Positions 1 to 64,000 of a DNA stretch of 64,000 nucleotides are shown here, one piece after another. Source of the DNA: Candidatus Melainabacteria bacterium. Lineage in GTDB: Bacteria > Cyanobacteriota > Vampirovibrionia > Obscuribacterales > Obscuribacteraceae. The notes under the pieces were generated by a model. That model worked only from the letters and a program-made list of their open reading frames with translations. It made no database searches and was not told the origin of the DNA. The DNA is taken from the NCBI GenBank assembly GCA_003963305.1, contig RXJR01000028.1, positions 248,001-312,000 of the forward strand, in the 5' to 3' direction. A program made the translations under genes and the position numbers. How positions within the stretch are numbered: position 1 is the stretch's first letter; each line of letters begins with the position of its first letter.

Positions 1-595
1 GCATCTTTCTTTCGGGGAAGTTTGCCGTAGCTAGCAACAAATCCAGGTCCAATGCTTCGCCATTCGATTTCCTGGGCCAATCGATCAGAAGTCGCCCCGA
101 ACTATCGACACTGGCACAGGTTTCATAATGGTCACGTTCTCTGGATACACGAGTTGCCCACCCTTTGAGCAGACTTTCCGGAATTTGACCGTCAAGCTCG
201 CGGTCAGGGTGCGGAAGCAATGCCACACAACCCCACTTCGCCGATATTTCGTTAAATTGGTTGTCTCCGTTCAATTCGGCGGTCCAAAGGTGTGTTGCCT
301 CCAGGATGAGGTCGCGAAGATGTCTAACTTGATTAACGCATGGAACGACCAGAGCTTGTCCCATCATATTAATTGCTGTATCAAAGACAATAGATGAATA
401 GGTATTCCCGCGCGTTTTCGAACGCCTGCCGTAAGCAATCGGGACTTGGACTGCAATGGTCTCCTCCATCCGAAGCCTTGCCTGTCGCCAATGCGCTCGA
501 CTGCATTGCCAGCAAGGTTTTTCGCAGACCGGCGCGCACATCCGACTGTCCCAATACAATGATCCTACGATAAGAATGCCTGTTTTCAGATCCAT
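1..595 (-). CDS. Hypothetical protein, C-terminus cut by window edge
   Basis: An open frame runs from an ATG at 595 leftwards to position 1 without a stop, 198 codons, so the gene continues outside the window. An AGGGG motif lies about 10 bases before the ATG. The protein begins MDLKTGILIVGSLYWD and has a Cys-rich stretch (C-x3-C-x3-C-x2-C, about residues 20-30). A segment reading IAVQVPIAYGRRSKTRGNTY follows. The composition is that of a folded soluble protein and there is no signal peptide or membrane segment. I do not recognise the family. It is divergent from the gene at 750, with a 154-base spacer that must hold both promoters. The opposite-strand frame at 128-397 is a shadow of it. Confidence 0.75.
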   Translation of the reverse strand, partial: MDLKTGILIVGSLYWDSRMCAPVCEKPCWQCSRAHWRQARLRMEETIAVQVPIAYGRRSKTRGNTYSSIVFDTAINMMGQALVVPCVNQVRHLRDLILEATHLWTAELNGDNQFNEISAKWGCVALLPHPDRELDGQIPESLLKGWATRVSRERDHYETCASVDSSGRLLIDWPRKSNGEALDLDLLLATANFPERKM

Positions 596-749
596 ATGAA
601 ATGTCCCCTGTCCGAGATCCTCTGGCTTCTTTAGCGCCACTGCGCTATTCTTACTTGGATTGATCTCGTGCTTGTCTCAGGTCATCAGAGAATACGCCAC
701 CTTTTTCAATCAGTCAGTCCACCACTTTTGAGAATAACTCATATCACAA

Positions 750-1259
750 ATGACTAAACTAATTATTGCGGCGTCACTAGCATTACTTTTTGACTCTGCA
801 TTTGGATTTTGCAGTTTTGCGGCGGCGCCCAATATGCCGCTAACAAGCAATGAAGTAAAAAACGCAAAAGGATGTTTGCCGAGTCTTGCCGATCCACCTG
901 ATGATATGGTGCAATTTAAAAACGGGAAGTTTAGCTCGAAAGATTATCCATTTGCCGAAATTCGTGCAACCGCATTTGGTGTACTAAACGGATCACAAGT
1001 AGCCGTCGCCGAAGTTTGCTGGAATACGGGCGGCAGCGGTAACTGGGAAGTCGTCGAACTATTCAGAAGAAAAAACGGGCACGTAGTCGGTGACAAAGTT
1101 TACTGGCCTGAGAATTTGCCCGATGGCGGCACAATGGTTGGTCGAATAGAGATAAAGAACAACAAAATATATCTCTATGGAGAAGCACCGATGGAAAACC
1201 GCAAAATCAAGAAACCCAAAATCATCAATGTTTCTGCATTCACGGATTTTCGGAAGTAG
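750..1259 (+). CDS. Secreted hypothetical protein
   Basis: A 169-residue protein of unknown function. The N-terminus has a short charged start (MTKL) followed by a hydrophobic stretch to about residue 25 ending in an Ala-rich segment (SFAAAP), which looks like a Sec signal peptide. The mature part is predicted to be mostly beta and contains RATAFGVLNGSQVAVAEVCW and a Gly/Ser/Asn turn (GGSGNW). The stop is 52 bases before the next gene on the same strand, so both may be co-transcribed. The ribosome site before the ATG is weak. Base composition is AT-rich compared with genes beyond 8.2 kb. No paralogue is seen in the window. Confidence 0.7.
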   Translation: MTKLIIAASLALLFDSAFGFCSFAAAPNMPLTSNEVKNAKGCLPSLADPPDDMVQFKNGKFSSKDYPFAEIRATAFGVLNGSQVAVAEVCWNTGGSGNWEVVELFRRKNGHVVGDKVYWPENLPDGGTMVGRIEIKNNKIYLYGEAPMENRKIKKPKIINVSAFTDFRK

Positions 1260-1311
1260 AATTGCTGCAAGTCACTGTGACTTGTTTTTACGGGCACTGG
1301 AGCAATATTAA

Positions 1312-2208
1312 ATGAAACAGCGCACGGAACCGGACACAAGAATATTTGCCATTCTTGCTCGACAATCGTCGCTCGCAACAATCTTTCGTCGCGGTCCACA
1401 TGACCACGTGCAGCTGATTTTATGGGACAGAAGAAATGACACCTTTCAACCTGGACAATGGTTTAGAGGCAGAATATATGAGCGCCGATGTGATTTGTCG
1501 CCTTCAGGCAAGTACCTTATTTATTTTGCAACTAATTTTAATCCCGAAGCAAATCGCGACAATTACTATGCCTGGACTGCAGTAAGTAAGACACCTTACC
1601 TCAGCGCATTGCTTCTCTGGCCGAAAAAGAGCACCTGGGGCGGTGGCGGGTTATTCCGAGAAGAGAAGGAAATTCTGCTCAATCACAACGAAATCGAAAT
1701 GCAACTCGGCACGCGGTGGCTAAAACCGAAGTCGATTACCGTTCGCCAAATAGCACCCTGGGCAGGCGGAGGGGAAGACAATCCGATTTTAGAAGAACGC
1801 TTGAGTCGTGATGGATGGAAGCTGGTACAACCAAGCAATGATTATGAGACGGTTGAGAATATGCAAATTCCATTCGAGACACCAATCACAATCGCCAAGC
1901 CAATCCCGATTTCCTCAACAGTAAAATACAGCTTAGAATGGATTTGGCTTGGAATGAAGGAACTGAACGGTCCGTGGTGGGTAACTCAGTTCATCGTCCG
2001 AAACGAAAACGGCAAATCCGTTCTCAATCTAGGTCGATGTGATTGGGCAGACGTAGATCTAAATGGCGATGTATTATTCGCAGACTCAGGAAAACTTTTC
2101 AGATTGGGGAAAGGACAGTTCGACCTTGAAGCGGCAAAAGAACTCATAGATTTGCGTAACTCCAAATTTGAGCGCATAACTGTACCGGCAGAAGCCCAAA
2201 GATGGTAG
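1312..2208 (+). CDS. Hypothetical protein (298 aa)
   Basis: GGAG lies 9 bases before the ATG. The protein has no signal peptide or membrane segment. Near the N-terminus it reads LILWDRRNDTFQPGQWFRGR and then CDLSPSGKYLIYFATNF, followed by a Trp-rich middle. The C-terminal part (LNLGRCDWADVDLNGDVLFA) resembles a blade-like beta segment reporting a stored value. I recall unnamed bacterial proteins with this DLSPSGKYLIYFA pattern but cannot assign a function. It follows the secreted protein at 750-1259 and has similar AT-rich codon use. Confidence 0.75.
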   Translation: MKQRTEPDTRIFAILARQSSLATIFRRGPHDHVQLILWDRRNDTFQPGQWFRGRIYERRCDLSPSGKYLIYFATNFNPEANRDNYYAWTAVSKTPYLSALLLWPKKSTWGGGGLFREEKEILLNHNEIEMQLGTRWLKPKSITVRQIAPWAGGGEDNPILEERLSRDGWKLVQPSNDYETVENMQIPFETPITIAKPIPISSTVKYSLEWIWLGMKELNGPWWVTQFIVRNENGKSVLNLGRCDWADVDLNGDVLFADSGKLFRLGKGQFDLEAAKELIDLRNSKFERITVPAEAQRW

Positions 2209-2300
2209 TAAAACTGGGACAATCATTAATGTCTTAGCGGCACAGTTAAGGAGCGGGGCCGGAGTAACTGCACGCCCTGCATTTAACGAGTTTGTTCTCT

Positions 2301-2513
2301 ATGACCCAATCGCAAGCTGAGACACATGTCAACGACGATCGTTTCTTAGAATTCGGAACAGATACGACTAAAGGAATTTCCATCAACTGCTCACAGAGCG
2401 AACATCTCATCACAGCAAACTTCTCAGAGACCGAAAGAAGAGGTCCATGGTGTTTGCTGCTACAGAATTCTGGAAAGAAATCGTCCAACATTCGGTTAAA
2501 ACCAAACCAATAG
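2301..2513 (+). CDS. Possible small protein (70 aa)
   Basis: A short frame in the 500-base gap between the 298-aa gene and the His-rich gene. It starts MTQSQAETHVND and ends in a basic tail (GKKSSNIRLKPNQ). No clear ribosome site precedes the ATG, and an opposite-strand frame is also open here, so coding is uncertain. It has no motif I recognise. The rest of the gap (2209-2300 and 2514-2708) shows no gene. Part of it (2254-2280) is GC-rich and could form an imperfect hairpin. Confidence 0.3.
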   Translation: MTQSQAETHVNDDRFLEFGTDTTKGISINCSQSEHLITANFSETERRGPWCLLLQNSGKKSSNIRLKPNQ

Positions 2514-2708
2514 CGCTGCGATCATAGATTATACGGGCAACTTAAACTCCGCGATATGCAGGATTTTTCGTTTTACGTCGGTTTTACAGGCTGTCAAGTA
2601 AAGTCGTTGCGTTAGAACATTTACTAGCCGCCTTCGAATTGAACCAAGCAAGCCGTACAAAACGGCGTATAGCTTGACGTCAAATCGTGCCTTGAGGAGT
2701 TAATCGAA

Positions 2709-3533
2709 ATGTCCCATTCCCACCATGAGCATGACATCGCGAGAAAAGTCGGTCACGATCTAACTCACCATCATCATCACGAAGCCGTGCAGCATCTCAT
2801 GAAAGAGTTCCACAGCCACGACTCAAAAGAATTCAATCACCTGTTGAAGAATATCCAGAAGTCACTTCATGGACATCACGATTTATCCGTAGAGCGCCAC
2901 AACGGCAAGATCACGCACATCAACTTCGACCATCACGACATCTATGGCGGTCATGCACACGACAAGAAGCATTCCAAAGATGCTGAGAGAACAGGAAATA
3001 CAAAAGACGCAGGACATTCGAAACACGCTGAGAAGAATGCTGAGACCCACGATCCCAAGCATTCGAAACATGCTGAGAAGAGTGCTGAGACCCACGATCC
3101 CAAACATTCGAAACACGCCGAGAAGAATGCTGAGACCCACGATCCCAAACATTCAAAACACGCTGAGAAGAGTGCTGAGACCCACGATCCGAGGCATCAC
3201 AAGTATGGTCCGAAGCCTGAACATAAGGCTCCCGCACCGCACGCAGGACAACCAGGCGAAGGACAGGTAGAGTCGCAGGCACGTGGCTCCACAGAAGCCA
3301 GAAACGCCACTCCGGTTAAAGATCAACAACAGCTAAAGGATGACACCGCACGACACAGGCAAGAGCACGAGAAAGCAAAGAAAGAACATGTCGAAGAAAA
3401 ACCCCTGACCGAACAGCAACAACATGTCAAAGGACTGTTAGAAAAACACCTTGGTCATCCAATTGATAGACCGCAATTCGAAGCTTACATGGATCGCGCC
3501 AGACGACAACATGCAGAGAAGAGTGCACACTAA
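2709..3533 (+). CDS. His-rich protein with 15-residue tandem repeats
   Basis: GAGGAG lies 8 bases before the ATG. The 274-residue protein starts MSHSHHEHDIARKVGHDL and has an HHHHH run at about residues 19-23. A helical region with more His follows. Four exact-length tandem repeats of the unit HSKHAEK(N/S)AETHDPK occupy bases 3015-3059, 3060-3104, 3105-3149 and 3150-3194, with N and S strictly alternating. A basic Gln/Glu/Lys linker leads to a conserved-looking end (LLEKHLGHPIDRPQFEAY). There is no signal peptide. High His content suggests binding of Zn, Ni, Cu or Co, which is inference. It could also be a stress-type disordered protein. Confidence 0.85.
   Translation: MSHSHHEHDIARKVGHDLTHHHHHEAVQHLMKEFHSHDSKEFNHLLKNIQKSLHGHHDLSVERHNGKITHINFDHHDIYGGHAHDKKHSKDAERTGNTKDAGHSKHAEKNAETHDPKHSKHAEKSAETHDPKHSKHAEKNAETHDPKHSKHAEKSAETHDPRHHKYGPKPEHKAPAPHAGQPGEGQVESQARGSTEARNATPVKDQQQLKDDTARHRQEHEKAKKEHVEEKPLTEQQQHVKGLLEKHLGHPIDRPQFEAYMDRARRQHAEKSAH
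3015..3194 (+). repeat. 45-bp in-frame tandem repeat, four copies
   Basis: Four 45-bp units sit head to tail inside the His-rich gene, with one difference (AAT or AGT codon) alternating between successive units. The alternation implies that a 90-bp double unit was duplicated. The repeat is coding and has no spacers, so it is not a CRISPR array. Confidence 0.9.
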
Positions 3534-3711
3534 CAATCTGGCGCTAATTAGGCTGAGATGAATATCAACCCTGAGTATTGATGCTGAGAGGTTTTACACC
3601 AATTTTATAGAACGCCAGCTAGTCTGCAGTTGTAATCAGCTTACTGAGAGCACTCTGCAAATAGCAGATAGGATTTACAACCGGATTTTACGACAGAACA
3701 AAGGATTGACC

Positions 3712-4467
3712 GTGATTGATACACAACAAAATTCCGAATATTATGTCAGAAGAAGCTGCGCGTTCGGGGTTCTTGGCGAACCGGAGCGCACCATTGCCGA
3801 CTGCGACAAGGCACTGACACTCAATCCTAGCAGTGCAGTCGCGTACTTCAACAAAGGTAGAGCACATTACGAACTTGATCAGTGCGAGCACGCACTTGCA
3901 AGTTTCACCTCCGCCATTCGAATCAACCCTGAGTTCAGTCAAGCTTATAACGCACGTGGCGTTGTTTACGCACAATTGCAACAAGACAAACTGGCGCTGA
4001 GTGATTTCGACGAAGCCATAAGACTCGAGCCAACCACATCATTGGCATATGCAAACCGGGCCAACTTATATTTCCGTCAGAACAGACTTGAACGAGCGTT
4101 GCGCGACATGAACCACGCGGTCCGGATCACACACTCGACACAAGCACACTCAACGAGAGCGGTAATTCTCAATCGACTTAATCTACACGATCAGGCTCTG
4201 GATGACTGCGATCGCGCTATCGAACTGGACCCCGTTAACTACGATGCATATTTCGAACGTGGACGCTCATTTATGCACCTGCAAAGATTCGATGACGCAA
4301 TTGAAGATCTGAGTTTCTACATTGAACACAATCCGAAAAGCGCCAATGGCTACTTCATCAGATCATACGCATACAGATGCATGAAGAAGGCGCGAGAATG
4401 CCAGCAAGATCTCGCAACGGCGATCAGCCTCAATCCCTCACTTTCAAATCTGTTGATGATCAATTAG
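3712..4467 (+). CDS. TPR-repeat protein
   Basis: About 251 residues made almost entirely of 34-residue tetratricopeptide repeats, about seven of them. Typical signatures are AVAYFNKGRAHYELDQCEHA, AYNARGVVYAQLQQDKLALS and ALDDCDRAIELDP. TPR arrays bind other proteins and no catalytic domain is attached. There is no signal peptide, so it is probably cytoplasmic. A TTG at 3706 would extend it by two codons, but it abuts the AAAGGA ribosome site (3700-3705). The GTG at 3712, six bases after that site, is the better start. It stands alone between the His-rich gene and a convergent small gene. Confidence 0.88.
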   Translation: MIDTQQNSEYYVRRSCAFGVLGEPERTIADCDKALTLNPSSAVAYFNKGRAHYELDQCEHALASFTSAIRINPEFSQAYNARGVVYAQLQQDKLALSDFDEAIRLEPTTSLAYANRANLYFRQNRLERALRDMNHAVRITHSTQAHSTRAVILNRLNLHDQALDDCDRAIELDPVNYDAYFERGRSFMHLQRFDDAIEDLSFYIEHNPKSANGYFIRSYAYRCMKKARECQQDLATAISLNPSLSNLLMIN

Positions 4468-4614
4468 TTGTTCTGCAGTTAGTTATTCTGATGATCTTGC
4501 GTCGACACCGATAGATTATCGCTAATTGATCGCGTCCAAAAGATGGGCGACAGATCATCGCCGTTTTGCGTTGATTTCCTGCTAAATTAACCAGCGCCTT
4601 TAGCCAGAAAAGCA

Positions 4615-4640
4615 GAACGCATGACCTTTATCATGCGTTC
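4615..4640 (-). terminator. Hairpin after the small membrane-protein gene
   Basis: A perfect 10-bp stem (GAACGCATGA / TCATGCGTTC) with a six-base loop. On the minus strand it is followed by TGCTTTTC, a weak T-run, and lies 40 bases after the stop of the gene ending at 4680. Because it lies between convergent genes it may also stop the TPR gene, although the plus side lacks a T-run. Confidence 0.5.
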
Positions 4641-4679
4641 GACAGAATTACTGATTCGCAACTGTTACAGATTAGAGCT

Positions 4680-4952
4680 TTAGCGATGAGCTGCAGTATA
4701 GACGGATGGTGTTTCCCATTCAGACATTCCTGCTGGCTTCGACTTCAAACGATTTGTCAAAGCAATTACCTGATTTTGTGTTGCAGCATCGCTTCCATAA
4801 TGCCCCCACAAATCGACAATGCGAGTACCTTTTGGACAAACAATGTCAGTTTGGCAAGCTCGACGTAGCGCGATCAGTAAAATCGCACCGCCACCGACGA
4901 CAATGAAAAAGGCTCCATCAAAAAATGGCACTTGCATAAATATTGTATTCAT
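4680..4952 (-). CDS. Small membrane protein (90 aa)
   Basis: A GAGGAGGG ribosome site sits directly before the start. The ATG at 4952 leaves 3 bases of spacing and a TTG at 4955 leaves none, so I prefer the ATG. The N-terminus (MNTIFMQVPFF) is followed by a transmembrane helix at about residues 10-30 (FFIVVGGGAILLIALRR). A short soluble tail contains CQTDIVCPKG and IVDLWGHYGSDAATQNQ. The two cysteines could form a disulfide or bind metal. I do not recognise the family. Confidence 0.65.
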   Translation of the reverse strand: MNTIFMQVPFFDGAFFIVVGGGAILLIALRRACQTDIVCPKGTRIVDLWGHYGSDAATQNQVIALTNRLKSKPAGMSEWETPSVYTAAHR

Positions 4953-4955
4953 CAA

Positions 4956-5418
4956 CCCTCCTCAAAGAATGCACATACACAGCAGGCAGCTCAGTAGCGA
5001 ACTCGCCCTAAGACTCTGTATTTTCGAAAGACTTGGAGACGCCTGGGCGAAATTCAGATGTCGGAATTTCATCACCCACGGTTGTCATGATGTCCATTCA
5101 CTCGTAAAATGCCCGTCAAATCCGGGTGTAGAACTACGCAATTAAGTCAGAGTAAATTTCGCACACCATATTAGGCGAAGGTTGTATAGAAAGGTTGGCA
5201 CCATATCCAGTGCAGAAGAAACCAGCTGAAGGAAACACGGAACACAACCTAAATATTGAATTGAACGCACCTTCGTAGTCTTCCCACCACGTTTAACAGA
5301 CGTTTTATAACGTTGTCAGTAATCTCTCAACACAAGATGGTCGAGAACTGAATGGGTCTGCCACTGGCGCCAGAGAAATCTCAACTCTACCAATGATTCT
5401 AAAAAGAGAGGAAATAGC
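4956..5418. other. 463-base spacer, no gene seen
   Basis: This lies between the divergent small membrane-protein gene and the repeat protein at 5419. I see no frame with a credible ribosome site. A 58-codon frame at about 4969-5145 lacks one. It probably holds the promoters of both neighbours. The part near 5280-5330 is AT-rich, but I could not settle a -35/-10 pair. Confidence 0.4.
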
Positions 5419-6843
5419 ATGGGTTCATTCCAAGTCTTTCGAGCAGGGGCCGAGGCATTAGCTGAATCACAACTGGGGATCAAGGCTGCAGCAACTCTCA
5501 GTGAAGCGGCAACAACGGCGAGCAGATTTCTTAGCGAAGCATATCCATCAGCAAAAGGAATGATTGCTAAAGCAAGTGACATGTTCAGGAGTCCTCAGAC
5601 AGCTTCTTCTCTGAGCCTTGAGGGTGCTGGGGAGATGACTGCCGCTGAGAGAGCCGCGACACCCGGTGGAAAAGCCTATCAGAAAGCTTTCGAAGCGTAT
5701 GAGAGAGAGAGAGCAATTGGCTTCAATGGCACCAGAGACCTGATAAATCAAACGAGAACACCCGCAAACGGCTTCGATGCATTATCAAGACAGGTCGAAA
5801 AGCTTCAAGGCATTGGCTTATCGAGCGGAGGAAGTGAGTTACCGCGTTCCCTTGAAGGCATACGAAAATCGTTTCAACCGGTCGCCGCAAATTTGGAACT
5901 GGGCTCGGCACGCTCTGCAAATTTGCACAGCTTTGTTCCGGGAGAATCTGGTCTGGCCACCAGGATACAACCATCCACTTTAAGATATCCACCAATCGAA
6001 ACGCAAGTCGTAGGCACTACAACTGCACGCGCAGAAAAGGTGACAGCAGCTGCACGCACAGAGCAGACAACAGTCGCAGCTCAGGAAGCCGAAAGTGGAA
6101 CCGGCACAACTGAAGCGGTGGCAAAAGTCCGCTCACGCCGAAGAGGTTCTAAGGTCAATACCGAAACTCCGGCGAATGGCGAAGCACCCGCAGGCAAAGA
6201 AGCGGTAGAAGCCACCACTTCAGGACGGCGAACAAGCTCACGAAGAACGTCAAAGGTTTCTGAAACGGCTGAGGAAAATGCCGGAGACAAGAAGCTCAAT
6301 AACGACATGAAGAAACCGACAGCTGATGTTCCTTCTGAGCAAGGGATGCCCGGAGCAAGATCTCAATCATCTCTTAGGCAGGAGAAAAACGGTTATGATG
6401 AAGTCGTCCAAAACCGTGCTAGAGCCAGAGACCAAATTGAGCAAGCATTTCAACCAAGTCGGCCGAAAGCAGAAGCAAGAGTAGAACCAGTAAAAGCTGA
6501 AGCTCCTAAACCAGAACCAGCAAAAGTTGAAGCTCCCGTAAAGCCAGAACCAGCTAAAGCTGAAGCTCCCGTAAAGCCAGAACCAGCTAAAGCTGAAGCT
6601 CCCGTAAAGCCAGAACCAGCTAAAGCTGAAGCTCCTAAACCAGAACCAGCTAAAGCTGACGCTCCTGCCACGGTCGACGAGACTGCAACAGTAGCGGAAG
6701 TCGTCGAAGGTGAAGCCACCGGACCCGCAGGACAGAATCTGAACAGAGCTGCTCGTCGCAAGTTGGACCGCGCGGCAAGACACGACCGCAGGAGAGGCCC
6801 TTCGCCTCAAGAACAAGAGGCAAGGGACTACCAAAGAGCATAG
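5419..6843 (+). CDS. Ala/Lys/Pro-rich repeat protein, function unknown
   Basis: GAGAGGAA lies 7 bases before the ATG. The 474-residue protein has three parts. An Ala-rich helical N-terminal region spans about residues 1-150. A long low-complexity region rich in Ala, Glu, Thr and Lys contains SRRRGSKV-type basic patches. A proline-lysine repeat (KPEPAKAEAPV, 11 residues) follows, encoded at about 6490-6667. The C-terminus is very basic (RRKLDRAARHDRRRGPS). There is no signal peptide. Such PEPAK/AEAPV arrays act as extended linkers in other proteins. Nucleic-acid or envelope binding through the basic tail is only a guess. Confidence 0.8.
   Translation: MGSFQVFRAGAEALAESQLGIKAAATLSEAATTASRFLSEAYPSAKGMIAKASDMFRSPQTASSLSLEGAGEMTAAERAATPGGKAYQKAFEAYERERAIGFNGTRDLINQTRTPANGFDALSRQVEKLQGIGLSSGGSELPRSLEGIRKSFQPVAANLELGSARSANLHSFVPGESGLATRIQPSTLRYPPIETQVVGTTTARAEKVTAAARTEQTTVAAQEAESGTGTTEAVAKVRSRRRGSKVNTETPANGEAPAGKEAVEATTSGRRTSSRRTSKVSETAEENAGDKKLNNDMKKPTADVPSEQGMPGARSQSSLRQEKNGYDEVVQNRARARDQIEQAFQPSRPKAEARVEPVKAEAPKPEPAKVEAPVKPEPAKAEAPVKPEPAKAEAPVKPEPAKAEAPKPEPAKADAPATVDETATVAEVVEGEATGPAGQNLNRAARRKLDRAARHDRRRGPSPQEQEARDYQRA
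6490..6667 (+). repeat. 33-bp coding tandem repeat (KPEPAKAEAPV)
   Basis: The central copies, at about 6540-6640, are nearly identical 33-bp units. Outer copies have lost one codon or changed Ala to Val or Asp. This is a typical slippage-prone linker repeat inside the 474-residue protein. Confidence 0.8.
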
Positions 6844-6880
6844 TCTAGAGTCCAATTCACCTCCAACACCAAAAAGCACC

Positions 6881-6911
6881 GGTCCAGGCACTGAAATTCA
6901 GTACCTGGACC
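6881..6911 (+). terminator. Strong hairpin between repeat-protein gene and pyrC
   Basis: GGTCCAGG pairs with CCTGGACC, and after one mismatch ACTGAA pairs with TTCAGT, giving a 14-bp stem with a one-base loop. A CTTTTTCC tract follows about 14 bases later. It lies 37 bases after the upstream stop and before the pyrC promoter-like TATAAT, so a terminator is the simplest reading. Confidence 0.6.
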
Positions 6912-6940
6912 GCGAGCCTCATCTACTTTTTCCAAGAGTC

Positions 6941-6946
6941 TATAAT
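6941..6946 (+). promoter_or_regulatory. Candidate -10 box for pyrC
   Basis: A perfect TATAAT lies 41 bases before the pyrC start and after the preceding terminator-like hairpin. No good TTGACA-like -35 is found 16-18 bases upstream, so this is a partial match only. Confidence 0.4.
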
Positions 6947-6987
6947 GCTGTTCGGGCAGAATCGAACTTCTAAACAGCAGGTTCAGA

Positions 6988-8001
6988 GTGAAAAGTATAG
7001 TAATCAATAAAGCAAGTGACATGCATGTTCATCTTCGACAGAATGAGATGCTTCACAACGTTTTACCGCACACGGCACTGCAGTGCTCAAGAGCACTTGT
7101 GATGCCAAATACGATACCACCGGTATTGACATCAGATGATGTTGCAAATTATCGCCAAGCAATCATGAAGAACCTACGCAGCGGAGAAGATTTCACTCCC
7201 TTGATGACATTCAAGGTATCGCCAACAACTGCTGCATCGTCTATCAAAGAGTTGAAACAACAGGGAGCGGTTGCAGGCAAACTATACCCAGAGGGTGTCA
7301 CTACAAATTCAGAAGGCGGCGTCACAGACTTCGAAGCACTCTATCCCGTCTACGAAGCAATGCAGAATGAAGGGCTCGTCCTCTGCCTGCATGGAGAGAT
7401 GCCTGGTGTTTTCTCACTAGACCGAGAAACTAGCTTCCTGGCAGTTTTGGAGGACATCGTTAGTTCGTTCCCAGATCTGAGAATTGTGCTGGAACATGCA
7501 ACCACCGCAGCCGCCATTCAGTGCGTCGAATCCATGCCTGAGAATGTCGCTGCAACTTTGACAGTCCATCACTTATATCTGACCTTAGATGACGTAATTG
7601 GCGACAGACTAAATCCGCACGTATTTTGCAAACCAATTGCAAAACGTCCAGAAGATCGAGCCGCACTGGTCGCAGCAGCGATGAGCGGCAAATCGAAATT
7701 CTTTCTGGGATCTGACAGTGCACCACATCAAATTTCGGCAAAGGAATGTGCATGCGGAGCGGCAGGCGTCTATACCGCGCCTGTGCTGTTACCAGCATTG
7801 TGCGAATTGTTTGACCGACACAACAAGTTGGAGTTTCTTGAGTCATTCACATCCGGCTTCGCGACTGATTTTTATAAGCTTGCCGAAGAAACTCAAAAAA
7901 TCGAATTAGTTGAAGAGAGATGGACTGTTCCTGAAGAATATCAAGGCGTTAAACCATTTCTGGCAGGAACCGAACTTAAATGGAAAGTCGCAGACCGCTA
8001 G
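6988..8001 (+). CDS. pyrC: Dihydroorotase, class II (PyrC)
   Basis: Catalyses reversible cyclisation of carbamoyl-aspartate to dihydroorotate, the third step of pyrimidine synthesis, in the cytoplasm. The 337-residue length fits class II enzymes of about 345 residues. Metal-site motifs appear in order: DMHVHLR near residue 11, the carboxylated-Lys motif AGKLYPEGVTTNSEGGV near residue 97, LHGE near 135, LEHATT near 165 and GSDSAPH near 245. The start is GTG. It has its own TATAAT-like box, and the neighbours are unrelated, so it looks like a single-gene unit closed by the hairpin at 8154. Confidence 0.96.
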   Translation: MKSIVINKASDMHVHLRQNEMLHNVLPHTALQCSRALVMPNTIPPVLTSDDVANYRQAIMKNLRSGEDFTPLMTFKVSPTTAASSIKELKQQGAVAGKLYPEGVTTNSEGGVTDFEALYPVYEAMQNEGLVLCLHGEMPGVFSLDRETSFLAVLEDIVSSFPDLRIVLEHATTAAAIQCVESMPENVAATLTVHHLYLTLDDVIGDRLNPHVFCKPIAKRPEDRAALVAAAMSGKSKFFLGSDSAPHQISAKECACGAAGVYTAPVLLPALCELFDRHNKLEFLESFTSGFATDFYKLAEETQKIELVEERWTVPEEYQGVKPFLAGTELKWKVADR

Positions 8002-8153
8002 CATAATAACCTTCATGCCAGCGAACCTCCACCACGTGAACAATCATGCACGACAGCAATAGAAGTAGACCGGTCGTCTACCAATTGCAAGAAAAAAAAT
8101 GTTCCCGGACTTAGCGTTGGGAAACTGCGACAAGAGAGATCCGTTCGTTAGAC

Positions 8154-8184
8154 CAGAGGCGCCACAGTAACTGCGGCGCCTCTG
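8154..8184 (+). terminator. Rho-independent terminator of pyrC
   Basis: A perfect 10-bp stem (CAGAGGCGCC / GGCGCCTCTG) with a nested CAGT/ACTG inner stem, followed on the plus strand by AAATTTTTCC. It separates pyrC from the convergent gene ending at 8215 and marks the change from plus-strand, AT-richer genes to the long minus-strand block. Confidence 0.8.
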
Positions 8185-8214
8185 AAATTTTTCCTCCAGT
8201 TTCGACATATGCCA

Positions 8215-8763
8215 CTATTGATCGGCGTCCAGTCTGACGGTCCGAAACAAGGGCAACTCACGCTCATGCTGCCAACCCCAACTGTCGCAGAGCGCCAAGT
8301 AAACCAGACTCGCCAGCACCCACGCGATTATCGAAAAAAGCATGACAGATCCAAGGGGCGCGAAGCCGAACCACCAGGCGACGAGCGCCGGCAGTCCAAC
8401 GACCATCGACCAGGGAATGAACTCCGCCAGAAAGGCAGTCAGCCTGGAGCCGCACACAGCCTCTTCCAAAAGCGCATGAACACAGCGATGAAAAGCATTT
8501 CCCCGGGGCAATACAATCCTGTAACGGAAGCTGAGCTTGTAAGCATCAACCATGTCATTCCAGCACAAGAACACGATCTCCAGCACGACATACAGAAGGA
8601 GAATTATCTGCGCCTGCAGCAGAAAGAGAATCCCATTCACCGGAACAGGAGCAGCCAGGCGAAGGAAAACCAGCGTGGTCAGCGCACCCATAGCGACAGC
8701 GCTGCGGACCAACGGACGTGAAAAAATGGCGCAGAGAGACTTGAGCGTAAGAAGGTTGGACAT
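8215..8763 (-). CDS. Membrane protein, four predicted helices (182 aa)
   Basis: GAAGGA lies 7 bases before the ATG at 8763. A TTG at 8778 would extend it but has no ribosome site. Hydrophobic segments lie at about residues 20-40 (SAVAMGALTTLVFLRLA), 45-65 (GILFLLQAQIILLLYVVLEI), 110-130 (PWSMVVGLPALVAWWFGF) and 135-155 (MLFSIIAWVLASLVYLAL). No transport or enzyme motif is visible. The next upstream gene is PBP4, separated by 106 bases containing an imperfect hairpin (8815-8853). Confidence 0.75.
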   Translation of the reverse strand: MSNLLTLKSLCAIFSRPLVRSAVAMGALTTLVFLRLAAPVPVNGILFLLQAQIILLLYVVLEIVFLCWNDMVDAYKLSFRYRIVLPRGNAFHRCVHALLEEAVCGSRLTAFLAEFIPWSMVVGLPALVAWWFGFAPLGSVMLFSIIAWVLASLVYLALCDSWGWQHERELPLFRTVRLDADQ

Positions 8764-8869
8764 GGTTCGTTCCTTCAATTTGCTAGTTGACGTAAACCAT
8801 CGATGTCTTGCAGATCAGCCGACGCAGATCACGAATGCGTCCGCGCCGGCTGAGTGCATGCTTGTCTTC

Positions 8870-10198
8870 TCAGTTCCAGAAATTCTCGCCTTCGATACGC
8901 CGCAAAATCGGCGTGTATACGAACGGTCGAGCACCGCTGTGAGCTTTCTGGAAGCCAGTGACGAAGCTGTTTTGACGTGCCCGGAAACGATGAACGTCTC
9001 CGTGCATGTGGAAGATCACGAAGAGAAAGGTGCCTTCGCTATTGGTGTTGAACTGACCACTTAGCGTGCTCACTCCGAGATCAGTTTCTGGCAGCGTCCC
9101 GGTTTTACCCACGACGGAGCCCGCTTGACCGACTGCACTAAAACGCCCTCTCAGCGTTCCATCATCGACCCCGGCGACAGCCAATAAGTCGGTGAAGGAC
9201 AGTTGGTGCGCCTTGAGTTCAGCTTCGAACGCCTGCAGAATCTTCATCATCGCTTGCGGCGAAAGACGATTGACGAAAAGTCCGCTGGTCGAAGCAAGCT
9301 GAACTTCAGAAGCATCAATGCCGATGGACTCGATCAAGAACGTTCTCAGTGCAGCTGGACCACCTAGCATCGCGCCGAAGCGCTCAGCCATATTGTTGTC
9401 AGAGTGGCACAGCATAATCTTGAGTATGTCCTTGAGCGGCGGGGCGTTATGAGTCGCCAGCAAAGCAGCCGTCGCAGGTGGAGCATCGACTTTCACCGAT
9501 CCCTTGATCGCCACTTCTGGAGTGCCGTCGGGCAAGAGACCGCTCTCGCTTCGGAGACCAGGCGTCTTGTGGTGCGGGTCGAGTGTCGCCATCAACTTTT
9601 CTCCTGCGGCCGCACCGGTGCTATGCAGATCCATGGAGAACTCAGGAGACACGATGAGATTGCCTTTGACCGATGTTATGCCCATACGGGCAAGCAGCCT
9701 GGCCAGCTGACGACCCTGCTTTTCACCAAAGAGCATATAGCGACCGCTGACGTAGAGGTTGCCGTGAAGGGCACCGTCGGCATTGATGGTACCGTCGGTA
9801 CTGACTTCGGTAGTGAACCGGTAGTCCGGTCCCCACGTGCGCACTGCCCACAATGCAGTAGGCACTTTGACATTCGAAGCAGGATTGAAGAGACTCGTAG
9901 TGTTGTTGGAAACTACAACGTTGCCGGTGCTTTCCTGAACGACCATGATCCCTTCAAGCGAGCTTGATGCGAGAGTGCTCCCGGTGTCACTCCTGGTGTC
10001 ACGCCTGGTGACGCGTAAGGTGTGACGTCCTGGCACTCTTCTGATGTTTGCCCCGACCGCCGCATGTGGCCGGGCAATCACACTGCGGTGGTGGGGTCTG
10101 AAGGCACGACCTTGAGCATCTGTTGAAAGAAACGCTGTTATGCACAACAACGCCGCTGTCAACGCCAGGCGGGCCCACTTTCGAGTTCTATCCGTCAT
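8870..10198 (-). CDS. dacB: D-alanyl-D-alanine carboxypeptidase, PBP4 type (S13)
   Basis: Removes the terminal D-Ala of peptidoglycan stem peptides or cuts cross-links in the periplasm. The N-terminus has a positive stretch and a hydrophobic core (LALTAALLCITAFLSTDAQG), which is a signal peptide. The three penicillin-binding motifs are present: SxxK as SNVK in FNPASNVKVPTAL near residue 110, SxN as SDN in CHSDNNMAE, and KTG in VVGKTGTLPET. Length 442 fits the S13 family. Its ATG overlaps the end of glpD by 11 bases, so translation is probably coupled, although the two functions are unrelated. Confidence 0.93.
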   Translation of the reverse strand: MTDRTRKWARLALTAALLCITAFLSTDAQGRAFRPHHRSVIARPHAAVGANIRRVPGRHTLRVTRRDTRSDTGSTLASSSLEGIMVVQESTGNVVVSNNTTSLFNPASNVKVPTALWAVRTWGPDYRFTTEVSTDGTINADGALHGNLYVSGRYMLFGEKQGRQLARLLARMGITSVKGNLIVSPEFSMDLHSTGAAAGEKLMATLDPHHKTPGLRSESGLLPDGTPEVAIKGSVKVDAPPATAALLATHNAPPLKDILKIMLCHSDNNMAERFGAMLGGPAALRTFLIESIGIDASEVQLASTSGLFVNRLSPQAMMKILQAFEAELKAHQLSFTDLLAVAGVDDGTLRGRFSAVGQAGSVVGKTGTLPETDLGVSTLSGQFNTNSEGTFLFVIFHMHGDVHRFRARQNSFVTGFQKAHSGARPFVYTPILRRIEGENFWN

Positions 10199-11846
10199 GG
10201 CTTTGGTCCCGCGTGAATTTTTCCAGCTCAGCGAGCCGTTCGGCTTCAGTCCAGCCTAGCTCCGCAGCCATCACGTGGGATACCGGCTCAGCAGATTCAA
10301 GAGCCGCTTGCCTGTCCGTGATAGTGAGCCGAATTCGCCTGGAAAGAACATCCTCGATCGTTCGCGCCGCCTCTGCCCGGACAGCGTAAACAACCTGAGC
10401 GAGAATGTAAGGATGCTCTGGACTGATAAGTTGACCTAGCGATTGATCGTCAATCACCAGCCTGAGCACATGAGCAGTTGCTGCACCGTACACGGTAGGC
10501 AGATATGCTCCCGTCCAATCCTTCAGATTTGTCCAGAAGGCGGCTTCACGGAACTTTTTCACCTTGGACGTGACGTCGTCGGTCAAATTCCAACCGCCGA
10601 GCATAATGCGGTCGGTCTGGCATTGAGCAAATTCGCGCTCAGGGCTGGACCTGCGCATGACTTTGCAAACAAGATCGACTGTGTCGCGAGCCATCACTCG
10701 CGCTGTCGTCAGCTTGCCGCCGGCGATTACAATCAGTCCATCCGCAGCTTCCTCCAGATGATGACTGCGAGCCAGCTCCGCCGTCAATTCAGGAGCGTTA
10801 CGAGGCCGCACCAGCGGGCGCAAACCTGCAAACGCGCCAGTAACGTCGGCGAGAGTAAGCTTCAGCTCCGGGAACATGGCGTTGGCAGCATCGAGGCAAT
10901 ACTGCTGTTCCGAAGGTTCAGCACGCAGATTCTCGAGGTCGCCATCGTATTTGGTGTCGGTCGTTCCGATGATGACCGAGTGATACCACGGAACGGCAAA
11001 GCAGAAGCGCTTGTCGTGCGGGGAGGGCAGAATCATGGCGCAGTCGAGAGGCAAGCGCTCCCTGCTGACCGTGAGATGCACTCCTTTAGCCGGAACGACA
11101 ACAGTCGAAGACTGACCGCCTGAGAGTTCAGTCGTTTGCTGCGACCAGACACCCGTAGCGTTAATGACGGTCCGAGCATTCAACCGCACCACATCAGCAT
11201 TCGAACCGCCCAGTGAATCGACGACATCGACTCCGCACACTCGACCGTTCTCGTAGTGATAGCCGCTCACACGCGCATAGTTCAGGGCAATTCCGCCAGC
11301 GGCGCACGCTGCTTTCAGCACCTCGAGCGTATGTCTGGAATCGTCCGTGCGGCAATCGCCGTAAACCAGACCACCGATGAGGCGCTCTTGACGCACACCG
11401 GGGCAGGCCTTGAGCACTTCCGCAACGCTCATGCGTTTGTGGGCGTGAGGATTGCCGAGACCAGCCATGAGGTCATAGATCCACAGCCCGATCTTGATCC
11501 GGAGATTTCGAAAAGGCTGGTCTGCATATAGCGGAATCACAAAAGGCAGATTCCACACCATATGCGGTGCCAGGCGTGACAGAAGGTCCCGCTCACGAAC
11601 CGATTCGAGCGTAACGCCGAATTGGTAGTTTTGCAGATACCGCAGTCCGCCGTGCACCAGTTTCGTTGATTTGCTGCTTGTGCCTGAGGCGAAATCGTCC
11701 TTCTCGACAAGAATTGCCGACAAGCCTCGACTGGCAAGGTCAAGCAGAACGCTGGCGCCCGTGATACCACCGCCGATGACAACTGCATCGAAAGTGCAAC
11801 CTCGGAATTTTGCCAGGTCTAGCCGTTCAAGTGCGACTTGCACCAT
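10188..11846 (-). CDS. glpD: Aerobic glycerol-3-phosphate dehydrogenase
   Basis: An FAD enzyme oxidising sn-glycerol-3-phosphate to dihydroxyacetone phosphate and passing electrons to quinone at the inner membrane face. The N-terminal Rossmann motif is clear (AVVIGGGITGASVLLDLASR). The GlpD signature TSSKSTKLVHGGLRYLQ follows near residue 60. The ATG at 11846 has GGAG 9 bases upstream. Starts at 11864, 11861 and 11855 are possible but sit against a terminator T-run. It overlaps PBP4 downstream. With the lipases and beta-oxidation enzymes further along, it would use glycerol released from lipids. Confidence 0.95.
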   Translation of the reverse strand: MVQVALERLDLAKFRGCTFDAVVIGGGITGASVLLDLASRGLSAILVEKDDFASGTSSKSTKLVHGGLRYLQNYQFGVTLESVRERDLLSRLAPHMVWNLPFVIPLYADQPFRNLRIKIGLWIYDLMAGLGNPHAHKRMSVAEVLKACPGVRQERLIGGLVYGDCRTDDSRHTLEVLKAACAAGGIALNYARVSGYHYENGRVCGVDVVDSLGGSNADVVRLNARTVINATGVWSQQTTELSGGQSSTVVVPAKGVHLTVSRERLPLDCAMILPSPHDKRFCFAVPWYHSVIIGTTDTKYDGDLENLRAEPSEQQYCLDAANAMFPELKLTLADVTGAFAGLRPLVRPRNAPELTAELARSHHLEEAADGLIVIAGGKLTTARVMARDTVDLVCKVMRRSSPEREFAQCQTDRIMLGGWNLTDDVTSKVKKFREAAFWTNLKDWTGAYLPTVYGAATAHVLRLVIDDQSLGQLISPEHPYILAQVVYAVRAEAARTIEDVLSRRIRLTITDRQAALESAEPVSHVMAAELGWTEAERLAELEKFTRDQSHDG

Positions 11847-11872
11847 GGTCAACATCTCCATCATTGCAAAAA

Positions 11873-11898
11873 GCCCCCGGGGTCGAAACTCCGGGGGC
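11873..11898 (-). terminator. Rho-independent terminator after the S53 gene
   Basis: An 8-bp GC stem (GCCCCCGG / CCGGGGGC) with a 10-base loop, followed on the minus strand by TTTTTGC. It ends the S53 peptidase transcript 84 bases after its stop. It also lies only 27 bases before the glpD start, leaving no room for a glpD promoter beyond it. Confidence 0.8.
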
Positions 11899-11981
11899 AG
11901 TCTTGAGAATGCTGTCTCAGCCAGACAGCCAGATCAGATCGTCACCGATTTGACCTGACCGTCAGCCGAGCCGCACCACCA

Positions 11982-13664
11982 TCACCTGGTCGACGAACCT
12001 GCCGCCTCCTTGCGCGCGAGTTCCAGGAACTTCGGCCAGTTGATCACGCCAAAGCCGGTCGGAACACCGAGCAGATCACTCGGCTGAACCGAGTAGTCGC
12101 CGTTGTCGCCGGGTTCGGTCACCTGGTTGAAGATGCCGTTGCGCGCATTGCGATAGACAAATCCGAGCATATCCGGAAGCGGCTTGGGCAGCGCCGCCTG
12201 GATCATGCACAGCTTGATGAAGATCGTCGGCGCCGCGCTGCTGGTGCCGCCGACAGTGCTGGCCGTGCCGTCCTCGTTGTAGATGAGCGGGCCTGTCGCC
12301 GGAGCCGCGTTGTCGGCGATCGTCGAGGAGATGTGCCCCGGCTTCTTGGTCGACTTGGAGATGAAGACACTCGGATCGAGTCCGAGCGACAGCTCCTCCG
12401 GCGTCACCGGGAAGACAGCCGAAACGCCACCGCCGGTGGCGCCGCCGAACGGCATGTCATTCCACACCTTCTCACCGGTCACTTTCTTGCCCGTAGAGTC
12501 AAAAATGAGCTCCACGCCCGCAGCGCCGATCATGCCCGCAACGCAAGAAGGAGCATCCGGCGTGGCCGCCCGAGTCTTGTCCTTCGAGCCATCGTCACCG
12601 GTGGCGGCGGTAACGAACATGCCACGCAGTCGAGCCGCCTTGAGGGTGCGCTCCCAGCGACGCAGCGACTGCTGGGTGTTGTGCACCTCGGCCATGCCCC
12701 ACGAGATCGAGACGCCCATGAGCGGCTGAAGAACACCGTTCACTTCAGCGCCCTTGAACGCCACGGCCGCTTCCAGACACTGAGCAAACGAATCATCGTC
12801 GTTCGGAGCGCGGAAGACGACGCAGACGCCGTTGGGATTGAGCAGAGCCTGGTCCTGCATGTCGAGCTTGTTTTCGACAGTGGCGCCGTCATCGGGATCG
12901 CCATCGATCGTGGCGCCGTTCACGGGCACCCCGACGATCTTGGTCACAGCGATGCCGGCCTTGCCCGCGGCGATCTTGAGCCCGCCCTGCATCTTCTCGC
13001 CGTTGTCGCCGTCGAGGCTGATGTAGCCGCCGACCACAGGTGTCTTGTCCATCTCCTCGACCGGGAAGCCCTGAGCCCGAGCGATATCGCGGGCGGTGCC
13101 ATGATTGGTCCGTCCGGCGCGCGGCTGAAGCGTCGGCTCCAGCAGGCGGTAGCGCGTCTTCGCGACCCGACGAGTGTCGAGGCCGAAGATGCCTTCGATG
13201 GGAAGGTCGGCGCGCGCGTTGATCTCGCCTGCACGAGCGAAGAACATGCGCCCCTTCTTGTCGCGATTGTGCGACAGCTTCAGACCCGGAAGGAACTTGC
13301 GAGCCGCGGCATAGGTGCCGGAGACGCGCACGATGCCGTGGCTGATGTCAGCGTCGGTGCGAGGCAGCACAGTCAGCCCAGCCACCTTGACCGCCTCGAC
13401 GATCTGCTCGATGTGCGCGACGTCAGCGCCGGTGACCGCTTCCAGCTCGGCGACCGAAAGAGGTGCGCGGGCGCCGCTCGCCACTTCGTCGAGGAGCTTC
13501 TGCACGGCTGCTTCAGAAGCGACCATCGGCGCCTGGATCGAGAACTTGACCCGCTTGCAGCCGTGAAGTTCGTCCTTGACGACATCGCAATCGCGCGGCG
13601 CAAGTTTCTGCGAGCCCGGAATGGGAGCGAACTGGAAGGGGGAAGTGTTCCGTTTGGTAGACAT
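11982..13664 (-). CDS. Serine-carboxyl peptidase, S53 (sedolisin/kumamolisin)
   Basis: The N-terminal 170 residues resemble the pro-kumamolisin propeptide. The catalytic part has the sedolisin ExxxD pair in VENKLDMQDQ near residue 264, SISWG near 320, the oxyanion Asp in ATGDDGS near 357, and the serine in GGTSSAAPT near 475. The C-terminal DLLGVPTGFGVIN matches the family's calcium-site region. These enzymes digest proteins, usually at acid pH and outside the cell, yet no signal peptide is visible here. The DNA is notably GC-rich. The gene follows pckG with a 256-base spacer and is closed by the terminator at 11873. Confidence 0.9.
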   Translation of the reverse strand: MSTKRNTSPFQFAPIPGSQKLAPRDCDVVKDELHGCKRVKFSIQAPMVASEAAVQKLLDEVASGARAPLSVAELEAVTGADVAHIEQIVEAVKVAGLTVLPRTDADISHGIVRVSGTYAAARKFLPGLKLSHNRDKKGRMFFARAGEINARADLPIEGIFGLDTRRVAKTRYRLLEPTLQPRAGRTNHGTARDIARAQGFPVEEMDKTPVVGGYISLDGDNGEKMQGGLKIAAGKAGIAVTKIVGVPVNGATIDGDPDDGATVENKLDMQDQALLNPNGVCVVFRAPNDDDSFAQCLEAAVAFKGAEVNGVLQPLMGVSISWGMAEVHNTQQSLRRWERTLKAARLRGMFVTAATGDDGSKDKTRAATPDAPSCVAGMIGAAGVELIFDSTGKKVTGEKVWNDMPFGGATGGGVSAVFPVTPEELSLGLDPSVFISKSTKKPGHISSTIADNAAPATGPLIYNEDGTASTVGGTSSAAPTIFIKLCMIQAALPKPLPDMLGFVYRNARNGIFNQVTEPGDNGDYSVQPSDLLGVPTGFGVINWPKFLELARKEAAGSSTR

Positions 13665-13763
13665 GGTTACACACTTTCTGAGGCTGTTTTGCCTCGGTTG
13701 GGTTATGCAGAATGCAAACCCTTACACAGAGAAAAGGCACAGCATTTGCTGCACCGGTTCAAA

Positions 13764-13902
13764 GGAAGCACGCGCTTCCCTGGTGCGTATTTGGTGGCAT
13801 TACACCAGACACGCGAAGGGGCGCCAGTTGCCCGGCACCCCCATTCTCGAAGCGTGCTGATTGGCTCAACACGCTTTTAAGAGAGCCAGTTTCCCGGCGC
13901 CC
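13764..13902. repeat. Cluster of three hairpins in the pckG-S53 spacer
   Basis: The spacer 13665-13920 holds GGAAGC-ACGC-GCTTCC (13764-13779) and two related GC-rich hairpins, 13818-13841 and 13881-13902. The two share GCCAGTT(G/T)CCCGGC. On the minus strand their loops read CGGGCAACTGG and CGGGAAACTGG, similar to the loops of the units at 18274-18372. Confidence 0.65.
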
Positions 13903-13920
13903 TTCTTCTTATGGTGCGGC

Positions 13921-15753
13921 TCAGGCCTTCTCTGCAAAAGCGGCTTCGAGTTCCGCTTTGCGTTCCAGGAGCTGCACCGGCACCTCGACGCCCAGCATGT
14001 CGAACAGCTCGCCTTGCGAATCGAGCTCCGCACGCCATTCAGACGGATCGATGTTCATCAACCGATTGAATTGAGCCTCGTCGAGGTTCAACCCCGTCAG
14101 GTCGATGTCACCGAAACTGGGCACCATGCCGAGCGCAGACGGATGCGCGTCGGCAGTTCCCTGCGTGCGCTCGAAGATCCACTTGAGCACCCGCATGTTG
14201 TCGCCATAACCCGGCCACAGGAATTTGCCGTCAGGTCCCTTGCGGAACCAGTTGACGCCAAAGATGAGCGGCTGCTCGGTGAGCTCGGCGCCGAACTTGA
14301 GCCAGTGAGCAAAGTAGCGCCCCATGTGATAGCCGCAGAAAGGCAGCATGGCGAATGGATCGCGCCGCACCTTTCCAACGACGCCCACAGCCGCTGCCGT
14401 GGTCTCCGAGCCGAGCGTAGCGCCCATGAACACACCCGACAGCCAGTCGTTCGCCTCGACGACGAGAGGCGAAGTCGTTGCCCGGCGCCCTCCGAACAGA
14501 ATCGCGCTCAAAGGCACGCCGTTCGGATTATCCCATTCGGGATCGAGCGAAGGACAGTTGGTAATCGGGCAGGTGTAGCGGGCGTTCGGATGCGCAGCGG
14601 GTCGGCCGCAATCCGGAGTCCAATCCTGACCAAGCCAGTCGATCAGATGTGCGGGCTTCTCCTCGGTCATGCCCTCCCACCAGACATCGCCATCATCGGT
14701 GAGAGCGACGTTGGTGAAGATGCAATCGCGCGCCAGCGCTTCCATGGCGTTCGGATTCGTGGCGAAGGAGGTGCCAGGCGCCACGCCGAAGAAACCGAAC
14801 TCCGGATTGACCGCCCACGCTCTCCCGTCTTCGCCCTTGTAGATCCAGGCGATGTCGTCACCAATAGTGGTGACTTTCCAGTCACTGAACTGGGCTGGCG
14901 GCTTCAACATAGCCAGATTCGTCTTGCCGCAAGAGCTCGGGAAAGCTGCCGCCACAAAGATCTTCTTGCCCTCCGGCGATTCGAGACCGAGAATGAGCAT
15001 GTGCTCGGCCAGCCAGCCTTCCTTCCTGGCGATGTTCGAACCAATGCGCAAAGCAAGACACTTCTTTCCGAGTATGGCGTTGCCACCATATCCGGAGCCG
15101 ACAGACCAGATCTCCCCGGTATCCTTGAAGTGGCATATGTATTTCGTCTCGTTGCACGGCCATGGCACGTCTTCCTGCCCTTCCTCCAGTGGCGCGCCGA
15201 CCGAGTGCATGCAGGGGATGAACTGCCCATCCGGTCCCAGCTTCTTGAGAATCCTGGCGCCCAAACGGGTCATGGTCCGTTTGGTGACGGCGACATAAGG
15301 GCTGTCACTGATCTGAACGCCCAGCTGACAGATCTTTCCCTCGAGGTCGGCCATAGCAAACGGCACAACGAACATTGTTCTCCCCCGCATCGAGCCATCC
15401 AGGCGCCCGCAAAGGATAGTCATGGCGTCGTCCGAATCCATCCACTTGTTAGTGGGTCCGACATCGTCAGGATTCTTGCTGCAGATGAAGGTGCGATCCT
15501 CCACGCGAGCAACGTCGCTCGGGTCGGAACGAGCGGCGTAGCTGTTCGGCCGCAGCTTCTCGTTGAGTCGAATCAACGTGCCCGTCTCCACCATCTGAGC
15601 ACAAAGCTCGTCGTATTCGAATTTCGAGCCATCGCAGATCAGAACATTCTTCGGCTGGCAGAGTTGGACAGCCACCCTGATGCGACGAGCAAGCTCCTTG
15701 TTGCGCACACGCTCATGAGCCGTAGCGGGGGTCAGATAGCGAAGTTTAGTCAT
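13921..15753 (-). CDS. pckG: Phosphoenolpyruvate carboxykinase (GTP)
   Basis: Converts oxaloacetate and GTP to PEP, CO2 and GDP, the entry step of gluconeogenesis. Length 610 fits the GTP family of 590-620 residues. The kinase P-loop is [15 protein letters not shown] near residue 275, with the GTP-class reactive Cys inside it. GDDIAWIY and the substrate-loop region [12 protein letters not shown] are also present. GAGGATGATGAC before the ATG supplies the ribosome site. It stands alone. In context it would let carbon from amino acids and fatty acids reach sugars. Confidence 0.97.
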
Positions 15754-15846
15754 GTCATCATCCTCGTTTAGTTAATCGAATCGTTAGCACCACAGATTCC
15801 GCGCACCGGAATCTGTTCAAGTAGTTGCTGCATTCTTTCTACAGGC

Positions 15847-16659
15847 TCAGGCGCTCAAGCAGACCTCGTGGAAGGAGTCGAAGTTCTTGATGCCCTCGAT
15901 GAGCCAGTAGGAAAGAATGTCGGCGTCGGTATTGCCACCGTAGTAGTAGAAGATGAGAATCGCAGCCTTAGCCGTAGCTGCGAATTTCCACCCATTCATT
16001 TTGATCGTGCTATCAATCCACCACCATGCACTTGCGTCGCCGTAGTAGGTCTTCACGATCTTGCCTTCCAGGTCATTGACAAGCGCCGGGCTTTTCTTGC
16101 GGAGAAATTTCTGCAGGCTGCCAAACATGACACTGCAGAAGTTTGTCCACGCCAGACAGAAACCCAGCGCCTGAAAGAACTCAGCCTCGGTCATCGGGCG
16201 ACCGGGGCTGAGAATCTGCTCGATCAAACGTGCCTGTTTGACCGACGCATCGCTTGGTTCAATGGGGATTTTGGCGAAGCCCATTGTCAGCGAAGCCTGC
16301 GACAGAAATGCGCCCGAGAGTTTCTGCCGCACCACACTGGTGTGAATCGGTTCGAATCGGCCGCTCTTCGAGCCGGTCGCAAGCAGCGTATAGACCTCAA
16401 CGCTTCTGCCGGCGCCAAGATGCGTCGGCACCCCCGGACCCCGCACGAGTTCGGGCTGCACCACGATGGTATGTGCAAGGTTGACCATGCACCGTTCAAA
16501 CGTCGCCGTGATGTGATGCAGATTAACGAGAGCCTGCATCAATTGTGCACCCGAAGTCAGCGCCTCGAGCCGATCTTCGCATACACAAGTAAGCCGCTGA
16601 TCGAGATAATCAGCGAGCGCAGTTTGGTCTTCGAGCAGCTTCAACGTTGTTGTAGGCAT
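15847..16659 (-). CDS. Hypothetical protein (270 aa)
   Basis: The ATG at 16659 has AAGGGAAG about 6 bases upstream, so I prefer it over an in-frame ATG 24 bases further upstream. The protein is mainly helical and has no signal peptide or clear membrane span. It carries two cysteines close together near the start (TCVCEDRLEAL), a SGAQLMQALVNLHHITATFE segment and a Trp/Tyr-rich stretch near the end (GDASAWWWIDSTIKMNGWKF, then FYYYGGNTDADI). I do not recognise the family. It lies between an amino-acid permease and pckG, which gives little hint of function. Confidence 0.75.
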   Translation of the reverse strand: MPTTTLKLLEDQTALADYLDQRLTCVCEDRLEALTSGAQLMQALVNLHHITATFERCMVNLAHTIVVQPELVRGPGVPTHLGAGRSVEVYTLLATGSKSGRFEPIHTSVVRQKLSGAFLSQASLTMGFAKIPIEPSDASVKQARLIEQILSPGRPMTEAEFFQALGFCLAWTNFCSVMFGSLQKFLRKKSPALVNDLEGKIVKTYYGDASAWWWIDSTIKMNGWKFAATAKAAILIFYYYGGNTDADILSYWLIEGIKNFDSFHEVCLSA

Positions 16660-16728
16660 TACAACTTCCCTTTCTTTGCGCATCCTTGCCTGCGGATTAT
16701 GCTGGCATTACATATGGTGCAAGCGCGC

Positions 16729-16751
16729 ACTGGAGCGCCCGTAGCTCCAGT
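16729..16751. other. Hairpin after the permease gene
   Basis: A perfect 8-bp stem (ACTGGAGC / GCTCCAGT) with a seven-base loop, 44 bases after the permease stop. There is no T-run on either strand, so it may be an RNA-stability structure rather than a terminator. Confidence 0.5.
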
Positions 16752-16794
16752 ACAGTCACTCCTGTGTTGGTGGCGAAAGTGCCGTTTCCGCCAT

Positions 16795-18180
16795 CTACGC
16801 TCGACGAAGACTCTTGCCCAACTTGCTGTGCCGGAAGCCATAGGCGAAGTAAATCACCAGACCCACGGGGCAGCTGATCAGGTAAACCTGACGCACCATC
16901 GGATTGAGATAGAACACAAGCCCGATGCTGCAGACGATGACGACCGTCGCCGACAGGTAGTCGACCCAGGTTAAGTTGGGCAGGCGCAGCGAACCGGCGC
17001 CGACTGCCAGGAAGGCGACCAGCGTGCCCAGCACCATCATCTCCGAAATCTCTCCGAACGGAACGAAGCCCGCGAAGATGGCGCACACAACTCCGGTGAC
17101 GACGATGCCGAAGTTGAGATTCTCGAACTTGTGGGGAAGAATGCCGTCTTCAGCCATGTTTCGAAAGATGCGCGGTGCACCCTGAATCATGACGAAGACT
17201 ACATTGAACAGTCCGACCACTGCTCCGAGCGCGATCAGTTTCGCGACCAGATCGTGCCCAGTCGAGATGAGCACTTTAGCAAGGGGTGCCGCCGATTCGC
17301 TGCCCGAAAAGAGCGGATTAGCAGCAAGCACGCCATCGCCCGCCGGCACGAAACTCGGAGCCAGACCGGTGAGCACCATGAAGACGAGCAGATAGAGCAC
17401 CGCCACGCCGAGCACGCAAACGAAGGTGGCGATCTTCGTGTCGCGCAGACTCTTGGACTCGCGAGCAAAAGTGTAGAGCGCGTCGAATCCCACGAAGGGG
17501 AAAACGAAGAGCGCCGCACCTTGCATAACGCCGTTCCAACCAACCGGCAAGAAGGGATGCCAGTTGTCGGGATTGATCGAGCTTGCTCCGGCGCCGATGA
17601 AAAGAGCAAGCAGAGTCAATTTCAGCCCGACCATGATGGCGTTGATCCAGGCTGGTTTGTGTGTGCCCACTTTGATCAGCAAGAGCGTTATCGTCAGAAC
17701 GCAACTCACTGCTATCAGGTCGACGCCGAATCGACCGTCTTTGGACCACCCGCAAAGAAACTCCGGCAAGCCGAAGTTGACGGCGGTGCGCAGGTATTCG
17801 CTGAAGCCTATCGCCACTGCTGCTGTGCCCATGAAATATTCGATGAACAAGCCCCAGCCAACGACCCAGGCAGCCAGCTCACCCAGCGTGTGGTAAGTGT
17901 AGCTGTAGGCAGACACGCCGTGCGGAACGACGGCAGAGAATCGCTCATAGCGATTCCCAATAGCGCAGAAGTAGATGCTCGTGACGGCAATCGAAATTGC
18001 GCCGGCTGGTCCTGCCAGCGAAGCGATACGTCCGGGCATGACGAAGATGCCTGCACCGATGGTGGCACCGATGCCCAGAAGAGCGAGCATGAGCCAGCCG
18101 AGATGACGGTGAGACTCGCCTCTGCCATGACTCACATCATTGGGCAGAGTGGCCGTGAGGCGCGCTATTACGTCGGTCAT
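16795..18180 (-). CDS. APC-family amino-acid permease
   Basis: An inner-membrane secondary transporter of the amino acid-polyamine-organocation superfamily, 461 residues with about 12 hydrophobic helices. The family signature GIGATIGAGIFVMPG opens helix 1. The conserved APC-type segment MIQGAPRIFRNMAEDGILPH lies about two thirds along. GGAG precedes the ATG at 18180. The longer frame to 18288 lacks a ribosome site and begins near the repeat units. The substrate cannot be read from the sequence. It fits the amino-acid diet implied by the many peptidases. Confidence 0.9.
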   Translation of the reverse strand: MTDVIARLTATLPNDVSHGRGESHRHLGWLMLALLGIGATIGAGIFVMPGRIASLAGPAGAISIAVTSIYFCAIGNRYERFSAVVPHGVSAYSYTYHTLGELAAWVVGWGLFIEYFMGTAAVAIGFSEYLRTAVNFGLPEFLCGWSKDGRFGVDLIAVSCVLTITLLLIKVGTHKPAWINAIMVGLKLTLLALFIGAGASSINPDNWHPFLPVGWNGVMQGAALFVFPFVGFDALYTFARESKSLRDTKIATFVCVLGVAVLYLLVFMVLTGLAPSFVPAGDGVLAANPLFSGSESAAPLAKVLISTGHDLVAKLIALGAVVGLFNVVFVMIQGAPRIFRNMAEDGILPHKFENLNFGIVVTGVVCAIFAGFVPFGEISEMMVLGTLVAFLAVGAGSLRLPNLTWVDYLSATVVIVCSIGLVFYLNPMVRQVYLISCPVGLVIYFAYGFRHSKLGKSLRRA

Positions 18181-18273
18181 ATGTTCTCCAGAGTTTGACG
18201 ATGCTTGATGCACCGAGTTTGACCAGTGCAGTGCCGAACAAGCACCACATCTGGTATCGAACAGTTGTTGTTT

Positions 18274-18372
18274 GAGAGGCGCAGTCAACCCGCGCCCCTC
18301 CTTGTTCGGGGAGCGCAGTCAACCCGCGCTCCTATTTGTTCAGAGAGCGCAGATAATCCGCGCCCGCTCTCT
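18274..18372 (-). repeat. Three tandem hairpin repeats, about 34-bp period
   Basis: The units lie at 18274-18300, 18310-18333 and 18342-18372. Each is an inverted repeat of the type GGAGCGC-AGTCAACCC-GCGCTCC, with loop AGTCAACCC twice and AGATAATCC once. Stem bases differ between units while pairing is kept. They lie in the 218-base spacer between the HExxH gene and the permease. On the minus strand the core reads CGGGTTGACTGCGCTCC, which links them to the dispersed repeats at 20833, 25832 and 34718. Confidence 0.75.
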
Positions 18373-18398
18373 ACTCAAGCGCCCTGGTTATGGCCGGA

Positions 18399-20765
18399 CT
18401 AACGTCCTCGCCGCGACGGACCGGGGCGAAGGCGCGGAGCGCCACGAGATCTGGTGCCACTGCCGTTGGTGCCGCCGTGCTTGCCTGACTTGGAGCCAGC
18501 CGACTTCGAACCAGACGACCTGGTTCTGGGCGGCTTCTTCCCCGGCGACTTCGTCTCCGGCTTCGGCTCGGTCGCCCCGGGTCCTGACGACCTGGGCGCC
18601 GGCTTGGTGCGCTCACCCGGGCATTTGCCATCGTTTGTCTCGCACGACTCGTCGCAGTCAACCTTGACGTGTCCGCAGACAGGCTGCAGATCTTCGGGCT
18701 GAATGTCATAGATGCCGTGATTGCGCTTTTGCTCCTCCCAGGGGTCGAGCAACTCGGCCATCATGCTCTCGGCAGCACGATTGACCAGAGCGAGAGCTTC
18801 TTCCGGATCCATGCCTTCCGCCACCAGCTCGAAGAAAGCGATAGTCGCCGCCGACGTGATGTGGTGGAAGAAGTAGTGGTGCTCGCTGTCGGGAAGCTTG
18901 CCGATTCCCTGCTTGAGCAGCTCCTTGAGCGGGTTTACCTTCCGTTCCATCATGACGGGAGTCAGACAGACCAGCTTCTTCAGAGACAACCCATTCAAGC
19001 ACTTGGCCGGAGTGTTGAGCAGGTGGGGCACGAGAAGCTTGCAAACCGCAGCGTAATCGGCCACAGTCACGCTCACCAGCGGAAGTTCAGGCTCCTTCAC
19101 GCGGGCCAGGTTCCTGCTGCCATTGCCGTCCCGGGGGTTCGACTTCGACTTGCCCCTGGAACCGCCTTTGCGTTTGCTTCTGCCACGGCGATCTGCCATC
19201 GCCTGTTCGCCGGATTCATCATGCTCCTCGTCTTCACCGCCATCGTCTGATTGTGAACCGTGCCAGACCACGGTTTTGGGACGGGGAGTACCAGACTCCT
19301 TGGCCACCATGTCTCGCAACCATTTCGCGGTATCGCGAAAGTCAGTCTCGATTGCGGTCTCGGCCTGCCACTCGCCGGCGCGCACAATGTCCTGAGGATG
19401 CGGCTCCAGAACAATGGTAGCGGTGCCGTCCGGGCCGGCTATCAGACGATATGAGGAAGCGTTCCCCATAATGTGATCGACCTTGGTCATGTCGCCCAGC
19501 GCCATCGCCGTCATCGCTCCGATGAAGTAAGCATAAGCAGGAGCAAACGCCGGTGAGCCGCCGATCAAACTGCCGAACAGATCGGCGAGCAGTTCGTGCA
19601 GCTGATTGAGAAACACCTTCTTGAGCAGCTCGACAGTCGGCACTTTCTGGCCGCCGAGATTCGTAAACTCAGACGAAAGTTTGAGTTTGCCGCTCTTGTA
19701 AGCGCCGTCGATAAGCGCCCGCACCATGCCACCGAATTCAGGCGCAAAGCCTGGAACGCAGCCGACGACGAGATGACCGACCTCGTGGTCGTAAGGCTTG
19801 TCGGAGGTGCCCAGAGTGTTGAGGAAGTTGGTCTGCACGAAAGCGATATGACCGCCCCGCGGACCAACCGCTCCTGTTGCCGGAATCACAGCCGGTCCGG
19901 AATCAAACGGTCCGATCAGAACCGGAATGATCACGTCTCCGACAGTGACTTTGATCGTCGGAATCTGCTGCTTGACCGGACCGTCAACGGCGTCCAACTT
20001 AAGGTTGCCGGTGAGAACCAGGAAGAGCTTTTGCTCGAGCATGGCGCGGATGATCTTGAGCCGGGGCTGCAGAGCCGGATTCATCCACTGCCTGAAGCCC
20101 GTCGTCCACAGCTGGATGGTCGACAGAATCGGCTTGAGCTGGTTGGTGATAAGCTGAACCGCCGCCACGAAAACCTGACCGGTAGTCGCATCGGGGAACT
20201 TCTTATAGATGGACTGCATGACTGCCTGCAGCCAGTCGGGAACCTTTGTCTGCAGCTTCAAGATCTGGTCTCGAAGACTGTCACAGATCTCGCCGGTCTC
20301 AGACGGCAGCTGCGGCTTATCGCGCGTGACGATGACGAGATCAGGGTCGAACCATTCATGCACGACGGAGACAAACATGTCTCGCGTCAGAGCATTGGCC
20401 ATCGCCTGGGCGCCACGGCGAAAGGGCGATGGTTCATCGCTCGAGATTGCGGCCGGCACGAGAGCCAGGCGCTCCGGTATCGGCATGTGCAGACCCGGCA
20501 CCGGCCGTAGTGCGCGCAGAACGGCCCGATTCAAGTCGTTCTGCGGCACCAGCGCGAAGTCAGAGTCATTGATAAGCTTCCGGCAGTTGGCCAGCAGCGT
20601 CCGCCTGCGGGGAAACAGGTAGTTCTTTCGTCCACCGCCCAGGAAGAATTTTTCCTTCCCGTAAAGCGCCCGATGAATCGAGCAACCAGCAGATGGATGA
20701 TTGAAGTCGGGTTCCGCAAAGAAAAAGCGCGGAATCGCAGTGGAGGTTTTGGTTCCTTTACGCAT
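18399..20765 (-). CDS. Large putative zinc metallopeptidase, unknown family
   Basis: A 788-residue protein with AAAGGA 8 bases before the ATG. An HExxH zinc-binding motif (KPYDHEVGHLVVGCVPGF) lies near residue 330. A helix about 75 residues later, LHELLADLFGSLIGGSP, has acidic residues that could supply the third metal ligand. An FFFAEPDFNHPSAGCSI segment opens the protein. From about residue 700 the chain is a low-complexity Ser/Gly/Pro/Lys/Arg tail after a short Cys cluster (CGHVKVDCDESCETNDGKC). There is no signal peptide. I cannot name the family. Peptidase activity is inferred from HExxH alone. Confidence 0.8.
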   Translation of the reverse strand: MRKGTKTSTAIPRFFFAEPDFNHPSAGCSIHRALYGKEKFFLGGGRKNYLFPRRRTLLANCRKLINDSDFALVPQNDLNRAVLRALRPVPGLHMPIPERLALVPAAISSDEPSPFRRGAQAMANALTRDMFVSVVHEWFDPDLVIVTRDKPQLPSETGEICDSLRDQILKLQTKVPDWLQAVMQSIYKKFPDATTGQVFVAAVQLITNQLKPILSTIQLWTTGFRQWMNPALQPRLKIIRAMLEQKLFLVLTGNLKLDAVDGPVKQQIPTIKVTVGDVIIPVLIGPFDSGPAVIPATGAVGPRGGHIAFVQTNFLNTLGTSDKPYDHEVGHLVVGCVPGFAPEFGGMVRALIDGAYKSGKLKLSSEFTNLGGQKVPTVELLKKVFLNQLHELLADLFGSLIGGSPAFAPAYAYFIGAMTAMALGDMTKVDHIMGNASSYRLIAGPDGTATIVLEPHPQDIVRAGEWQAETAIETDFRDTAKWLRDMVAKESGTPRPKTVVWHGSQSDDGGEDEEHDESGEQAMADRRGRSKRKGGSRGKSKSNPRDGNGSRNLARVKEPELPLVSVTVADYAAVCKLLVPHLLNTPAKCLNGLSLKKLVCLTPVMMERKVNPLKELLKQGIGKLPDSEHHYFFHHITSAATIAFFELVAEGMDPEEALALVNRAAESMMAELLDPWEEQKRNHGIYDIQPEDLQPVCGHVKVDCDESCETNDGKCPGERTKPAPRSSGPGATEPKPETKSPGKKPPRTRSSGSKSAGSKSGKHGGTNGSGTRSRGAPRLRPGPSRRGR

Positions 20766-20797
20766 GCACAGATCCTTTCTTGTTTTTCATGCGTTAT

Positions 20798-20818
20798 GGC
20801 ACCACCGTCAGTGGTGCC
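20798..20818. other. GGCACCAC hairpin before the HExxH gene
   Basis: A perfect 8-bp stem GGCACCAC-CGTCA-GTGGTGCC, 32 bases upstream of the start at 20765, so it would lie in its 5' leader. It belongs to the set of GGTGC/GCACC-armed spacer hairpins described in the findings. Confidence 0.6.
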
Positions 20819-20832
20819 ACAAATAAACCACC

Positions 20833-20887
20833 ATGGAGCGCACGCGTCCCGCGTGCATCAACATGGAGCGCACGCGTCTCGCGTGCA
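20833..20887 (-). repeat. Two copies of the GCGCTCCAT dispersed repeat
   Basis: Copies lie at 20833-20857 and 20863-20887 with a 30-bp period. On the minus strand each reads TGCACGCGGGACGCGTGC or TGCACGCGAGACGCGTGC followed by GCTCCAT. The stem GCACGCG/CGCGTGC surrounds a GGA or AGA loop. They lie in the spacer between the S41 protease and the HExxH gene. Confidence 0.85.
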
Positions 20888-20915
20888 CCTCTTCTTAGAG
20901 CAGCAAGCTATGATG

Positions 20916-20941
20916 CCGGGCGATTCTTACGAATCGTCCGG
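20916..20941. other. 11-bp hairpin after the S41 gene
   Basis: CCGGGCGATTC and GAATCGTCCGG pair over 11 positions with one G-T pair and a four-base loop, 45 bases after the S41 stop. No T-run follows. A 3'-end structure of the S41 transcript is likely. Confidence 0.5.
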
Positions 20942-20985
20942 TACCTTCTGTCAATCGGATAACAAGCCGCTAAGCCACGACTGTC

Positions 20986-23178
20986 TCACTGGAGATATAC
21001 GGGATCCTGCTGTTCAAGCGGCATACCGTCGACCGCCGCACGCTCCCGAACCTTTCTCTCGAACCCCTCTATGCGAGCGCGACTCTGCTTTTGAGTGGCG
21101 TCAAACCGCAGCAGCTGCTGCTTATTGAGCGCATAAATTTCTTCCCGAGCCGAATTCACCATGGCGGTGAGATCGCCGAGAACTTCTTTGTCGACAACAA
21201 GTCCTGTCACATTCGACTTCTGCCCACCAGGAAAGAACTCGAAGTTGGTGACGTGCAGGCTGAAGCCGTATGGAATGTCCACACCAGACTGACCTTCACT
21301 TTTGCCGCGACTGCCGAGTCCATGCAAGCGAGCACGGTGATTGCTCTGCATGACACCGGCAAGCCATTCGCTACCGCTTGCACTGGAGCCGTTGATGATA
21401 ATAACGAACGGCAGGTTCGAGGGAAGCAGAAGCGGCACTCGTGGCTTGGGCATGGCACTCGTTTTGCCGCCATGATGGACAGTGACAAATTCGAGATCAG
21501 GAGTGAGAAAACTCTCCGTCACCTCGATTTCATCGGTGCCAGGAAGACGCCGCACCACCTCACTTGTCTCGCCAAACGGCAACATCAGACCAATGGCTTG
21601 CTTGACCTGTTCAACATCGCCGCCCGGATTATCGGCCAGGTTGAGAATGAAACCGCCGCCGGTGCCTCCTTTCTCATAGACCTCACGCGCCTCGACAGCG
21701 ATGCTCACCATGTCGTCCTCGAGAATCTGACCTTTATCGAGGTTCGCTTTCAGCTCGTCAAAGCGGGCTGCTTTCTTGAGAGAATCGGCGTCTCCAGCCG
21801 TCCTCAAAGTCTTACTGGCAAGAGGTAAGACGGTCTTGGCGATAGCGGTGGCCAGATCCGCTCCAAGATTCTGCGCATAGAAAGAACGAATATGCAGCAG
21901 ATTAATGCCATCTCCGAGCGATTCGAGCAACACCGAATGCTCCTGAATGACAGCCCGTTTTAACGTGAACTCCTTCCGCTGACCGTTGCGTTCGACAGTC
22001 AAAGTCACCGGCGAATCGGCGGCTCCCCGAAGCAATTCAACTGCCTGATTGACAGTCTTGCCAGCCAGCGTCTGGTTGTCGACAGAAACGATGAGATCGC
22101 CCGGCTCAACTATCCCGTCAGCCGGAGTGCCTTTTTCAGCTCCGTTAGCAACCAGCTCGAACCCAGGACCAAGAGCAAGTCCGTCCTCGCCGACGAACTC
22201 AATTGGCACACCCGCGTCGGTGATTCCGGTCTTTATGATGTTGCCCGAAGGGTCCGGAGTGTAAGCGCGTTCGAGCGAGACTGTCATCATGCGCGCATCC
22301 GCAGATTGCCCACCGCGACGAATCGTCAGAGAGATCTTCGAACCCGGCTCACCGAACAGGGCTTTCTCGACCTCACCAATGGTCATTTCAGCGACCGCCC
22401 GATCTCCTATCTTGAGCACCACGTCACCATAATGCACGAGCCCGTACGAAGGACTACTCGACGGCGGTTCATGCACCAGCACGGTGAGACGACTACCGAG
22501 AGCAACATTGTCACGATTGTTCATACCGACATGGATACCCAATCCACCAAAGTTAGCCTTCCTCGTCTTGGTCTCTGTGACAGTGCGTTCCCGGCTCTGA
22601 ACATAGTCGAAACGAAGATGCAGAGAGTCGCGCATCAGCCTTATCGCATTCAGTGTCGCCGCGTCCGATTTGAAAACGGCAGGCTCACTATCGAACTTGT
22701 GCTCCCACTCAGCGACCCACCGAGCTCGCTGAATCGGATCAGCCATATTGACCGGACTGTCAGGGCTGTAGTGAAACTGCATGTAGGCGCGCAAGGCACG
22801 CATATACATGCATTTGTAGTCAGGCTGTTCGGGGCAGCCCAGACGCGTTCCAACTTTCACAAGCTGTTCGATGGCGCGATTGGTGCCTTCTTCGGTCATC
22901 AAATCGCTGTTGTGGTCGAACTTGTGCTCCCACTCCGCTTTGAATGGCGCGACCTGGTTGTTATCGGCGAGCAACTCGAATATCTCCAGAATAGTCTGGA
23001 ACTGATCGCGATAAAGCGGCAATCCGAGCGGCTCCTGCTGTGACTCTGCCTGTGCAGCGGGTGACACAGGCTGAGCCCGAGAAGCTGTGGGCGCTTGCTG
23101 GGCAAACGCCGCAGTTTCGAGCGATAGCATCGACAGCGCCACTGCGGCGACGCTTGCGAGCAAGAAGGACTTTTTCAT
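20986..23178 (-). CDS. S41 C-terminal processing protease with two PDZ domains
   Basis: A periplasmic serine protease of the Prc/CtpA family that trims C-termini of envelope proteins. The ATG at 23178 gives a clean signal peptide (MKKSFLLASVAAVALSMLSL, cleaved near AFAQQA), with GGAG 9 bases upstream. A helical region (about 40-220) precedes PDZ 1 (IHVGMNNRD to IRRGGQ) and PDZ 2 (ADGIVEPGDLIVSVDNQTL). The S41 core has GFILNLADNPGG, the serine motif INGSSASGSEWLAGVMQ and the lysine in GSRGKSEGQ, so it should be active. At 730 residues it resembles long Prc rather than short CtpA. Confidence 0.92.
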   Translation of the reverse strand: MKKSFLLASVAAVALSMLSLETAAFAQQAPTASRAQPVSPAAQAESQQEPLGLPLYRDQFQTILEIFELLADNNQVAPFKAEWEHKFDHNSDLMTEEGTNRAIEQLVKVGTRLGCPEQPDYKCMYMRALRAYMQFHYSPDSPVNMADPIQRARWVAEWEHKFDSEPAVFKSDAATLNAIRLMRDSLHLRFDYVQSRERTVTETKTRKANFGGLGIHVGMNNRDNVALGSRLTVLVHEPPSSSPSYGLVHYGDVVLKIGDRAVAEMTIGEVEKALFGEPGSKISLTIRRGGQSADARMMTVSLERAYTPDPSGNIIKTGITDAGVPIEFVGEDGLALGPGFELVANGAEKGTPADGIVEPGDLIVSVDNQTLAGKTVNQAVELLRGAADSPVTLTVERNGQRKEFTLKRAVIQEHSVLLESLGDGINLLHIRSFYAQNLGADLATAIAKTVLPLASKTLRTAGDADSLKKAARFDELKANLDKGQILEDDMVSIAVEAREVYEKGGTGGGFILNLADNPGGDVEQVKQAIGLMLPFGETSEVVRRLPGTDEIEVTESFLTPDLEFVTVHHGGKTSAMPKPRVPLLLPSNLPFVIIINGSSASGSEWLAGVMQSNHRARLHGLGSRGKSEGQSGVDIPYGFSLHVTNFEFFPGGQKSNVTGLVVDKEVLGDLTAMVNSAREEIYALNKQQLLRFDATQKQSRARIEGFERKVRERAAVDGMPLEQQDPVYLQ

Positions 23179-23325
23179 TTCGAATGTCTCCATTTTGTCG
23201 CTACGCGACGATTCGAAGATTCGCGCCCTTGTTCAATGGCGCAAACCGATACAGGTTTCTAGATTTTGTGTCGATCCACCCTTCTTTGATGCCTGGTGGC
23301 GATCAAGCCAAACAACCACAAAACA

Positions 23326-23347
23326 ACGCCAACCCATAGATCGGCGT
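23326..23347 (-). terminator. Probable terminator of the GH35 gene
   Basis: A 5-bp stem ACGCC/GGCGT with a 12-base loop, followed on the minus strand by TGTTTTG, 27 bases after the GH35 stop. The stem is short, so confidence is modest. Confidence 0.4.
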
Positions 23348-23373
23348 CGTTTATTAGCGTTGAGGAGCAACGC

Positions 23374-25815
23374 TCAGTCGAAGTCAATAACCACCGGACG
23401 ATCTCTGTGCTCGTGCCTGCTGATCAAGACTTCAACCGTTCGCCCCCTGCGTGTCACGACACCTATGTCACAGCGCACATTTGCGTTAGTAACCAGGACA
23501 ATCAAATCGTTGGCTTGAGTAGGGCTGACGATCAACTTGTTCTCGTCCATGCCCAGGATTTCAGCCGTCGATTGCTTGATGGTCACTCTTTTCCGCCGCA
23601 CACCATACGGAAGAAGCAGCGTGCCCCTGGCCGGTATGGTAATGCGATGCCCGCCGAACAGAGTCTTTCCATTGCGCTGCAGCTGGAACGACAACGCTTG
23701 CGGTGCAACATTGATCATGTGCACCAGGCGATCGCCTTCTTCCGACAGAGTGGAAGTGACCACAACTCCCGGACCATCCGCACCGACCAGTCTCCAGCGA
23801 GGCTCGACGCCCAGCGCACTCATGAGAGCGCGATAGAAATCGAGATCAGCCGGATAGTCGCAACCGAGCACAATCGCTTTGCCCTGACCGGCGTCTACTT
23901 CAACAGCGCACGGAAGCTGACTGGCTATTTCCGTGAGCAGAACATTGCACCGGCGACCATCCGAGCACGAAAGCAACTGCGCTTCCGTAACACGCTGATC
24001 GGGTCGCGGAGACACCCAGGAATGAGCCTTGACAGTCGGCCAATACGGACCGCTCTCTCGAACGGCGTCGACGACACGACCGGCACTTGTCAGACCCAGG
24101 GCGTCACCAAGTATGGTGCAAGCTTCACCATCGTGATCGCACTCAGGCAACAGACCGACAAGCAAAAGCTTGCCGCCCTTGAGCACATAATCAGCCAGAT
24201 TCTGCTGCACCTGGCGCCCCAGAGTGCGTCCGGTCGCCAGAACAACAACAGGATACTGCGGCACCTCAGACTGCAGATTCACACAAGGGAATGAAAAGCC
24301 ACCGAGCAGGAGAGCGCGAGTGAGAATGTCACGCGGGCCCATGCCACGATAGCGCTCCAGGTCTGCAACCTGCTCTGACCGCAGACGCGAAGCCGGATGA
24401 TGATACTCGCTCAGGTAATGGTCCAGGACCAGCCCGAGAGCAAAACCATCATTCTCTTCTGCACTTGTGCTGAGGATATCACGCACGCCATTCACAGACG
24501 CCATCGCCTGAGCTATGGCGTGATAAGTGGCGTTCACCTGACCATCAGGAGCAATCGGCGCGGCATAGCCATGCAACTGCCCGGTCGAAGCCAGCCTATC
24601 GATGCCATCGTCAGCGGTGCCGAAAGAAGGGTTCTCGCCGCCGGCCAACATGTAGAAGTTGAGCAAACGGAAACCCTGGGCAGTGCTCAAGATAGTTTTG
24701 AGCTTGACCGCCTCGGGTGCATACAGTTCGCCCATATCGAAACCGTAATTTCCTGTGCCGGCTTCGAACTCCATCGCTGTGGCTGGACGTTCTCCAAGAG
24801 TCGCCTTCAACATAGCATTGACGACATAGAGGTCAGCGACGTTGGCCACGGTCAGGTCGCCCAGATAGAGATCAGAACCAGCAGTGATCTGATCTGCCGT
24901 CGCCCAGGTTTCATGCAACTGGCTGATGCCAATCGGGAAATTTCGCGCCCGACCACCACCTGTGCCATGTACATTGATGATGAAGGGACCAGTGACGCCG
25001 TTCTGACGAGCATACTGGCTGAGCGTCGAGACGTAACGGGCGAAACGGTCACGCATGAACAGACCGAGATCATGGTGCAGCGCCAGCGATTTCTCACCCG
25101 GGCTGCGAAGCGCAGCGGCCCAGGCAATGTGATCGGAAGACCGAGCGCCGATGCGAGCACCGGCGAGGCTCCCGCCATAACGATTGATCGCCCAGTTGCG
25201 AAATTCCTCGCACATGCAGTCAGTCAGGTCCGGGCTGTTCGAAACCCAGCTGAGCATGCCGATCTCATTATCCAGCTGCACCGCGATGATCGGACCACCG
25301 TTGGATGCGGTGTATCTCGAGAGCACCGGCATGACATTGTCATACCAGACCTTCACCTCGGCAAGGAAAGCCGGAGCCAGATAGTCGACGGTCATTGTCG
25401 AAATCGGCTTGCCGTCCCATGTGACTGGACGAACTTCCGGATGTTCCTTTTTGATGCGCGAAGGAATGCCCTCGTTCTTCAGCTCGGCCATGCAGAACGG
25501 CCCGGGTTTGACAATGCACTGCAAACCCATCTCGTGACAGAGCCTGATGAAGCAGATCAGATCACGCTTCGGGTCCGAAACGCCCTCGAAGTCGAACTCT
25601 CCCTTTCCCAGCTCGTGCCAAACCCACGGCACATATGTCGCGACAGTATTGAGTCCAGCGTCACGCAACTTGGTGAGCCGATCTTTCCAATCCCGCGGCG
25701 CCACACGAAAGTAGTGAACTTCGCCCGCGCTAACAAGTTGCGCGCGACCATTGATGAGGATGCGGTCACGGCTGAGAGTGACCTCGCCGCCGCCATTTGT
25801 CTTTCGAGTGCCCAT
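23374..25815 (-). CDS. Beta-galactosidase-like glycoside hydrolase (GH35)
   Basis: A retaining exo-glycosidase expected to remove beta-linked galactose. The N-terminal (beta/alpha)8 barrel starts with SAGEVHYFRVAPRDWKDRL and DAGLNTVATYVPWVWHE, typical of GH35. The acid/base Glu is in AVQLDNEIGMLSW near residue 175. The likely nucleophile Glu is in ATAMEFEAGTGNYG near residue 345. The C-terminal half is beta-rich with a glutamine-amidotransferase-like fold (LLVGLLPECDHDGEACT). The ATG at 25815 has GGGAG 8 bases upstream. The open frame extends to 25857, but that part reads through a dispersed repeat. There is no signal peptide. Confidence 0.88.
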   Translation of the reverse strand: MGTRKTNGGGEVTLSRDRILINGRAQLVSAGEVHYFRVAPRDWKDRLTKLRDAGLNTVATYVPWVWHELGKGEFDFEGVSDPKRDLICFIRLCHEMGLQCIVKPGPFCMAELKNEGIPSRIKKEHPEVRPVTWDGKPISTMTVDYLAPAFLAEVKVWYDNVMPVLSRYTASNGGPIIAVQLDNEIGMLSWVSNSPDLTDCMCEEFRNWAINRYGGSLAGARIGARSSDHIAWAAALRSPGEKSLALHHDLGLFMRDRFARYVSTLSQYARQNGVTGPFIINVHGTGGGRARNFPIGISQLHETWATADQITAGSDLYLGDLTVANVADLYVVNAMLKATLGERPATAMEFEAGTGNYGFDMGELYAPEAVKLKTILSTAQGFRLLNFYMLAGGENPSFGTADDGIDRLASTGQLHGYAAPIAPDGQVNATYHAIAQAMASVNGVRDILSTSAEENDGFALGLVLDHYLSEYHHPASRLRSEQVADLERYRGMGPRDILTRALLLGGFSFPCVNLQSEVPQYPVVVLATGRTLGRQVQQNLADYVLKGGKLLLVGLLPECDHDGEACTILGDALGLTSAGRVVDAVRESGPYWPTVKAHSWVSPRPDQRVTEAQLLSCSDGRRCNVLLTEIASQLPCAVEVDAGQGKAIVLGCDYPADLDFYRALMSALGVEPRWRLVGADGPGVVVTSTLSEEGDRLVHMINVAPQALSFQLQRNGKTLFGGHRITIPARGTLLLPYGVRRKRVTIKQSTAEILGMDENKLIVSPTQANDLIVLVTNANVRCDIGVVTRRGRTVEVLISRHEHRDRPVVIDFD

Positions 25816-25831
25816 CGGCTTATCTCCCAGC

Positions 25832-25945
25832 ATGGAGCGCACGCGTCTCGCGTGCAACTAATTTCTCTTCGCATGGAGCGCACGCGTCCCGCGTGCACCT
25901 CATTTTTCTCGCATGCATACCATGGAAATACACGTGTAGCGTGCA
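25832..25945 (-). repeat. Three copies of the GCGCTCCAT dispersed repeat
   Basis: Two intact copies at 25832-25856 and 25873-25897 match those at 20833-20887, including the AGA and GGA loop variants. A decayed copy lies at 25922-25945. They fill the spacer between the GH3 and GH35 genes, 16 bases upstream of the GH35 start. The rest of the spacer (25946-26079) has short TCAGGA direct repeats and TTCCTGTCAGGAA, a small palindrome after the GH3 stop. Confidence 0.85.
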
Positions 25946-26079
25946 TTCCCATGACATGCACGACCAGACACAAATCGTGCACCATCTGCGCCATCAAACA
26001 TATTTGCGTGCGCATCGAAACCGACGCGCACGCATTTCTTGTCAGGACTTATAATTCCTGTCAGGAACGAATATTCCCA

Positions 26080-28296
26080 TCAGGACCGAAGTTCGAACTG
26101 CACCGCCTGCACGTCTCGGCAGTTGGCGCCGATGAAGAGCTGGAAGGTGCCAGGTTCAGCAACGAACTCGAGATCCTGGTTATGGAACCTGAGGTCATCG
26201 GACGTCAATTCGAATTGAACTAACGCCGACTCACCAGGTTCGAGGAAGATGCGACGGAAACCCTTCAGTTCTTGAACGGGTCGCGTCACAGTTCCGACAA
26301 GGTCACGGATATAGAGCTGCACCACTTCAGCACCGGCACGTTCACCAACATTGGTAAGCGTCACCGTCGCAGTCAGTGTTTCGCCCTCGTATATGTTGTC
26401 GGTGTTGAGTTTGACAGGTCCGATCTCGAAGTTGGTGTAGCTCAATCCGAAGCCAAACGGATAGAGCGGCGAGTTCGCCACATCCAGATAGCGACTGCGA
26501 TATTCAAGATCAGGCTGCGTCGGGTCGAAAGGTCGCCCCGTATTTTTGTGGTTGTAAAAGATCGGCACCTGCCCGAGCGTACGAGGGAAGCTCATAGTCA
26601 GCTTTCCGCTCGGGTTGACATCGCCAAATAGGACGTCGACGATAGCCGCACCAGCCATAGTGCCGCCGAACCATGTCTCGACAATTGCGTCGAGATTCTC
26701 GTCTTCCCAACTGAGCGTGAGGGGGCGACCATTCATGAGAACAAGAACGATGGGTTTCCCCGTCGCCTTGAGCGCCTTCAACAGGGCGACCTGGTTCTCA
26801 AACAAGCCGATCGTGCTGCGGCAAGAAGCTTCGCCCGTCAGGCCGAGGCACTCGCCGAGCGCAACCACGACAACGTCAGATTGAGAAGCGACCTCCACGG
26901 CTTCGTCAATCAGCTGAGCCGGCGACTTCTCGTCGATGGTGATCTGACCATCTCCCAGCTTCTTAATAAGGTCGGGCTCATCGATAAGATTGCAGCCCTT
27001 TCGATGTATGAAGGATGCCGAACCGAACTTCTGCCTGATGGCCTGCCACATACTAGTGGTTCTCTTCCAGTCGCCGGCAGCGCTCCAGCAGCCAATCAAG
27101 TTGCGATTGTCTGTCACCAGAGGCCCGACGAAGGCAATCTTCTGCTCCGGCCGCAGTGGCAGAACATTGTTCGCGTTTTTCAAGAGCACAATGCTCTCCG
27201 CGGCAGCCTGTTGCGCCAGTGCGAGCTTATCGGGGCTCATGATCTCGTTCTTGACGCGTTCTTCGCTGAGCCCTCGGAACGGATCTTCGAACAATCCAAG
27301 TTCCCACTTAGCTTCGAGAATGACGCGGCAGGCAGCATCGATCTGCTCAACCTTGATGCGCCCTTCCTCAACCGAGTCGGCAAGGTGTTTGAGAAACACT
27401 TCGCCGACCATGTCCATGTCGGTGCCGGCGCTCAGAGCCAACTCACCGACAGTAGCCTCATCGCCGACGCCATGCTCGATCATCTCGTTGATGGCCGTGT
27501 AGTCAGTGACGACAAAGCCCTGGAATCCCCACATCTTGCGCAACAGCGTCGTCAACAACCATTTGTTGCCGGTAGCGGGAAGTCCGTCGACCTCATTGAA
27601 TGAGGTCATCACGCTCAGCGCGCCCGCCTCAACACCAGCACGGTAGGGCGGCAGGAAGTAATCGAACATGCGCCAGCGGCTCATGTCGACCGTATTGTAG
27701 TCGCGACCTGCTTCCGCGGCTCCGTAGAGCGCGAAGTGCTTAATGCACGCCGCCACAGCACGGGGATCGCGAAGGTCAGCACCCTGGTAACCGCACACCA
27801 TAGCCTGAGCGATTCTCGAACCGAGGAAGGGGTCTTCACCGGCGCCTTCCGCAACCCGACCCCAACGGGGATCTCGGCAGACATCGAGCATCGGCGAGAA
27901 AACCCAGTTGACGCCATCCGCGGAGGCTTCGCCGGCCGCGGCGCGAGCAGTGCGCTCGATCAGATCCATATCCCACGTAGCCGCCAGTCCGAGCGGCAGA
28001 GGGAAGATTGTGCGGTGTCCATGAATGACGTCATAGCCGAACAAAAGCGGAATGCCAAGACGCGACTGAGTGACCGCCATCGTCTGCAACGGACCCACCA
28101 CTTGCGGACCGATCGAATTGAAGACGCCTCCAGCAAGGCCACCTTTGATTTTATCCTCTGCCCCAACACTCATAATCGGGCCGGTGACAGCGGAACCGAC
28201 AGACAGCAAATTGAGCTGTCCGATCTTCTCTTGCAGAGTCATCCTGGCCATCAAGCCGGCGATGAACTTGTCTCGACTGCGTTTATCAAGCAGCAT
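26080..28296 (-). CDS. bglX: Beta-glucosidase, GH3 (BglX-like)
   Basis: Hydrolyses terminal beta-linked glucose from oligosaccharides. The 738 residues have the usual GH3 order: N-terminal barrel with DPRWGRVAEGAGEDPFL, KHFALYGAAEAGRDYN and the nucleophile Asp in GFVVTDYTAINEM near residue 260. Next is the alpha/beta sandwich (VVALGECLGLTGEASCRS) and a C-terminal fibronectin III-like domain (LTATVTLTNVGERAGAEVVQ). GGAG precedes the ATG by 6 bases. No signal peptide is seen, whereas E. coli BglX is periplasmic. It precedes the GH35 gene, suggesting joint use of plant or microbial glycans. Confidence 0.93.
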   Translation of the reverse strand: MLLDKRSRDKFIAGLMARMTLQEKIGQLNLLSVGSAVTGPIMSVGAEDKIKGGLAGGVFNSIGPQVVGPLQTMAVTQSRLGIPLLFGYDVIHGHRTIFPLPLGLAATWDMDLIERTARAAAGEASADGVNWVFSPMLDVCRDPRWGRVAEGAGEDPFLGSRIAQAMVCGYQGADLRDPRAVAACIKHFALYGAAEAGRDYNTVDMSRWRMFDYFLPPYRAGVEAGALSVMTSFNEVDGLPATGNKWLLTTLLRKMWGFQGFVVTDYTAINEMIEHGVGDEATVGELALSAGTDMDMVGEVFLKHLADSVEEGRIKVEQIDAACRVILEAKWELGLFEDPFRGLSEERVKNEIMSPDKLALAQQAAAESIVLLKNANNVLPLRPEQKIAFVGPLVTDNRNLIGCWSAAGDWKRTTSMWQAIRQKFGSASFIHRKGCNLIDEPDLIKKLGDGQITIDEKSPAQLIDEAVEVASQSDVVVVALGECLGLTGEASCRSTIGLFENQVALLKALKATGKPIVLVLMNGRPLTLSWEDENLDAIVETWFGGTMAGAAIVDVLFGDVNPSGKLTMSFPRTLGQVPIFYNHKNTGRPFDPTQPDLEYRSRYLDVANSPLYPFGFGLSYTNFEIGPVKLNTDNIYEGETLTATVTLTNVGERAGAEVVQLYIRDLVGTVTRPVQELKGFRRIFLEPGESALVQFELTSDDLRFHNQDLEFVAEPGTFQLFIGANCRDVQAVQFELRS

Positions 28297-28425
28297 GTCT
28301 TACTCCTTCATGTTTGATCTGTTGTCACTTAATGGCATCGGCAGCCCTTCCAGCCGCCGATTGCCAATGTCAATAAACAAGCGCGAACTAAATCGCGCTC
28401 GTCCAGACCACCATACGGCGGTGCA

Positions 28426-28566
28426 TCACTCCGGCAACTGCAACGAACCCAAACCTTGCAGGCTGGAATAAAGCGCACCATAATAAGCTGCGAGTACCGC
28501 AACCACACCCAGAAAGATAAGCACCGGTATCGCGAACGATACCAGTGCTTCCAGACCCCTCTTCAT
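28426..28566 (-). CDS. Small single-span membrane protein (46 aa)
   Basis: An AGGTGA ribosome site lies 3 bases before the ATG at 28566. The protein starts MKRGLEALVSFAIP and continues with a transmembrane helix (VLIFLGVVAVLAAYYGAL), ending in a short polar tail. The gene starts 33 bases after the stop of the S1 protease on the same strand, so the two are probably co-transcribed and the peptide may partner the protease or sit in the same membrane. I do not recognise it. The opposite-strand frames over this stretch have no ribosome site. Confidence 0.6.
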   Translation of the reverse strand: MKRGLEALVSFAIPVLIFLGVVAVLAAYYGALYSSLQGLGSLQLPE

Positions 28567-28599
28567 AGATCACCTTTTCGTCAGGTAGAACAGCTGATA

Positions 28600-29937
28600 T
28601 CACTGGCGGTGCAGATCGTCAAGCGCCTCCTTCATGAAACGAGCCGGCAAAGCAAGGGTAACGCCGCCACCTTGCTGGGTGACGAACGACATGCTGACCA
28701 CCTCGCCGTTGAGATTAACGACAGGGTTCCCAGAATCGCCTCTGTAGCCCTGGATGTTCTCGACCACGACTTCTTGACCCAGCGCATAACGCGAGTCGAG
28801 ACCGGGCAAAGCGGCGAACGGCTTGACCTCGCTGACCTGACCGATGCTGTCGGAGGGACCACGGGTCCAACGAGCGCTGCTCGGATTGAAATGCTCAGGC
28901 AAAGGCAGCGTTCCCATGAAGACCTGACTGCCCGCCTTCGCTGGCTCGTCGGCGATCTTCAAGGGTTTGCATGCTTCAGCCGGAACTGCCGCCGTGAGAA
29001 TGGAAATCTCACGTTCGCGCTTTTCCAGAACCTTTTTAGCCGGATAGCTCTGACCGTTGGACAGCGTCACTTCGAACCCGGCGAATTCCTCGTCGGTGAC
29101 GTGACTGACAGTCGAGATCTCGCAGTTCCCCGCCTTGTCGATGCCTACGGCGAAGCCTGGTCCAACTCCGCCGGAGCGCTTGCCAGCCTGTGTCGTCCAG
29201 ACGAAGACCATGCTCGGCTTCGTCAGGGCGTCCAGACGATCGGCCAATTTGGCACGTTCGTATGCTTCCGGAGTCGCATAGCTGACCGCACCCGAGGCCG
29301 AGACGTTGGCGTTCTGCTGAATGAAGCCTTCCAACTCCTGCGGACTGCAGATCACGCCCTCGGAGAGATCGGGAGAATCGCTCCTCTTCATTACGAATAT
29401 GACGGCAGTCGGGCCGGTTGCCGGGCATGTATCAAAGTAGCCCCTCTGTTCGAATGTGGGCGCTATCGGCGTAACGGTCGTATCGCCGTCTACATGCGAC
29501 TTCCCGAGGTTGTTTTGAAGTCCCGCTTTCGCCCTAGCTTCGAATTCAGCCTTAGCCGCAGCAAAATCGGACTTGCGCTTCGCATCATATTCGGTGTGCA
29601 AATCGAGGTCGATTTGTCCAAACTGAATTCGCTGCCCGGGATAGGCGCGAGCGAAAGCTTTCAGATCTTCGCGCAGACGGGAGCACTGTTCCGTGCCCCG
29701 GCAAAGCTGGATCAAATAACGATCGGCTGCGTCGACCTGCTCGTAACGCCCGGGCGGAATGACAGCAACATGCGTGCTGCCATTCTCGATCACGCCGCCG
29801 GACGTGGCGGGCGCATTCCCGATGCCACCTTCAGCGATGCCCAAGTCATCAGCACCCAATGCGGCACCGATCATTCCGAACGTGGCGCACATCAAAGCGG
29901 CGCCGAGCCAGAGAACCTTGCGGTTGGCATTTCTCAT
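28600..29937 (-). CDS. Secreted trypsin-like (S1) serine protease
   Basis: The ATG at 29937, with GAGG 8 bases upstream, gives a signal peptide (MRNANRKVLWLGAALMCATF, then GMIGAALGADD). A 220-residue N-terminal region of unknown type with KAEFEARAKAGLQ-like helices precedes the protease domain. The domain shows the His in STVSHVTDEEF and the Ser in YRGDSGNPVVNLNGEVVSM. Where HtrA-type enzymes have the catalytic Asp in DLAxL, this protein reads EREISIL, an apparent Glu. It has no PDZ domain. The role is likely envelope protein degradation or processing. A 46-residue membrane peptide follows at once. Confidence 0.82.
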   Translation of the reverse strand: MRNANRKVLWLGAALMCATFGMIGAALGADDLGIAEGGIGNAPATSGGVIENGSTHVAVIPPGRYEQVDAADRYLIQLCRGTEQCSRLREDLKAFARAYPGQRIQFGQIDLDLHTEYDAKRKSDFAAAKAEFEARAKAGLQNNLGKSHVDGDTTVTPIAPTFEQRGYFDTCPATGPTAVIFVMKRSDSPDLSEGVICSPQELEGFIQQNANVSASGAVSYATPEAYERAKLADRLDALTKPSMVFVWTTQAGKRSGGVGPGFAVGIDKAGNCEISTVSHVTDEEFAGFEVTLSNGQSYPAKKVLEKREREISILTAAVPAEACKPLKIADEPAKAGSQVFMGTLPLPEHFNPSSARWTRGPSDSIGQVSEVKPFAALPGLDSRYALGQEVVVENIQGYRGDSGNPVVNLNGEVVSMSFVTQQGGGVTLALPARFMKEALDDLHRQ

Positions 29938-29990
29938 TGAGGTATCCTCACGATTTTTGTTGCACAAATTGGAAGCGATACTTGCGCCTT

Positions 29991-31025
29991 TCAGCGCAAG
30001 TTCGCCAGTTTTCCATCCTCACGAGCGCGATTCAACGCTTCTCGCGCCGTCAGTTGGGCATCAAGCCTCATCTTGAGGCAACGTTCGGCACTGAGCCCGA
30101 AGTTGAGACCAGCAACGTCGGGATCGCCTGTTTCGATAACCAGGTGCCTGGCCTGGTCAACATAGCGGTGATTACCCGCAAGCGGGCAGTGCACCTCGCA
30201 CTCGGTGAAGAACAGGTAGAGCCAGTTCTTCACCTCTGCCGGCACCTCGGTGGCAGGACGAAAGGTGCTGAAGATTGCCGAGTCACGACAAAATTCAGCC
30301 GGACTGTAGTGAATGGTGGCACCATCACCAAGCAGCCGCATACCACCCTCGAAGTGATCCCACTGAGGCACGAACACCCTCTGCAGCGAACACGCCGAAG
30401 CCAGAACATGAGCCAGATCATGATCCTTGCCTCGGAATGAGACCAGGGTCTGCCGAAACAAATCAGCAGCGATCGGGTTCAAGTTGTCCTGCGGACGCAG
30501 ATTGTAGCGCTCGACCATGCTGCGCATGGGTCGAGCCAGATCAACAAAACCGCCGATGCTGACCCTGAGCGGATCAGGCAGAGTGAGGCAGCTCAAGAAC
30601 GTCTGCAAACTGCTGCCATGATGCCAGAAGCGAGTCGCAGCCTCAGTCATACGGACGACAGCAGAGCCCCAGCCACTTTCCATGAAAGCACCCGGGTCAG
30701 GCTTGAGAGAGCCTTCCATAGCCAGCTTGAGAAGTTCGTCGGACATTTCCTTCCAACCAGCCAGCAAGACCGTGACCGGGTCCTTGCAATCCTCGAGAGC
30801 TTCAAGAAAGATCTCAGTGATCTGGTCGGGAGTATACCCGTTCGTGTAGAAGGCTGCGACAATGGCGCCGACCGACACACCATGGATGGTGCCGAGCGGA
30901 ATCCCTTGCGCCTCGAGTTCATCGAGCACGCCGATATGGCGAAAGCCGTTCACTCCACCGGCAGCCAACACCAGTTCGATGTCGGTGGCAGGCAGGCGAA
31001 ACGGCGGATTCTGGTGAGCAACCAT
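29991..31025 (-). CDS. Patatin-like phospholipase
   Basis: A lipid acyl hydrolase using a Ser-Asp dyad. The N-terminal oxyanion loop is LVLAAGGVNGFRHIGVL, where Ala-Ala-Gly-Gly replaces the usual GGGxxG. The nucleophile serine sits in HGVSVGAIVAAF (GxSxG) near residue 50. The Asp lies in LLGDGATIHYSP, the DG(A/G) motif. Length 344 fits bacterial patatins. GGAGGAG sits 3-6 bases before the ATG. There is no signal peptide, so it acts in the cell or is exported by another route. It could release fatty acids for the beta-oxidation genes nearby. A terminator lies 34 bases upstream. Confidence 0.9.
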   Translation of the reverse strand: MVAHQNPPFRLPATDIELVLAAGGVNGFRHIGVLDELEAQGIPLGTIHGVSVGAIVAAFYTNGYTPDQITEIFLEALEDCKDPVTVLLAGWKEMSDELLKLAMEGSLKPDPGAFMESGWGSAVVRMTEAATRFWHHGSSLQTFLSCLTLPDPLRVSIGGFVDLARPMRSMVERYNLRPQDNLNPIAADLFRQTLVSFRGKDHDLAHVLASACSLQRVFVPQWDHFEGGMRLLGDGATIHYSPAEFCRDSAIFSTFRPATEVPAEVKNWLYLFFTECEVHCPLAGNHRYVDQARHLVIETGDPDVAGLNFGLSAERCLKMRLDAQLTAREALNRAREDGKLANLR

Positions 31026-31059
31026 TTTCTCCTCCTGTTCGATGTTAGGGATAAAAACC

Positions 31060-31087
31060 AGCTCCGGTGTTTTCTTCGACCGGAGCT
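31060..31087 (-). terminator. Rho-independent terminator after the M16 pair
   Basis: A perfect 9-bp stem (AGCTCCGGT / ACCGGAGCT) with a 10-base loop, followed on the minus strand by GGTTTTTATC. It closes the M16 pair 20 bases after the stop and lies only 34 bases before the patatin start. Confidence 0.85.
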
Positions 31088-31107
31088 GATTTGCGGTTGT
31101 GGAAAAG

Positions 31108-32397
31108 TCAGTTCACCTTTCCGGCGACGACAGTGACAGCGTTTTCGAGACCGAAGTGAACGCGTATGGCGTCGTTCACCTGCTCGCGAGTGACCGCCTT
31201 GAGGCGCTGCGGATAGAGATCGATCTCCTCGACCCCGAGACCCGCAAACTCGAGATCGGCGATTGTGGTAGCCACTTTCATATCGGTGCGCAGCCCGAGT
31301 AGGAAAGCTTCGACAGCGCGACTGGCCTGGCTGCTGACTTCGAGTTCAGTGACTCCCTCATTGACGAACTCCGAGGTCACTTTGTCGACCAGCTCAAGCG
31401 CGCTCTCAACCTTCTGAGCATCGGTCGAGAGTGATATCGTCCACGGTGCGCCGCCGACATACAACTCCTGGAACCCGCTGTTGATGCCATACGTAAGCGA
31501 GTGCTTGACGCGCACAATCTTGCCCAGGCGCGATCCAATCGTATCGCCGCCCAGAATCAAGTTGCCGATGCGCGCGGCGCAGAAATCAGGATTCGACCAC
31601 TTCACCGAGCTGGATCGGCCGATCACGACATCGAGATTGGCTTCGTCTCCAACCGGCACATCGAAGCGACTTTTCTGCGGCAGGGGCGCAGCGACAACAG
31701 CGATAGGCCGTGCCGTCGGCCCACGCCAATCACCCAGATACCGATCGATCAGAGCGAAAGCAACTTCGCTGTCAACGTCGCCGACGATCGAGATAACGCC
31801 ACCGTGCGGTGCCACGTGCGCATCGTAGAAGCGGCGCAGCATTGAGCAATCGATGTCGTTCAGCTCAGCCTGGGCTTCGGCGAAGCTTCTTTCTGCGTAA
31901 GGTCCGCTCTCGTATAGCTTGCCAGCGAGAACGTTGCTCGCCATTTCGGCAGGCTCGTTGATGCGGCGCGTCAGATCTGAAGCCCACTGCTTCTTCGCGA
32001 GAGCAAGCTCCCCGCCATCGAAACGAGGGTTGCGCAGCAGTTCGGACATCAGTTGCATGGCGTCAGAAAAACTCGAAGCCGTGACAAACGCGCTCAAGCC
32101 GAAGCTGAACGTATCAGTCCCGAAACCGAGGCGACCCATGCCTTGAAGCATTCTGGCGATTTCTCGCTTGGAGTATTTGCGGGAACCCATCTTCAACTGG
32201 TGGGCAACCAGAGTCGGCACGAGCGAATAGCCGCCGGCTAAGGCATCGCCAGCGTGCAACTTGCCGACAATCGAGACCGCACCCGAGTTAGGAACAGACT
32301 TGACGAGCACCTTCAGACCATTGTGCAGAAGACGCTGCGCGACTGTATTGGCGATGCCCATCGGAATTCCCGCCGATGCACCCTGAGATTCTTTCAT
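31108..32397 (-). CDS. M16-family peptidase subunit, probably non-catalytic
   Basis: A 429-residue pitrilysin-fold protein: LLHNGLKVLVKSVPNSGAVS opens the domain, and the C-terminal half contains GGVISIVGDVD and NLILGGDTIGSRLGKIVR. At the zinc site, where active members have HxxEH, it reads LVPTLVAHQLKMGS, so the motif is lost. Such subunits pair with a catalytic partner to form the cleft. The partner is the gene upstream at 32474-33883. GGAG lies 6 bases before the ATG. The pair resembles the bacterial PqqF/YmxG type and mitochondrial processing peptidase alpha/beta arrangement. Confidence 0.9.
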   Translation of the reverse strand: MKESQGASAGIPMGIANTVAQRLLHNGLKVLVKSVPNSGAVSIVGKLHAGDALAGGYSLVPTLVAHQLKMGSRKYSKREIARMLQGMGRLGFGTDTFSFGLSAFVTASSFSDAMQLMSELLRNPRFDGGELALAKKQWASDLTRRINEPAEMASNVLAGKLYESGPYAERSFAEAQAELNDIDCSMLRRFYDAHVAPHGGVISIVGDVDSEVAFALIDRYLGDWRGPTARPIAVVAAPLPQKSRFDVPVGDEANLDVVIGRSSSVKWSNPDFCAARIGNLILGGDTIGSRLGKIVRVKHSLTYGINSGFQELYVGGAPWTISLSTDAQKVESALELVDKVTSEFVNEGVTELEVSSQASRAVEAFLLGLRTDMKVATTIADLEFAGLGVEEIDLYPQRLKAVTREQVNDAIRVHFGLENAVTVVAGKVN

Positions 32398-32473
32398 TGA
32401 TTACTCCTGATGTTCCATACCAAAGACACCACTAGTAGTGCATGATTGAATGCACAACTCGGTTCTGTTCTGT

Positions 32474-33883
32474 TCAGGATTCTTCAGAATCCGAGTTCGT
32501 CGGAATAAACACGCCGACGGTGCGATTCGTTTCGGTGAAATACTTGCCAGCCACGCGCATGACGTCTTCGGATGTCACCTCGTCGAATAAGTCGTCGAAT
32601 TCCACCTGCCAGCGCCAGTCACCGACGGCCGATTCACCTTCGCAAATCCACTTCACCCATTGCATAGGATCCTGAAGGCCAAGCACCGTGCTGACACGAT
32701 TTGCTGCCCGCGCAAAAGCAAGCTCTTCCTCCGAAACTGGCTCCTGAGATAGTCTTGCCAGTTCAGAAAGAAGCACGGACTCAACTTTCTCGACCGACGT
32801 CTTGGGTGTGAGCGTCGTTTCGATAGTGAAAAGTCCAGGATCGCGAAACTCAAGCTGCGAGCAACCAGCGTCTGCGACCAACCCATTTTCAACCAGGGCT
32901 GAGTAGAGACGGCTGTCTGGATTGCTGCTGCCGCCCAGAATACGCGCAATCACTGCAAGCGCATAAGTGTCGTCCTGACTCGACTCCGGCACATGAAAAC
33001 CCAGCCAGACCCGAGGCAAGTCGCCACTCTTGCGCACCTCGAAACGCCGCTCAGCTTCCTGGGGTGGCTCAACGTCGAATACGAGCGGTATCGGCTGAGG
33101 CGACCGCGGAATGTTTGCATAGTGCCGGGCGATCGCTGCCAGGACGACGATGTTCTCGACGGCGCCTCGACAGACGATGACGCAATTGTTCGGCCAGAGG
33201 TAGGTGTCGTAACACGCCCGAATTTGCGGCAGCGTCACGTTCTCGACATCCGGTCTCAGCCCGATCGCAGTCCAGCGATAAGGATGCTCCTGGAAAGCAG
33301 TTTCGAACATTTTGCCGAACATGATCCTGTCGGGATCTTTGCCACGCATGCTCATTTCTTCGAGAACAACACCACGCTCACTCTCCACCGGACCGGAATG
33401 AAGAAGCAAGTTGCGCATACGGTCAGCCTCGACCTCGATGGGGGTCTCGAAGTGTTGAGCCGAGACGCACTCGAAATAAGAAGTGCGGTCGAAGAAAGTG
33501 GTGGCGTTGAGCAACATGCCCAGCGGTCCGAATGTCTCAAAAACACCGGTGCCATTTTCCGGATTGTGCTTTTCGGTGCCCTTGAACATCAAGTGTTCCA
33601 GGAAGTGAAAGACGCCGGTCGTGCCTGAGAGATTGACGCGAGCCTGGCGAGAAAGGGCGCTGAAAAGACCTGCGGGCTTCTCGTTGCGGCTGCCGACGCG
33701 GAACATCTGCAAGTAAGTGAAGACTGGTTTGGAGTGGTCTTCCATGAGCACGACCTTGAGCCCATTGGCGTTCAAGACATACTCCGAGATGCCATGTGCG
33801 CTCTGCACATGCGTGAAGCCGAGTTCCTCTTCAGGAGTCGGCTTCCTTTCCTGGTCGCCGTGGCGCCCACTTGTTCTGGTCAT
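32474..33883 (-). CDS. M16-family zinc peptidase, catalytic subunit
   Basis: A 469-residue M16 peptidase with the inverted zinc motif HFLEHLMFKGTEKHNP near residue 95 and the distal Glu ligand in EVEADRMRNL about 75 residues later. GGAGAGA precedes the ATG by 7 bases. The C-terminal R/Y-type region (ALAVIARILGGSSNPDSRLY) is present. It degrades or processes peptides in partnership with the following subunit, 76 bases downstream. There is no signal peptide in this start. The pair is closed by the terminator at 31060. Confidence 0.93.
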   Translation of the reverse strand: MTRTSGRHGDQERKPTPEEELGFTHVQSAHGISEYVLNANGLKVVLMEDHSKPVFTYLQMFRVGSRNEKPAGLFSALSRQARVNLSGTTGVFHFLEHLMFKGTEKHNPENGTGVFETFGPLGMLLNATTFFDRTSYFECVSAQHFETPIEVEADRMRNLLLHSGPVESERGVVLEEMSMRGKDPDRIMFGKMFETAFQEHPYRWTAIGLRPDVENVTLPQIRACYDTYLWPNNCVIVCRGAVENIVVLAAIARHYANIPRSPQPIPLVFDVEPPQEAERRFEVRKSGDLPRVWLGFHVPESSQDDTYALAVIARILGGSSNPDSRLYSALVENGLVADAGCSQLEFRDPGLFTIETTLTPKTSVEKVESVLLSELARLSQEPVSEEELAFARAANRVSTVLGLQDPMQWVKWICEGESAVGDWRWQVEFDDLFDEVTSEDVMRVAGKYFTETNRTVGVFIPTNSDSEES

Positions 33884-33924
33884 GAGGATCTCTCCTTCTG
33901 AGTTTGACCTGAGAATACGAACAT

Positions 33925-33951
33925 CCTGGTGACACCGAATGTGCCACCAGG
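33925..33951. other. Hairpin before the M16 gene
   Basis: CCTGGTG pairs with CACCAGG around a loop that holds a further CAC/GTG. It lies 42 bases upstream of the start at 33883. There is no T-run. Confidence 0.5.
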
Positions 33952-33987
33952 TGATTGGTGTGATTGCGCCCTAGCCCGTGTCGCCGA

Positions 33988-34581
33988 TCAAACTTTCGAT
34001 TTCTCGGTGATCGGGCTGACGTGCCATTCCGCGATGAATGTGGCGACGAGCACGCCAGTCTCGTTCCCCTCGGGAGCGTGCGGCGCGCATGGTATAACAA
34101 CAGCCCCTTCGGTGTCGGCCGAGCAAAGCTGGTATATATAGGCCCTCACTTCAAAGGTTCGCTTTTCCAGCGAAAATTCAACGGACGGCGCATAGCTGAT
34201 GGCGACAAGCGTGCCGTGGGCGACTTTGTGATATTCCGTGCTCAGCTTGGCGACGATTCCGCGCAGTCCAGGCGGAAGACTGTGCAGGAAAGCAATTCCG
34301 GACGTCATTTCGCCCAGATTCGTCATCGCCACGGCGTGGATGGAAGGGACGAAGTTTCGCACGAACCAACGGTCTTTCATCGACACTTTGGCGTACCCCG
34401 GTGCCAGCTCCAGAACTTTGGCGCCGATCGTGCCCGTATAGGGGGCTTTGAGGTTAATGCGGGTGCTGAACAGCAAATTGCCGAAAGGCAGCTTGCTGCA
34501 CATTTCCCACCCGTCGCGCAATACCGCACCGATGCCGCCCCGAGCCTTCTTCGGCGCCGCAGTTGAAATAGTCTTTGTCAT
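33988..34581 (-). CDS. DUF4442-type hotdog thioesterase
   Basis: The ATG at 34581 has GGAG 7 bases upstream and gives a 197-residue protein. Segments LAPGYAKVSMKDRWFVRNFV and SIHAVAMTNLGEMTSGIAFL are typical of DUF4442/PaaI hotdog proteins, which hydrolyse acyl-CoA thioesters. TNLGE would carry the helix with the catalytic acidic residue. Its position next to a FadE-like gene supports a role in acyl-CoA turnover. The substrate is not known. Confidence 0.82.
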   Translation of the reverse strand: MTKTISTAAPKKARGGIGAVLRDGWEMCSKLPFGNLLFSTRINLKAPYTGTIGAKVLELAPGYAKVSMKDRWFVRNFVPSIHAVAMTNLGEMTSGIAFLHSLPPGLRGIVAKLSTEYHKVAHGTLVAISYAPSVEFSLEKRTFEVRAYIYQLCSADTEGAVVIPCAPHAPEGNETGVLVATFIAEWHVSPITEKSKV

Positions 34582-34717
34582 GATGTTCTCCAGCGATGAT
34601 GGCACCATTCTCGGTGCATTTTTCCAACTCTACTTACAGAACGCGCTCTCTCCAGTTCCCGAAATTGATCGATCACTGAGAGGCGCGTTCTTCCTTTAGT
34701 TATGTGGTATCAGAAGC

Positions 34718-34776
34718 GGTGCAGCCGAGATGGCTGCGCTCCATGTTTAGGTGCAGCCGGGACGGCTGCGCTCCAT
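34718..34776 (+). repeat. Two copies of the GCGCTCCAT repeat with a different stem
   Basis: Copies at 34718-34744 and 34750-34776 read GGTGCAGCCGAGATGGCTGC and GGTGCAGCCGGGACGGCTGC, each followed by GCTCCAT. The stem is GCAGCC/GGCTGC instead of GCACGCG/CGCGTGC, but the loop (GGGAC, GAGAT) and the 3' tail are the same as in the copies at 20833 and 25832. They are oriented against the flanking genes. The spacer 34582-34793 also holds GCACC-ATTCTC-GGTGC at 34602-34617. Confidence 0.85.
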
Positions 34777-34793
34777 TACTTCGGCACCACTGC

Positions 34794-37136
34794 TCAGACT
34801 CGGAAGGCCTGAGCCGACGTTTCATCGCCCACGAAATACTCCGAGGCTTCGAACTCGTCAACCTGGATGGCCGTCTCCATCCAGTCGTAAGCGGCATTCA
34901 GCTGGGACGCTTCCAAAACATTGATCACGCCCAGTTTGGCAGCCCGCTCGATCAAAGCCGGACGGATATCGCCTTTCGGCAAGACCCCCTTCTTCTGAGC
35001 CTTGCTCAGTTTGGCAGCGGCGCCCCGAGCTTCCGTTTCGACTTCGAAAGCTCTGAGCAAAACGCCAAGACCAAGCGCGCTTCCCGGCGGCTGGTAGACA
35101 TATTCGCTCAGTCGCAGGAACTGATCGTTGTATGTCTGCATGGTCGCCGCCGCCGCCTTCTTCTGACGGTCAGTCGGACCGACCGACAGAGTATTGAGGC
35201 GCAGCATCGGCAAGCCGACCTTGCGCATCAACCAGCCGACCACGGGCACTTCGAAGTTGGCGTAGATGCCCTCGAAAGCCCGCTGCACCTGCTGCAAAGC
35301 GTATTCGACCGCGTATTCGACGAGCGGAAGATCTTCTTCACGACGCCCTTCGCGTTCGAAACGCAGCAAGGCAAACTTCGCCCAGAGAATCCAACCGAAC
35401 GCGTCGGTGAATCGCCCGGAGAGCATGCCCTTGACCTTGAGCTTGGGACCCATGGTCAGCAGCGTGCGGTCGATGAGCATGCCGAAGCGCGTCGTAGCCC
35501 AGTCCAGTCGACGATAGAAATCGACAGTCTCGGGTGCGACGTTCTCAGGCTTCGCGCTCGCCAGACCGACAGTCAAGTCGCGGGCCAGGCAGCGTCCTGC
35601 GCCCACCGCAGCATGGCCTAGCCAGGCGGCGAACTCGGTGCAGAACTGATTGGGAAGGTCCTGTTCCAGAGCCGTCAGCACATCGAGCGCGTACGGATGG
35701 CAGCGGGTCGCTCCCTGACCGGTAGTGAGCATGGTGCGCGTCATGATGCTGGCGCCTTCGACCGTCTTGCCGACCGGCAAAGATCCATACATGCGTCCGA
35801 GGATGTTCCGCGGTCCCTGCATCACTGCAGCACCCGCGAAGATGTCCATGCCTGCGATGACCACTTCGGCGCCGAGCTCGGTCGAAAACAGCTTGAGCGC
35901 GCCTGATATCACAGGCGGTGCAATGCCGGAATCGATGAGCGAGCAGACGCCAATGCGAGCCGCTTCCATCATGTAAGTAATGCCGTTGATGTGGGCGAGC
36001 TTCTCGATAATGCCCTCCATCTTGCCGATCGGCATGGCGAACTGCCGCCGCACCATGGAATAGGCGTTGGCGGAAGCGGCCGTCAAGAGCATGCCGCCCA
36101 GAGCGCCCGCCGGCAGCGAGATAGCGCGACCGCCAGCCAGCTGCTGCATGAGCATCTGCCATCCCCGCCCGGCGCCATCGACACCGCCGATGATGTCATT
36201 GACGGGCATGATCACGTTCGTGCCGGTGAGAGGCCCATTGAAGAAGCCGTCACCGATCGGAATGTGATGCTTGCCCTGCGTGAACCCGGGCGTTCCCCTC
36301 CACAAAAGTCCGCAAGTGACGCCGATGTCTGTGACCGGTTCACCATCTGCGTCTTTCCGACCGAGCAAGTGCTCGGGGTCGAAGAGCTGGAAGGAGAGCG
36401 TTGTGATGTCGGCGACCGGGCCCAGCGTCATGTAGCGCTTTCTGAAGTTGAGCCGCACTGCCAGCGTCTCGTCAGCCTGGCGAAACACCACACCCGAAGC
36501 CTCGATGTTGGCCGCATCGGAGCCATTCTTCGGTTCGGTCAGACCGAAACATGGGACAAGCTCTCCGGTGGCGAGCTTCCGAAGCAGCTTCTTCTGTTCG
36601 GACGTGCCGTAGTGCTTGATCAACTCCGCCGCCGACAGCGAGTTGGCGATCGTGATGTAGGTGCTGACTGCGGCTGAAACCTGACCGACCATGGTCAGAA
36701 CAGTCGAGATAGCGAGCCAGGAGAAGCCCAGACCACCATCAGCTTGGGGAATCAAGAGACCCATGAAGCCCTGCTGGTGAATGAAGTCGATGACCTTCTT
36801 CGGCACTCGCCGCGTCTGATGAATTTTCCAGGCGTCGACCATGCGACACAGATCCTTGCAGGGTCCGTTGATGAACGCCGCCTCACGATCGGTGAGACCA
36901 TTGAAAGGCAACGCCGAGTAAGCCCTCCAGTCAATCTTGCTGCCGAAGAGACCGCCGTCGATCGAAACATCGCCTGCCTGCAGCGCCAATCGTTCGCTGT
37001 CCGAGATGCTCGGCATGGGGAAAAACTTGAGCGCAAGCTGCATGACAGCCCCGCTCGGTCGTCCACGCAGAAGCTCGCTCAGAACCGTCTTCTTCACCTT
37101 CCTGGAGCCGCGACCGGCTTTCGTTTCTACACTCAT
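34794..37136 (-). CDS. fadE: Acyl-CoA dehydrogenase, long FadE type
   Basis: An FAD enzyme for the first step of beta-oxidation. The 780 residues are about twice a normal acyl-CoA dehydrogenase and match E. coli FadE (814). The core has GFMGLLIPQADGGLGFSWLA, the flavin-binding CFGLTEPKNGSDAANIEASG and a C-terminal helical half with GLMR-type and ALARDL-like segments (VGAGRCLARDLTVGLASAKP). GGGAG lies 6 bases before the ATG at 37136. The next genes upstream are FadB-like and thiolase, so the three core steps of fatty-acid degradation lie in a row. Confidence 0.92.
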   Translation of the reverse strand: MSVETKAGRGSRKVKKTVLSELLRGRPSGAVMQLALKFFPMPSISDSERLALQAGDVSIDGGLFGSKIDWRAYSALPFNGLTDREAAFINGPCKDLCRMVDAWKIHQTRRVPKKVIDFIHQQGFMGLLIPQADGGLGFSWLAISTVLTMVGQVSAAVSTYITIANSLSAAELIKHYGTSEQKKLLRKLATGELVPCFGLTEPKNGSDAANIEASGVVFRQADETLAVRLNFRKRYMTLGPVADITTLSFQLFDPEHLLGRKDADGEPVTDIGVTCGLLWRGTPGFTQGKHHIPIGDGFFNGPLTGTNVIMPVNDIIGGVDGAGRGWQMLMQQLAGGRAISLPAGALGGMLLTAASANAYSMVRRQFAMPIGKMEGIIEKLAHINGITYMMEAARIGVCSLIDSGIAPPVISGALKLFSTELGAEVVIAGMDIFAGAAVMQGPRNILGRMYGSLPVGKTVEGASIMTRTMLTTGQGATRCHPYALDVLTALEQDLPNQFCTEFAAWLGHAAVGAGRCLARDLTVGLASAKPENVAPETVDFYRRLDWATTRFGMLIDRTLLTMGPKLKVKGMLSGRFTDAFGWILWAKFALLRFEREGRREEDLPLVEYAVEYALQQVQRAFEGIYANFEVPVVGWLMRKVGLPMLRLNTLSVGPTDRQKKAAAATMQTYNDQFLRLSEYVYQPPGSALGLGVLLRAFEVETEARGAAAKLSKAQKKGVLPKGDIRPALIERAAKLGVINVLEASQLNAAYDWMETAIQVDEFEASEYFVGDETSAQAFRV

Positions 37137-37198
37137 TTCTGTCTCCCTTATCTGGAGGTGAGCAAGCAAGACCATCTCGCTGTGCTCAAAAATATTGC

Positions 37199-37222
37199 CG
37201 TGTGGGCTCGAAAGTCCACACG
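37199..37222 (-). terminator. Probable terminator after the FadB-like gene
   Basis: A 7-bp stem CGTGTGG/CCACACG with a 10-base loop, followed on the minus strand by GCAATATTTTTGAG. It lies 41 bases after the FadB stop. Confidence 0.55.
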
Positions 37223-37263
37223 ACTTAGCGTTATTCAGCGCACCATGACAGAGGCAGAAGAGG

Positions 37264-39864
37264 CTACGCCTGCTTCTTGTCGTTGACCTCGATCAAGAGC
37301 TCGGCAGCCTCAGCCTGCCGCTGCACCTCGAAGTAGTGCGCCCAGTTCGTCGGATCGTCCAGCTTGATGTCTTCGCCGTTGCGCTCATAGAGACGCAGCA
37401 GTTCGGACGGCTGGAAGTTCTTGCGCCAGGTCTCCGGGCCGGCGCTGGCGATGATGCGGCTGAGTCCGGCGAAGACCCGCACGCCCTGCGCATTGAGGTA
37501 GCCAATCGGTCCGCCCCAGACGCCGGTCAAACCGGTGCCAAGAACGAACGCAGCGTCGCCATAAATGCGGTGCTCGGGCGCCACCACATTTTCTTCGATG
37601 ACACGCACCGCTTCATTGGCGATTGCGCCAAGAAGCAGAGTCTGAATGGCCTCACGCGAGAACGACTTGTTCTCGCCCAGACCAGGGAAAGCCGCCTTCA
37701 ACGCGGGGTTGATAATCAGCTTGCCCTTCTTGTCGCGCGCCTGCTTGCCCTTCTCCCAGACGTAAATACCACGCCCGGTCTTCTCGCCGAGATCGCCCAG
37801 CTCGAGGAGAATTTTGAGCACATTGCGCCCGTCTTCCGGCAACGCCATGCGATCGCCAAGCGCCTCATGAAGAGTCCTGGCGACGCTCGCCACGATATCG
37901 GCGCCGACCTTATCGAGCAGCGCCGCCGGTCCCATGGGAGCGCCGGAGTGCTTGATTGCCTTGTCGATTTCGTCCGGAGGAACGCCCTCGGCAAGCAAGT
38001 GGGCCAGTATGACGAGATACGGACCAAGCTCGCGATTGAGCTTGAAGCCGCGCATGTTGAACACCGGCAGCGGTGCCTTGTTCATGGCCGCGACCAGTTG
38101 CACGCCGACGGCCATGGTTTCGTCAGTGGTGGCAGCCGCGCGACCGACCTCGACCACATTCATTTGCTCGGGCGGATTGAAGAAGTGCAGCCCGCCAAAG
38201 CGCTGCGCCTGCTCTCCCAGGTCGCTCGCCAGAGAGTCGAGATCGAGCGCCGACGTATTGGTGAGCAAGAACCACGGGTTCTGATTGGTGCGCGACTTCA
38301 TGACCTCGACGATCTGGGCATAGCTGTTGCGCTTAAACCCCTCCTTTTCCGGCACAGCCTCAATGATCGCATCGCACTCGCGCAGTGCATCATAGTCGAG
38401 AGAGTAGACGATTTTCGCCATCGCCCGGAACTTCTCGTCTTCCGTCAGCCCGGACTTTACGAGATGCTTTTCGATGCGAACCATCGCATCGTTCAAGGCC
38501 TCTGCCTTGACGTCGATCAAGACAAGACTCTCGATGCTCTCGGACGCGGCCGCCAGAGCAGCTATGCCCGCACCCATCGGACCACCAGCTCCGACAATAG
38601 CGAGCTTCTTGATGGACGGCGCAACCACCCTGGCAAAGGCGTTTTTGGCGCCGCCCTTCTTGACGAAGAGCGAGACCAGCCCGCGCCCAAAGGGTGAACG
38701 AGCTTCCCTGGCGAACAGTTGCGATTCCAGACCCGAAGCCTCGGCGTCGGACAGGTCTCGCACCTGCATGATCAGACCGGCGACGCTTACCGGACCGCTC
38801 AGATTGCTCTTCGCCTTGATCTGCAGGACGATCGTCTGAGCCAGCCACTGCCGCATGGAAACGTCGAAGGACGCACCAATTGCGATGGCACCAGCCAGCA
38901 AGGCTGTGACGAAGATGTTCGGACCAACGAGCATCGTCGCAAGCCAGCCATAGGCATTCGGACCGCCGATGATTGTAGCCAGCACCTCATAGAAGATGCC
39001 GACGCCAATAAGCGTGGAGGCGAAGTGCTCCATGACACTCGGAGCCACCACATCCATGAGCACCTGACCACGCTTGCGACCGAAGAGTCCCTTCAGCTCG
39101 CGAGCGGTGCGCAGAGCGCGCCGCCACCTGGTCTGCTGCTGCAGAGACGCCTTGAGAATTTTCCTCCATGTAGGCGACTGCAAGCAGTAGTGTTCGGCGC
39201 TCGCCATCATCTGCTCATAGCTGCCGCAAAGCCCGTCGATCAAGCCCATCTCCTGAGCCTCAACAGCCTTCAGGCGCTTGAACCCGGCCACGAACTCGAC
39301 CGCATCGGTCAGACGCGCCATCCGCTGAGCGACATGAATGCTGCCCTTGAACCCGGGAATGAGCCCGACCAGACATTCCGGCAGCTGCACGGCACTCATC
39401 TGCTCGCTGCCGCTGATGCCGAGAATGTGATTGCAGAAAAGCGCCATCTCGAAACCGCCGCCCTTCCACTCGCCATTGATAGCAGCGACCGTGGGGAAAG
39501 GCATGTTGCTGAGGCGACCGAGAATGCGCTTCGCTTCTTCTGTGACCTTGACGAATGCATTGACGTCAGGATCATGCTGCAGGCGGTGGATCTCCTTGAT
39601 GTCGGCGCCTGCAATACCGGGCTTCTCGAAGGGCGTGCTGACGATCAGACCGCGACAATCACGGTCCTGCGCAATCACATCCAGGATGCGATTCAGGTCA
39701 TAGAGAGTGGCCGGCTGAATGGTGTTCACCGGTCCGGGAGAGTTGAGAAGCAGCGTGTAAACGCCCTTCGAGCTGCGGCTCAAGTTGAAGACTACGCTGT
39801 CGCGAACGACAAGCGGGGTAACTTCCTGACCGCGCGAGCCGAAACCGAAATTTCTCTTTGTCAT
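37264..39864 (-). CDS. fadB: FadB/FadJ-like enoyl-CoA hydratase / 3-hydroxyacyl-CoA dehydrogenase
   Basis: A two-domain beta-oxidation enzyme of 866 residues; E. coli FadB has 729. The crotonase domain (about 20-230) has GIAGADIKEI and INGEWKGGGFEMALFCNHIL. The dehydrogenase domain starts at about 420 with AIVGAGGPMGAGIAALAA, then GGLHFFNPPEQMNVVEVGRA and the C-terminal helical region. Between them, about 280-340, lies an insertion with two hydrophobic segments (IGVGIFYEVLATIIG and IFVTALLAGAIAIGASF). This is unusual for a soluble enzyme and may anchor it to membrane. GAGGAAT precedes the ATG. Confidence 0.92.
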   Translation of the reverse strand: MTKRNFGFGSRGQEVTPLVVRDSVVFNLSRSSKGVYTLLLNSPGPVNTIQPATLYDLNRILDVIAQDRDCRGLIVSTPFEKPGIAGADIKEIHRLQHDPDVNAFVKVTEEAKRILGRLSNMPFPTVAAINGEWKGGGFEMALFCNHILGISGSEQMSAVQLPECLVGLIPGFKGSIHVAQRMARLTDAVEFVAGFKRLKAVEAQEMGLIDGLCGSYEQMMASAEHYCLQSPTWRKILKASLQQQTRWRRALRTARELKGLFGRKRGQVLMDVVAPSVMEHFASTLIGVGIFYEVLATIIGGPNAYGWLATMLVGPNIFVTALLAGAIAIGASFDVSMRQWLAQTIVLQIKAKSNLSGPVSVAGLIMQVRDLSDAEASGLESQLFAREARSPFGRGLVSLFVKKGGAKNAFARVVAPSIKKLAIVGAGGPMGAGIAALAAASESIESLVLIDVKAEALNDAMVRIEKHLVKSGLTEDEKFRAMAKIVYSLDYDALRECDAIIEAVPEKEGFKRNSYAQIVEVMKSRTNQNPWFLLTNTSALDLDSLASDLGEQAQRFGGLHFFNPPEQMNVVEVGRAAATTDETMAVGVQLVAAMNKAPLPVFNMRGFKLNRELGPYLVILAHLLAEGVPPDEIDKAIKHSGAPMGPAALLDKVGADIVASVARTLHEALGDRMALPEDGRNVLKILLELGDLGEKTGRGIYVWEKGKQARDKKGKLIINPALKAAFPGLGENKSFSREAIQTLLLGAIANEAVRVIEENVVAPEHRIYGDAAFVLGTGLTGVWGGPIGYLNAQGVRVFAGLSRIIASAGPETWRKNFQPSELLRLYERNGEDIKLDDPTNWAHYFEVQRQAEAAELLIEVNDKKQA

Positions 39865-39919
39865 AGATTCCTCACGTTGTTGTGGCGTCTGCGCCTGGTA
39901 GTCGACAGTTCGACATCAG

Positions 39920-39946
39920 CCGGTCAGCAGGATGCTGTCCGACCGG
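39920..39946. other. Hairpin in the thiolase-FadB spacer
   Basis: CCGGTC pairs with GACCGG and an inner AGC with GCT. It lies 24 bases after the thiolase stop and 56 bases before the FadB start. There is no clear T-run. Confidence 0.45.
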
Positions 39947-39969
39947 TTCTTCTTGATGCGCTCAGACCC

Positions 39970-41262
39970 TCAATCGGGTTCGTAGCGCTTGACGAGAACG
40001 GCAGTGCCCATGCCCCCGGCAGCGCATTGCGTGCCCAGGGCATATTCCATGCCAGGCTCGTGACGCCGCAAATAAACTTCGCGAGCGATCATGCCGAGCA
40101 AGCGCGCTCCGGTGGCGCCGAGCGGATGCCCGATCGAGATGCCGCCGCCATAGAGATTGGACTTGTTCACGTCGATGCCGAGCACCTTCATGATCGCCGC
40201 CCAGATATGCGCGAAAGCTTCATTGATCTCCCAGTAGCCGATATTCGAGACGCTCATGTGGCGCCGCGCTAAAAGCCGCTGAACAGCAGGAACAGGACCC
40301 AGCCCCATTGTCATGGCGTCGCATCCAGCCGCTTCGAAGTCGACGACTTCAGCGAGGATGGTGGCGCCGAGCTTGATAGCAGCTTCTTCGCTGGCGAGCA
40401 CCACAGCGACGCCGCAACCGCCCATGCCGGAGGCATTGGCAGCCGTGACGAGACCGCCCGTGTCAGGCAGCGCCCGCAAGCCGGCCACCTTTTCGAGAGT
40501 GGTGGCGCGCGGACCCTCGTCTTCGGTGACAAGACCGACACCCGGCACGAGGAAGGGAGCGATCTCGAGCGCCATACGTTCGCGACCGGCGAGCGCCCGC
40601 TCATGCGACAGAACTGCAAGCGCATCAGCGTCGCCCCGTTTGATGCCGCAAAGATTGGACACCGTCTGAGCAGTCTTGGCCATGCCGGCACGTCGCGGAT
40701 CGATAGCGTTCAGCGAAGTAGCAAGACCGCTCTCGCCGTAGGCGCCGAAGACCAGACCGGGACCGTAGTGCTTGCCGAAGCCGAACATCGTCAGCCATTT
40801 GCCCCACGGTTTTGTCGTCACATTGCGCAGCCTGCGATTGAAGCCTGAATTGCGCACTGAACTCGGCACCAGATAGGATGTGTCGGCCATGCTCTCGGCA
40901 CCGGCAGCGATACCGATCTCGATGTATCCCTCGTTAATCTGTCTGAAGATTTCACGAGAAGCATCCATGCTCGACGAGCACTGGCGGTTGATGGTCAGAC
41001 AGTGGGTACTGTCTTTCAGACCACCGGCTTCTGCCGCGTGCTTGGCGAAGTTGCTCGTGAACGCATCCTGAGCCACCTGCCCAGCCGCCAGAGCGCCAAT
41101 TTTGCTGACATCAATGATGCCCGCTTCGGCGATGGCCGCCCGCACAGCCTCGCCCACCAGATCTTTGGCCGAAACCTGCCGCGCCATGCTCAGGCTGGGA
41201 GTGCGCTTGCAGGCGATGACGACAACGCGCCGCCTTTTGAACTGCTTCTTTGATTCTGACAT
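39970..41262 (-). CDS. fadA: Acetyl-CoA acyltransferase (thiolase)
   Basis: Cleaves 3-ketoacyl-CoA to acetyl-CoA and shortened acyl-CoA. The 430-residue protein carries the acylated Cys in TINRQCSSSMDASREI near residue 95, the EINEAFAH motif, the His in GGGISIGHPLGATGARL and the second Cys in ALGTQCAAGGMGTAVLV. GGAGG lies 6 bases before the ATG at 41262. The open frame extends to 41397, but only through spacer hairpins. It is a FadI-like longer thiolase and completes beta-oxidation with the FadB- and FadE-like genes downstream. Confidence 0.95.
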   Translation of the reverse strand: MSESKKQFKRRRVVVIACKRTPSLSMARQVSAKDLVGEAVRAAIAEAGIIDVSKIGALAAGQVAQDAFTSNFAKHAAEAGGLKDSTHCLTINRQCSSSMDASREIFRQINEGYIEIGIAAGAESMADTSYLVPSSVRNSGFNRRLRNVTTKPWGKWLTMFGFGKHYGPGLVFGAYGESGLATSLNAIDPRRAGMAKTAQTVSNLCGIKRGDADALAVLSHERALAGRERMALEIAPFLVPGVGLVTEDEGPRATTLEKVAGLRALPDTGGLVTAANASGMGGCGVAVVLASEEAAIKLGATILAEVVDFEAAGCDAMTMGLGPVPAVQRLLARRHMSVSNIGYWEINEAFAHIWAAIMKVLGIDVNKSNLYGGGISIGHPLGATGARLLGMIAREVYLRRHEPGMEYALGTQCAAGGMGTAVLVKRYEPD

Positions 41263-41310
41263 TTCGGTCCTCCAAGTTCGATTAGCGATGACGACACGCC
41301 ACCGCATGTG

Positions 41311-41341
41311 GTTCGGCAGGGGATTGACTCCCTTGCCGAAC
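41311..41341. other. Long hairpin in the ClpP-thiolase spacer
   Basis: GTTCGGCA pairs with TGCCGAAC, then after one mismatch GGGA with TCCC (minus strand), giving about 12 bp. A second hairpin follows at about 41350-41371 (GCACGCCGCAGTGCGGTGGTGC on the minus strand, in part). Both lie in the 180-base spacer before the thiolase start, with no T-run. Confidence 0.5.
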
Positions 41342-41442
41342 CTGAGCGAGCACCACCGCACTGCGGCGTGCATATGTACTATGCGGGGGCGAATCAACGC
41401 CTCCGCACAGCTCGTTCAACCGTCCTGACCGGGACAATGACG

Positions 41443-42102
41443 TCAGTCGCGAATAATGTCGACCAGCCCCTTCGGACCATAGTCTTTCGCTTGCTGAGCC
41501 GACAACCAGGTGTCCTTCTCCATATCCTTACGAACTTCGTCGTACGGCTTGCCCGAATGGAGCGAGATGATCTCAGCCAGAGTGTGGGTACCGTGCTCCA
41601 GCTCGGCGTCGAGAATCCTCGAGTCCTCGCGCGTTAAGACGTTGCCGCCACCGCCATTGATGCGCGTCTGGTGGATCATCACCCGTCCGTGACGGTTGAT
41701 GCTCCGCATGCCATCAGTGCCGCAGCACAGGAGAATCGAACCCATGCTGGCCGCCATGCCATTGCAAGTGGTGGCAACCGGGAAGGACTTTTTCTCCTGT
41801 TGGATGCGGTCGTATATCGCCAGCCCATCAAGAACCACGCCGCCGGGAGTGTTGAGAAACAGGTGGCGGGGCTTCTTGAAATCGATGTGCCGTAGATATG
41901 CGAATTGCGCCGACACGGCTTTGTATGTCTCGCCGTCGATCGGACCGGTCAGATCGATCAGTCCCTCCTGTAGGAGCCAGGCGTAGGCGTCCATGGCTCG
42001 CTCACCACCGAGCGGGCCCTTGACGATGACCATGGGAGCGGAAGCCTTCTGGGGTTCGTCCCAGAAAGGATATTGGAAGCGGAGAGCAGAGTTAACAGGC
42101 AT
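41443..42102 (-). CDS. clpP: ClpP-like serine protease subunit
   Basis: The ATG at 42102 has AAGGGA 5-6 bases upstream and yields 219 residues. A 30-residue N-terminal extension precedes the ClpP fold (LIDLTGPIDGETYKAVSAQ). The catalytic Ser lies in CNGMAASMGSILL, the His in GRVMIHQTRINGG and the Asp in DMEKDTWLSAQQAKDYG, so the triad is intact. The N-terminal axial-loop region differs from housekeeping ClpP. It follows the ClpA-like gene by 157 bases. It is probably a paralogue serving that ATPase, and a second housekeeping clpP elsewhere is expected but not visible here. Confidence 0.92.
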   Translation of the reverse strand: MPVNSALRFQYPFWDEPQKASAPMVIVKGPLGGERAMDAYAWLLQEGLIDLTGPIDGETYKAVSAQFAYLRHIDFKKPRHLFLNTPGGVVLDGLAIYDRIQQEKKSFPVATTCNGMAASMGSILLCCGTDGMRSINRHGRVMIHQTRINGGGGNVLTREDSRILDAELEHGTHTLAEIISLHSGKPYDEVRKDMEKDTWLSAQQAKDYGPKGLVDIIRD

Positions 42103-42259
42103 GACATTCCCTTTTCTAGACTGTCGCGTGTTGAAGCACAGTCCCGTTGGAGTTTGCAGAAGTTTGAGCGGCGGCAGGGTGATATGTCTTCGTTCGTGCA
42201 GACGTTTAGATCGTGCACGCTGAGACCAGAGCACCCCGCCACCACTCGATTCAGAGGAG

Positions 42260-44815
42260 TCAGTCCTTGCGGAACTTGACGGTCGATCCTTCCAGATAAG
42301 CCGTCACGTTGTCGCCACGAACGAACTCATTGTCGAACACCCTTTCGGCAAGCGGCACGGTAAGATTATTCATTACCATGCGCTTGAGCTGACGGGCACC
42401 CAACTCTGAGCTGTAACCGCCCTTGGCCAGGAAGTCGATGACCGGTTTCTCAATCGTGAGATTGATGCCCCGCCCCTCGGCATCCGAGAGTTCCTTGACC
42501 AGAGGCGCCAGCTGCTTCTCGGTGATTCCGACAATATCAGTCGGAGTGAGCGGATGGAAGACGAGAATATCGTCAAGCCGATTGAGGAATTCCGGCGAGA
42601 AAGTCCGCCGGGCCGCAGAACGCACGCGTTCTTCAGCTGCTTCCCTGGTCTCGGATTCCGACTTCTCCGCCGTCACCGAATCGAACAACATCGCCTTTTC
42701 ACTGACTTCAAGTGCGCCGACGTTCGAAGTCATGATCAGGAGAACGTTGCGGTAGTCGATCGGACGACCGTGTCCGTCTTTCAGCCTGCCATAATCCATG
42801 ACCTGGAGAAGCAAGCTATAAAGATCCTGGTGAGCCTTCTCGATTTCGTCGAGCAGGAGCACCAGATAGGGACGACGGCGCACGGGCTCGGTGAGCGTGC
42901 CTTCCTGATCGTTGCCGACGTAAATCGGCACACCACCAGTCAGCTTGCCGATCGAGCTGGAGTTCTGGTATTCAGACATATCCAGACGCTCGAGTGTGAT
43001 ACCCAGAGCCTCAGCGATCTTCTGGGACCACCAGGTCTTCCCGGCGCCGGTCGGACCGAGAATCAAGATGCTGACAAGCGGCTGCTCGACCTTGAAAAGA
43101 TCGCGCGCTTTCAGCAACCCTGAAACGACTTTGGTGGCGTCCTGCCGGCCAACAACAGTCTCGTTGACCTTGGTGGGTAGGCTGAGCAAAATCTCTTGCG
43201 GCTGCTGGACCGGAATATCCCTTGATTCCGTCAGTTCCCGCTCGATTTCGTTCTTGTCGACGATGACCACTTCATCGTCTTGTTTCGGCGCTGCCTTTCC
43301 TTCAGTGCCGGCTGTCGCCGCAGCCTTCGCCTTCTGGATGAGTTCTTCCAGCTCAGCAACTCGCTCCTTGAATTGTGCGAGCTGAGCGACTTTCTGCGCA
43401 GAGTCCTTCTCCCGTTCCCACCAGAGAATTTCGAACTTCAGAGTGTTCAGCTCAGCTTGAGCCTCTTGCGCTTCCTCAGAACCGCCATCTTTCTTGAGCC
43501 GCTGCGTTGAAGACGCGCCGTCGATCAGTGTCAACGCCGCATCGATTACGCTGTATCCAAGCGGCTTCAGATAGCGGATGGCCAGATACACGGCTGCCGA
43601 AATCGCCGCATTGGTGATCTGCACACGATGGTGCTTCTCGAATCCAGCTCGCCGTCCGACCATGAAACGACGCAACTCCAGGTTGGTCGGCTCCGGCAGC
43701 TGAAGGTCCTGGAAGCGACGCTTCAGAGCCTTGTCAGACTCGATGTGCTTCAGGTATTCACTGTTCGTGGTGGCGCCAATCAGCGAAATCTCGCCATTTG
43801 CAAGGGCCGGCTTGAGAATGTTCGATGCATCCATCGCACCGTCTCTGGTGCCGCCGGCGCCCATGACCATGTGGAATTCGTCGATGAAGAGGATGATGCG
43901 CGGGTCTGACTTGAGCTCCTCGACCACCTTCTTCATACGCTCTTCGAATTCACCGCGGTATTTCGTGCCCGCCACCACATCGGCGATGTTGAGGTTGACG
44001 ACAATTTTGTCCTTCATGTCGTCAGGAACCCTGCCATCGGCGATGGCCTGGGCGAGAGCCTCGACGAGCACCGACTTGCCCACACCGCCCTCGCCGAGCA
44101 AGCAAGCATTTCGCTTCACCTTTCGACGCAAGATGGAAATCAGCCGAGCGACTTGCTTCTCACGGCCGATCACCGGTTCGAGTTTACCCTGCGCCGCCTT
44201 GAGAGTGAGATCGACACCGGGAATTTCAGAAGTCAGAAATACCGAATTTGACCTCAAGCGAGTCTTCATTGTCTGCTCCTTTCTGGGCACGAGACTTTTA
44301 CCCTCCTGGCCGCCCGGAATCGGGATGCCTTCATTGGTCACACGACCGGCATTTTTCGCGTCGATTTCATCGAGCGCGTCTTTGGCTTTCTGGATGCGCA
44401 GCAGTTGGTCCTTCACGCCCTGCGTCCAGTGGATGTTGTAATCCTCGGTGAACATCCGCGCGACGTGCGACTCTTGCACCTGCATCATGCCCATGAGCAG
44501 ATGAATCGGACGCACAAGCTGATCCTTGCCCGCCTCGAAGGCCGCCAGATCCAGTGCCGTGATCACGTTTCCTTCGCACGGCACATAAGCCTCGCCGACA
44601 TCAAAACCATCCGGCGGGGAAGGTGTCTCGTCGATCGTTTGCATGTCGACAGGTGTGTTGAAGATAAGCCATTCGCGCACGGCCGTATTCTGCTCTTTTG
44701 CCATGACCACGAACAGCATACCGAGCGAGATCGGCCTCTTGAAGTGAACTGCATATGCCGCAGCTTTCCTCATCAGCCGAGCCATTTCGGGATGATATTC
44801 CATCGCATACTCCAT
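42260..44815 (-). CDS. Clp AAA+ unfoldase (ClpA/ClpC-like)
   Basis: An ATP-driven unfoldase with two AAA+ modules, 851 residues. The N-terminal Clp repeat domain spans about 1-140 (ARLMRKAAAYAVHFKRPISL and VRPIHLLMGMMQVQESH). Module 1 has LLGEGGVGKSVLVEALAQ and IILFIDEFHMVMGAGG. A coiled linker with long helices (about 400-490) is shorter than the ClpB middle domain. Module 2 has LGPTGAGKTWWSQKIAEAL and VLLLDEIEKAHQDL. At the place of the ClpP-docking (I/V/L)G(F/L) loop it reads KAMLFDS. GGGAG precedes the ATG at 44815. A ClpP-like gene follows. Confidence 0.93.
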   Translation of the reverse strand: MEYAMEYHPEMARLMRKAAAYAVHFKRPISLGMLFVVMAKEQNTAVREWLIFNTPVDMQTIDETPSPPDGFDVGEAYVPCEGNVITALDLAAFEAGKDQLVRPIHLLMGMMQVQESHVARMFTEDYNIHWTQGVKDQLLRIQKAKDALDEIDAKNAGRVTNEGIPIPGGQEGKSLVPRKEQTMKTRLRSNSVFLTSEIPGVDLTLKAAQGKLEPVIGREKQVARLISILRRKVKRNACLLGEGGVGKSVLVEALAQAIADGRVPDDMKDKIVVNLNIADVVAGTKYRGEFEERMKKVVEELKSDPRIILFIDEFHMVMGAGGTRDGAMDASNILKPALANGEISLIGATTNSEYLKHIESDKALKRRFQDLQLPEPTNLELRRFMVGRRAGFEKHHRVQITNAAISAAVYLAIRYLKPLGYSVIDAALTLIDGASSTQRLKKDGGSEEAQEAQAELNTLKFEILWWEREKDSAQKVAQLAQFKERVAELEELIQKAKAAATAGTEGKAAPKQDDEVVIVDKNEIERELTESRDIPVQQPQEILLSLPTKVNETVVGRQDATKVVSGLLKARDLFKVEQPLVSILILGPTGAGKTWWSQKIAEALGITLERLDMSEYQNSSSIGKLTGGVPIYVGNDQEGTLTEPVRRRPYLVLLLDEIEKAHQDLYSLLLQVMDYGRLKDGHGRPIDYRNVLLIMTSNVGALEVSEKAMLFDSVTAEKSESETREAAEERVRSAARRTFSPEFLNRLDDILVFHPLTPTDIVGITEKQLAPLVKELSDAEGRGINLTIEKPVIDFLAKGGYSSELGARQLKRMVMNNLTVPLAERVFDNEFVRGDNVTAYLEGSTVKFRKD

Positions 44816-44881
44816 TTCAGTTGCTCCCACCGTTTCCGGCGAGAGTGGTGATATTGGTTTTGACCGATATGTTCGCTAGTT

Positions 44882-46741
44882 TCAGTCGTACATAGCGGCG
44901 ATTCGAGCTGCCTCCATTCTTTTCGAGAGCTTTGCGCTGATCTCGGTTTTGCCGGAAAGCAGACGGTTTTCGATCGACGGAGTGATTGGCACAATCGCAA
45001 ACTTGCGAATGCGCTTCCACTGCCCTTTAAGACCAATTCTCTCGTTGGCTCGATCGATTTCTGCTTGCACTTCAGACCTGATGATTGCGCTCTCAGTCAG
45101 GTCTTTCAACGAAAATTTCGCCGCATCTTCTCCTTTCTCGCAAACAAGCGCGCGCGCATTCGCTTCGTTGATGTAAACCAGCGCAGTCACGAAGGGACGC
45201 CCGATGAACGCCGGCACGATAAACTGAATCAGCCGACTTCCTTCGAACTCCTCGACGATTTCCTTGCTGGAAACTTTTTCAGCGTTGAACGTCTTGCCGT
45301 CTTCGCCAACTCGACCTTCGACGACCAGGCAGCCTTCTTCAAGGTGCCCGACGTCGCCTGTGTGGAAGGCACCATTGATGAATGACTGCGCAGTCAGAGC
45401 AGGGTCATTCCAATAGCCCGGTGACACCGTCGGACCGCCTATGACGATTTCGGTGCCATCGTCATCTTCGAGCGGCTTGAATGCGATCGTCACGCCTTCG
45501 AGCGGATCACCCGATGACCCGGGAACTTCCTTATGGACGTAGCCCACAGTGGAAGCACCCGTCGTCTCGGAAAGTCCATAGCCGGGGATGACCTTTTGCC
45601 GCAACACCTCGAGCTTGCGTGACAACTCCCGAGGGAATGCCGAACCACCCGTGATGCGCATGCGCAGACGCCCACCCAGCCCTCTATTGAGAGCCTTAGC
45701 AACAATGAAGTTGCAGACGCCATCGAGTGCGCTCCCGTCCGGTGCCAATGCTCGCCTCACAACTGCCGCCTTAACCCTGGCCAGCAGTTTGTTCGCAAGC
45801 GGTGCCTGCAACTCGTCCATGAGCATCGACCAGAGTTTGGTGACGCCCAGAAGCACCGTCGGACGCACACTGCGAATGTGCTTCTTCAGGTCGAGCGGAT
45901 GGCACAGAAACATCGTCACTCCGCACCAGAGCGCCGGTCCCTGCCCATTCCAGGCGAAGATGTGATTGGCCGGCAGCAGCCCGAAGTAGATGTCGTCGGA
46001 GCTAAGCGCAAAACGCTTCGGCACCGCGGCCGACATATGCGCCAGATTGCCGTGAGTGATCATGACAATCTTCGGATTGCCGGAGCTGCCTGACGTGGCA
46101 ACGAGCATGGCGACCCGATCGTGCACCAGATGTTCATAAGAACGACCCGATGTGTTGTGCAGATTGTTGAGCGCCTTAGCGACAGCTTCGCTCAACTGCA
46201 CAACTCGCACACCCGATCTGCCAAACTGATCGAGCTGAACCTTTCCGGACTGCTCATGGTCTTCACAGAAAACAACCTTGAGCGTGCTGCCGGAAAGCTC
46301 GGCGGGAGCATTGTCCGCCTGGTTGAGGATGTAGGATGTGCTCTCCGCCGTCAGGCGTGGATCGACACCAATGACGATACCACCGGCCGACCATGTAGCC
46401 AGAGCCAGCCACATCCATTCAGCCCTGTTCCACGAGACAATGCCGACTCTGTCGTTTGGCTTGACGCCATAGTCTCGCTCGAGCACGTAGGTCAGAGCCG
46501 CGACGATACGCGCAGTCTGTTCCCAGGTCACCCGTTCGTACGAGAACCGCTCCCTGCCGACAATCGGATGCCGCCAGGTGCTTTTTCTTCCCTCCGAATG
46601 CGGCACGATGAAGCCGACACCGTCAGGATTCTCCGTTGCGTGCAGCCAGAGGCGATGCAGCAGCGTTTCGTTCGGACCCGGCCCCGTCAACTGGCTTGCA
46701 AAGCCAGCGGAGCCAGGACCGGTAGCGCGTTTTGTGCCCAC
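44882..46741 (-). CDS. fadD: Long-chain acyl-CoA synthetase (AMP-forming)
   Basis: Activates fatty acids with ATP and CoA before beta-oxidation. Adenylate-forming signatures are present: AMLVATSGSSGNPKIVMITH (P-loop motif), GYGLSETTGASTVGY, and FHTGDVGHLEEGCLVVEGRV with the hinge. The lysine motif normally near the C-terminus is not obvious to me. The sequence there reads SIENRLLSGKTEIS. The GTG at 46741 lies 8 bases after AAGGAG. Another GTG at 46747 is only 2 bases away, so I prefer the former. A role with the neighbouring fadE, fadB and fadA genes is likely. Confidence 0.88.
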   Translation of the reverse strand: MGTKRATGPGSAGFASQLTGPGPNETLLHRLWLHATENPDGVGFIVPHSEGRKSTWRHPIVGRERFSYERVTWEQTARIVAALTYVLERDYGVKPNDRVGIVSWNRAEWMWLALATWSAGGIVIGVDPRLTAESTSYILNQADNAPAELSGSTLKVVFCEDHEQSGKVQLDQFGRSGVRVVQLSEAVAKALNNLHNTSGRSYEHLVHDRVAMLVATSGSSGNPKIVMITHGNLAHMSAAVPKRFALSSDDIYFGLLPANHIFAWNGQGPALWCGVTMFLCHPLDLKKHIRSVRPTVLLGVTKLWSMLMDELQAPLANKLLARVKAAVVRRALAPDGSALDGVCNFIVAKALNRGLGGRLRMRITGGSAFPRELSRKLEVLRQKVIPGYGLSETTGASTVGYVHKEVPGSSGDPLEGVTIAFKPLEDDDGTEIVIGGPTVSPGYWNDPALTAQSFINGAFHTGDVGHLEEGCLVVEGRVGEDGKTFNAEKVSSKEIVEEFEGSRLIQFIVPAFIGRPFVTALVYINEANARALVCEKGEDAAKFSLKDLTESAIIRSEVQAEIDRANERIGLKGQWKRIRKFAIVPITPSIENRLLSGKTEISAKLSKRMEAARIAAMYD

Positions 46742-46806
46742 GTACACTACTCCTTAGTTAGACGTGGAAGAAAGCGCCCGGATTCTTCAACCCGAACGCA
46801 GCTGGT

Positions 46807-47220
46807 TCACTTACCCCAGTTCGCACCATGGGGAATGGCATTGCCCCAGACGTCCATTTCTCCATCGACCATCTTGAGGGCCTTTTTGACCATGGACTCG
46901 CAGGCCTCGATCTTCTGCTCAGCAAAAGCGAGAACGGCAATGCGACTCGCAGACGGCATACTGGCTGCCGACGCATTGAACTCGAAGATGCCCCAGGTAT
47001 AATCGAACGACGCGTCCAAATTCGTCATAGCTTCGCTCACATGAGCCGTCATCAAGCTGACCAGCTCGAAGATCTCCTGGGAGACAGCCATGTGAGAGGG
47101 AAGCTCAAGTAGCTTTGCGTCGATACGCGCAGCCGCCTCTTGTGCACATTTTGCTCGAGTCGTGAGTGTGACCAGAGCTCGGTCAATCACATCACGTTGC
47201 GCCATTGCGTTCATCCACAT
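46807..47220 (-). CDS. Hypothetical helical protein (137 aa)
   Basis: GAAGGA lies 3-4 bases before the first of three closely spaced in-frame ATGs (47220, 47214, 47205). The protein is all-helical (RDVIDRALVTLTTRAKCAQE and QEIFELVSLMTAHVSEAM) and ends in WGNAIPHGANWGK. There is no signal peptide or membrane helix. I do not recognise the family. It lies between PepF and the acyl-CoA synthetase, and its 155-base leader is unusually rich in palindromes. Confidence 0.7.
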   Translation of the reverse strand: MWMNAMAQRDVIDRALVTLTTRAKCAQEAAARIDAKLLELPSHMAVSQEIFELVSLMTAHVSEAMTNLDASFDYTWGIFEFNASAASMPSASRIAVLAFAEQKIEACESMVKKALKMVDGEMDVWGNAIPHGANWGK

Positions 47221-47262
47221 TTGTCCTTCAGGTTTGAGTGATCGAGGAACAGCGAATCGACG

Positions 47263-47351
47263 CCGGTTGAAACCGAATCGATACCGCTAGCGGTGGCTCA
47301 ATCCCTTTCGAGCTCGATACCACTGATAGTGACTCGACCCGGTTGGAACCG
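47263..47351. repeat. Palindrome cluster in a gene leader
   Basis: CGGTTGAAACCG (47264-47275) and CGGTTGGAACCG (47340-47351), each followed by AATCGA, flank the perfect palindromes ACCGCTAGCGGT (47283-47294) and TCGAGCTCGA (47308-47317). All fall in the leader of the gene starting at 47220. They could be operator sites or RNA hairpins. Confidence 0.6.
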
Positions 47352-47375
47352 AATCGAGTCTCTGATGCGAAAAGA

Positions 47376-49247
47376 CTAGTTGTCGCCAGCCGAAGCCAGA
47401 GCCAACTCCGCCTGCATGCGATCCATGGCCTCGCTGAAGTAATCGAAACCGAGCTGAATAGCCTCGGGTCTCGACATATCAATACCCGCCTCACGCAAAG
47501 CGTCTAGCGGGAATTTCGACTTGCCGGAGCGCAGGAAGCCAAAGTAAGCTTCGACGGCTGCCTGTCCATTGATGATCATATTGCGAGCCAGTCCAATTGC
47601 CGCCGACATGCCGGTGGCGTACGCATAGACGTAGAATGGTGCCACCACGAAGTGAGGCACACGCAGCCATTCATATTTGATCAGCTCGTCGATGACCACA
47701 GTGGGACCGTAGTAGTCGGTGACAATCTCGAGATAGAGATCGCAGAGCAGTTCGAGCGTCAGCGGAGTCTTGTTACAGCCCTCACCTTCAGCCAACTTGA
47801 ACACCCGCCGCTCGAATTCAGCAAACATCGCCTGCCTGATCACAGCACCACGGAAATTCTCCAGGTCCTGATTGAGCAGATGCATGCGCATTTGCGAACT
47901 GTCTGCTGTCTGAAGCAGATGGTTAGTGATCAACTGCTCGTTGACGATCGACGCGATTTCAGCGCAGAACGTCGGATAGTCGCGATACACGAACGGTTGC
48001 GTGCCATTCGCCTCTTCTGAATGCGAATAATGCCCGCCCTCATGACCGAGCGTGAAGACATCACGCAACAATCCCTTGAAGTTCAGCAGGAGGTAACCAG
48101 GATACCCCCATTGACTGGCACTGAAAGCTCCGTTTTCCTTCCCTTCGTTGGGCAGAACATCAACGCGCTTCGCTTCGAACAGCGCTCCAAGCCGAGCCAC
48201 ATAAGACGGTCCCAGAAGACTGAGCGCCTCCAAAACCGTCTGCTTTGACTGTTCGTAGGTGAAAGCCTGCTCGAAGCCCGGGATGAGGGGCACATCGAGG
48301 TCATACATGTGGAGCTTGTCGACGCCCAACAAGTTTCGACGCAGCTCGAGATAGCGCTGCAGTTCGCCGCGATTGGCTCGCGCCGTCGTGATCAACGCAT
48401 CATAGACATCGACAGGCAGCCTTGGATCAGACAGCTTCATCTCGAGCACGCTTTTGAAATTGCGCGCCCGTGCGGTGAAGATCTGGCTTTCAACGCTGGC
48501 GATATAATTCGCAGCCAACGTCGGCGCGAATTTCGCATAAGTTGCTAACACACCTTCGAAAGCTTGCTTACGAGTTTGACGTTCGCGACTCTGTAATAAA
48601 ACACGCAGAAAGCCCTCGTCGAGGTCTGCCCATTCCGTTTCCTTGCCATCTTCGAACTTGATGGCGACGCGCGGCATGAAGCGGGGCATAACAACCTGCG
48701 TGGTTGTCTTGAACATAATCGACGGACCCGAAAGCAGCACCGCTGACTGCGCCAACAAACGCTCGATCGGTTCTTCGCGGATGTGCTCCCGATCGAGAGC
48801 CAGATTCGCAAAGAAGTGTCGATACACACCAAGTGCAGGCTGTGCATCGATAAACGCCTCCAGCTGGGCCGAATCGATGTTCGACAATTCAGCATTGGCG
48901 AATGCACACGCGTCCGCGACCCGCGACCCAAGTTTTTCTGCGGTCGTGGCAAGAGCTGAGGCGTGAGCATTGCTCGCGTCCTGAGACCGCAGCAAATACG
49001 TATAGAGCGCAAGTTTTTCGAACTTGTGCTCTACATCTTCGCTGAATCGCAGGTAGGCGAGTAGCGACTCTGCCGAGTCTGCGATATGCCCATTGAACGG
49101 AGCAAACGCGGGCAGTTGAGCCTCGATTTCAGCAAAAGCTGCCGACACGGCCGCATCGTCCTTGAACAGCTGCGTCAAGTCCCACTTTTTAGCCGGGTCG
49201 ACTTCCGACCGGGGCAATTTCCCGGATTGACCTGCATTAGAAACCAT
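47376..49247 (-). CDS. pepF: Oligoendopeptidase F (M3B)
   Basis: A cytosolic zinc metallopeptidase that cuts short peptides, 623 residues as is usual for PepF. The zinc motif is in TLGHEGGHYSHSEEANG near residue 400, and the distal Glu lies in FCAEIASIVNEQLI about 30 residues later. The N-terminal WDLTQLFKDDAAVSAAF and the helical shell match the family. AAGGA lies 9 bases before the ATG. The gene stands alone and follows the 176-residue unknown protein by 26 bases. Confidence 0.95.
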   Translation of the reverse strand: MVSNAGQSGKLPRSEVDPAKKWDLTQLFKDDAAVSAAFAEIEAQLPAFAPFNGHIADSAESLLAYLRFSEDVEHKFEKLALYTYLLRSQDASNAHASALATTAEKLGSRVADACAFANAELSNIDSAQLEAFIDAQPALGVYRHFFANLALDREHIREEPIERLLAQSAVLLSGPSIMFKTTTQVVMPRFMPRVAIKFEDGKETEWADLDEGFLRVLLQSRERQTRKQAFEGVLATYAKFAPTLAANYIASVESQIFTARARNFKSVLEMKLSDPRLPVDVYDALITTARANRGELQRYLELRRNLLGVDKLHMYDLDVPLIPGFEQAFTYEQSKQTVLEALSLLGPSYVARLGALFEAKRVDVLPNEGKENGAFSASQWGYPGYLLLNFKGLLRDVFTLGHEGGHYSHSEEANGTQPFVYRDYPTFCAEIASIVNEQLITNHLLQTADSSQMRMHLLNQDLENFRGAVIRQAMFAEFERRVFKLAEGEGCNKTPLTLELLCDLYLEIVTDYYGPTVVIDELIKYEWLRVPHFVVAPFYVYAYATGMSAAIGLARNMIINGQAAVEAYFGFLRSGKSKFPLDALREAGIDMSRPEAIQLGFDYFSEAMDRMQAELALASAGDN

Positions 49248-49273
49248 TGCACTAATCCTTCTTGGTTTGAGTC

Positions 49274-49804
49274 CTACAGAAGCCCCTGCGCGAACGCGCC
49301 GAAGAGCGCTGCCTGTCCCATGACGTCAGTGGTGGTGCTGAACTCGCGCAGCGAGATCCACCTGGCGCCCCTGGGAATTACGATGTCGACGTCTGTGACG
49401 TTAGCGACTCCGAAACGCAGATCGCCGCGGATGCGCGCCGAATTGCAAAGTTTGACGCCCTCCACCCAGAGCACCTGTTCCGTGACAGGAAGAGCAGGAT
49501 TGCTGTTAGCGGCGCTCCATCGCGAAGCCTCGACAAGGCCTTCCGCGCTCCAGCCATCGCCGGCGCGCCGATTGCTGATCACCAGCACTTCCCATCCCAG
49601 CTCACTGTCAGGCGCCTTTCGAACGATCGGCACAACGCGCCCGGCGATTCCGGAATCGTCGGTTGCTTCCACAATCAGCGCCTGCACATAAGGACCGGAG
49701 CGATCGAGGATCACCCGGAAAAATTTACTTTCGATAACGACGGCAGCCGGATCGGCCGCATCGTAGTGCACGCCCCAGCCGGTGCCTTCAATTTGTGTCG
49801 CCAT
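49274..49804 (-). CDS. Hypothetical protein (176 aa)
   Basis: The ATG at 49804 has GGAGAAGG 4-8 bases upstream. The longer open frame, up to 50056, runs inside the M48 gene in another phase and is not used. The protein is beta-rich with no signal peptide: WGVHYDAADPAAVVIESKFF, PYVQALIVEATDDSGIAGRV and IVIPRGARWISLREFSTTTD. The pattern of short strands suggests a barrel or sandwich, but I do not recognise the family. It follows the M48 gene by 77 bases and precedes pepF by 26. Confidence 0.75.
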   Translation of the reverse strand: MATQIEGTGWGVHYDAADPAAVVIESKFFRVILDRSGPYVQALIVEATDDSGIAGRVVPIVRKAPDSELGWEVLVISNRRAGDGWSAEGLVEASRWSAANSNPALPVTEQVLWVEGVKLCNSARIRGDLRFGVANVTDVDIVIPRGARWISLREFSTTTDVMGQAALFGAFAQGLL

Positions 49805-49881
49805 TGAACCTTCTCCTGATAGTGTTGCGGTATCAGTTTTTTCTGGCTGAGCGCGGCAAATTCTCGCCGCGCTCGTTTCGT

Positions 49882-51040
49882 TCAAAGAGCGAGTTCGAGC
49901 GGACCGTGGGGTCCGACGGCTAGATCCCGCTGCCGTCGTTTCGCACGTTCGATGCGATCCGCCGTGGACGGATGCGAATCGAACAGCAGCACCTTCCACC
50001 ATGACCGGTGCATCTCTGCGTTGTTCAGTCTGACGAGCTTCGTAAACGTGCTGCAAAACGCAGCCGTGTTGCCCGTGCAGTGAAGCGCGAACTCATCGGC
50101 CTCGAATTCGAAGCGGCGAAAAATGAAGTTCTGCACCGGCTGAGCGATTGCCGACATAGTCGACATCGCAAGCAGGAACAGAGCCAGGGTGCTCGGGGCG
50201 CTGACGCTGGCGTGACCCAACGGCGTTGCCACCGCATTCAGCACCACATTCACGACCAGGAAGCCGAGCAGCGTGACGATCGCATTGCAAAGCAACATCT
50301 TGAGCAGATGAGCATGCTTGTAGTGTCCGAGCTCGTGCCCGAGCACGACTTCGAGTTCTTCCGGCGTAAAGCCGTCCAGAAGCGTGTCAGTGATAAACAC
50401 GCGTTTGGACTTGCCCATGCCGACCATGCAGGCGTTTGCCGTGACCGTCTCATTGCTGACCACGATTCGACAGACTTCAGAGATGTCGAGTGTAGTGAAG
50501 GATGCAATGCGTTGGAAACGTTCCAGCAGCACAGTGTCTTTCACCGGCTCGACTTCATAGAACATGGGCGCCAGAACAACCGGCACGAGCATGCCGATTC
50601 CGCCGCTGATAACAGTCATCATCACCGCCGCGGCAAGCCACCACCAGGTCGGCATTGCCCAGATCAGCGCATAGACGCCGCTGAGCAGCAACGGACCGAA
50701 GATCAGCATCAGGATGCTCATCTTCGCCCACTTGAGCATAAAGTGCCCAAACGACTGCCTGCTCAGGTCGAAGCGATGCTCGACCACGTAGCTTGTCTGG
50801 TAGTGCACGGGGAATGAGACGATGGCGCTCGTGAGTTGCAGCGCCACTCCCAACCAGCCACTGACTTCCACCCGCCAGGGGCTTGATCAACTGGTCGAGT
50901 GCAAGCCCGCCCCACAAGCCCATGACGATGAGAAAACCGGCGCTGACGATCATGTTGACCAGCTTGAGCCGAAACTTCTGTTGGTTGTAAGCCGAAACCC
51001 TGCGGTTCGGAACTTCTAGAGTATCGGGCGGATACATCAT
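49882..51040 (-). CDS. M48 (Ste24-like) membrane zinc peptidase, frame broken
   Basis: The start at 51040 (GAGGAG 5-7 bases upstream) gives MMYPPDTLEVPNRRVSAYNQ and the first membrane helix, typical of Ste24-like M48 peptidases. Near 50872 the frame changes, and the rest of the family sequence continues in the frame ending at 49882 (VVEHRFDLSRQSFGHF, then the zinc motif EVVLGHELGHYKHAHLL and EADEFALH). One extra base in the GGCGGGTGG tract would explain it. The cause may be a sequencing error, a true mutation or, less likely, programmed shifting. A GTG at 50871 could start a shortened protein lacking helix 1. Function would be protein quality control at the membrane. Confidence 0.8.
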
Positions 51041-51082
51041 CTTTTGACTCCTCTTTCAGTTGGATGATCTTTCTCAGGCGAA

Positions 51083-51116
51083 AGCGGTGCACTGCCAGTA
51101 GTGGCATCACACCGCT
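51083..51116. other. Double-stem hairpin before the M48 gene
   Basis: An outer stem AGCGGTG/CACCGCT and an inner stem TGCCA/TGGCA with loop GTAG lie 43-76 bases upstream of the M48 start, 20 bases after the preceding stop. There is no T-run. Confidence 0.55.
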
Positions 51117-51135
51117 CTGCCAGAGTATTCGACGG

Positions 51136-51591
51136 CTAATAATTACGTCGCCCCTTGTCCGTCGCACCATCCGAATCGCCATCGCGATCGCTTTTGCCTG
51201 TCGCACGAACCGCGATGGACAGTTGTTGAACGAAGCGCAAGGAGTTGCGAGCCGCTACTCCAAGCACAGGACCGATCACTGCCCAGATTCGCGGTCCAAC
51301 CATCACAATCGTAACGGTCATCAGCGCCAGGATGACACCACGAATGCCGCCAAGCGCCATTGCCGGTTGCATCGACATGATCACGTCGTTGACCGTGGAC
51401 ATGCCAGGATGTGCAGACCAGTTGACGAGCCCGTTGAAGGAGTTGATGCAACCTTGCAGAATGCTGTAGACAATCACTCCGACAATGATGCGAAAGAGGT
51501 TCTGCGGCGAAGTCAGCTCCCACGGTTCGTCAACCGGCTCGTGATGCTGCTTGCGTTCCTGTTCTAATTTGAGTTGGTCGTCGTCTGTCAC
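51136..51591 (-). CDS. Membrane protein (151 aa)
   Basis: The start is GTG at 51591 with AAGGAG 6 bases upstream. An acidic, polar N-terminus (about 30 residues) is followed by hydrophobic segments at about 33-50 (LFRIIVGVIVYSILQG), 85-105 (IRGVILALMTVTIVMVG) and 105-118 (IWAVIGPVLGVAA), and an Asp/Lys/Arg tail (GKSDRDGDSDGATDKGR). I do not recognise the family. It lies between the TPR-like gene and the M48 peptidase. Confidence 0.72.
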   Translation of the reverse strand: MTDDDQLKLEQERKQHHEPVDEPWELTSPQNLFRIIVGVIVYSILQGCINSFNGLVNWSAHPGMSTVNDVIMSMQPAMALGGIRGVILALMTVTIVMVGPRIWAVIGPVLGVAARNSLRFVQQLSIAVRATGKSDRDGDSDGATDKGRRNY

Positions 51592-51613
51592 GCTTTGCTC
51601 CTTATTAAAAGAC

Positions 51614-51639
51614 GGCTGTCGGCGCGTGCGCCAACAGCC
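51614..51639 (-). terminator. Terminator-like hairpin directly before the next gene
   Basis: GGCTGT/ACAGCC and an inner GGCGC/GCGCC form an 11-bp stem with small mismatches, followed on the minus strand by GTCTTTTAA and then AAGGAG. It ends the gene at 51655 (16 bases after its stop) and stands 22 bases before the GTG start at 51591. Confidence 0.65.
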
Positions 51640-51654
51640 TGATTGCCTGAGCGA

Positions 51655-52044
51655 TCAGGAATGACAGAGTTCCTGCAGCCGACTGGAGACCCTCTCCACG
51701 TCGGCGTGAGTCGCTCCGAAAGCGGCTTCCAGAATACTGTGTGCCTCCGTCAAAGTGATGTCAGCCTGGCGCATTTTGCCCTGGTAGATCCGGATCAAAC
51801 CCAGGTCTTCCAGACAGAGAGCATAGGTCGGCGAAGCTTTGCCCACCAGTTTTTCGGCGACAGCAGCCGCCTCGAGGCAGAGTTGCTCGGCCTCGAGGTA
51901 GTTTCTCTGGCTTGCCAGCGCTCGAGCCTGAGCGATGGTGTCGCGAACATCCGTCGTGAACTGAAGGTCGGATGTTGACATGAGAACGCAATCAGAGGTA
52001 GCGTCTTCGGCGGCGAAAGCCAGAATTTTCTCGAAAGCAGTCAT
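51655..52044 (-). CDS. TPR-like helical protein (129 aa)
   Basis: GAGGA lies 8 bases before the ATG. The helical protein has a TPR-type pair of repeats: ALASQRNYLEAEQLCLEAAAVAEKL followed by YALCLEDLGLIRIYQGKMRQADITLTEAH, the kinesin-light-chain-like 42-residue spacing. There is no signal peptide. It probably mediates protein contacts. It sits between a channel-like gene and a small membrane protein. Confidence 0.8.
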   Translation of the reverse strand: MTAFEKILAFAAEDATSDCVLMSTSDLQFTTDVRDTIAQARALASQRNYLEAEQLCLEAAAVAEKLVGKASPTYALCLEDLGLIRIYQGKMRQADITLTEAHSILEAAFGATHADVERVSSRLQELCHS

Positions 52045-52123
52045 GGTGCGGTCCTCTTTGTTCGTATACCGGCAGGAGGTCTCTTTGTTACTCCAAACCG
52101 GTTAGCTTCGAATGGAAAACGCT

Positions 52124-52924
52124 TTACTTTTCGAGCAGCATTTTCAGCCGCGATTCTTGCTCATCGACAATCTTCTGCAGGTCCTTGACTTTGTCCTGAT
52201 TCGATTTGAGCGCAGCCGCTCGCACCGCTTCCGTGACCAGACCGAAGAACACTGCGAAGATACTCCAGCCGCCGAGCATGATAATCATGCCAACCCAGCG
52301 GCCGTGCATCGTATGTGGTGCGCTGTCATTCAGATTAGTTTTAGTAATCGTCGTGATTGCGTACCAGCAGGCATCCTGGAAGGTTGGGAAGGTCTGCGGT
52401 TCAACATAGACGAGCAGAGCACTGCACGACGTCACCAGCACGGTCGTCGCCACACCTGTGACGATGACCGGATGAGACGAGAAGCGCTGAGCCGTGAACC
52501 TGACTATCTTCCAGGCGTGTGCAGCTGTGCCGGTGAACTGAAGCGCATCCAGCGGCACAACCTTAGTTAGACTGAGCAAAGCTGCGAAGTCATCCAGCTT
52601 ACCCAGCTGCGACAGAGGCACCCAACAGACGCATACAACAAGCTCCGCCAGATGGAGCCAGATGTATCTGATTGGATGCCCGCCGAGAATCGCATAAGTC
52701 ACCGTGCTGCCGACGAAGGACAGCCAGATGACAATGCGAGTCCCGACTTGGAAATTTGACCAGGAAACCGAAAGAATCGGTACCTGCCAATCTCCGGTGA
52801 CGAACTGGCTCCCCACCACGAGAGCCATTGCCATAATCGACATGCAACTGAGCAAGAACTCAACTGTTGGTTCCGCCTTTCTGACAGTGTCGATTGATGG
52901 TCTGGTGAACATACTCCAGCCCAT
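52124..52924 (-). CDS. Channel-like membrane protein with altered K+ filter
   Basis: The ATG at 52924 has GAGG 7 bases upstream. The 266-residue protein has about six hydrophobic helices. Residues 180-235 match the pore module of two- or six-helix potassium channels (FQDACWYAITTIT, then MIIMLGGWSIFAVFFGLVTEAV). The selectivity filter, normally TTVGYGD, reads TKTNLND at 194-200, with only Thr and Asp kept. There is no Arg-rich S4. A C-terminal coiled coil (DKVKDLQKIVDEQESRLKML) may oligomerise it. It may be a non-selective or non-conducting relative. Assignment rests on the pore pattern only. Confidence 0.75.
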   Translation of the reverse strand: MGWSMFTRPSIDTVRKAEPTVEFLLSCMSIMAMALVVGSQFVTGDWQVPILSVSWSNFQVGTRIVIWLSFVGSTVTYAILGGHPIRYIWLHLAELVVCVCWVPLSQLGKLDDFAALLSLTKVVPLDALQFTGTAAHAWKIVRFTAQRFSSHPVIVTGVATTVLVTSCSALLVYVEPQTFPTFQDACWYAITTITKTNLNDSAPHTMHGRWVGMIIMLGGWSIFAVFFGLVTEAVRAAALKSNQDKVKDLQKIVDEQESRLKMLLEK

Positions 52925-52947
52925 GCGTTTTCCTCGATCTCCCAACC

Positions 52948-54186
52948 TCAGTTGGGCTTGCCCGGTTTGACCTCGATCAGTTCGACCTCGACAAATATCG
53001 GTGTCTCAATACCAAGGCCAGGTGACGGTGAAATTGTAAACACCCGCTTTCCGCCGACTCTCATGCCATTCACGCCCGCGCTACCGATCTCGACTTCGGA
53101 GGTGCGACCCAACCTGTGTGAGCTCTCGATAATACTGCCATCGTGTTTCCGCATAGTGCAGTGCACGACGGCAATCTGACCAGAACGCGCTTTGGCGCCC
53201 AGCCCGAGTTGTTCCTCGTGATACGAGTAGCCGAACGGTGGCTTAACTTCGCGCGACGGCGTGCCCAGGAAGTAGTCGGGAACGAGTTCCTCGCCCGGCA
53301 CACTGGCGAACTTCTCGAGGTCGTGAACGCCAGCAAGATGCATCACCTCTTCGTCGGTGACGAAGTTGCCAGAATACTCGACTGCCTGTGACAGAATCCA
53401 CACCGCCGCCTGAGCAACGATTTCTGTCGTTCGCGACCCCTTGACCATCGGCTTATCGAGCATCTGCTCGAGCATGCGAATCGCCGCCGTATCGATGGCA
53501 GTTGCCGGCCATAGACAGTTGACGCCGACCAATCCCTTGAACGTCTTGGCCAGACCGAGCGTGATCATGGACATGTTGTATTTCGAGATCGTGTAGGGCA
53601 GATGGTCCCTGAACCAGTAGGGATCCAGGTTGAGGGGCGGCGACATGGTCAGAATCCGCCCGCCTGACTTGACGAGATGCGGCAGCGCGAACTTGCACGC
53701 CCACAGTGTGCCGAAGTAATTGACTTCGGTGATCAGCCGCACCTGCTTGGGTGTGATCTGATCAATCGGCAGCGGCGCAAGAGCGCTGGCGTTGTTGATC
53801 AAGAAGTCAATGCGACCGAAACGTTCGACCGCAGCAGCGACGGCTTGCTCCACCTGTTTCTCATCGCGGACGTCACAGCGGAAAGCCATCGCTTCGCCGC
53901 CGAGAGCCTCGATTCTGGCAACGGTTTCGTCGATCGAACCTTCGAGCTTTTTGCCGCCGCCCGTCTTGCCCCACATGGCGAAGGTGATGAGCGGATGGCG
54001 AAGCATCTTGATCGCCTTGCGATAACGGCGGCTAACGCCAGCCCAGAAGCCGGTCGACTCCTGCACCGTCTTGCCGAGCGCAACGATTTTGACGCCCTGA
54101 CGCGCCAGGTCTTCGGCAATGGCAAGACCAATGCCGCGGCTGGCGCCGGTGATTACCGCCACTTTTCCTTTGAGATCTTTCGTCAT
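52948..54186 (-). CDS. SDR oxidoreductase fused to an FKBP-like domain
   Basis: Residues 1-300 form a short-chain dehydrogenase like HSDL2: GKVAVITGASRGIGLAIAED (NADP loop), LINNASALAPL and the catalytic Tyr-x3-Lys in YTISKYNMS. After a linker, residues about 335-410 align with FKBP prolyl isomerases: SGQIAVVHCTMRKHDGSIIE, then NGMRVGGKRVFTISPSPGLG and IFVEVELIEVK. The FKBP Tyr of HYTG is Cys and the pocket Trp is not seen, so isomerase activity is doubtful. The SDR part may act on acyl-CoA or sterol-like substrates. It precedes the channel-like gene by 23 bases. Confidence 0.88.
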   Translation of the reverse strand: MTKDLKGKVAVITGASRGIGLAIAEDLARQGVKIVALGKTVQESTGFWAGVSRRYRKAIKMLRHPLITFAMWGKTGGGKKLEGSIDETVARIEALGGEAMAFRCDVRDEKQVEQAVAAAVERFGRIDFLINNASALAPLPIDQITPKQVRLITEVNYFGTLWACKFALPHLVKSGGRILTMSPPLNLDPYWFRDHLPYTISKYNMSMITLGLAKTFKGLVGVNCLWPATAIDTAAIRMLEQMLDKPMVKGSRTTEIVAQAAVWILSQAVEYSGNFVTDEEVMHLAGVHDLEKFASVPGEELVPDYFLGTPSREVKPPFGYSYHEEQLGLGAKARSGQIAVVHCTMRKHDGSIIESSHRLGRTSEVEIGSAGVNGMRVGGKRVFTISPSPGLGIETPIFVEVELIEVKPGKPN

Positions 54187-54246
54187 GACTTTCTCACTTT
54201 TTGAGTTCGTTATCGAGAATCAACCTGACCGAGCAGGCACTCTCTG

Positions 54247-54286
54247 TCACCGCATATGGTGCAGATGATCCCCACACATGCGGTGA
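54247..54286. other. Hairpin in the RidA-SDR spacer
   Basis: A 9-bp stem TCACCGCAT/ATGCGGTGA with a 22-base loop, 61 bases before the SDR-FKBP start. A second GCACCGC/GCGGT structure follows at about 54294-54320. Both contain TATGGTGCAG. Confidence 0.5.
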
Positions 54287-54346
54287 TTGATTAGCACCGC
54301 ACTATTTGTTTTGCGGTCTATGGTGCAGTCGTGCGCCGACGAAGTG

Positions 54347-54859
54347 TCAGCTATCCCAGCCGAAAAAGTTCTGGATCTTCCAGAGCCACAGCGGCTTGAT
54401 GATGAATTCGGCTTCGATTTCCACGGCGATGCCGAAGGGAAGCGATGCCATGCTGACAGCGCTGCGAGTGCCGATGCCGTTTTCCGGACCGAAGACCTCG
54501 AGCATCAGCTGCGAAAAGCCATCGATGACGGCCGGCTGATCTGCGAAATCAGGCGTTGAATTTACCATGCCCAGAGCCTTGACTATGCCAATCAACCGCT
54601 CGATTCCGACTTCATGATCGATGGTTGACAGAATGCCGATTCCAACGAGCCGTGCTGCGTCCTGTCCCTGAATTATGGACAGATCTTTGCCAAGCTTCCC
54701 TTTGATTGCTGTGGCTGGATCGCTCCAGGGTCCATGCCCGGAGACTAAGAGCCGACTGGAAAACAGTCCCTCGACGATCCTGGTTCCCGCATAGAGCCCG
54801 ACGGCCCTTTTCGGAGCATTCAAAAGAATGCCCTTTTGTGCCAACTGCTGCCTATTCAT
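54347..54859 (-). CDS. RidA/YjgF-family protein
   Basis: The ATG at 54859 has GAAGGA upstream and yields 170 residues. MNRQQLAQKGILLNAPKRAV opens a RidA-like chorismate-mutase fold. LFSSRLLVSGHGPWSDP, DAARLVGIGILSTIDHEVG and FGPENGIGTRSAVSMASLPF follow the family's order. The Arg in GTRSAV fits the substrate-binding Arg of RidA. Members deaminate reactive enamine/imine intermediates or have other small-molecule roles. This longer type (YjgF/XdhC-like about 150-170 residues) is less studied. It lies between a 36-residue basic protein and the SDR-FKBP gene. Confidence 0.88.
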   Translation of the reverse strand: MNRQQLAQKGILLNAPKRAVGLYAGTRIVEGLFSSRLLVSGHGPWSDPATAIKGKLGKDLSIIQGQDAARLVGIGILSTIDHEVGIERLIGIVKALGMVNSTPDFADQPAVIDGFSQLMLEVFGPENGIGTRSAVSMASLPFGIAVEIEAEFIIKPLWLWKIQNFFGWDS

Positions 54860-54968
54860 GACCTTATTCCTTCGCTGGAGTTCTAAATGTGCCGACCAGT
54901 GCACAAACTGAACACGACTGAAGCCTGACGAGTTACTTTGGCTTCAGCCTGACACTCAGAAGCTTGAC

Positions 54969-55079
54969 CTACTTGCGCTTATGCTTGGCGCGCATGGTCT
55001 TGACCTCCTTGCGCTTCAATTTGTGCGAGCGGCGCACCTGGCGCAGCCCTCTGTATTCGGGGCGATGGCGCTTTTTCAT
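54969..55079 (-). CDS. Very basic small protein (36 aa)
   Basis: A GAGG ribosome site lies 5 bases before the ATG at 55079, and the frame ends TAG at 54969. More than half the residues are Lys, Arg or His (MKKRHRPEYRGLRQ start, KHKRK end). This is the composition of ribosome-associated or nucleic-acid-binding peptides such as small ribosomal proteins. I do not recognise a family. It lies 109 bases before the RidA start and is probably in the same transcript. Confidence 0.6.
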   Translation of the reverse strand: MKKRHRPEYRGLRQVRRSHKLKRKEVKTMRAKHKRK

Positions 55080-55240
55080 ATCAACCTCAGCTTTTCTCAT
55101 TGCACACTGCCGGTGGTATCAGACCCGCCTTGCTCTCGCAACGATCTGATCTACCCCGGCAGTGCGATGTTTTTGGACAAGCGCACGCGTAGCCGTCGCG
55201 GCACTGTAGTTCACTCATACTCAGGACGCTGCGACTACCC

Positions 55241-57331
55241 CTATCCCATGCGGGAAAGCAGGAACGCAAAGTTGAACGCCGCGTCTGCGATCTTGTCGAA
55301 GCGACCGGAACTGCCGCCATGGCCGCCCGCATCGAGTTTGATCTTGAAGAGAACTGGCTTGTCATCGGTGCGTATCGCCCGTATTTTCTGCACCCACTTG
55401 GCCGGTTCCCAATATCCAACACGCGGATCCGCCAGCGACGAGGTGACCAGCATCGTCGCAGAATAATCGCGTGGCGCGAGATTGTCATAAGGCGAGTAAG
55501 CCAACATCGTTCGGAAATCTTCCTCGACGTTGGGGTTGCCCCACTCGCCATACTCGCCGGTCGTGAGCGGCAGGCTGGCATCGAGCATGGTGTTCATCAT
55601 GTCGAGGAACGGCACCTCGAGAATCATCACCTTGAACAACGTCGGCGCGAGATTGTTCACCGCCCCCATGAGCAGACCGCCGGCGCTGCCACCTTGCGCC
55701 GATATACGATCGTCTGACGTGTAGCCCTCGGCGATCAGGTGTCGAGCGCAGCTGATGAAGTCGGTGAAAGTGTTCATCTTCTTCTTCAGCTTGCCGTCGA
55801 GCCACCACTGTTCGCCCAATTCGCTACCGCCCCGAATATGGGCAATAGCAAAGACCACGCCCCGGTCGAGAAGTGCAAGACGAGCGAAACTGAAGTTCGC
55901 CGTTTCGGCAAGTCCGTACGAGCCGTAGCCATAGAGATGCAGCGGTCGACTGCCGTCAAGGACGAGATCGCCCTTGTAGACCAGAGAAATCGGCACGCGA
56001 GCACCATCGGAGGCAGTGGCAAAGATGCGCCTGGTAGTGTATTTGGTGCTGTCATAGTTGAGCACCGGTTTCGTTTTCAGCACAGTGCACGACAGTGTGG
56101 TCAGATCGCACTCCACGGTCGTCGGCGGAGTAACCATCGACTCATAGCTGAAGCGATACGTGTCCGCATCGAACTCGGCATTGTCGTCCGGCTCGATTTC
56201 GAAAGCCTCGTCATGGAAGAGTTGCCCCGGGAAATCGAGCGTTCTGCTCACTCCCGTTCGATGATCCACAACGATGATTTTTGGCTGAGCCATCTCGCTG
56301 ACGTGAACGACGAGATGATTGGCCAGAACAATGTGTTTGACCACTTTCAGCCCGGCGTGATAAGCCATCACAACCTGCCAGGCAGTCGGTTGATCGCACG
56401 GCGCCTTCACGATTTTGAAGTCGACCGCGCCATCCGCGTTGGTGCGAATGTAGAAAAACTCGCCGCCGTCGTCTTCGATCTCGTAATGCACGTTCGGCGC
56501 TCGCGGCAAGATTTCCTTGAACACCATAGCCGGTGCATTGGCGCGAATGTAGCTGGAAGTGACGCTCGTGTGGCTGGTGGTGTCCAGATAGATGAAGGCG
56601 CCACTGAACGAACGACGAACCGCCAACTGCACTTCTTCGTTCGGCTCCTCCTTCACGAAGACATGCTCACCGGTCAAAGTGTCATGCCTGTAGAGCCGAT
56701 TGGACCGCTTGGAAGTTTCATCCTCCGTTGTGTAGAAGAGGGTGACGCTATCGTTGGCCCAGGCAGCCGATGTGACATTCTTCACTCGCGTACGCGTCAA
56801 CATGCCGTTGCGCAGATCCTTGACGACGAGAGTGAACTGCTCGTAGCCCAGCCCATCGAAGGTGTATGCGAGCATGTTGCCGTCGGGACTGATGGCATGA
56901 AAACCGAGGTTAAAGAACTTCTTCCCGGCCCCCAGTTCATTCGGATTCAAAATGATCCGAGCCACACCGCCTTCCTTGTTGGGCCGACGCCAGTGCACCG
57001 GGTACTGCTTGTCTTTCTCGGTGCGCTCGAAGTAGAGCCAGGCGCCCTGGCGGAAGGGCACCGTCTCGTCCGCCTCTTGCACATGCCCGCGGATCTCATG
57101 ATAGAGACGATCCTGAAGCTCCGCCGATGGTGCCATCATGGCGGCGGCATAGGCATTTTCAGCCTCGAGCAGGGGCATCAGATCGGGATCGTTACGGTCA
57201 CGAATCCAGGCATACTGGTCGTCGAGCTTTGCACCAAACATCTCGACGAAATGCGGAACTTTCTTCGCCACCGGTGGCAGTATCGCGTTCAACGCGGCTG
57301 CGCTGGCACCGGGGAGATTGGAACTTCCCAT
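55241..57331 (-). CDS. ptrB: Oligopeptidase B (prolyl oligopeptidase family S9A)
   Basis: A cytosolic serine peptidase cutting peptides after basic residues. The 696 residues have an N-terminal seven-blade propeller and a C-terminal alpha/beta hydrolase. The Ser lies in SAQGGSAGGLLMGAVNN near residue 540, the Asp in SLADPRVGYWEPAKW and the His in LDAGGHGGSSGRFD. FVEMFGAKLDDQYAWIRDRN at the start is typical of PtrB. AAGGA precedes the ATG at 57331 by 8 bases. A GTG at 57337 is too close. It is closed by spacer 55080-55240 with no strong terminator seen. Confidence 0.95.
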   Translation of the reverse strand: MGSSNLPGASAAALNAILPPVAKKVPHFVEMFGAKLDDQYAWIRDRNDPDLMPLLEAENAYAAAMMAPSAELQDRLYHEIRGHVQEADETVPFRQGAWLYFERTEKDKQYPVHWRRPNKEGGVARIILNPNELGAGKKFFNLGFHAISPDGNMLAYTFDGLGYEQFTLVVKDLRNGMLTRTRVKNVTSAAWANDSVTLFYTTEDETSKRSNRLYRHDTLTGEHVFVKEEPNEEVQLAVRRSFSGAFIYLDTTSHTSVTSSYIRANAPAMVFKEILPRAPNVHYEIEDDGGEFFYIRTNADGAVDFKIVKAPCDQPTAWQVVMAYHAGLKVVKHIVLANHLVVHVSEMAQPKIIVVDHRTGVSRTLDFPGQLFHDEAFEIEPDDNAEFDADTYRFSYESMVTPPTTVECDLTTLSCTVLKTKPVLNYDSTKYTTRRIFATASDGARVPISLVYKGDLVLDGSRPLHLYGYGSYGLAETANFSFARLALLDRGVVFAIAHIRGGSELGEQWWLDGKLKKKMNTFTDFISCARHLIAEGYTSDDRISAQGGSAGGLLMGAVNNLAPTLFKVMILEVPFLDMMNTMLDASLPLTTGEYGEWGNPNVEEDFRTMLAYSPYDNLAPRDYSATMLVTSSLADPRVGYWEPAKWVQKIRAIRTDDKPVLFKIKLDAGGHGGSSGRFDKIADAAFNFAFLLSRMG

Positions 57332-57364
57332 AGTCACGTCCTTCCATTATCTGACTGTTGACCA

Positions 57365-57389
57365 CAGGCGGCACTTTTTGCACCGCCTG
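57365..57389. other. Hairpin before the PtrB gene
   Basis: A 7-bp stem CAGGCGG/CCGCCTG with an 11-base T-rich loop, 34 bases upstream of the PtrB start. There is no following T-run. Confidence 0.45.
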
Positions 57390-57481
57390 CGATACTTATT
57401 GATACGTCGTCTCTTGCCGAAGACTGCGTGAACCTTAAGCGAATGAGTTGCGTGGACTAACGCGCTCGTCGCTCTGAACAC

Positions 57482-59482
57482 TCAATCGACTGCCTCACTC
57501 GATCCACGAAGCGCGATCGGTTGAGTAGCCTCAATGAGCCAGTCACGGTCAGCCCCTTCGAGCAAGGGCTCGATATTGCGGCGAACCATGGCGTGGTAGC
57601 CGTTCAGCCAAACAATTTCTTGTTTGCTCAGCAGCCGCTCGTCGATGAGGGTGCAGTCGAACGGAATCATCGTCAGCACCTCGAAGCTGTGCATCTTGCG
57701 CATGCCACCTTCGATATCCGACGCCTTGCCGACCACAAGTAGATTCTCCAGACGAATGCCATGGTCCCCAAAATCATAGGAACCGGGCTCGTCCGAAAGA
57801 ATCATTCCTTCATCCAGAGGACAGTCGCCGAGCTTGTAGCCGATTCGCTGCGGACCTTCATGCACCGAGAGGAACACGCCGACACCATGCCCGGTGCCAT
57901 GGTCAAAATTCAGACCCGCGTTCCAGAGCGGCATGCGAGCCACGGTGTCCAGCCGCGCCCCGCTGCACCCCACCGGAAAACGTTGACTGGCGAGGGCAAT
58001 GTTTCCCTTGAGCACAAGAGTATAGTTGCGACGAATCTCGCCGCTCGCAAAACCAACCACCTTGACTCGCGTCGAATCGGTGGTGCCATCGAGATACTGG
58101 GCGCCGGTGTCCATGAGAACACAGTCACCCAAACCGATAGCCCGATCACTCTCCTCGGTCGGAAAGTAGTGGATGTCACGACTGTTCGGGCCCGATGCGA
58201 CGATTGTGGTGAAAGACTCCGAGTAATAGTTCTTGTCTTTCAGGCGCTCCTCAATCAAGCGTCGCACCACATCCATCTCAGTCAGCGTCCCTTTGCCGGC
58301 TTCACGATCGAACCATGCCAGCATGCGACAAATCGCCGCGCCGTCACGAATGTGAGCAGCACGCGTACACTTCAGCTCATACTCAGTTTTCCGAGCTCGG
58401 GGAAGAGCGCACGGGTCATCTCCGAGTTCAACCGTTGCGCCGCTCTTTTCGAGCACCGCGAAGACCGCGCTGTTCGATGTGCCGGGGTCCAGCAGCACAT
58501 GTCTTTTGGACTCGCCCAGCGCCTCCAGATAGCGAGGAAACTGTTCCAGATCCTCGATGCGGCCGCCATCCAGATGCATATGAAGCATTATCGTGACGTT
58601 GCGAGGGTCAACAAAGAGCACTGAACGTCCGCTGTCATAGACTATTGCCCGACTGAGAGGCAGCGGCGTGCATGCAACATCGTTGCCGCGAATGTTGAAG
58701 AGCCAGGCGACCGAAGCGGGATCGGTGATTACCGCCGCTCCGAGCTTGTTCTCCTTGAGACTCTCGGCGACATCCCTGACCTTCTCGAACCAGCGATGAC
58801 CAGCCACTTCATACAGTGAACCGGTAACCATAGAAATCGGTCGTGCCGGTTGATTCTCCCAGACCAGATCGACCAGATTCTCAGAGCACGCCACCAGCTC
58901 ACCACCAGCAGCGGTGACAGCTGTTTGATAGATTTGGAGGCGATTGAGATTGATGAGCTGCGGGTCGTAGCCAACTCTGTCGCCGGGCTTGATGTTCGAG
59001 ACCAGCCACTGCACGGCTGTATCCGTAACTCGGTCCGAAATGAGCACTTCGAACAAGCTCGGGTCGATCAGCTTCGCCGCTTTCACTTTGTAACGACCAT
59101 CGCTGACGAAAAGCGCCTTCTCGGAGAGGACGACCGACATTCCAGCCGAACCGTTGAAGTTGGTGAGCCACTCCAGACGCCCGGCGTAGGCTGGCGTATA
59201 TTCCAGCATGAATTCGTCGTCGTGCGGCACCAGAAACGCCGCCAGACCGCGCTGAGACAGCTCACTGCGCAGAAGTTCGAGACGAGCAGAGACAGGCAAC
59301 GCTTCGGGCTTGGCCAGAAGCTCGCGCTGATGACTGACAGCCTCGAGAACTGCATCTATCTCCGCATCGGTGACTTTCGTACCGAGCAGCAACGCTACAG
59401 CAGGACGCTGCAATCTGAAGGGTGGTGCAGCGGCAAGGCCGGCTGCCAATGCGGCATGATACTCCGACAGAGCTTGTGCCAT
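57482..59482 (-). CDS. pepP: Xaa-Pro aminopeptidase (M24B)
   Basis: Removes the N-terminal residue before proline, using two metal ions. The 666-residue form has two creatinase N domains (about 50-350), as in eukaryote-type aminopeptidase P1, and a pita-bread catalytic domain. Metal ligands are visible: Asp in LMDTGAQYLDGTTDSTRVK, His in DHGTGHGVGVFLSVHEGP, Glu in ILSDEPGSYDF and Glu in IRLENLLVV. The ATG at 59482 has AAGGA 9 bases upstream. The frame to 59680 lacks such a site. It stands between PtrB and a small membrane protein. Confidence 0.95.
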   Translation of the reverse strand: MAQALSEYHAALAAGLAAAPPFRLQRPAVALLLGTKVTDAEIDAVLEAVSHQRELLAKPEALPVSARLELLRSELSQRGLAAFLVPHDDEFMLEYTPAYAGRLEWLTNFNGSAGMSVVLSEKALFVSDGRYKVKAAKLIDPSLFEVLISDRVTDTAVQWLVSNIKPGDRVGYDPQLINLNRLQIYQTAVTAAGGELVACSENLVDLVWENQPARPISMVTGSLYEVAGHRWFEKVRDVAESLKENKLGAAVITDPASVAWLFNIRGNDVACTPLPLSRAIVYDSGRSVLFVDPRNVTIMLHMHLDGGRIEDLEQFPRYLEALGESKRHVLLDPGTSNSAVFAVLEKSGATVELGDDPCALPRARKTEYELKCTRAAHIRDGAAICRMLAWFDREAGKGTLTEMDVVRRLIEERLKDKNYYSESFTTIVASGPNSRDIHYFPTEESDRAIGLGDCVLMDTGAQYLDGTTDSTRVKVVGFASGEIRRNYTLVLKGNIALASQRFPVGCSGARLDTVARMPLWNAGLNFDHGTGHGVGVFLSVHEGPQRIGYKLGDCPLDEGMILSDEPGSYDFGDHGIRLENLLVVGKASDIEGGMRKMHSFEVLTMIPFDCTLIDERLLSKQEIVWLNGYHAMVRRNIEPLLEGADRDWLIEATQPIALRGSSEAVD

Positions 59483-59541
59483 GATTCGATATCCTTCTGT
59501 TAAGACTTGACTTGGCGACTGGGCGGACTGCTCCGAATCAG

Positions 59542-60057
59542 TCAGGTGAACCTCACCCACGAACCTTTGCGCGACGAACCTTTGCGCGAAGAGCCCTTGC
59601 GCGCCTCGCCTTTGCGTTCGCGCTCGCTTTTGTGCAGATCTTGCCGCCAGGGTTGAGCCAGTTGACGCATATGACGCCACTGCTGCATCCAGAACCAGAG
59701 CGACGCGAACTCAGACGGCAACTGTTTCGCCGACTCGTACCACCGCGGAATGCGCACGGTGAAAAGTTCCTTCCAGAAGTCCATTGTGCGCATCGTCGGC
59801 AAATAGTGCCAGGTGTAAGCAAGCACAAGCAGATTCTCGGTGACGAAAACGACGGGCGCCGTCAGCACCATGCCGAGAGACTGCGCCGACACAAGAGCGA
59901 CGACGAAGCAGATGAGCGCGATAGCCAGAGTGCAGACCAGTCGCTTGGAAAAGCCGACAGTCGGAGCGAGAAGCGAGAGCGCCTGAAGCTTGAACCAGAC
60001 AGGCACTACCGCGAGAGCGCCAGCAGTGAGGGCGAACCATAGATTTGAATCGTTCAT
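59542..60057 (-). CDS. Membrane protein with repetitive basic tail (171 aa)
   Basis: GGAG lies 8 bases before the ATG at 60057. Hydrophobic segments lie at about 5-25 (LWFALTAGALAVVPVWFKL), 38-60 (LVCTLAIALICFVVALVSA) and 65-85 (VLTAPVVFVTENLLVLAYTW). A Trp-rich amphipathic stretch follows, then a Lys/Arg tail with three near-identical KGSSR units encoded by a short tandem DNA repeat (about 59555-59610). I do not recognise the family. Confidence 0.72.
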   Translation of the reverse strand: MNDSNLWFALTAGALAVVPVWFKLQALSLLAPTVGFSKRLVCTLAIALICFVVALVSAQSLGMVLTAPVVFVTENLLVLAYTWHYLPTMRTMDFWKELFTVRIPRWYESAKQLPSEFASLWFWMQQWRHMRQLAQPWRQDLHKSERERKGEARKGSSRKGSSRKGSWVRFT

Positions 60058-60159
60058 CACATTTTCTCCAGTGGCGGGTGTAGACGCGCCGAAAACTGCG
60101 ACCTTATGGAAGCAGTGCCGACACGTCCTACTGCGCCGTTATCGATGAGTGCGCGTCAC

Positions 60160-60804
60160 TCATTCGTAGATGCGTTTGGAAGTAGGCAGAGATTGTCTCT
60201 GCCCCTGGGACATTTCGGCGCGCAGCTTTTCCTCAGTCGAGAAATCGCGCTGAGTTCGCAGTCTCTCCAGATAGGTTCTGCCATCAAGATGGTCGCACTC
60301 GTGTTGGATGACGCGAGCCGCAAAGCCCTCGAAATCTTGCACGCGCTCTTCACCATCTACGGTGTCGTATCGGCACCTGATTCTCTGCGCCCGCGGAACA
60401 AGCCCCGCATAACCAGGAACACTGAAGCAGGTTTCCCAGGCGTCGCCAGTGTCATCGGACTTGCCGATGATATCGGGATTGATCATGACGATAGGACGCG
60501 TCTGTGACGAAGCACCACCAGCGATGCGATTCTGAACAACCAACACTCGCTTCGCTACGCCGATCTGATTAGCCGCCAGACCCGCACCGTTGATTTCGAG
60601 AACCAAGGCGACGAGCTTTTCGCACAGCGATCTGGTTTCCTTGAAATCGGTAACGCGCTCGGTCGGTCTGTGCAGAATCGCCATTCCGATTGTTGTCAGC
60701 TCAGGGTGCACCGCCGCCTTCATATGCGGTGGCGGTGTTTTAGTCCAGCGTTCGGCAGGCTTTTGGGAAGTCAACTGACGCTTGGAGCGATCTTTCCGAC
60801 TCAT
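60160..60804 (-). CDS. def: Peptide deformylase
   Basis: Removes the formyl group from nascent polypeptides. The three metal/active-site motifs are present: GAGLAANQIGVAKRV (GxGLAAxQ), WETCFSVPGY (the EGCLS motif, here ETCFS) and RVIQHECDHLDGRTYLERL (HExxH). The ATG at 60804 has AAGGA 8 bases upstream and gives 214 residues, with a basic, low-complexity N-terminal extension of about 30. The ETCFS variant is typical of secondary deformylases, so a second gene elsewhere is possible. It lies 13 bases after the upstream membrane-protein gene. Confidence 0.93.
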   Translation of the reverse strand: MSRKDRSKRQLTSQKPAERWTKTPPPHMKAAVHPELTTIGMAILHRPTERVTDFKETRSLCEKLVALVLEINGAGLAANQIGVAKRVLVVQNRIAGGASSQTRPIVMINPDIIGKSDDTGDAWETCFSVPGYAGLVPRAQRIRCRYDTVDGEERVQDFEGFAARVIQHECDHLDGRTYLERLRTQRDFSTEEKLRAEMSQGQRQSLPTSKRIYE

Positions 60805-60817
60805 GAAAGCAGTCCTT

Positions 60818-61285
60818 TCACTGGTCACTCGAGGGCGAGAAGGGCCAGACCGCCCGCACGAGCCAGACGCACGTGTCGCTGAACAGAATGACGATGAAGA
60901 CATAGCCGAACAGAGCGATCGTCAGAGTCCACATGACGTCTTCGTTAAAGAGGAGCGTGCCAAACGCACACAAAATGCCCCAGCCAAGCGCGTTGAGAAA
61001 GGCGTGCGGAAGAGCCGACTTGAGAGGCGACTCCGCCGACAACGTCCAGACCTTCAGGCGAGTGATGTATTCGTAACCCGCCAGCCCGTAGAGGAAGAAC
61101 ATCAGAGGGCGCGGCAGATGATATTGAGCGCCCAACCCGATGTAAGTGAGAACGACGATAGATCCAACCGCTGCGCCGACAATCTTCGCGATCGTGGTCA
61201 GCGACGGCAGCGTGATCGAAGTCTTCGCGCCACGAGCGATGACGATCTTGTTTTCCAGCCAGGCGGCAAGTTTCACGTTGTTCAT
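60818..61285 (-). CDS. Membrane protein (155 aa)
   Basis: The ATG at 61285 has GAGG 9 bases upstream. About four hydrophobic helices: IAKIVGAAVGSIVVLTYIGL, PRPLMFFLYGLAGYEYI, FLNALGWGILCAFGTLL and TLTIALFGYVFIVILFSDTC. The short loops suggest a compact four-helix protein like the one at 8215-8763, although sequences differ. Function unknown. It is closely followed (13 bases) by the deformylase gene. Confidence 0.75.
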   Translation of the reverse strand: MNNVKLAAWLENKIVIARGAKTSITLPSLTTIAKIVGAAVGSIVVLTYIGLGAQYHLPRPLMFFLYGLAGYEYITRLKVWTLSAESPLKSALPHAFLNALGWGILCAFGTLLFNEDVMWTLTIALFGYVFIVILFSDTCVWLVRAVWPFSPSSDQ

Positions 61286-61320
61286 GTGTTTCATCCTCAG
61301 TTGATTGATCTGTTGCGAAT

Positions 61321-61347
61321 ACGGTGCGCACAGAGCGCGCGCACCGT
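61321..61347. other. ACGGTGCGC hairpin in a gene leader
   Basis: A perfect 9-bp stem ACGGTGCGC/GCGCACCGT with a nine-base loop, 36 bases before the start at 61285. There is no T-run. The rest of the 209-base spacer to the rhomboid stop shows no gene. Confidence 0.55.
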
Positions 61348-61494
61348 TTACTCGTAGACTCAGATGAACTCGGCAAGCTGCTCCCTGCCCGATCGATTGC
61401 TCCTCTGTTTTGGCGAGTTTCCGAAGAGAGCGAAGGCTCTCTTGGATGAATGTGCTCCGCCATGCGCATTCACTCAGGAGAGCCCTCCTGCCGG

Positions 61495-62304
61495 TCACGA
61501 ATTCGATTTGAATTTTCGGACCGGCAGTGAGATCAGCCTGACAGCGCTGCGCCAACAATTGCATATGAAGGCTTCCAACCAGTCGGCGATATCGTCGTAA
61601 AGCTCCTTCTGATAAGGAGGCAGAACGACCTGAGCCGGCTGCGACCTGAACAGTGCACTGAATCGCAAGGTCGTTGCGAAGAGCGCTCCGAACAGGAAAC
61701 CGCCGATGTGTGCTGTGATAGCAACACCACGCGGACCATCGGAGAAGTAGTACGCGGTGAACTGCAGCCCGGCATAATCGAGCAGCATCACCAGCGCGTT
61801 CGATGTCATCACTTTGACACCCATAAGCGAAGTGATTCTCGCTTTAGGCCAGAAGACAAGAAACGCACCGACCACCGCCGCCATCGCACCACTCGCACCG
61901 ATGAGCCCGTTGCCGAGCGACTCGATCTGAGCAAAGAAGAGCGCCGCACAGATTCCAGATGCCAGATAGAAGCAGAGGAATTTGACCTTCCCCAGACGCG
62001 CTTCGATAGCAGGACCGAGCGCAAACAAGAAAGGCATGTTCGTGAGCAGGTGAATGACATTCCCATGCAGGAACATATACACGAACACGCCTGCCACCGC
62101 GTGGAAGAGGAGATCGGGATATCCCGTTGCAAGAGCAATCTCACCCTTGCCCACGGTGAAAGTCCAGTGGGTGATCGTATAGCCGAGAATGCCGGAATCG
62201 CGTAGCGCCATCTCACCGATGAAAGCTGCGATATTCAGCATAATCAGCGTATACGTCACCCACGGGAATTGCTTGAACTGCAAGTTCGTGAAGAGCGGTA
62301 GCAT
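61495..62304 (-). CDS. Rhomboid-family intramembrane serine protease
   Basis: Cuts membrane proteins within the bilayer. The 269-residue protein has about six helices. The signature HGNVIHLLTNMPFLFALG marks helix 2, the catalytic Ser is in IGASGAMAAVVGAF and the His in ITAHIGGFLFGALF, so the dyad is intact. GGGAGGAAG lies just before the ATG at 62304. The start shares its A with the TGA of the upstream gene (TGATG), which implies translational coupling. The C-terminus has a soluble Cys/Trp-containing tail (DWLEAFICNCWRSAV). Confidence 0.93.
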   Translation of the reverse strand: MLPLFTNLQFKQFPWVTYTLIMLNIAAFIGEMALRDSGILGYTITHWTFTVGKGEIALATGYPDLLFHAVAGVFVYMFLHGNVIHLLTNMPFLFALGPAIEARLGKVKFLCFYLASGICAALFFAQIESLGNGLIGASGAMAAVVGAFLVFWPKARITSLMGVKVMTSNALVMLLDYAGLQFTAYYFSDGPRGVAITAHIGGFLFGALFATTLRFSALFRSQPAQVVLPPYQKELYDDIADWLEAFICNCWRSAVRLISLPVRKFKSNS

Positions 62305-62696
62305 CAGCTTCCTCCCTGTCGGCACCATATGCAGTGCCCGCGGCGAAGACCGCAAGCGCACAGAGGCTCTGACTGCTCCTGACGCTGCCGCGACCATGAC
62401 ACTCGTCCAGCCCAGATCAAGATGAGCATCATCGCGGCGAGGAAAAGCGACATGAACAGATTCGCACTCTGACGTCTGACACTGTCACTGATTTCGCGCA
62501 GCGCTGAACTGAACGTCTGCATGCGAGAGTTCGACGCAGTTGGCGCAGGCGTACCGCCGTCCAATTCCTGCGGCTCAGGTTTGAACATTTGAGCATGCGC
62601 GACACTGCTCAATTCCAGCCCGAAGTCAACCGTTCGAACCCCGGGCAGGAGTAAAGCTACTGCAACAACGGCAGCAGCTAGTCTTATGTGTCTCAT
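62304..62696 (-). CDS. Membrane-anchored protein with C-terminal Cys cluster (130 aa)
   Basis: A signal peptide or first helix (MRHIRLAAAVVAVALLLPGV), a Pro/Thr linker, a second helix at about 80-97 (NLFMSLFLAAMMLILIWAG) and a short tail with four cysteines: CACGLRRGHCIWC, a compact zinc-binding-like knuckle. Its stop overlaps the rhomboid start (TGATG), so it may be a partner or substrate of the rhomboid protease. I do not recognise the family. The upstream BatD-like gene ends 13 bases before its start. Confidence 0.75.
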   Translation of the reverse strand: MRHIRLAAAVVAVALLLPGVRTVDFGLELSSVAHAQMFKPEPQELDGGTPAPTASNSRMQTFSSALREISDSVRRQSANLFMSLFLAAMMLILIWAGRVSWSRQRQEQSEPLCACGLRRGHCIWCRQGGS

Positions 62697-62708
62697 AGCT
62701 TCATCCTT

Positions 62709-63869
62709 TCACAGACTCCGCGGTTTCGGCACAATTTTGCACAGGTGAGCAACCAGCTCTTCATGTCGTGATTGCGGGATCGTCTCACCCCTGTAGATCG
62801 CCGCGTGAAGAATCGACAATGCAGAGATTACATCCACAGCGATCGGCACCTCTTTCAAGTTGTTCTCAACAATGGAGCTCTCGAACGTCGACAGTCCATA
62901 TCGAGCCTGCAGGAAAGTCTTCAACGCAGAACTGATCAGCTCGTAGTGCCTCTGCGTGAAGCCCATCTTGTTGCCGGAAACAATCGTCTCATCGAGCGCC
63001 AGCCAGGTCGACTGATCGATTGAAAGCAAGTGACGTGGACGCAGCCGATTGATGGTACGCACCAGAAACAACAGCGCCGCCAGTCCGAGGCTAAGGAACC
63101 CCAACACCAGGCTCGGCACATAAGCCCATGAGATGCGCATCTGTGCAAGCGCGTGGTCAGTCATGAACAGGTCAGACTTCGTACCCGGCGGCACAGTATC
63201 GTGATGCAGCAGAACCAGGTCGGTCGTGACCAGATCCTGCCAGATCGGAGTGCCTTCCTCAGAAACAAGAGTAGCGTAACGCAGAGTCAGGCTGACAGGA
63301 AGATATTGTTTTCCTGTTTCGAAGCTCTGGACAGTTAGTTGGAACGTCACTTTCGTGCCGACCTCGACCTGGTCAACCCGAGCTTGCGGCTCACCGACCA
63401 GCTCATAACCGCTGCTATTGTCATTCAGATCGACGCTGCGCAGATCCACAACCGCTCCTGGTGCAAGCACGACCTCGAGAGTGACCGGAATCTTTTCACC
63501 TGTGTAGTGACTGACCTGAGTCGGTGCCATGACATGAATGAGCACTTTGCCCCGACCGCACTTCATCTCGATATTGGGTGCAATCGGAAGCGGCGCCTTT
63601 TCGACGACAGCTGGCTTCGGCGCATCGGGAGCCGGCGCAGCCGCGGGCGGTTCGCCATTAGGAGACGGCGATTTCCACTCGATAGGTGCGGACGGATCAC
63701 GCTGCTTAACAGGAACAGTCTCCACCTTTTCAAACGCGCAGCCATCTTCAGGTGGCAAGAGTAGTTCCGGCGCCGCAGTCTCCCTTTGTACATCTGCACG
63801 CACATCTTGAGCGCGAGCCGTTAATGTCAGAGCGAGCAAAATGCTCGCTACTAAAATCGTAGTTCGCAT
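62709..63869 (-). CDS. Secreted/membrane protein of a MoxR-VWA-type cluster
   Basis: GAGGAG lies 6 bases before the ATG at 63869. A signal peptide (MRTTILVASILLALTLTARA) is followed by a Pro-rich stretch and beta-sandwich strands (TQVSHYTGEKIPVTLEVVL, TKVTFQLTVQSFETGKQYLP). Then come one membrane helix near residue 265 (VPSLVLGFLSLGLAALLFLV) and a cytosolic helical domain (GFTQRHYELISSALKTFLQA). This layout resembles BatD/MxaA-type accessory proteins found with MoxR ATPases and VWA proteins. The fit is by architecture only. The gene upstream, cut by the window edge, would test it. Confidence 0.75.
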   Translation of the reverse strand: MRTTILVASILLALTLTARAQDVRADVQRETAAPELLLPPEDGCAFEKVETVPVKQRDPSAPIEWKSPSPNGEPPAAAPAPDAPKPAVVEKAPLPIAPNIEMKCGRGKVLIHVMAPTQVSHYTGEKIPVTLEVVLAPGAVVDLRSVDLNDNSSGYELVGEPQARVDQVEVGTKVTFQLTVQSFETGKQYLPVSLTLRYATLVSEEGTPIWQDLVTTDLVLLHHDTVPPGTKSDLFMTDHALAQMRISWAYVPSLVLGFLSLGLAALLFLVRTINRLRPRHLLSIDQSTWLALDETIVSGNKMGFTQRHYELISSALKTFLQARYGLSTFESSIVENNLKEVPIAVDVISALSILHAAIYRGETIPQSRHEELVAHLCKIVPKPRSL

Positions 63870-63885
63870 CGTGTTCTCCTCTAAG

Positions 63886-64000
63886 TTACGATGCACCAGC
63901 CAGCAACATAGCCAGCGCTTCAGCCGGATCATCACCAGTTCTGAATGTCCAAACAGTACAACCGCACGAATCGGTCAACTGCTTGAGCACCTGGTCTTTG
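63886..64000 (-). CDS. C-terminal end of an upstream gene (partial)
   Basis: An open frame enters from the right edge and ends TAA at 63886, giving the last 37 residues (starting KDQVLKQLTDSCGCTVWTF, ending AMLLAGAS). The stop is 16 bases before the next start, with the GAGGAG site of that gene in between, which is typical operon spacing. An amphipathic end of this kind would suit a VWA-domain protein. The fragment is too short to name. Confidence 0.55.
   Translation of the reverse strand, partial: KDQVLKQLTDSCGCTVWTFRTGDDPAEALAMLLAGAS

Follow-up and report, generated by a model that had tools for sequence, protein, structure and literature searches.

Background

Among the closest described systems are the REP elements of group 3 TnpA_REP proteins, for which several stem classes per genome have already been described (PMC2817692, PMC3686654, PMC8266576) and the class next to a RAYT is known to switch between orthologues (PMC3686654). 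Mutations in the loop or the tag abolish or strongly reduce cleavage by group 3 TnpA_REP; changes to blocks of the stem matter less, and stem mismatches hurt (PMC8266576). Here, we describe a family of hairpin repeats found in a 64,000-nucleotide stretch of DNA (hereafter the window) and throughout the 7.48-Mb genome to which it belongs (G000). These repeats are very likely REP elements and substrates of the single RAYT encoded in the genome, and it is most probably this one RAYT-like gene that spreads them. Since their tag and loop are kept and a dozen stems are exchanged, they offer a natural experiment on how a RAYT reads its substrate, and their non-canonical, partly degenerate tag bears on the choice of cleavage site.

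Repeat copies in the window

We searched the window with a covariance model of 26 positions (foot, 7-bp stem and 3-nt loop) and recovered six copies with E-values of 4e-8 to 6e-7, which are flattering because some of the window copies went into building the model; the next best match in the window had an E-value of 0.62 (filters off). Two copies with the stem GCACGCG/CGCGTGC lie in direct tandem on the plus strand at 20832-20857 (loop TCC, tag GGAG; E 4.1e-8) and 20862-20887 (loop TCT; E 7e-8), separated by a spacer of 5 nt, and the latter copy lies about 98 bp downstream of the stop of a minus-strand gene at 20986-23193, called by a codon-usage gene predictor. The same stem and strand recur in a direct tandem at 25831-25856 (loop TCT; E 7e-8) and 25872-25897 (loop TCC; E 4.1e-8). 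On the minus strand, the copy at 34720-34745 carries the tag GGAG and a GCAGCC/GGCTGC stem whose apex (ATCTC) contains A.C (E 5.6e-7), and the copy at 34752-34777 has the stem GCAGCCG/CGGCTGC and the loop TCC (E 1.8e-7). The stop of an acyl-CoA dehydrogenase gene (34794-37175, minus strand, assigned by Pfam) is located 16 bp upstream of this last copy. The original prediction had counted seven copies, six of which are those given above. The seventh, an imperfect hairpin (CATGGAAATACACG..CGTGCATTCCCATG) read by eye on the plus strand at about 25917-25945, was not matched by the covariance model even at E-values up to 10 (filters off) and is at best a decayed REP relic. No Rfam family matched the window over its gathering score.

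Counts of the strict pattern GGAGCGCN{2,6}GTCYC, which are independent of the covariance model, gave 5 occurrences in the window versus 0.14 expected and 108 in the whole genome versus 3 for the reversed pattern. Variants with another fourth tag base added a further 67 in the genome, against 1 in the reversed control. The genome-wide covariance search that had been proposed returned at least 136 matches, and at least 184 copies in 74 loci were identified by a scan of 75 fetched loci.

Conserved tag and loop with exchangeable stems

Each repeat consists of a 7-bp stem around a TCC or TCT loop, with TGGAGC on the 5' side. What had been read as a fixed tail is conserved as a tag, except that its fourth base varies among the 184 copies (GGAG in about 111, GGAA in 43, GGAC in 17 and GGAT in 3). 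The alternation of GGA and AGA loops seen within pairs proved to be a matter of chance, since 81 of 93 direct-repeat neighbour pairs with TCC or TCT loops are alike (58 TCC-TCC and 23 TCT-TCT, with 12 mixed). ACC or ATC follows 22 of the 62 outermost copies, which is no more than suggestive of a fixed 3' site. We searched the literature for the GGAN-type tag and for its translated motifs, and nothing relevant emerged.

Instead of the two stem types first seen, the 184 copies fall into 12 perfectly paired classes, the largest being GCACGCG (39 copies at 22 loci, the most abundant in the genome), GCACCCG (28), GCAGCCG (24), GCCCGCG (20) and GCACTCG (10). Copies of the GCAGTCG/CGGCTGC type look like intermediates. 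In 88 distinct aligned rows, found with a model that rewards pairing, pairing was kept in 99.5% of stem cells, 85 cells were changed on both sides versus 25.5 in shuffles (none of 500 shuffles as high), and covariation reached 0.415, compared with 0.107 in shuffled rows and at most 0.069 when the 3' arm was slid. A second sample, in which copies were picked by tag, loop and constant bases and the 3' arm was left free, contained 620 variable cells, comprising 581 Watson-Crick, 19 G.T, 2 A.C and 18 other combinations. This compensatory covariation strongly supports selection on stem pairing genome-wide, as had been proposed from two arms that change together; the family is neither a set of duplicates of two fixed stems nor one in which stem changes fail to compensate.

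Mispairs in the 3'-arm-free sample, read on the tag strand, were G.T at 12 loci and A.C at 2 (P = 0.006); by distinct event, the counts were 8 and 2 (P = 0.055). The excess of G.T over A.C is a pointer to the tag strand as the strand that folds. The prediction had left open whether the pairing acts as RNA or as a DNA cruciform, and the evidence leans towards the tag strand acting as single-stranded DNA, although the same excess would also suit RNA pairing.

Array layout and gene context

Neighbouring copies point in the same direction in 99 of 106 pairs and are inverted in 7, and 82 of these pairs have the 5' stem arm in common, versus 13% by chance. Median spacer identity is 1.0 within arrays and 0.35 between them. 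Arrays whose spacers are identical within and unrelated between them must have grown by duplication of the repeat together with local DNA, and the array period is therefore also local, running from 24 to more than 70 bp; the proposed 30-41 bp covers part of this range. Similarly, copies do occur in both orientations between loci, as had been noted, whereas those within an array point one way.

Such growth raises the question of whether local tandem duplication by replication slippage, together with drift, could account for the whole of an old, dead family in which no transposase now works. The arrays clearly arose from a duplicated repeat and its local flank, neighbours have their stem class in common, and the majority of stem classes are not the one that adjoins the RAYT gene, all of which would fit. 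However, about 75 dispersed genomic sites lie beyond the reach of slippage, the RAYT is intact, its adjoining class is the commonest, and pairing has been kept through change. We therefore regard slippage and drift alone as improbable and favour a REP-RAYT system, in which local duplication shaped the arrays.

We examined gene context with a simple codon-usage predictor trained on the window, at loci chosen for holding repeats, and found that predicted genes contained just 5 of the 78 clusters, in agreement with the proposed intergenic placement. The 69 placed clusters lay in co-directional (34), convergent (30) and divergent (5) gaps, such that divergent gaps, which make up 27% of intergenic length, were avoided (5 of 69; P = 3.5e-5), with a median separation of 16 bp between a cluster and the 3' end of a gene. 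Relative to co-directional genes, 22 clusters had the same and 12 the opposite orientation, with no significant bias (P = 0.12). Only 5 of the 184 copies have a T-run 3' of the hairpin. When an empty insertion site was sought by way of two flanking genes, encoding an S41 peptidase and an acyl-CoA dehydrogenase, no close orthologues of either were present in genus mates.

This positioning invites a reading in which the hairpins act as RNA, either stabilising mRNA 3' ends or serving as attenuators, so that pairing is selected and dispersal is incidental. The proximity to upstream genes and the scarcity in divergent gaps speak for such a role, and the G.T mispairs described above are compatible with it. 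Yet the clusters have no significant preference for the direction of transcription, and an RNA function predicts neither a conserved unpaired tag nor a RAYT gene flanked by copies; intrinsic terminators in particular are rejected given the rarity of T-runs. An RNA role thus has little chance of being the main explanation, and REP elements mobilised as DNA remain our preferred reading.

A single RAYT gene flanked by inverted copies

The genome encodes exactly one Y1 transposase (206 aa; G000:C24:63217-63834), and this gene, of the kind that the original prediction had suggested looking for, is flanked by the repeats themselves. Its product scores 92 bits against the NCBIfam model NF047646 REP_Tyr_transpos (cut-off 80), matches the solved TnpA_REP structure 4er8 (E 1e-10) and carries a WQ motif as well as NHVH and YIENNP, its HUH and single-Tyr motifs. 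On one side of the gene are four full tagged plus-strand copies of the GCACGCG class and a fifth that has lost its tag; on the other is an inverted minus-strand run of three copies, belonging to GCACGCG or being decayed forms of it. A RAYT between inverted copies is the arrangement that defines a REPtron. Taken together, the flanking REPs and their cognate enzyme identify the repeats as a REP-RAYT system, and the earlier statement that no function could be assigned was too pessimistic.

Because the protein belongs to the Y1/HUH superfamily, we also considered whether the hairpins, instead of being REPs, might be the termini of an insertion sequence of the IS200/IS605 type. The protein scores only 21 bits against the IS200 model (cut-off 55), well below its score as a REP-associated enzyme; moreover, the gene is present as a single copy and the hairpins in hundreds, several full-length gene copies are absent, and the same hairpin is inverted on both sides of the gene. 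An insertion-sequence origin is consequently very remote, and we retain the assignment to a RAYT and its REPs.

The GCACGCG class that adjoins the RAYT is the most frequent in the genome, yet it comprises only about one-fifth of the copies. With one RAYT and 12 perfect classes, most copies may thus be left over from earlier states or from other RAYTs. In our proposed model, the RAYT would bind the single-stranded tag strand and read three features, namely the GGAN tag immediately 5' of the hairpin, the GC pairs that form the base of the stem and a loop that C-G pairs close (CG-TCY-CG). Towards its middle, the stem would be felt mainly as a helix, any sequence being accepted if the arms match; in our reading, the enzyme may need only a helix between tag and apex. 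New stem classes could then arise by stepwise compensatory change via G.T intermediates and then multiply in place, as direct tandem arrays, or spread to further intergenic positions. Cleavage and mobilisation of the repeats are attributed to the same RAYT by this model, in which the variable fourth tag base would help to choose the cleavage site.

Related RAYTs and repeats in other genomes

Among 60 relatives, high copy numbers, as in G000, were found in G028 (216) and G016 (144), with fewer in G035, G002 and G034. RAYTs of the G000 type are encoded in G028, G022 and G024, and in degraded form in G002. Copy numbers in G000, G028 and G002 fit a dependence on the cognate RAYT. G022 and G024 have few copies, G034 and G035 contain 20-odd copies each and no RAYT was found in them, and the only RAYT found in G016 has a GTAG hairpin flank and is of another type; the dependence is therefore no more than suggestive. 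The RAYT of G028 is flanked by GCGGACG, which accounts for most of the listed copies of that genome, and the degraded RAYT of G002 by GCCGGCA, the commonest class among its listed copies. Inverted pairs of copies occur in G016 and G028.

More distant RAYT relatives, 35-51% identical, were detected in Acidobacteriota, Omnitrophota, Desulfobacterales, Kiritimatiellota, Chloroflexota, Hydrogenedentes, Verrucomicrobiota and Gammaproteobacteria. Most of 23 related RAYT loci have inverted flanking hairpins with the apex CG-TCY-CG and other stems, apart from Chloroflexota, whose flanking hairpins have a GCT loop instead, and the tags at these loci are GGAG, GTAG or GTGG. In a tree of 32 RAYTs with numerous weak inner branches, the rows that carry a GGAG tag group together (6 changes versus 11 when shuffled; 1 of 500 shuffles as low). 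These flanks and the tree indicate that tag and apex follow the protein, and that the stem sequence moves freely.

The RAYT of several relatives lies in a reading frame that is free of stops on both sides and runs on into a host enzyme. In-frame RAYTs of this kind were observed in DUF1156 methylases (Omnitrophota, Desulfobacterales and two Chloroflexota strains), in a DNA methylase and an isochorismate synthase of relatives, in IspG/GcpE of two Verrucomicrobiota, and in the LeuRS of a Verrucomicrobium, which reaches 939 bits against leuS_bact when its two halves are taken together. Neither of the two genomes with a split IspG yielded another one, and the split LeuRS is the only full-strength match in its genome, two other hits being weak; these genomes are MAGs of unstated completeness. 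In G000, 174 of 184 copies of the 25-mer repeats have all six frames open, versus 79 of 184 when shuffled, the copies not being independent, and in-frame insertions would therefore be survivable. Short REPs in frame within genes are already known (PMC3733652, PMC6006769). The literature we searched contained no report of entire RAYT cassettes placed in frame within essential enzymes, which is not proof of absence. We tentatively propose, as a possibility with somewhat less than even prospects, a cross-phylum lineage of GGAN-tag RAYTs that reads the tag and apex only, such that one enzyme carries many stem classes, and whose REP-RAYT-REP cassettes, with REP ends open in nearly all frames, settle in frame in conserved enzymes (LeuRS, IspG) as translated passengers, the host enzyme still working. 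Such cassettes would illustrate a way for a mobile element to reside inside essential genes.

Comparison with known REP systems

The solved TnpA_REP 4er8 and E. coli TnpA_REP are nucleases homologous to the RAYT of G000, but the REPs of E. coli are long palindromes that pair imperfectly and require a bulge (PMC8266576), whereas the stems described here are perfect and 7 bp long. The inverted-pair unit of BIMEs and REPINs does not describe the layout in G000, given the predominance of same-orientation neighbours (99 versus 7).

The GTAG superfamily (PMC3733652) resembles our family in lying between convergent or co-directional genes and in forming tandem clusters reiterated with flanking DNA, and its members are also known in frame within genes. 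Membership judged by a GTAG or GTRG foot tag was rejected, as the tags here are GGAN, with G in place of T at the second position and degeneracy at the fourth.

The group 3 TnpA_REP REPs of Stenotrophomonas, Pseudomonas and Marinomonas (PMC2817692, PMC3686654, PMC8266576) have in common with the present repeats a short perfect hairpin with a small loop and a 5' tag, an intergenic location, and a RAYT flanked in inverted orientation. The repeats of G000 differ from them in having a GGAN rather than a GTRG tag, in forming direct tandem arrays rather than inverted dimers, and in combining a dozen perfect stem classes with a single genomic RAYT.

REP copies in the source genome and a relative

Immediately after the second REP pair of the window (25831-25856 and 25872-25897, both on the plus strand), positions 25917-25945 form an imperfectly paired hairpin whose loop reads TGTAG; it had been counted as a seventh copy in the original prediction, and is possibly a decayed REP. 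Elsewhere in the source genome, arrays of these short hairpin repeats lie at contig ends (positions 4-73 of contig C1 and the ends of C13 and C23), and thus they probably break the assembly, which would place the real copy number above that counted. Across the fetched source-genome loci (L114-L188), the REP unit showed six-frame openness in 174 of 184 copies, which are not independent of one another, compared with 79 of 184 after shuffling. ACC or ATC directly follows the hairpin on its 3' side in 22 of the 62 outermost copies and could possibly be a cleavage-site signal. One of the 60 relative genomes scanned (G016) carries 144 GGAGC repeats, yet a different kind of hairpin, with GTAG, flanks the sole REP-associated tyrosine transposase (RAYT) found there; the cognate RAYT of the GGAGC repeats may have been lost or left unassembled.

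RAYT relatives within host reading frames

Among RAYT loci fetched from other genomes in several phyla, nine have a RAYT relative enclosed in frame by a long host reading frame with host domains around it (L033 2477-6139, L035 3416-6946, L037 3254-7276, L038 3362-7201, L041 3398-5512, L043 3074-5590, L049 2369-6397, L050 2120-5953, and L051 1164-4757). Together, these hosts comprise DUF1156 methylase (L035, L037, and L038 among them), isochorismate synthase, IspG, LeuRS, and DNA methylase. A second full IspG or LeuRS was apparently absent from the genomes with RAYT-split IspG or LeuRS, which are MAGs. In L035, L037, and L038, which come from two phyla, the RAYT occupies the same position in a DUF1156 methylase. 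Since the RAYTs of L037 and L038 are 74% alike, whereas their host parts are only 44% alike, this site may be a repeated RAYT target. The GCACGCG stem, the commonest class of the source genome, also occurs, whether by shared descent or by convergence, at a Kiritimatiellota RAYT locus (L036, position 670).

Follow-up and report, generated by a model that had tools for sequence, protein, structure and literature searches.

Peroxisomal MFE-2 is a multidomain protein made up of a short-chain dehydrogenase (SDR), a hydratase and an SCP2 domain. Human HSDL2, which represents a conserved enzyme type, carries SCP2 as the C-terminal partner of its SDR, and its endogenous ligand in humans is still unknown (PMC11141617). 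In most bacterial relatives seen, nothing follows the SDR at the C-terminus. The gene described here encodes an SDR of the HSDL2/PRK08278 type, continued in the same frame by an FKBP domain. The encoded protein resembles the HSDL2/PRK08278 proteins (NF006133) in the SDR core, the SPPLN motif region, the YxxxK site and the C-terminal segment, and differs from them by a 34-residue insertion after strand 2. With MFE-2 it shares the location of a putative lipid SDR within a multidomain chain, while the SDR subfamily and the partner domains are different. The domain arrangement is new, the enzyme type known; so far, it is a single, uncharacterised protein design.

The gene is located on the minus strand of the window, i.e. 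the whole stretch of 64,000 nucleotides analysed, and its features are reported in Table 1, along with the neighboring genes relevant to its interpretation. The original prediction, which described an SDR fused to an FKBP-like domain, was confirmed: an open reading frame of 412 residues is found at the positions given, and the fusion is correct in sequence and in predicted fold. The frame runs uninterrupted from ATG to TGA. Codon log-odds in the annotated frame are +0.35 for the SDR part, +0.42 for the insertion and +0.18 for the FKBP part, as compared to -0.55 and -0.32 for the FKBP part in the two shifted frames; together with GC content by codon position, these values reveal coding character in one frame through all three parts. 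As the codons favour the frame of the SDR all along the tail, down to the end of the gene, a frameshift within the gene, or a tail read in the wrong frame, was rejected.

Table 1. Features of the fusion gene and of its neighborhood. Coordinates refer to the window; residue numbers refer to the encoded protein.
Feature	Coordinates	Strand	Evidence or remark
SDR-FKBP fusion gene, 412 aa	52948..54186	-	single open frame, ATG start
SDR domain, HSDL2/PRK08278 type, residues 1-309	53260..54186	-	NF006133, 3kvo, TM of model
TGASRGIG cofactor motif, residues 13-20	54127..54150	-	nearly invariant in alignment of relatives
Insertion of 34 residues after second strand, residues 45-78	53953..54054	-	alignment with relatives
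YTISK catalytic motif, Y198 and K202	53581..53595	-	invariant in alignment of relatives
Degenerate FKBP domain, residues 316-407	52966..53241	-	Pfam, phmmer, hhalign, model
Cys343, at the FKBP12 Tyr26 position	53158..53160	-	alignment with FKBPs
Ion_trans_2 channel-like protein	52124..52945	-	starts 2 bases after the fusion stop
YjgF-like protein, 185 aa, upstream	54347..54904	-	PF14588, 34.9 bits, just under the cut-off of 35
Acyl-CoA dehydrogenase, FadE type	34794..37175	-	NF007000, 718 bits
Enoyl-CoA hydratase / 3-hydroxyacyl-CoA dehydrogenase, FadB-like, 866 aa	37264..39864	-	ECH_1 and 3HCDH
Acetyl-CoA C-acyltransferase (thiolase)	39970..41397	-	TIGR01930, 277 bits
AMP-binding acyl-CoA ligase	44882..46747	-	PF00501, 186 bits

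The SDR part scores 115.5 bits against the Pfam adh_short model and 286.2 bits against the curated NF006133 model (PRK08278), for which the cut-off is 250, and belongs to the HSDL2/PRK08278 group. Its best PDB relative is human HSDL2 (3kvo, E 4.9e-59), which is also one of the three nearest solved structures, along with 3e03 and 3sc4, both bacterial; comparison of the predicted SDR model with 3kvo gave a TM score of 0.93, by target length. In the alignment with relatives, residues G14, G18, G20, N156, S182, Y198 and K202 are invariant. The complete SDR with NADP loop and YxxxK site that had been originally reported was recovered, with its glycine motif and with S182, Y198 and K202; its identity as an SDR stood, while the HSDL2 type had been missing. 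The gene product, a member of the HSDL2 subfamily, is predicted to be an oxidoreductase that depends on NADP(H). Searching the fusion protein against Pfam revealed no SCP2 domain and, in its place, FKBP_C. The SDR is placed, with some uncertainty, on a long tree branch (2.42, as compared to a median of 0.24), a length compatible with either a foreign origin or fast evolution.

Genes of fadE, fadB and fadA type and an acyl-CoA ligase gene are found on the same strand as the fusion gene, 6-19 kb away from it. Within positions 34794-46747 of the window, the FadE-type, FadB-like and thiolase genes are followed by those for ClpP and a Clp ATPase, and then by the ligase gene. Similarly, plasmid relatives of the SDR adjoin AMP-binding or acyl-CoA dehydrogenase genes. 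Because of these two contexts, an acyl-CoA or lipid substrate is favoured. HSDL2-type SDR genes, closely alike among themselves, were also seen on several IMG/VR contigs (L076-L082), where they may represent either an auxiliary gene or cellular contamination.

Within the same family of genomes, SDRs of this type usually end where the FKBP part starts here. In five cases (L011, L013, L022, L029, L035), an HSDL2-type SDR is followed by a linker and a C-terminal crotonase, in proteins of 584-635 aa; the crotonase (ECH_1) was confirmed by Pfam in L011 (L011:1363-3147) and in L022, and is given as read for the others. The two confirmed proteins share with the fusion both the SDR type and the presence of an added C-terminal domain, and differ from it in that the added domain is an enoyl-CoA hydratase/isomerase, located behind a long linker. 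The HSDL2-type SDR thus accepts varied C-terminal partners.

The insertion is missing from all the HSDL2-type relatives aligned. It consists of a predicted cationic amphipathic helix, followed by a hydrophobic stretch; its segment RRYRKAIKMLR is the most amphipathic one, with the highest helical moment of the whole protein, and residues 43-82 carry a net charge of +7. In the full-length model, most of the insertion has a pLDDT below 50. Contact of the insertion with lipid or membrane is suggested by its composition. The original prediction included neither the insertion, nor the crotonase fusions of relatives, nor the foreign composition of the DNA described below.

The C-terminal 111 residues, used as a query, matched PF00254 with 26.2 bits (E 1e-5; gathering score 21.1), which establishes FKBP homology. 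A phmmer comparison with the FKBPs of the PDB gave an E value of about 1e-5, and hhalign against FKBPs gave a probability of 98% (E 2.6e-13) over 92 columns at 37% identity; a chance similarity of the tail to FKBPs was rejected on the basis of these three scores. The match covers the complete domain, residues 316-407, including its first strand: the alignment to FKBP previously noted was confirmed as homology, and its extent, given as about 75 residues, was corrected to the whole domain. The strand quoted as VVHYTG corresponds to the consensus letters of the family, while the gene itself reads VVHCTM.

The SDR and FKBP parts were modelled with separate alignments, because a joint MAFFT alignment misplaced FKBP fragments. 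The model of the tail, for which the FKBP alignment was the input, so that agreement in fold partly depends on homology, has a mean pLDDT of 77, with 81-89 over most strands, and matches 4dz2/4dz3 with a Z score of 14.4 and an rmsd of 2.0 over 96 residues. In the full-length model, which contained no FKBP rows, the tail is mostly below pLDDT 50, and its strand order is, with low confidence, the same as in FKBP. The structure prediction and fold comparison originally proposed as a check thus returned an FKBP-like tail, as judged from the model, and the tail is regarded as an FKBP by descent and by predicted fold. It resembles the FKBP isomerases (PF00254; Burkholderia FKBP 4dz2/2y78) in homology over the whole domain and in predicted fold, and differs from them in the pocket residues, all of which are changed or deleted, and in the loss of a helix segment and of the 80s loop.

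Thirteen pocket positions, in FKBP12 numbering, were checked, 20 FKBPs of related genomes serving as the comparison set. All of them are altered, eight by substitution (Y26C, F36I, D37E, R42L, F46S, F48V, Y82L, F99V) and five by deletion (V55, I56, W59, I90, I91). None of the isomerase pocket residues Y26, F36, D37, F46, V55, I56, W59, Y82 and F99 is kept in the tail. The replacement of the active-site Tyr by Cys and the absence of the pocket Trp, both noticed earlier, are part of this pattern. The deletions relative to the 20 FKBPs are two, both in frame, of about 8 and 10 residues; the helix segment VIKGWD is lost in this way, as is the 80s loop. Among the conserved positions that can still be aligned, those of the pocket are kept in 0 of 8 cases versus 23 of 43 elsewhere (Fisher p 0.006), and the structural glycines and the VGGKR strand are retained despite the loss of the pocket. 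Such a concentration of changes fits a directed loss of the pocket. Since all 13 positions are lost, the tail is very probably devoid of prolyl isomerase activity, and FK506 binding by it is unlikely. The same substitutions and deletions make it unlikely that the ligand pocket of the FKBP part could host a hydrophobic ligand beside the SDR site; the other role suggested for it, in dimerisation or docking, is possible.

The fusion was searched for in several collections. It was not found in 60 relatives by using the tail as a query, nor in 50 genomes of the family by an FKBP_C search; the other FKBP frames detected in these 50 genomes, of at least 440 aa, are of a length consistent with trigger factor, an identification by size. 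The search of related genomes suggested in the original prediction, performed by using the junction as a query, returned no fusion in 53 genomes of the order; with an E cut-off as strict as 1e-62, no second fusion was found among 386 phylum genomes. Among the plasmid matches listed, none extends through the FKBP part. The fusion was found neither in viral contigs nor by an 8-mer scan, of low sensitivity, of genome contigs from about 85,000 species. In addition, an SDR-FKBP protein was not found in the open-access papers searched, which weakly supports the earlier statement that no such fusion is known to be described. The standalone FKBP of the same genome is 39% identical to the tail, which is not a copy of it.

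An explanation may be proposed which combines these findings, and which we consider to have about an even chance of being right. The substrate of an HSDL2-subfamily oxidoreductase, dependent on NADP(H), would be either lipid-derived or an acyl-CoA; an entire FKBP domain would have been joined in frame directly behind the conserved C-terminal segment of the SDR, and would have lost its pocket through the two in-frame deletions and the substitution of the pocket aromatics. The FKBP domain would now be a non-catalytic module, occupying the place taken by SCP2 in eukaryotic HSDL2 or by crotonase in the HSDL2-type SDRs of other genomes. Its likeliest role would be packing or docking, either as an oligomer contact or in the recruitment of a partner or membrane near the SDR active site, while the insertion that follows strand 2, cationic and hydrophobic, may add a contact with acyl chains or membrane. 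The single occurrence of the fusion counts against this explanation, as do tail substitutions barely more conservative than expected from drift.

These points also sustain the main alternative, considered rather unlikely, that the FKBP part is a decaying or neutral tail, produced by a chance fusion harmless to the SDR and having no role of its own; the two deletions, the loss of all pocket residues and a codon score half as high as in the SDR agree with it as well. In order to evaluate selection, unconstrained drift was simulated from each of the 20 FKBPs down to the observed identity. On average, about 4-6 stops appeared in the simulated sequences, and the frame stayed open in about 0-5% of the runs, typically 1-2%, whereas that of the tail is intact, both its deletions being multiples of three. 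The observed substitutions are about one standard deviation more conservative in chemistry than simulated drift (BLOSUM z 0.1-1.7), and the hydrophobicity pattern of the tail does not differ from it. These results argue with moderate force for a maintained frame, hint at a maintained fold and, as a whole, weakly suggest selection on the FKBP part. The survival of structural glycines and of the VGGKR strand while the pocket is gone, and a confident FKBP-like model over most strands, also speak against a neutral tail.

The FKBP part could otherwise be a new ligand-binding or regulatory domain, such as a lipid or acyl-chain binder feeding the SDR, a role attributed to SCP2 in HSDL2. It has the same position as SCP2 in HSDL2 (PMC11141617); moreover, the loss is not evenly spread but centred on the old pocket, and beta-oxidation genes are close. 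However, the usual FKBP cavity has been removed, and a single occurrence provides no relatives able to reveal conserved new residues, so that this possibility is judged improbable.

The DNA surrounding the gene differs from the rest of the genome. In the contig (G000:C28, 352 kb), GC content rises from 47-50% to 57% at about C28:256 kb, corresponding to about position 8,000 of the window, and from there to the contig end the tetranucleotide signature lies twice as far from that of the remaining genome. The distinct stretch is about 96 kb long; the break, at about 8001-8215 of the window, falls between a dihydroorotase-like ORF, assigned by eye and ending at 8001, and the next ORF, which begins at 8215. 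For genes past the break, genus mates offer distant matches at best, and 16 kb compared with these mates for synteny yielded only one match, of 179 bases. No tRNA was found in the window or in the other stretches scanned, and no integrase was seen among the annotated ORFs of the stretch; the contamination recorded for the genome is 4.7%. The stretch is either a chimeric contig or a large island. While the host genome is tentatively assigned, from its kin, to Obscuribacterales (non-photosynthetic Cyanobacteriota), the fusion gene may derive from another lineage. Because of the break, all findings within positions 8,000-64,000 share a doubt on origin; similarly, since the gene is possibly foreign, its absence from the order says little about its true relatives, which may lie outside the genomes examined. 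An assembly or sequencing artefact joining two genes, although conceivable in a contig with so sharp a break, is very improbable, as the gene lies 45 kb from it, its two parts share frame, codon bias and GC, the join introduces neither a stop nor a frame change, and the tail is too diverged from the standalone FKBP to be a copy.

That a former prolyl isomerase domain was rebuilt as a working non-catalytic partner, either ligand carrier or docking part, of an HSDL2-type lipid dehydrogenase, in an arrangement not described before, is a tentative and doubtful proposition. If the FKBP tail works, it would be a case of an isomerase fold taken over for a purely structural or binding function. The location of this bacterial FKBP form beside beta-oxidation genes and the crotonase-fused forms point to a shared acyl-CoA chemistry; with one occurrence, in DNA of uncertain origin, the claim is modest.

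Peptidase genes of the S9, M24, M3 and M48 types are found near the fusion gene, on the same strand. They are part of an unusually dense, one-strand series extending over positions 16000-64000 of the window and beyond, which includes S41, an M16 pair, M3, M48, S9, M24, rhomboid, M1 and M41 types. In addition, an ORF at 5419-6843 of the window, on the plus strand, contains repeated PAKAEAPVKPE units near its C-terminus.
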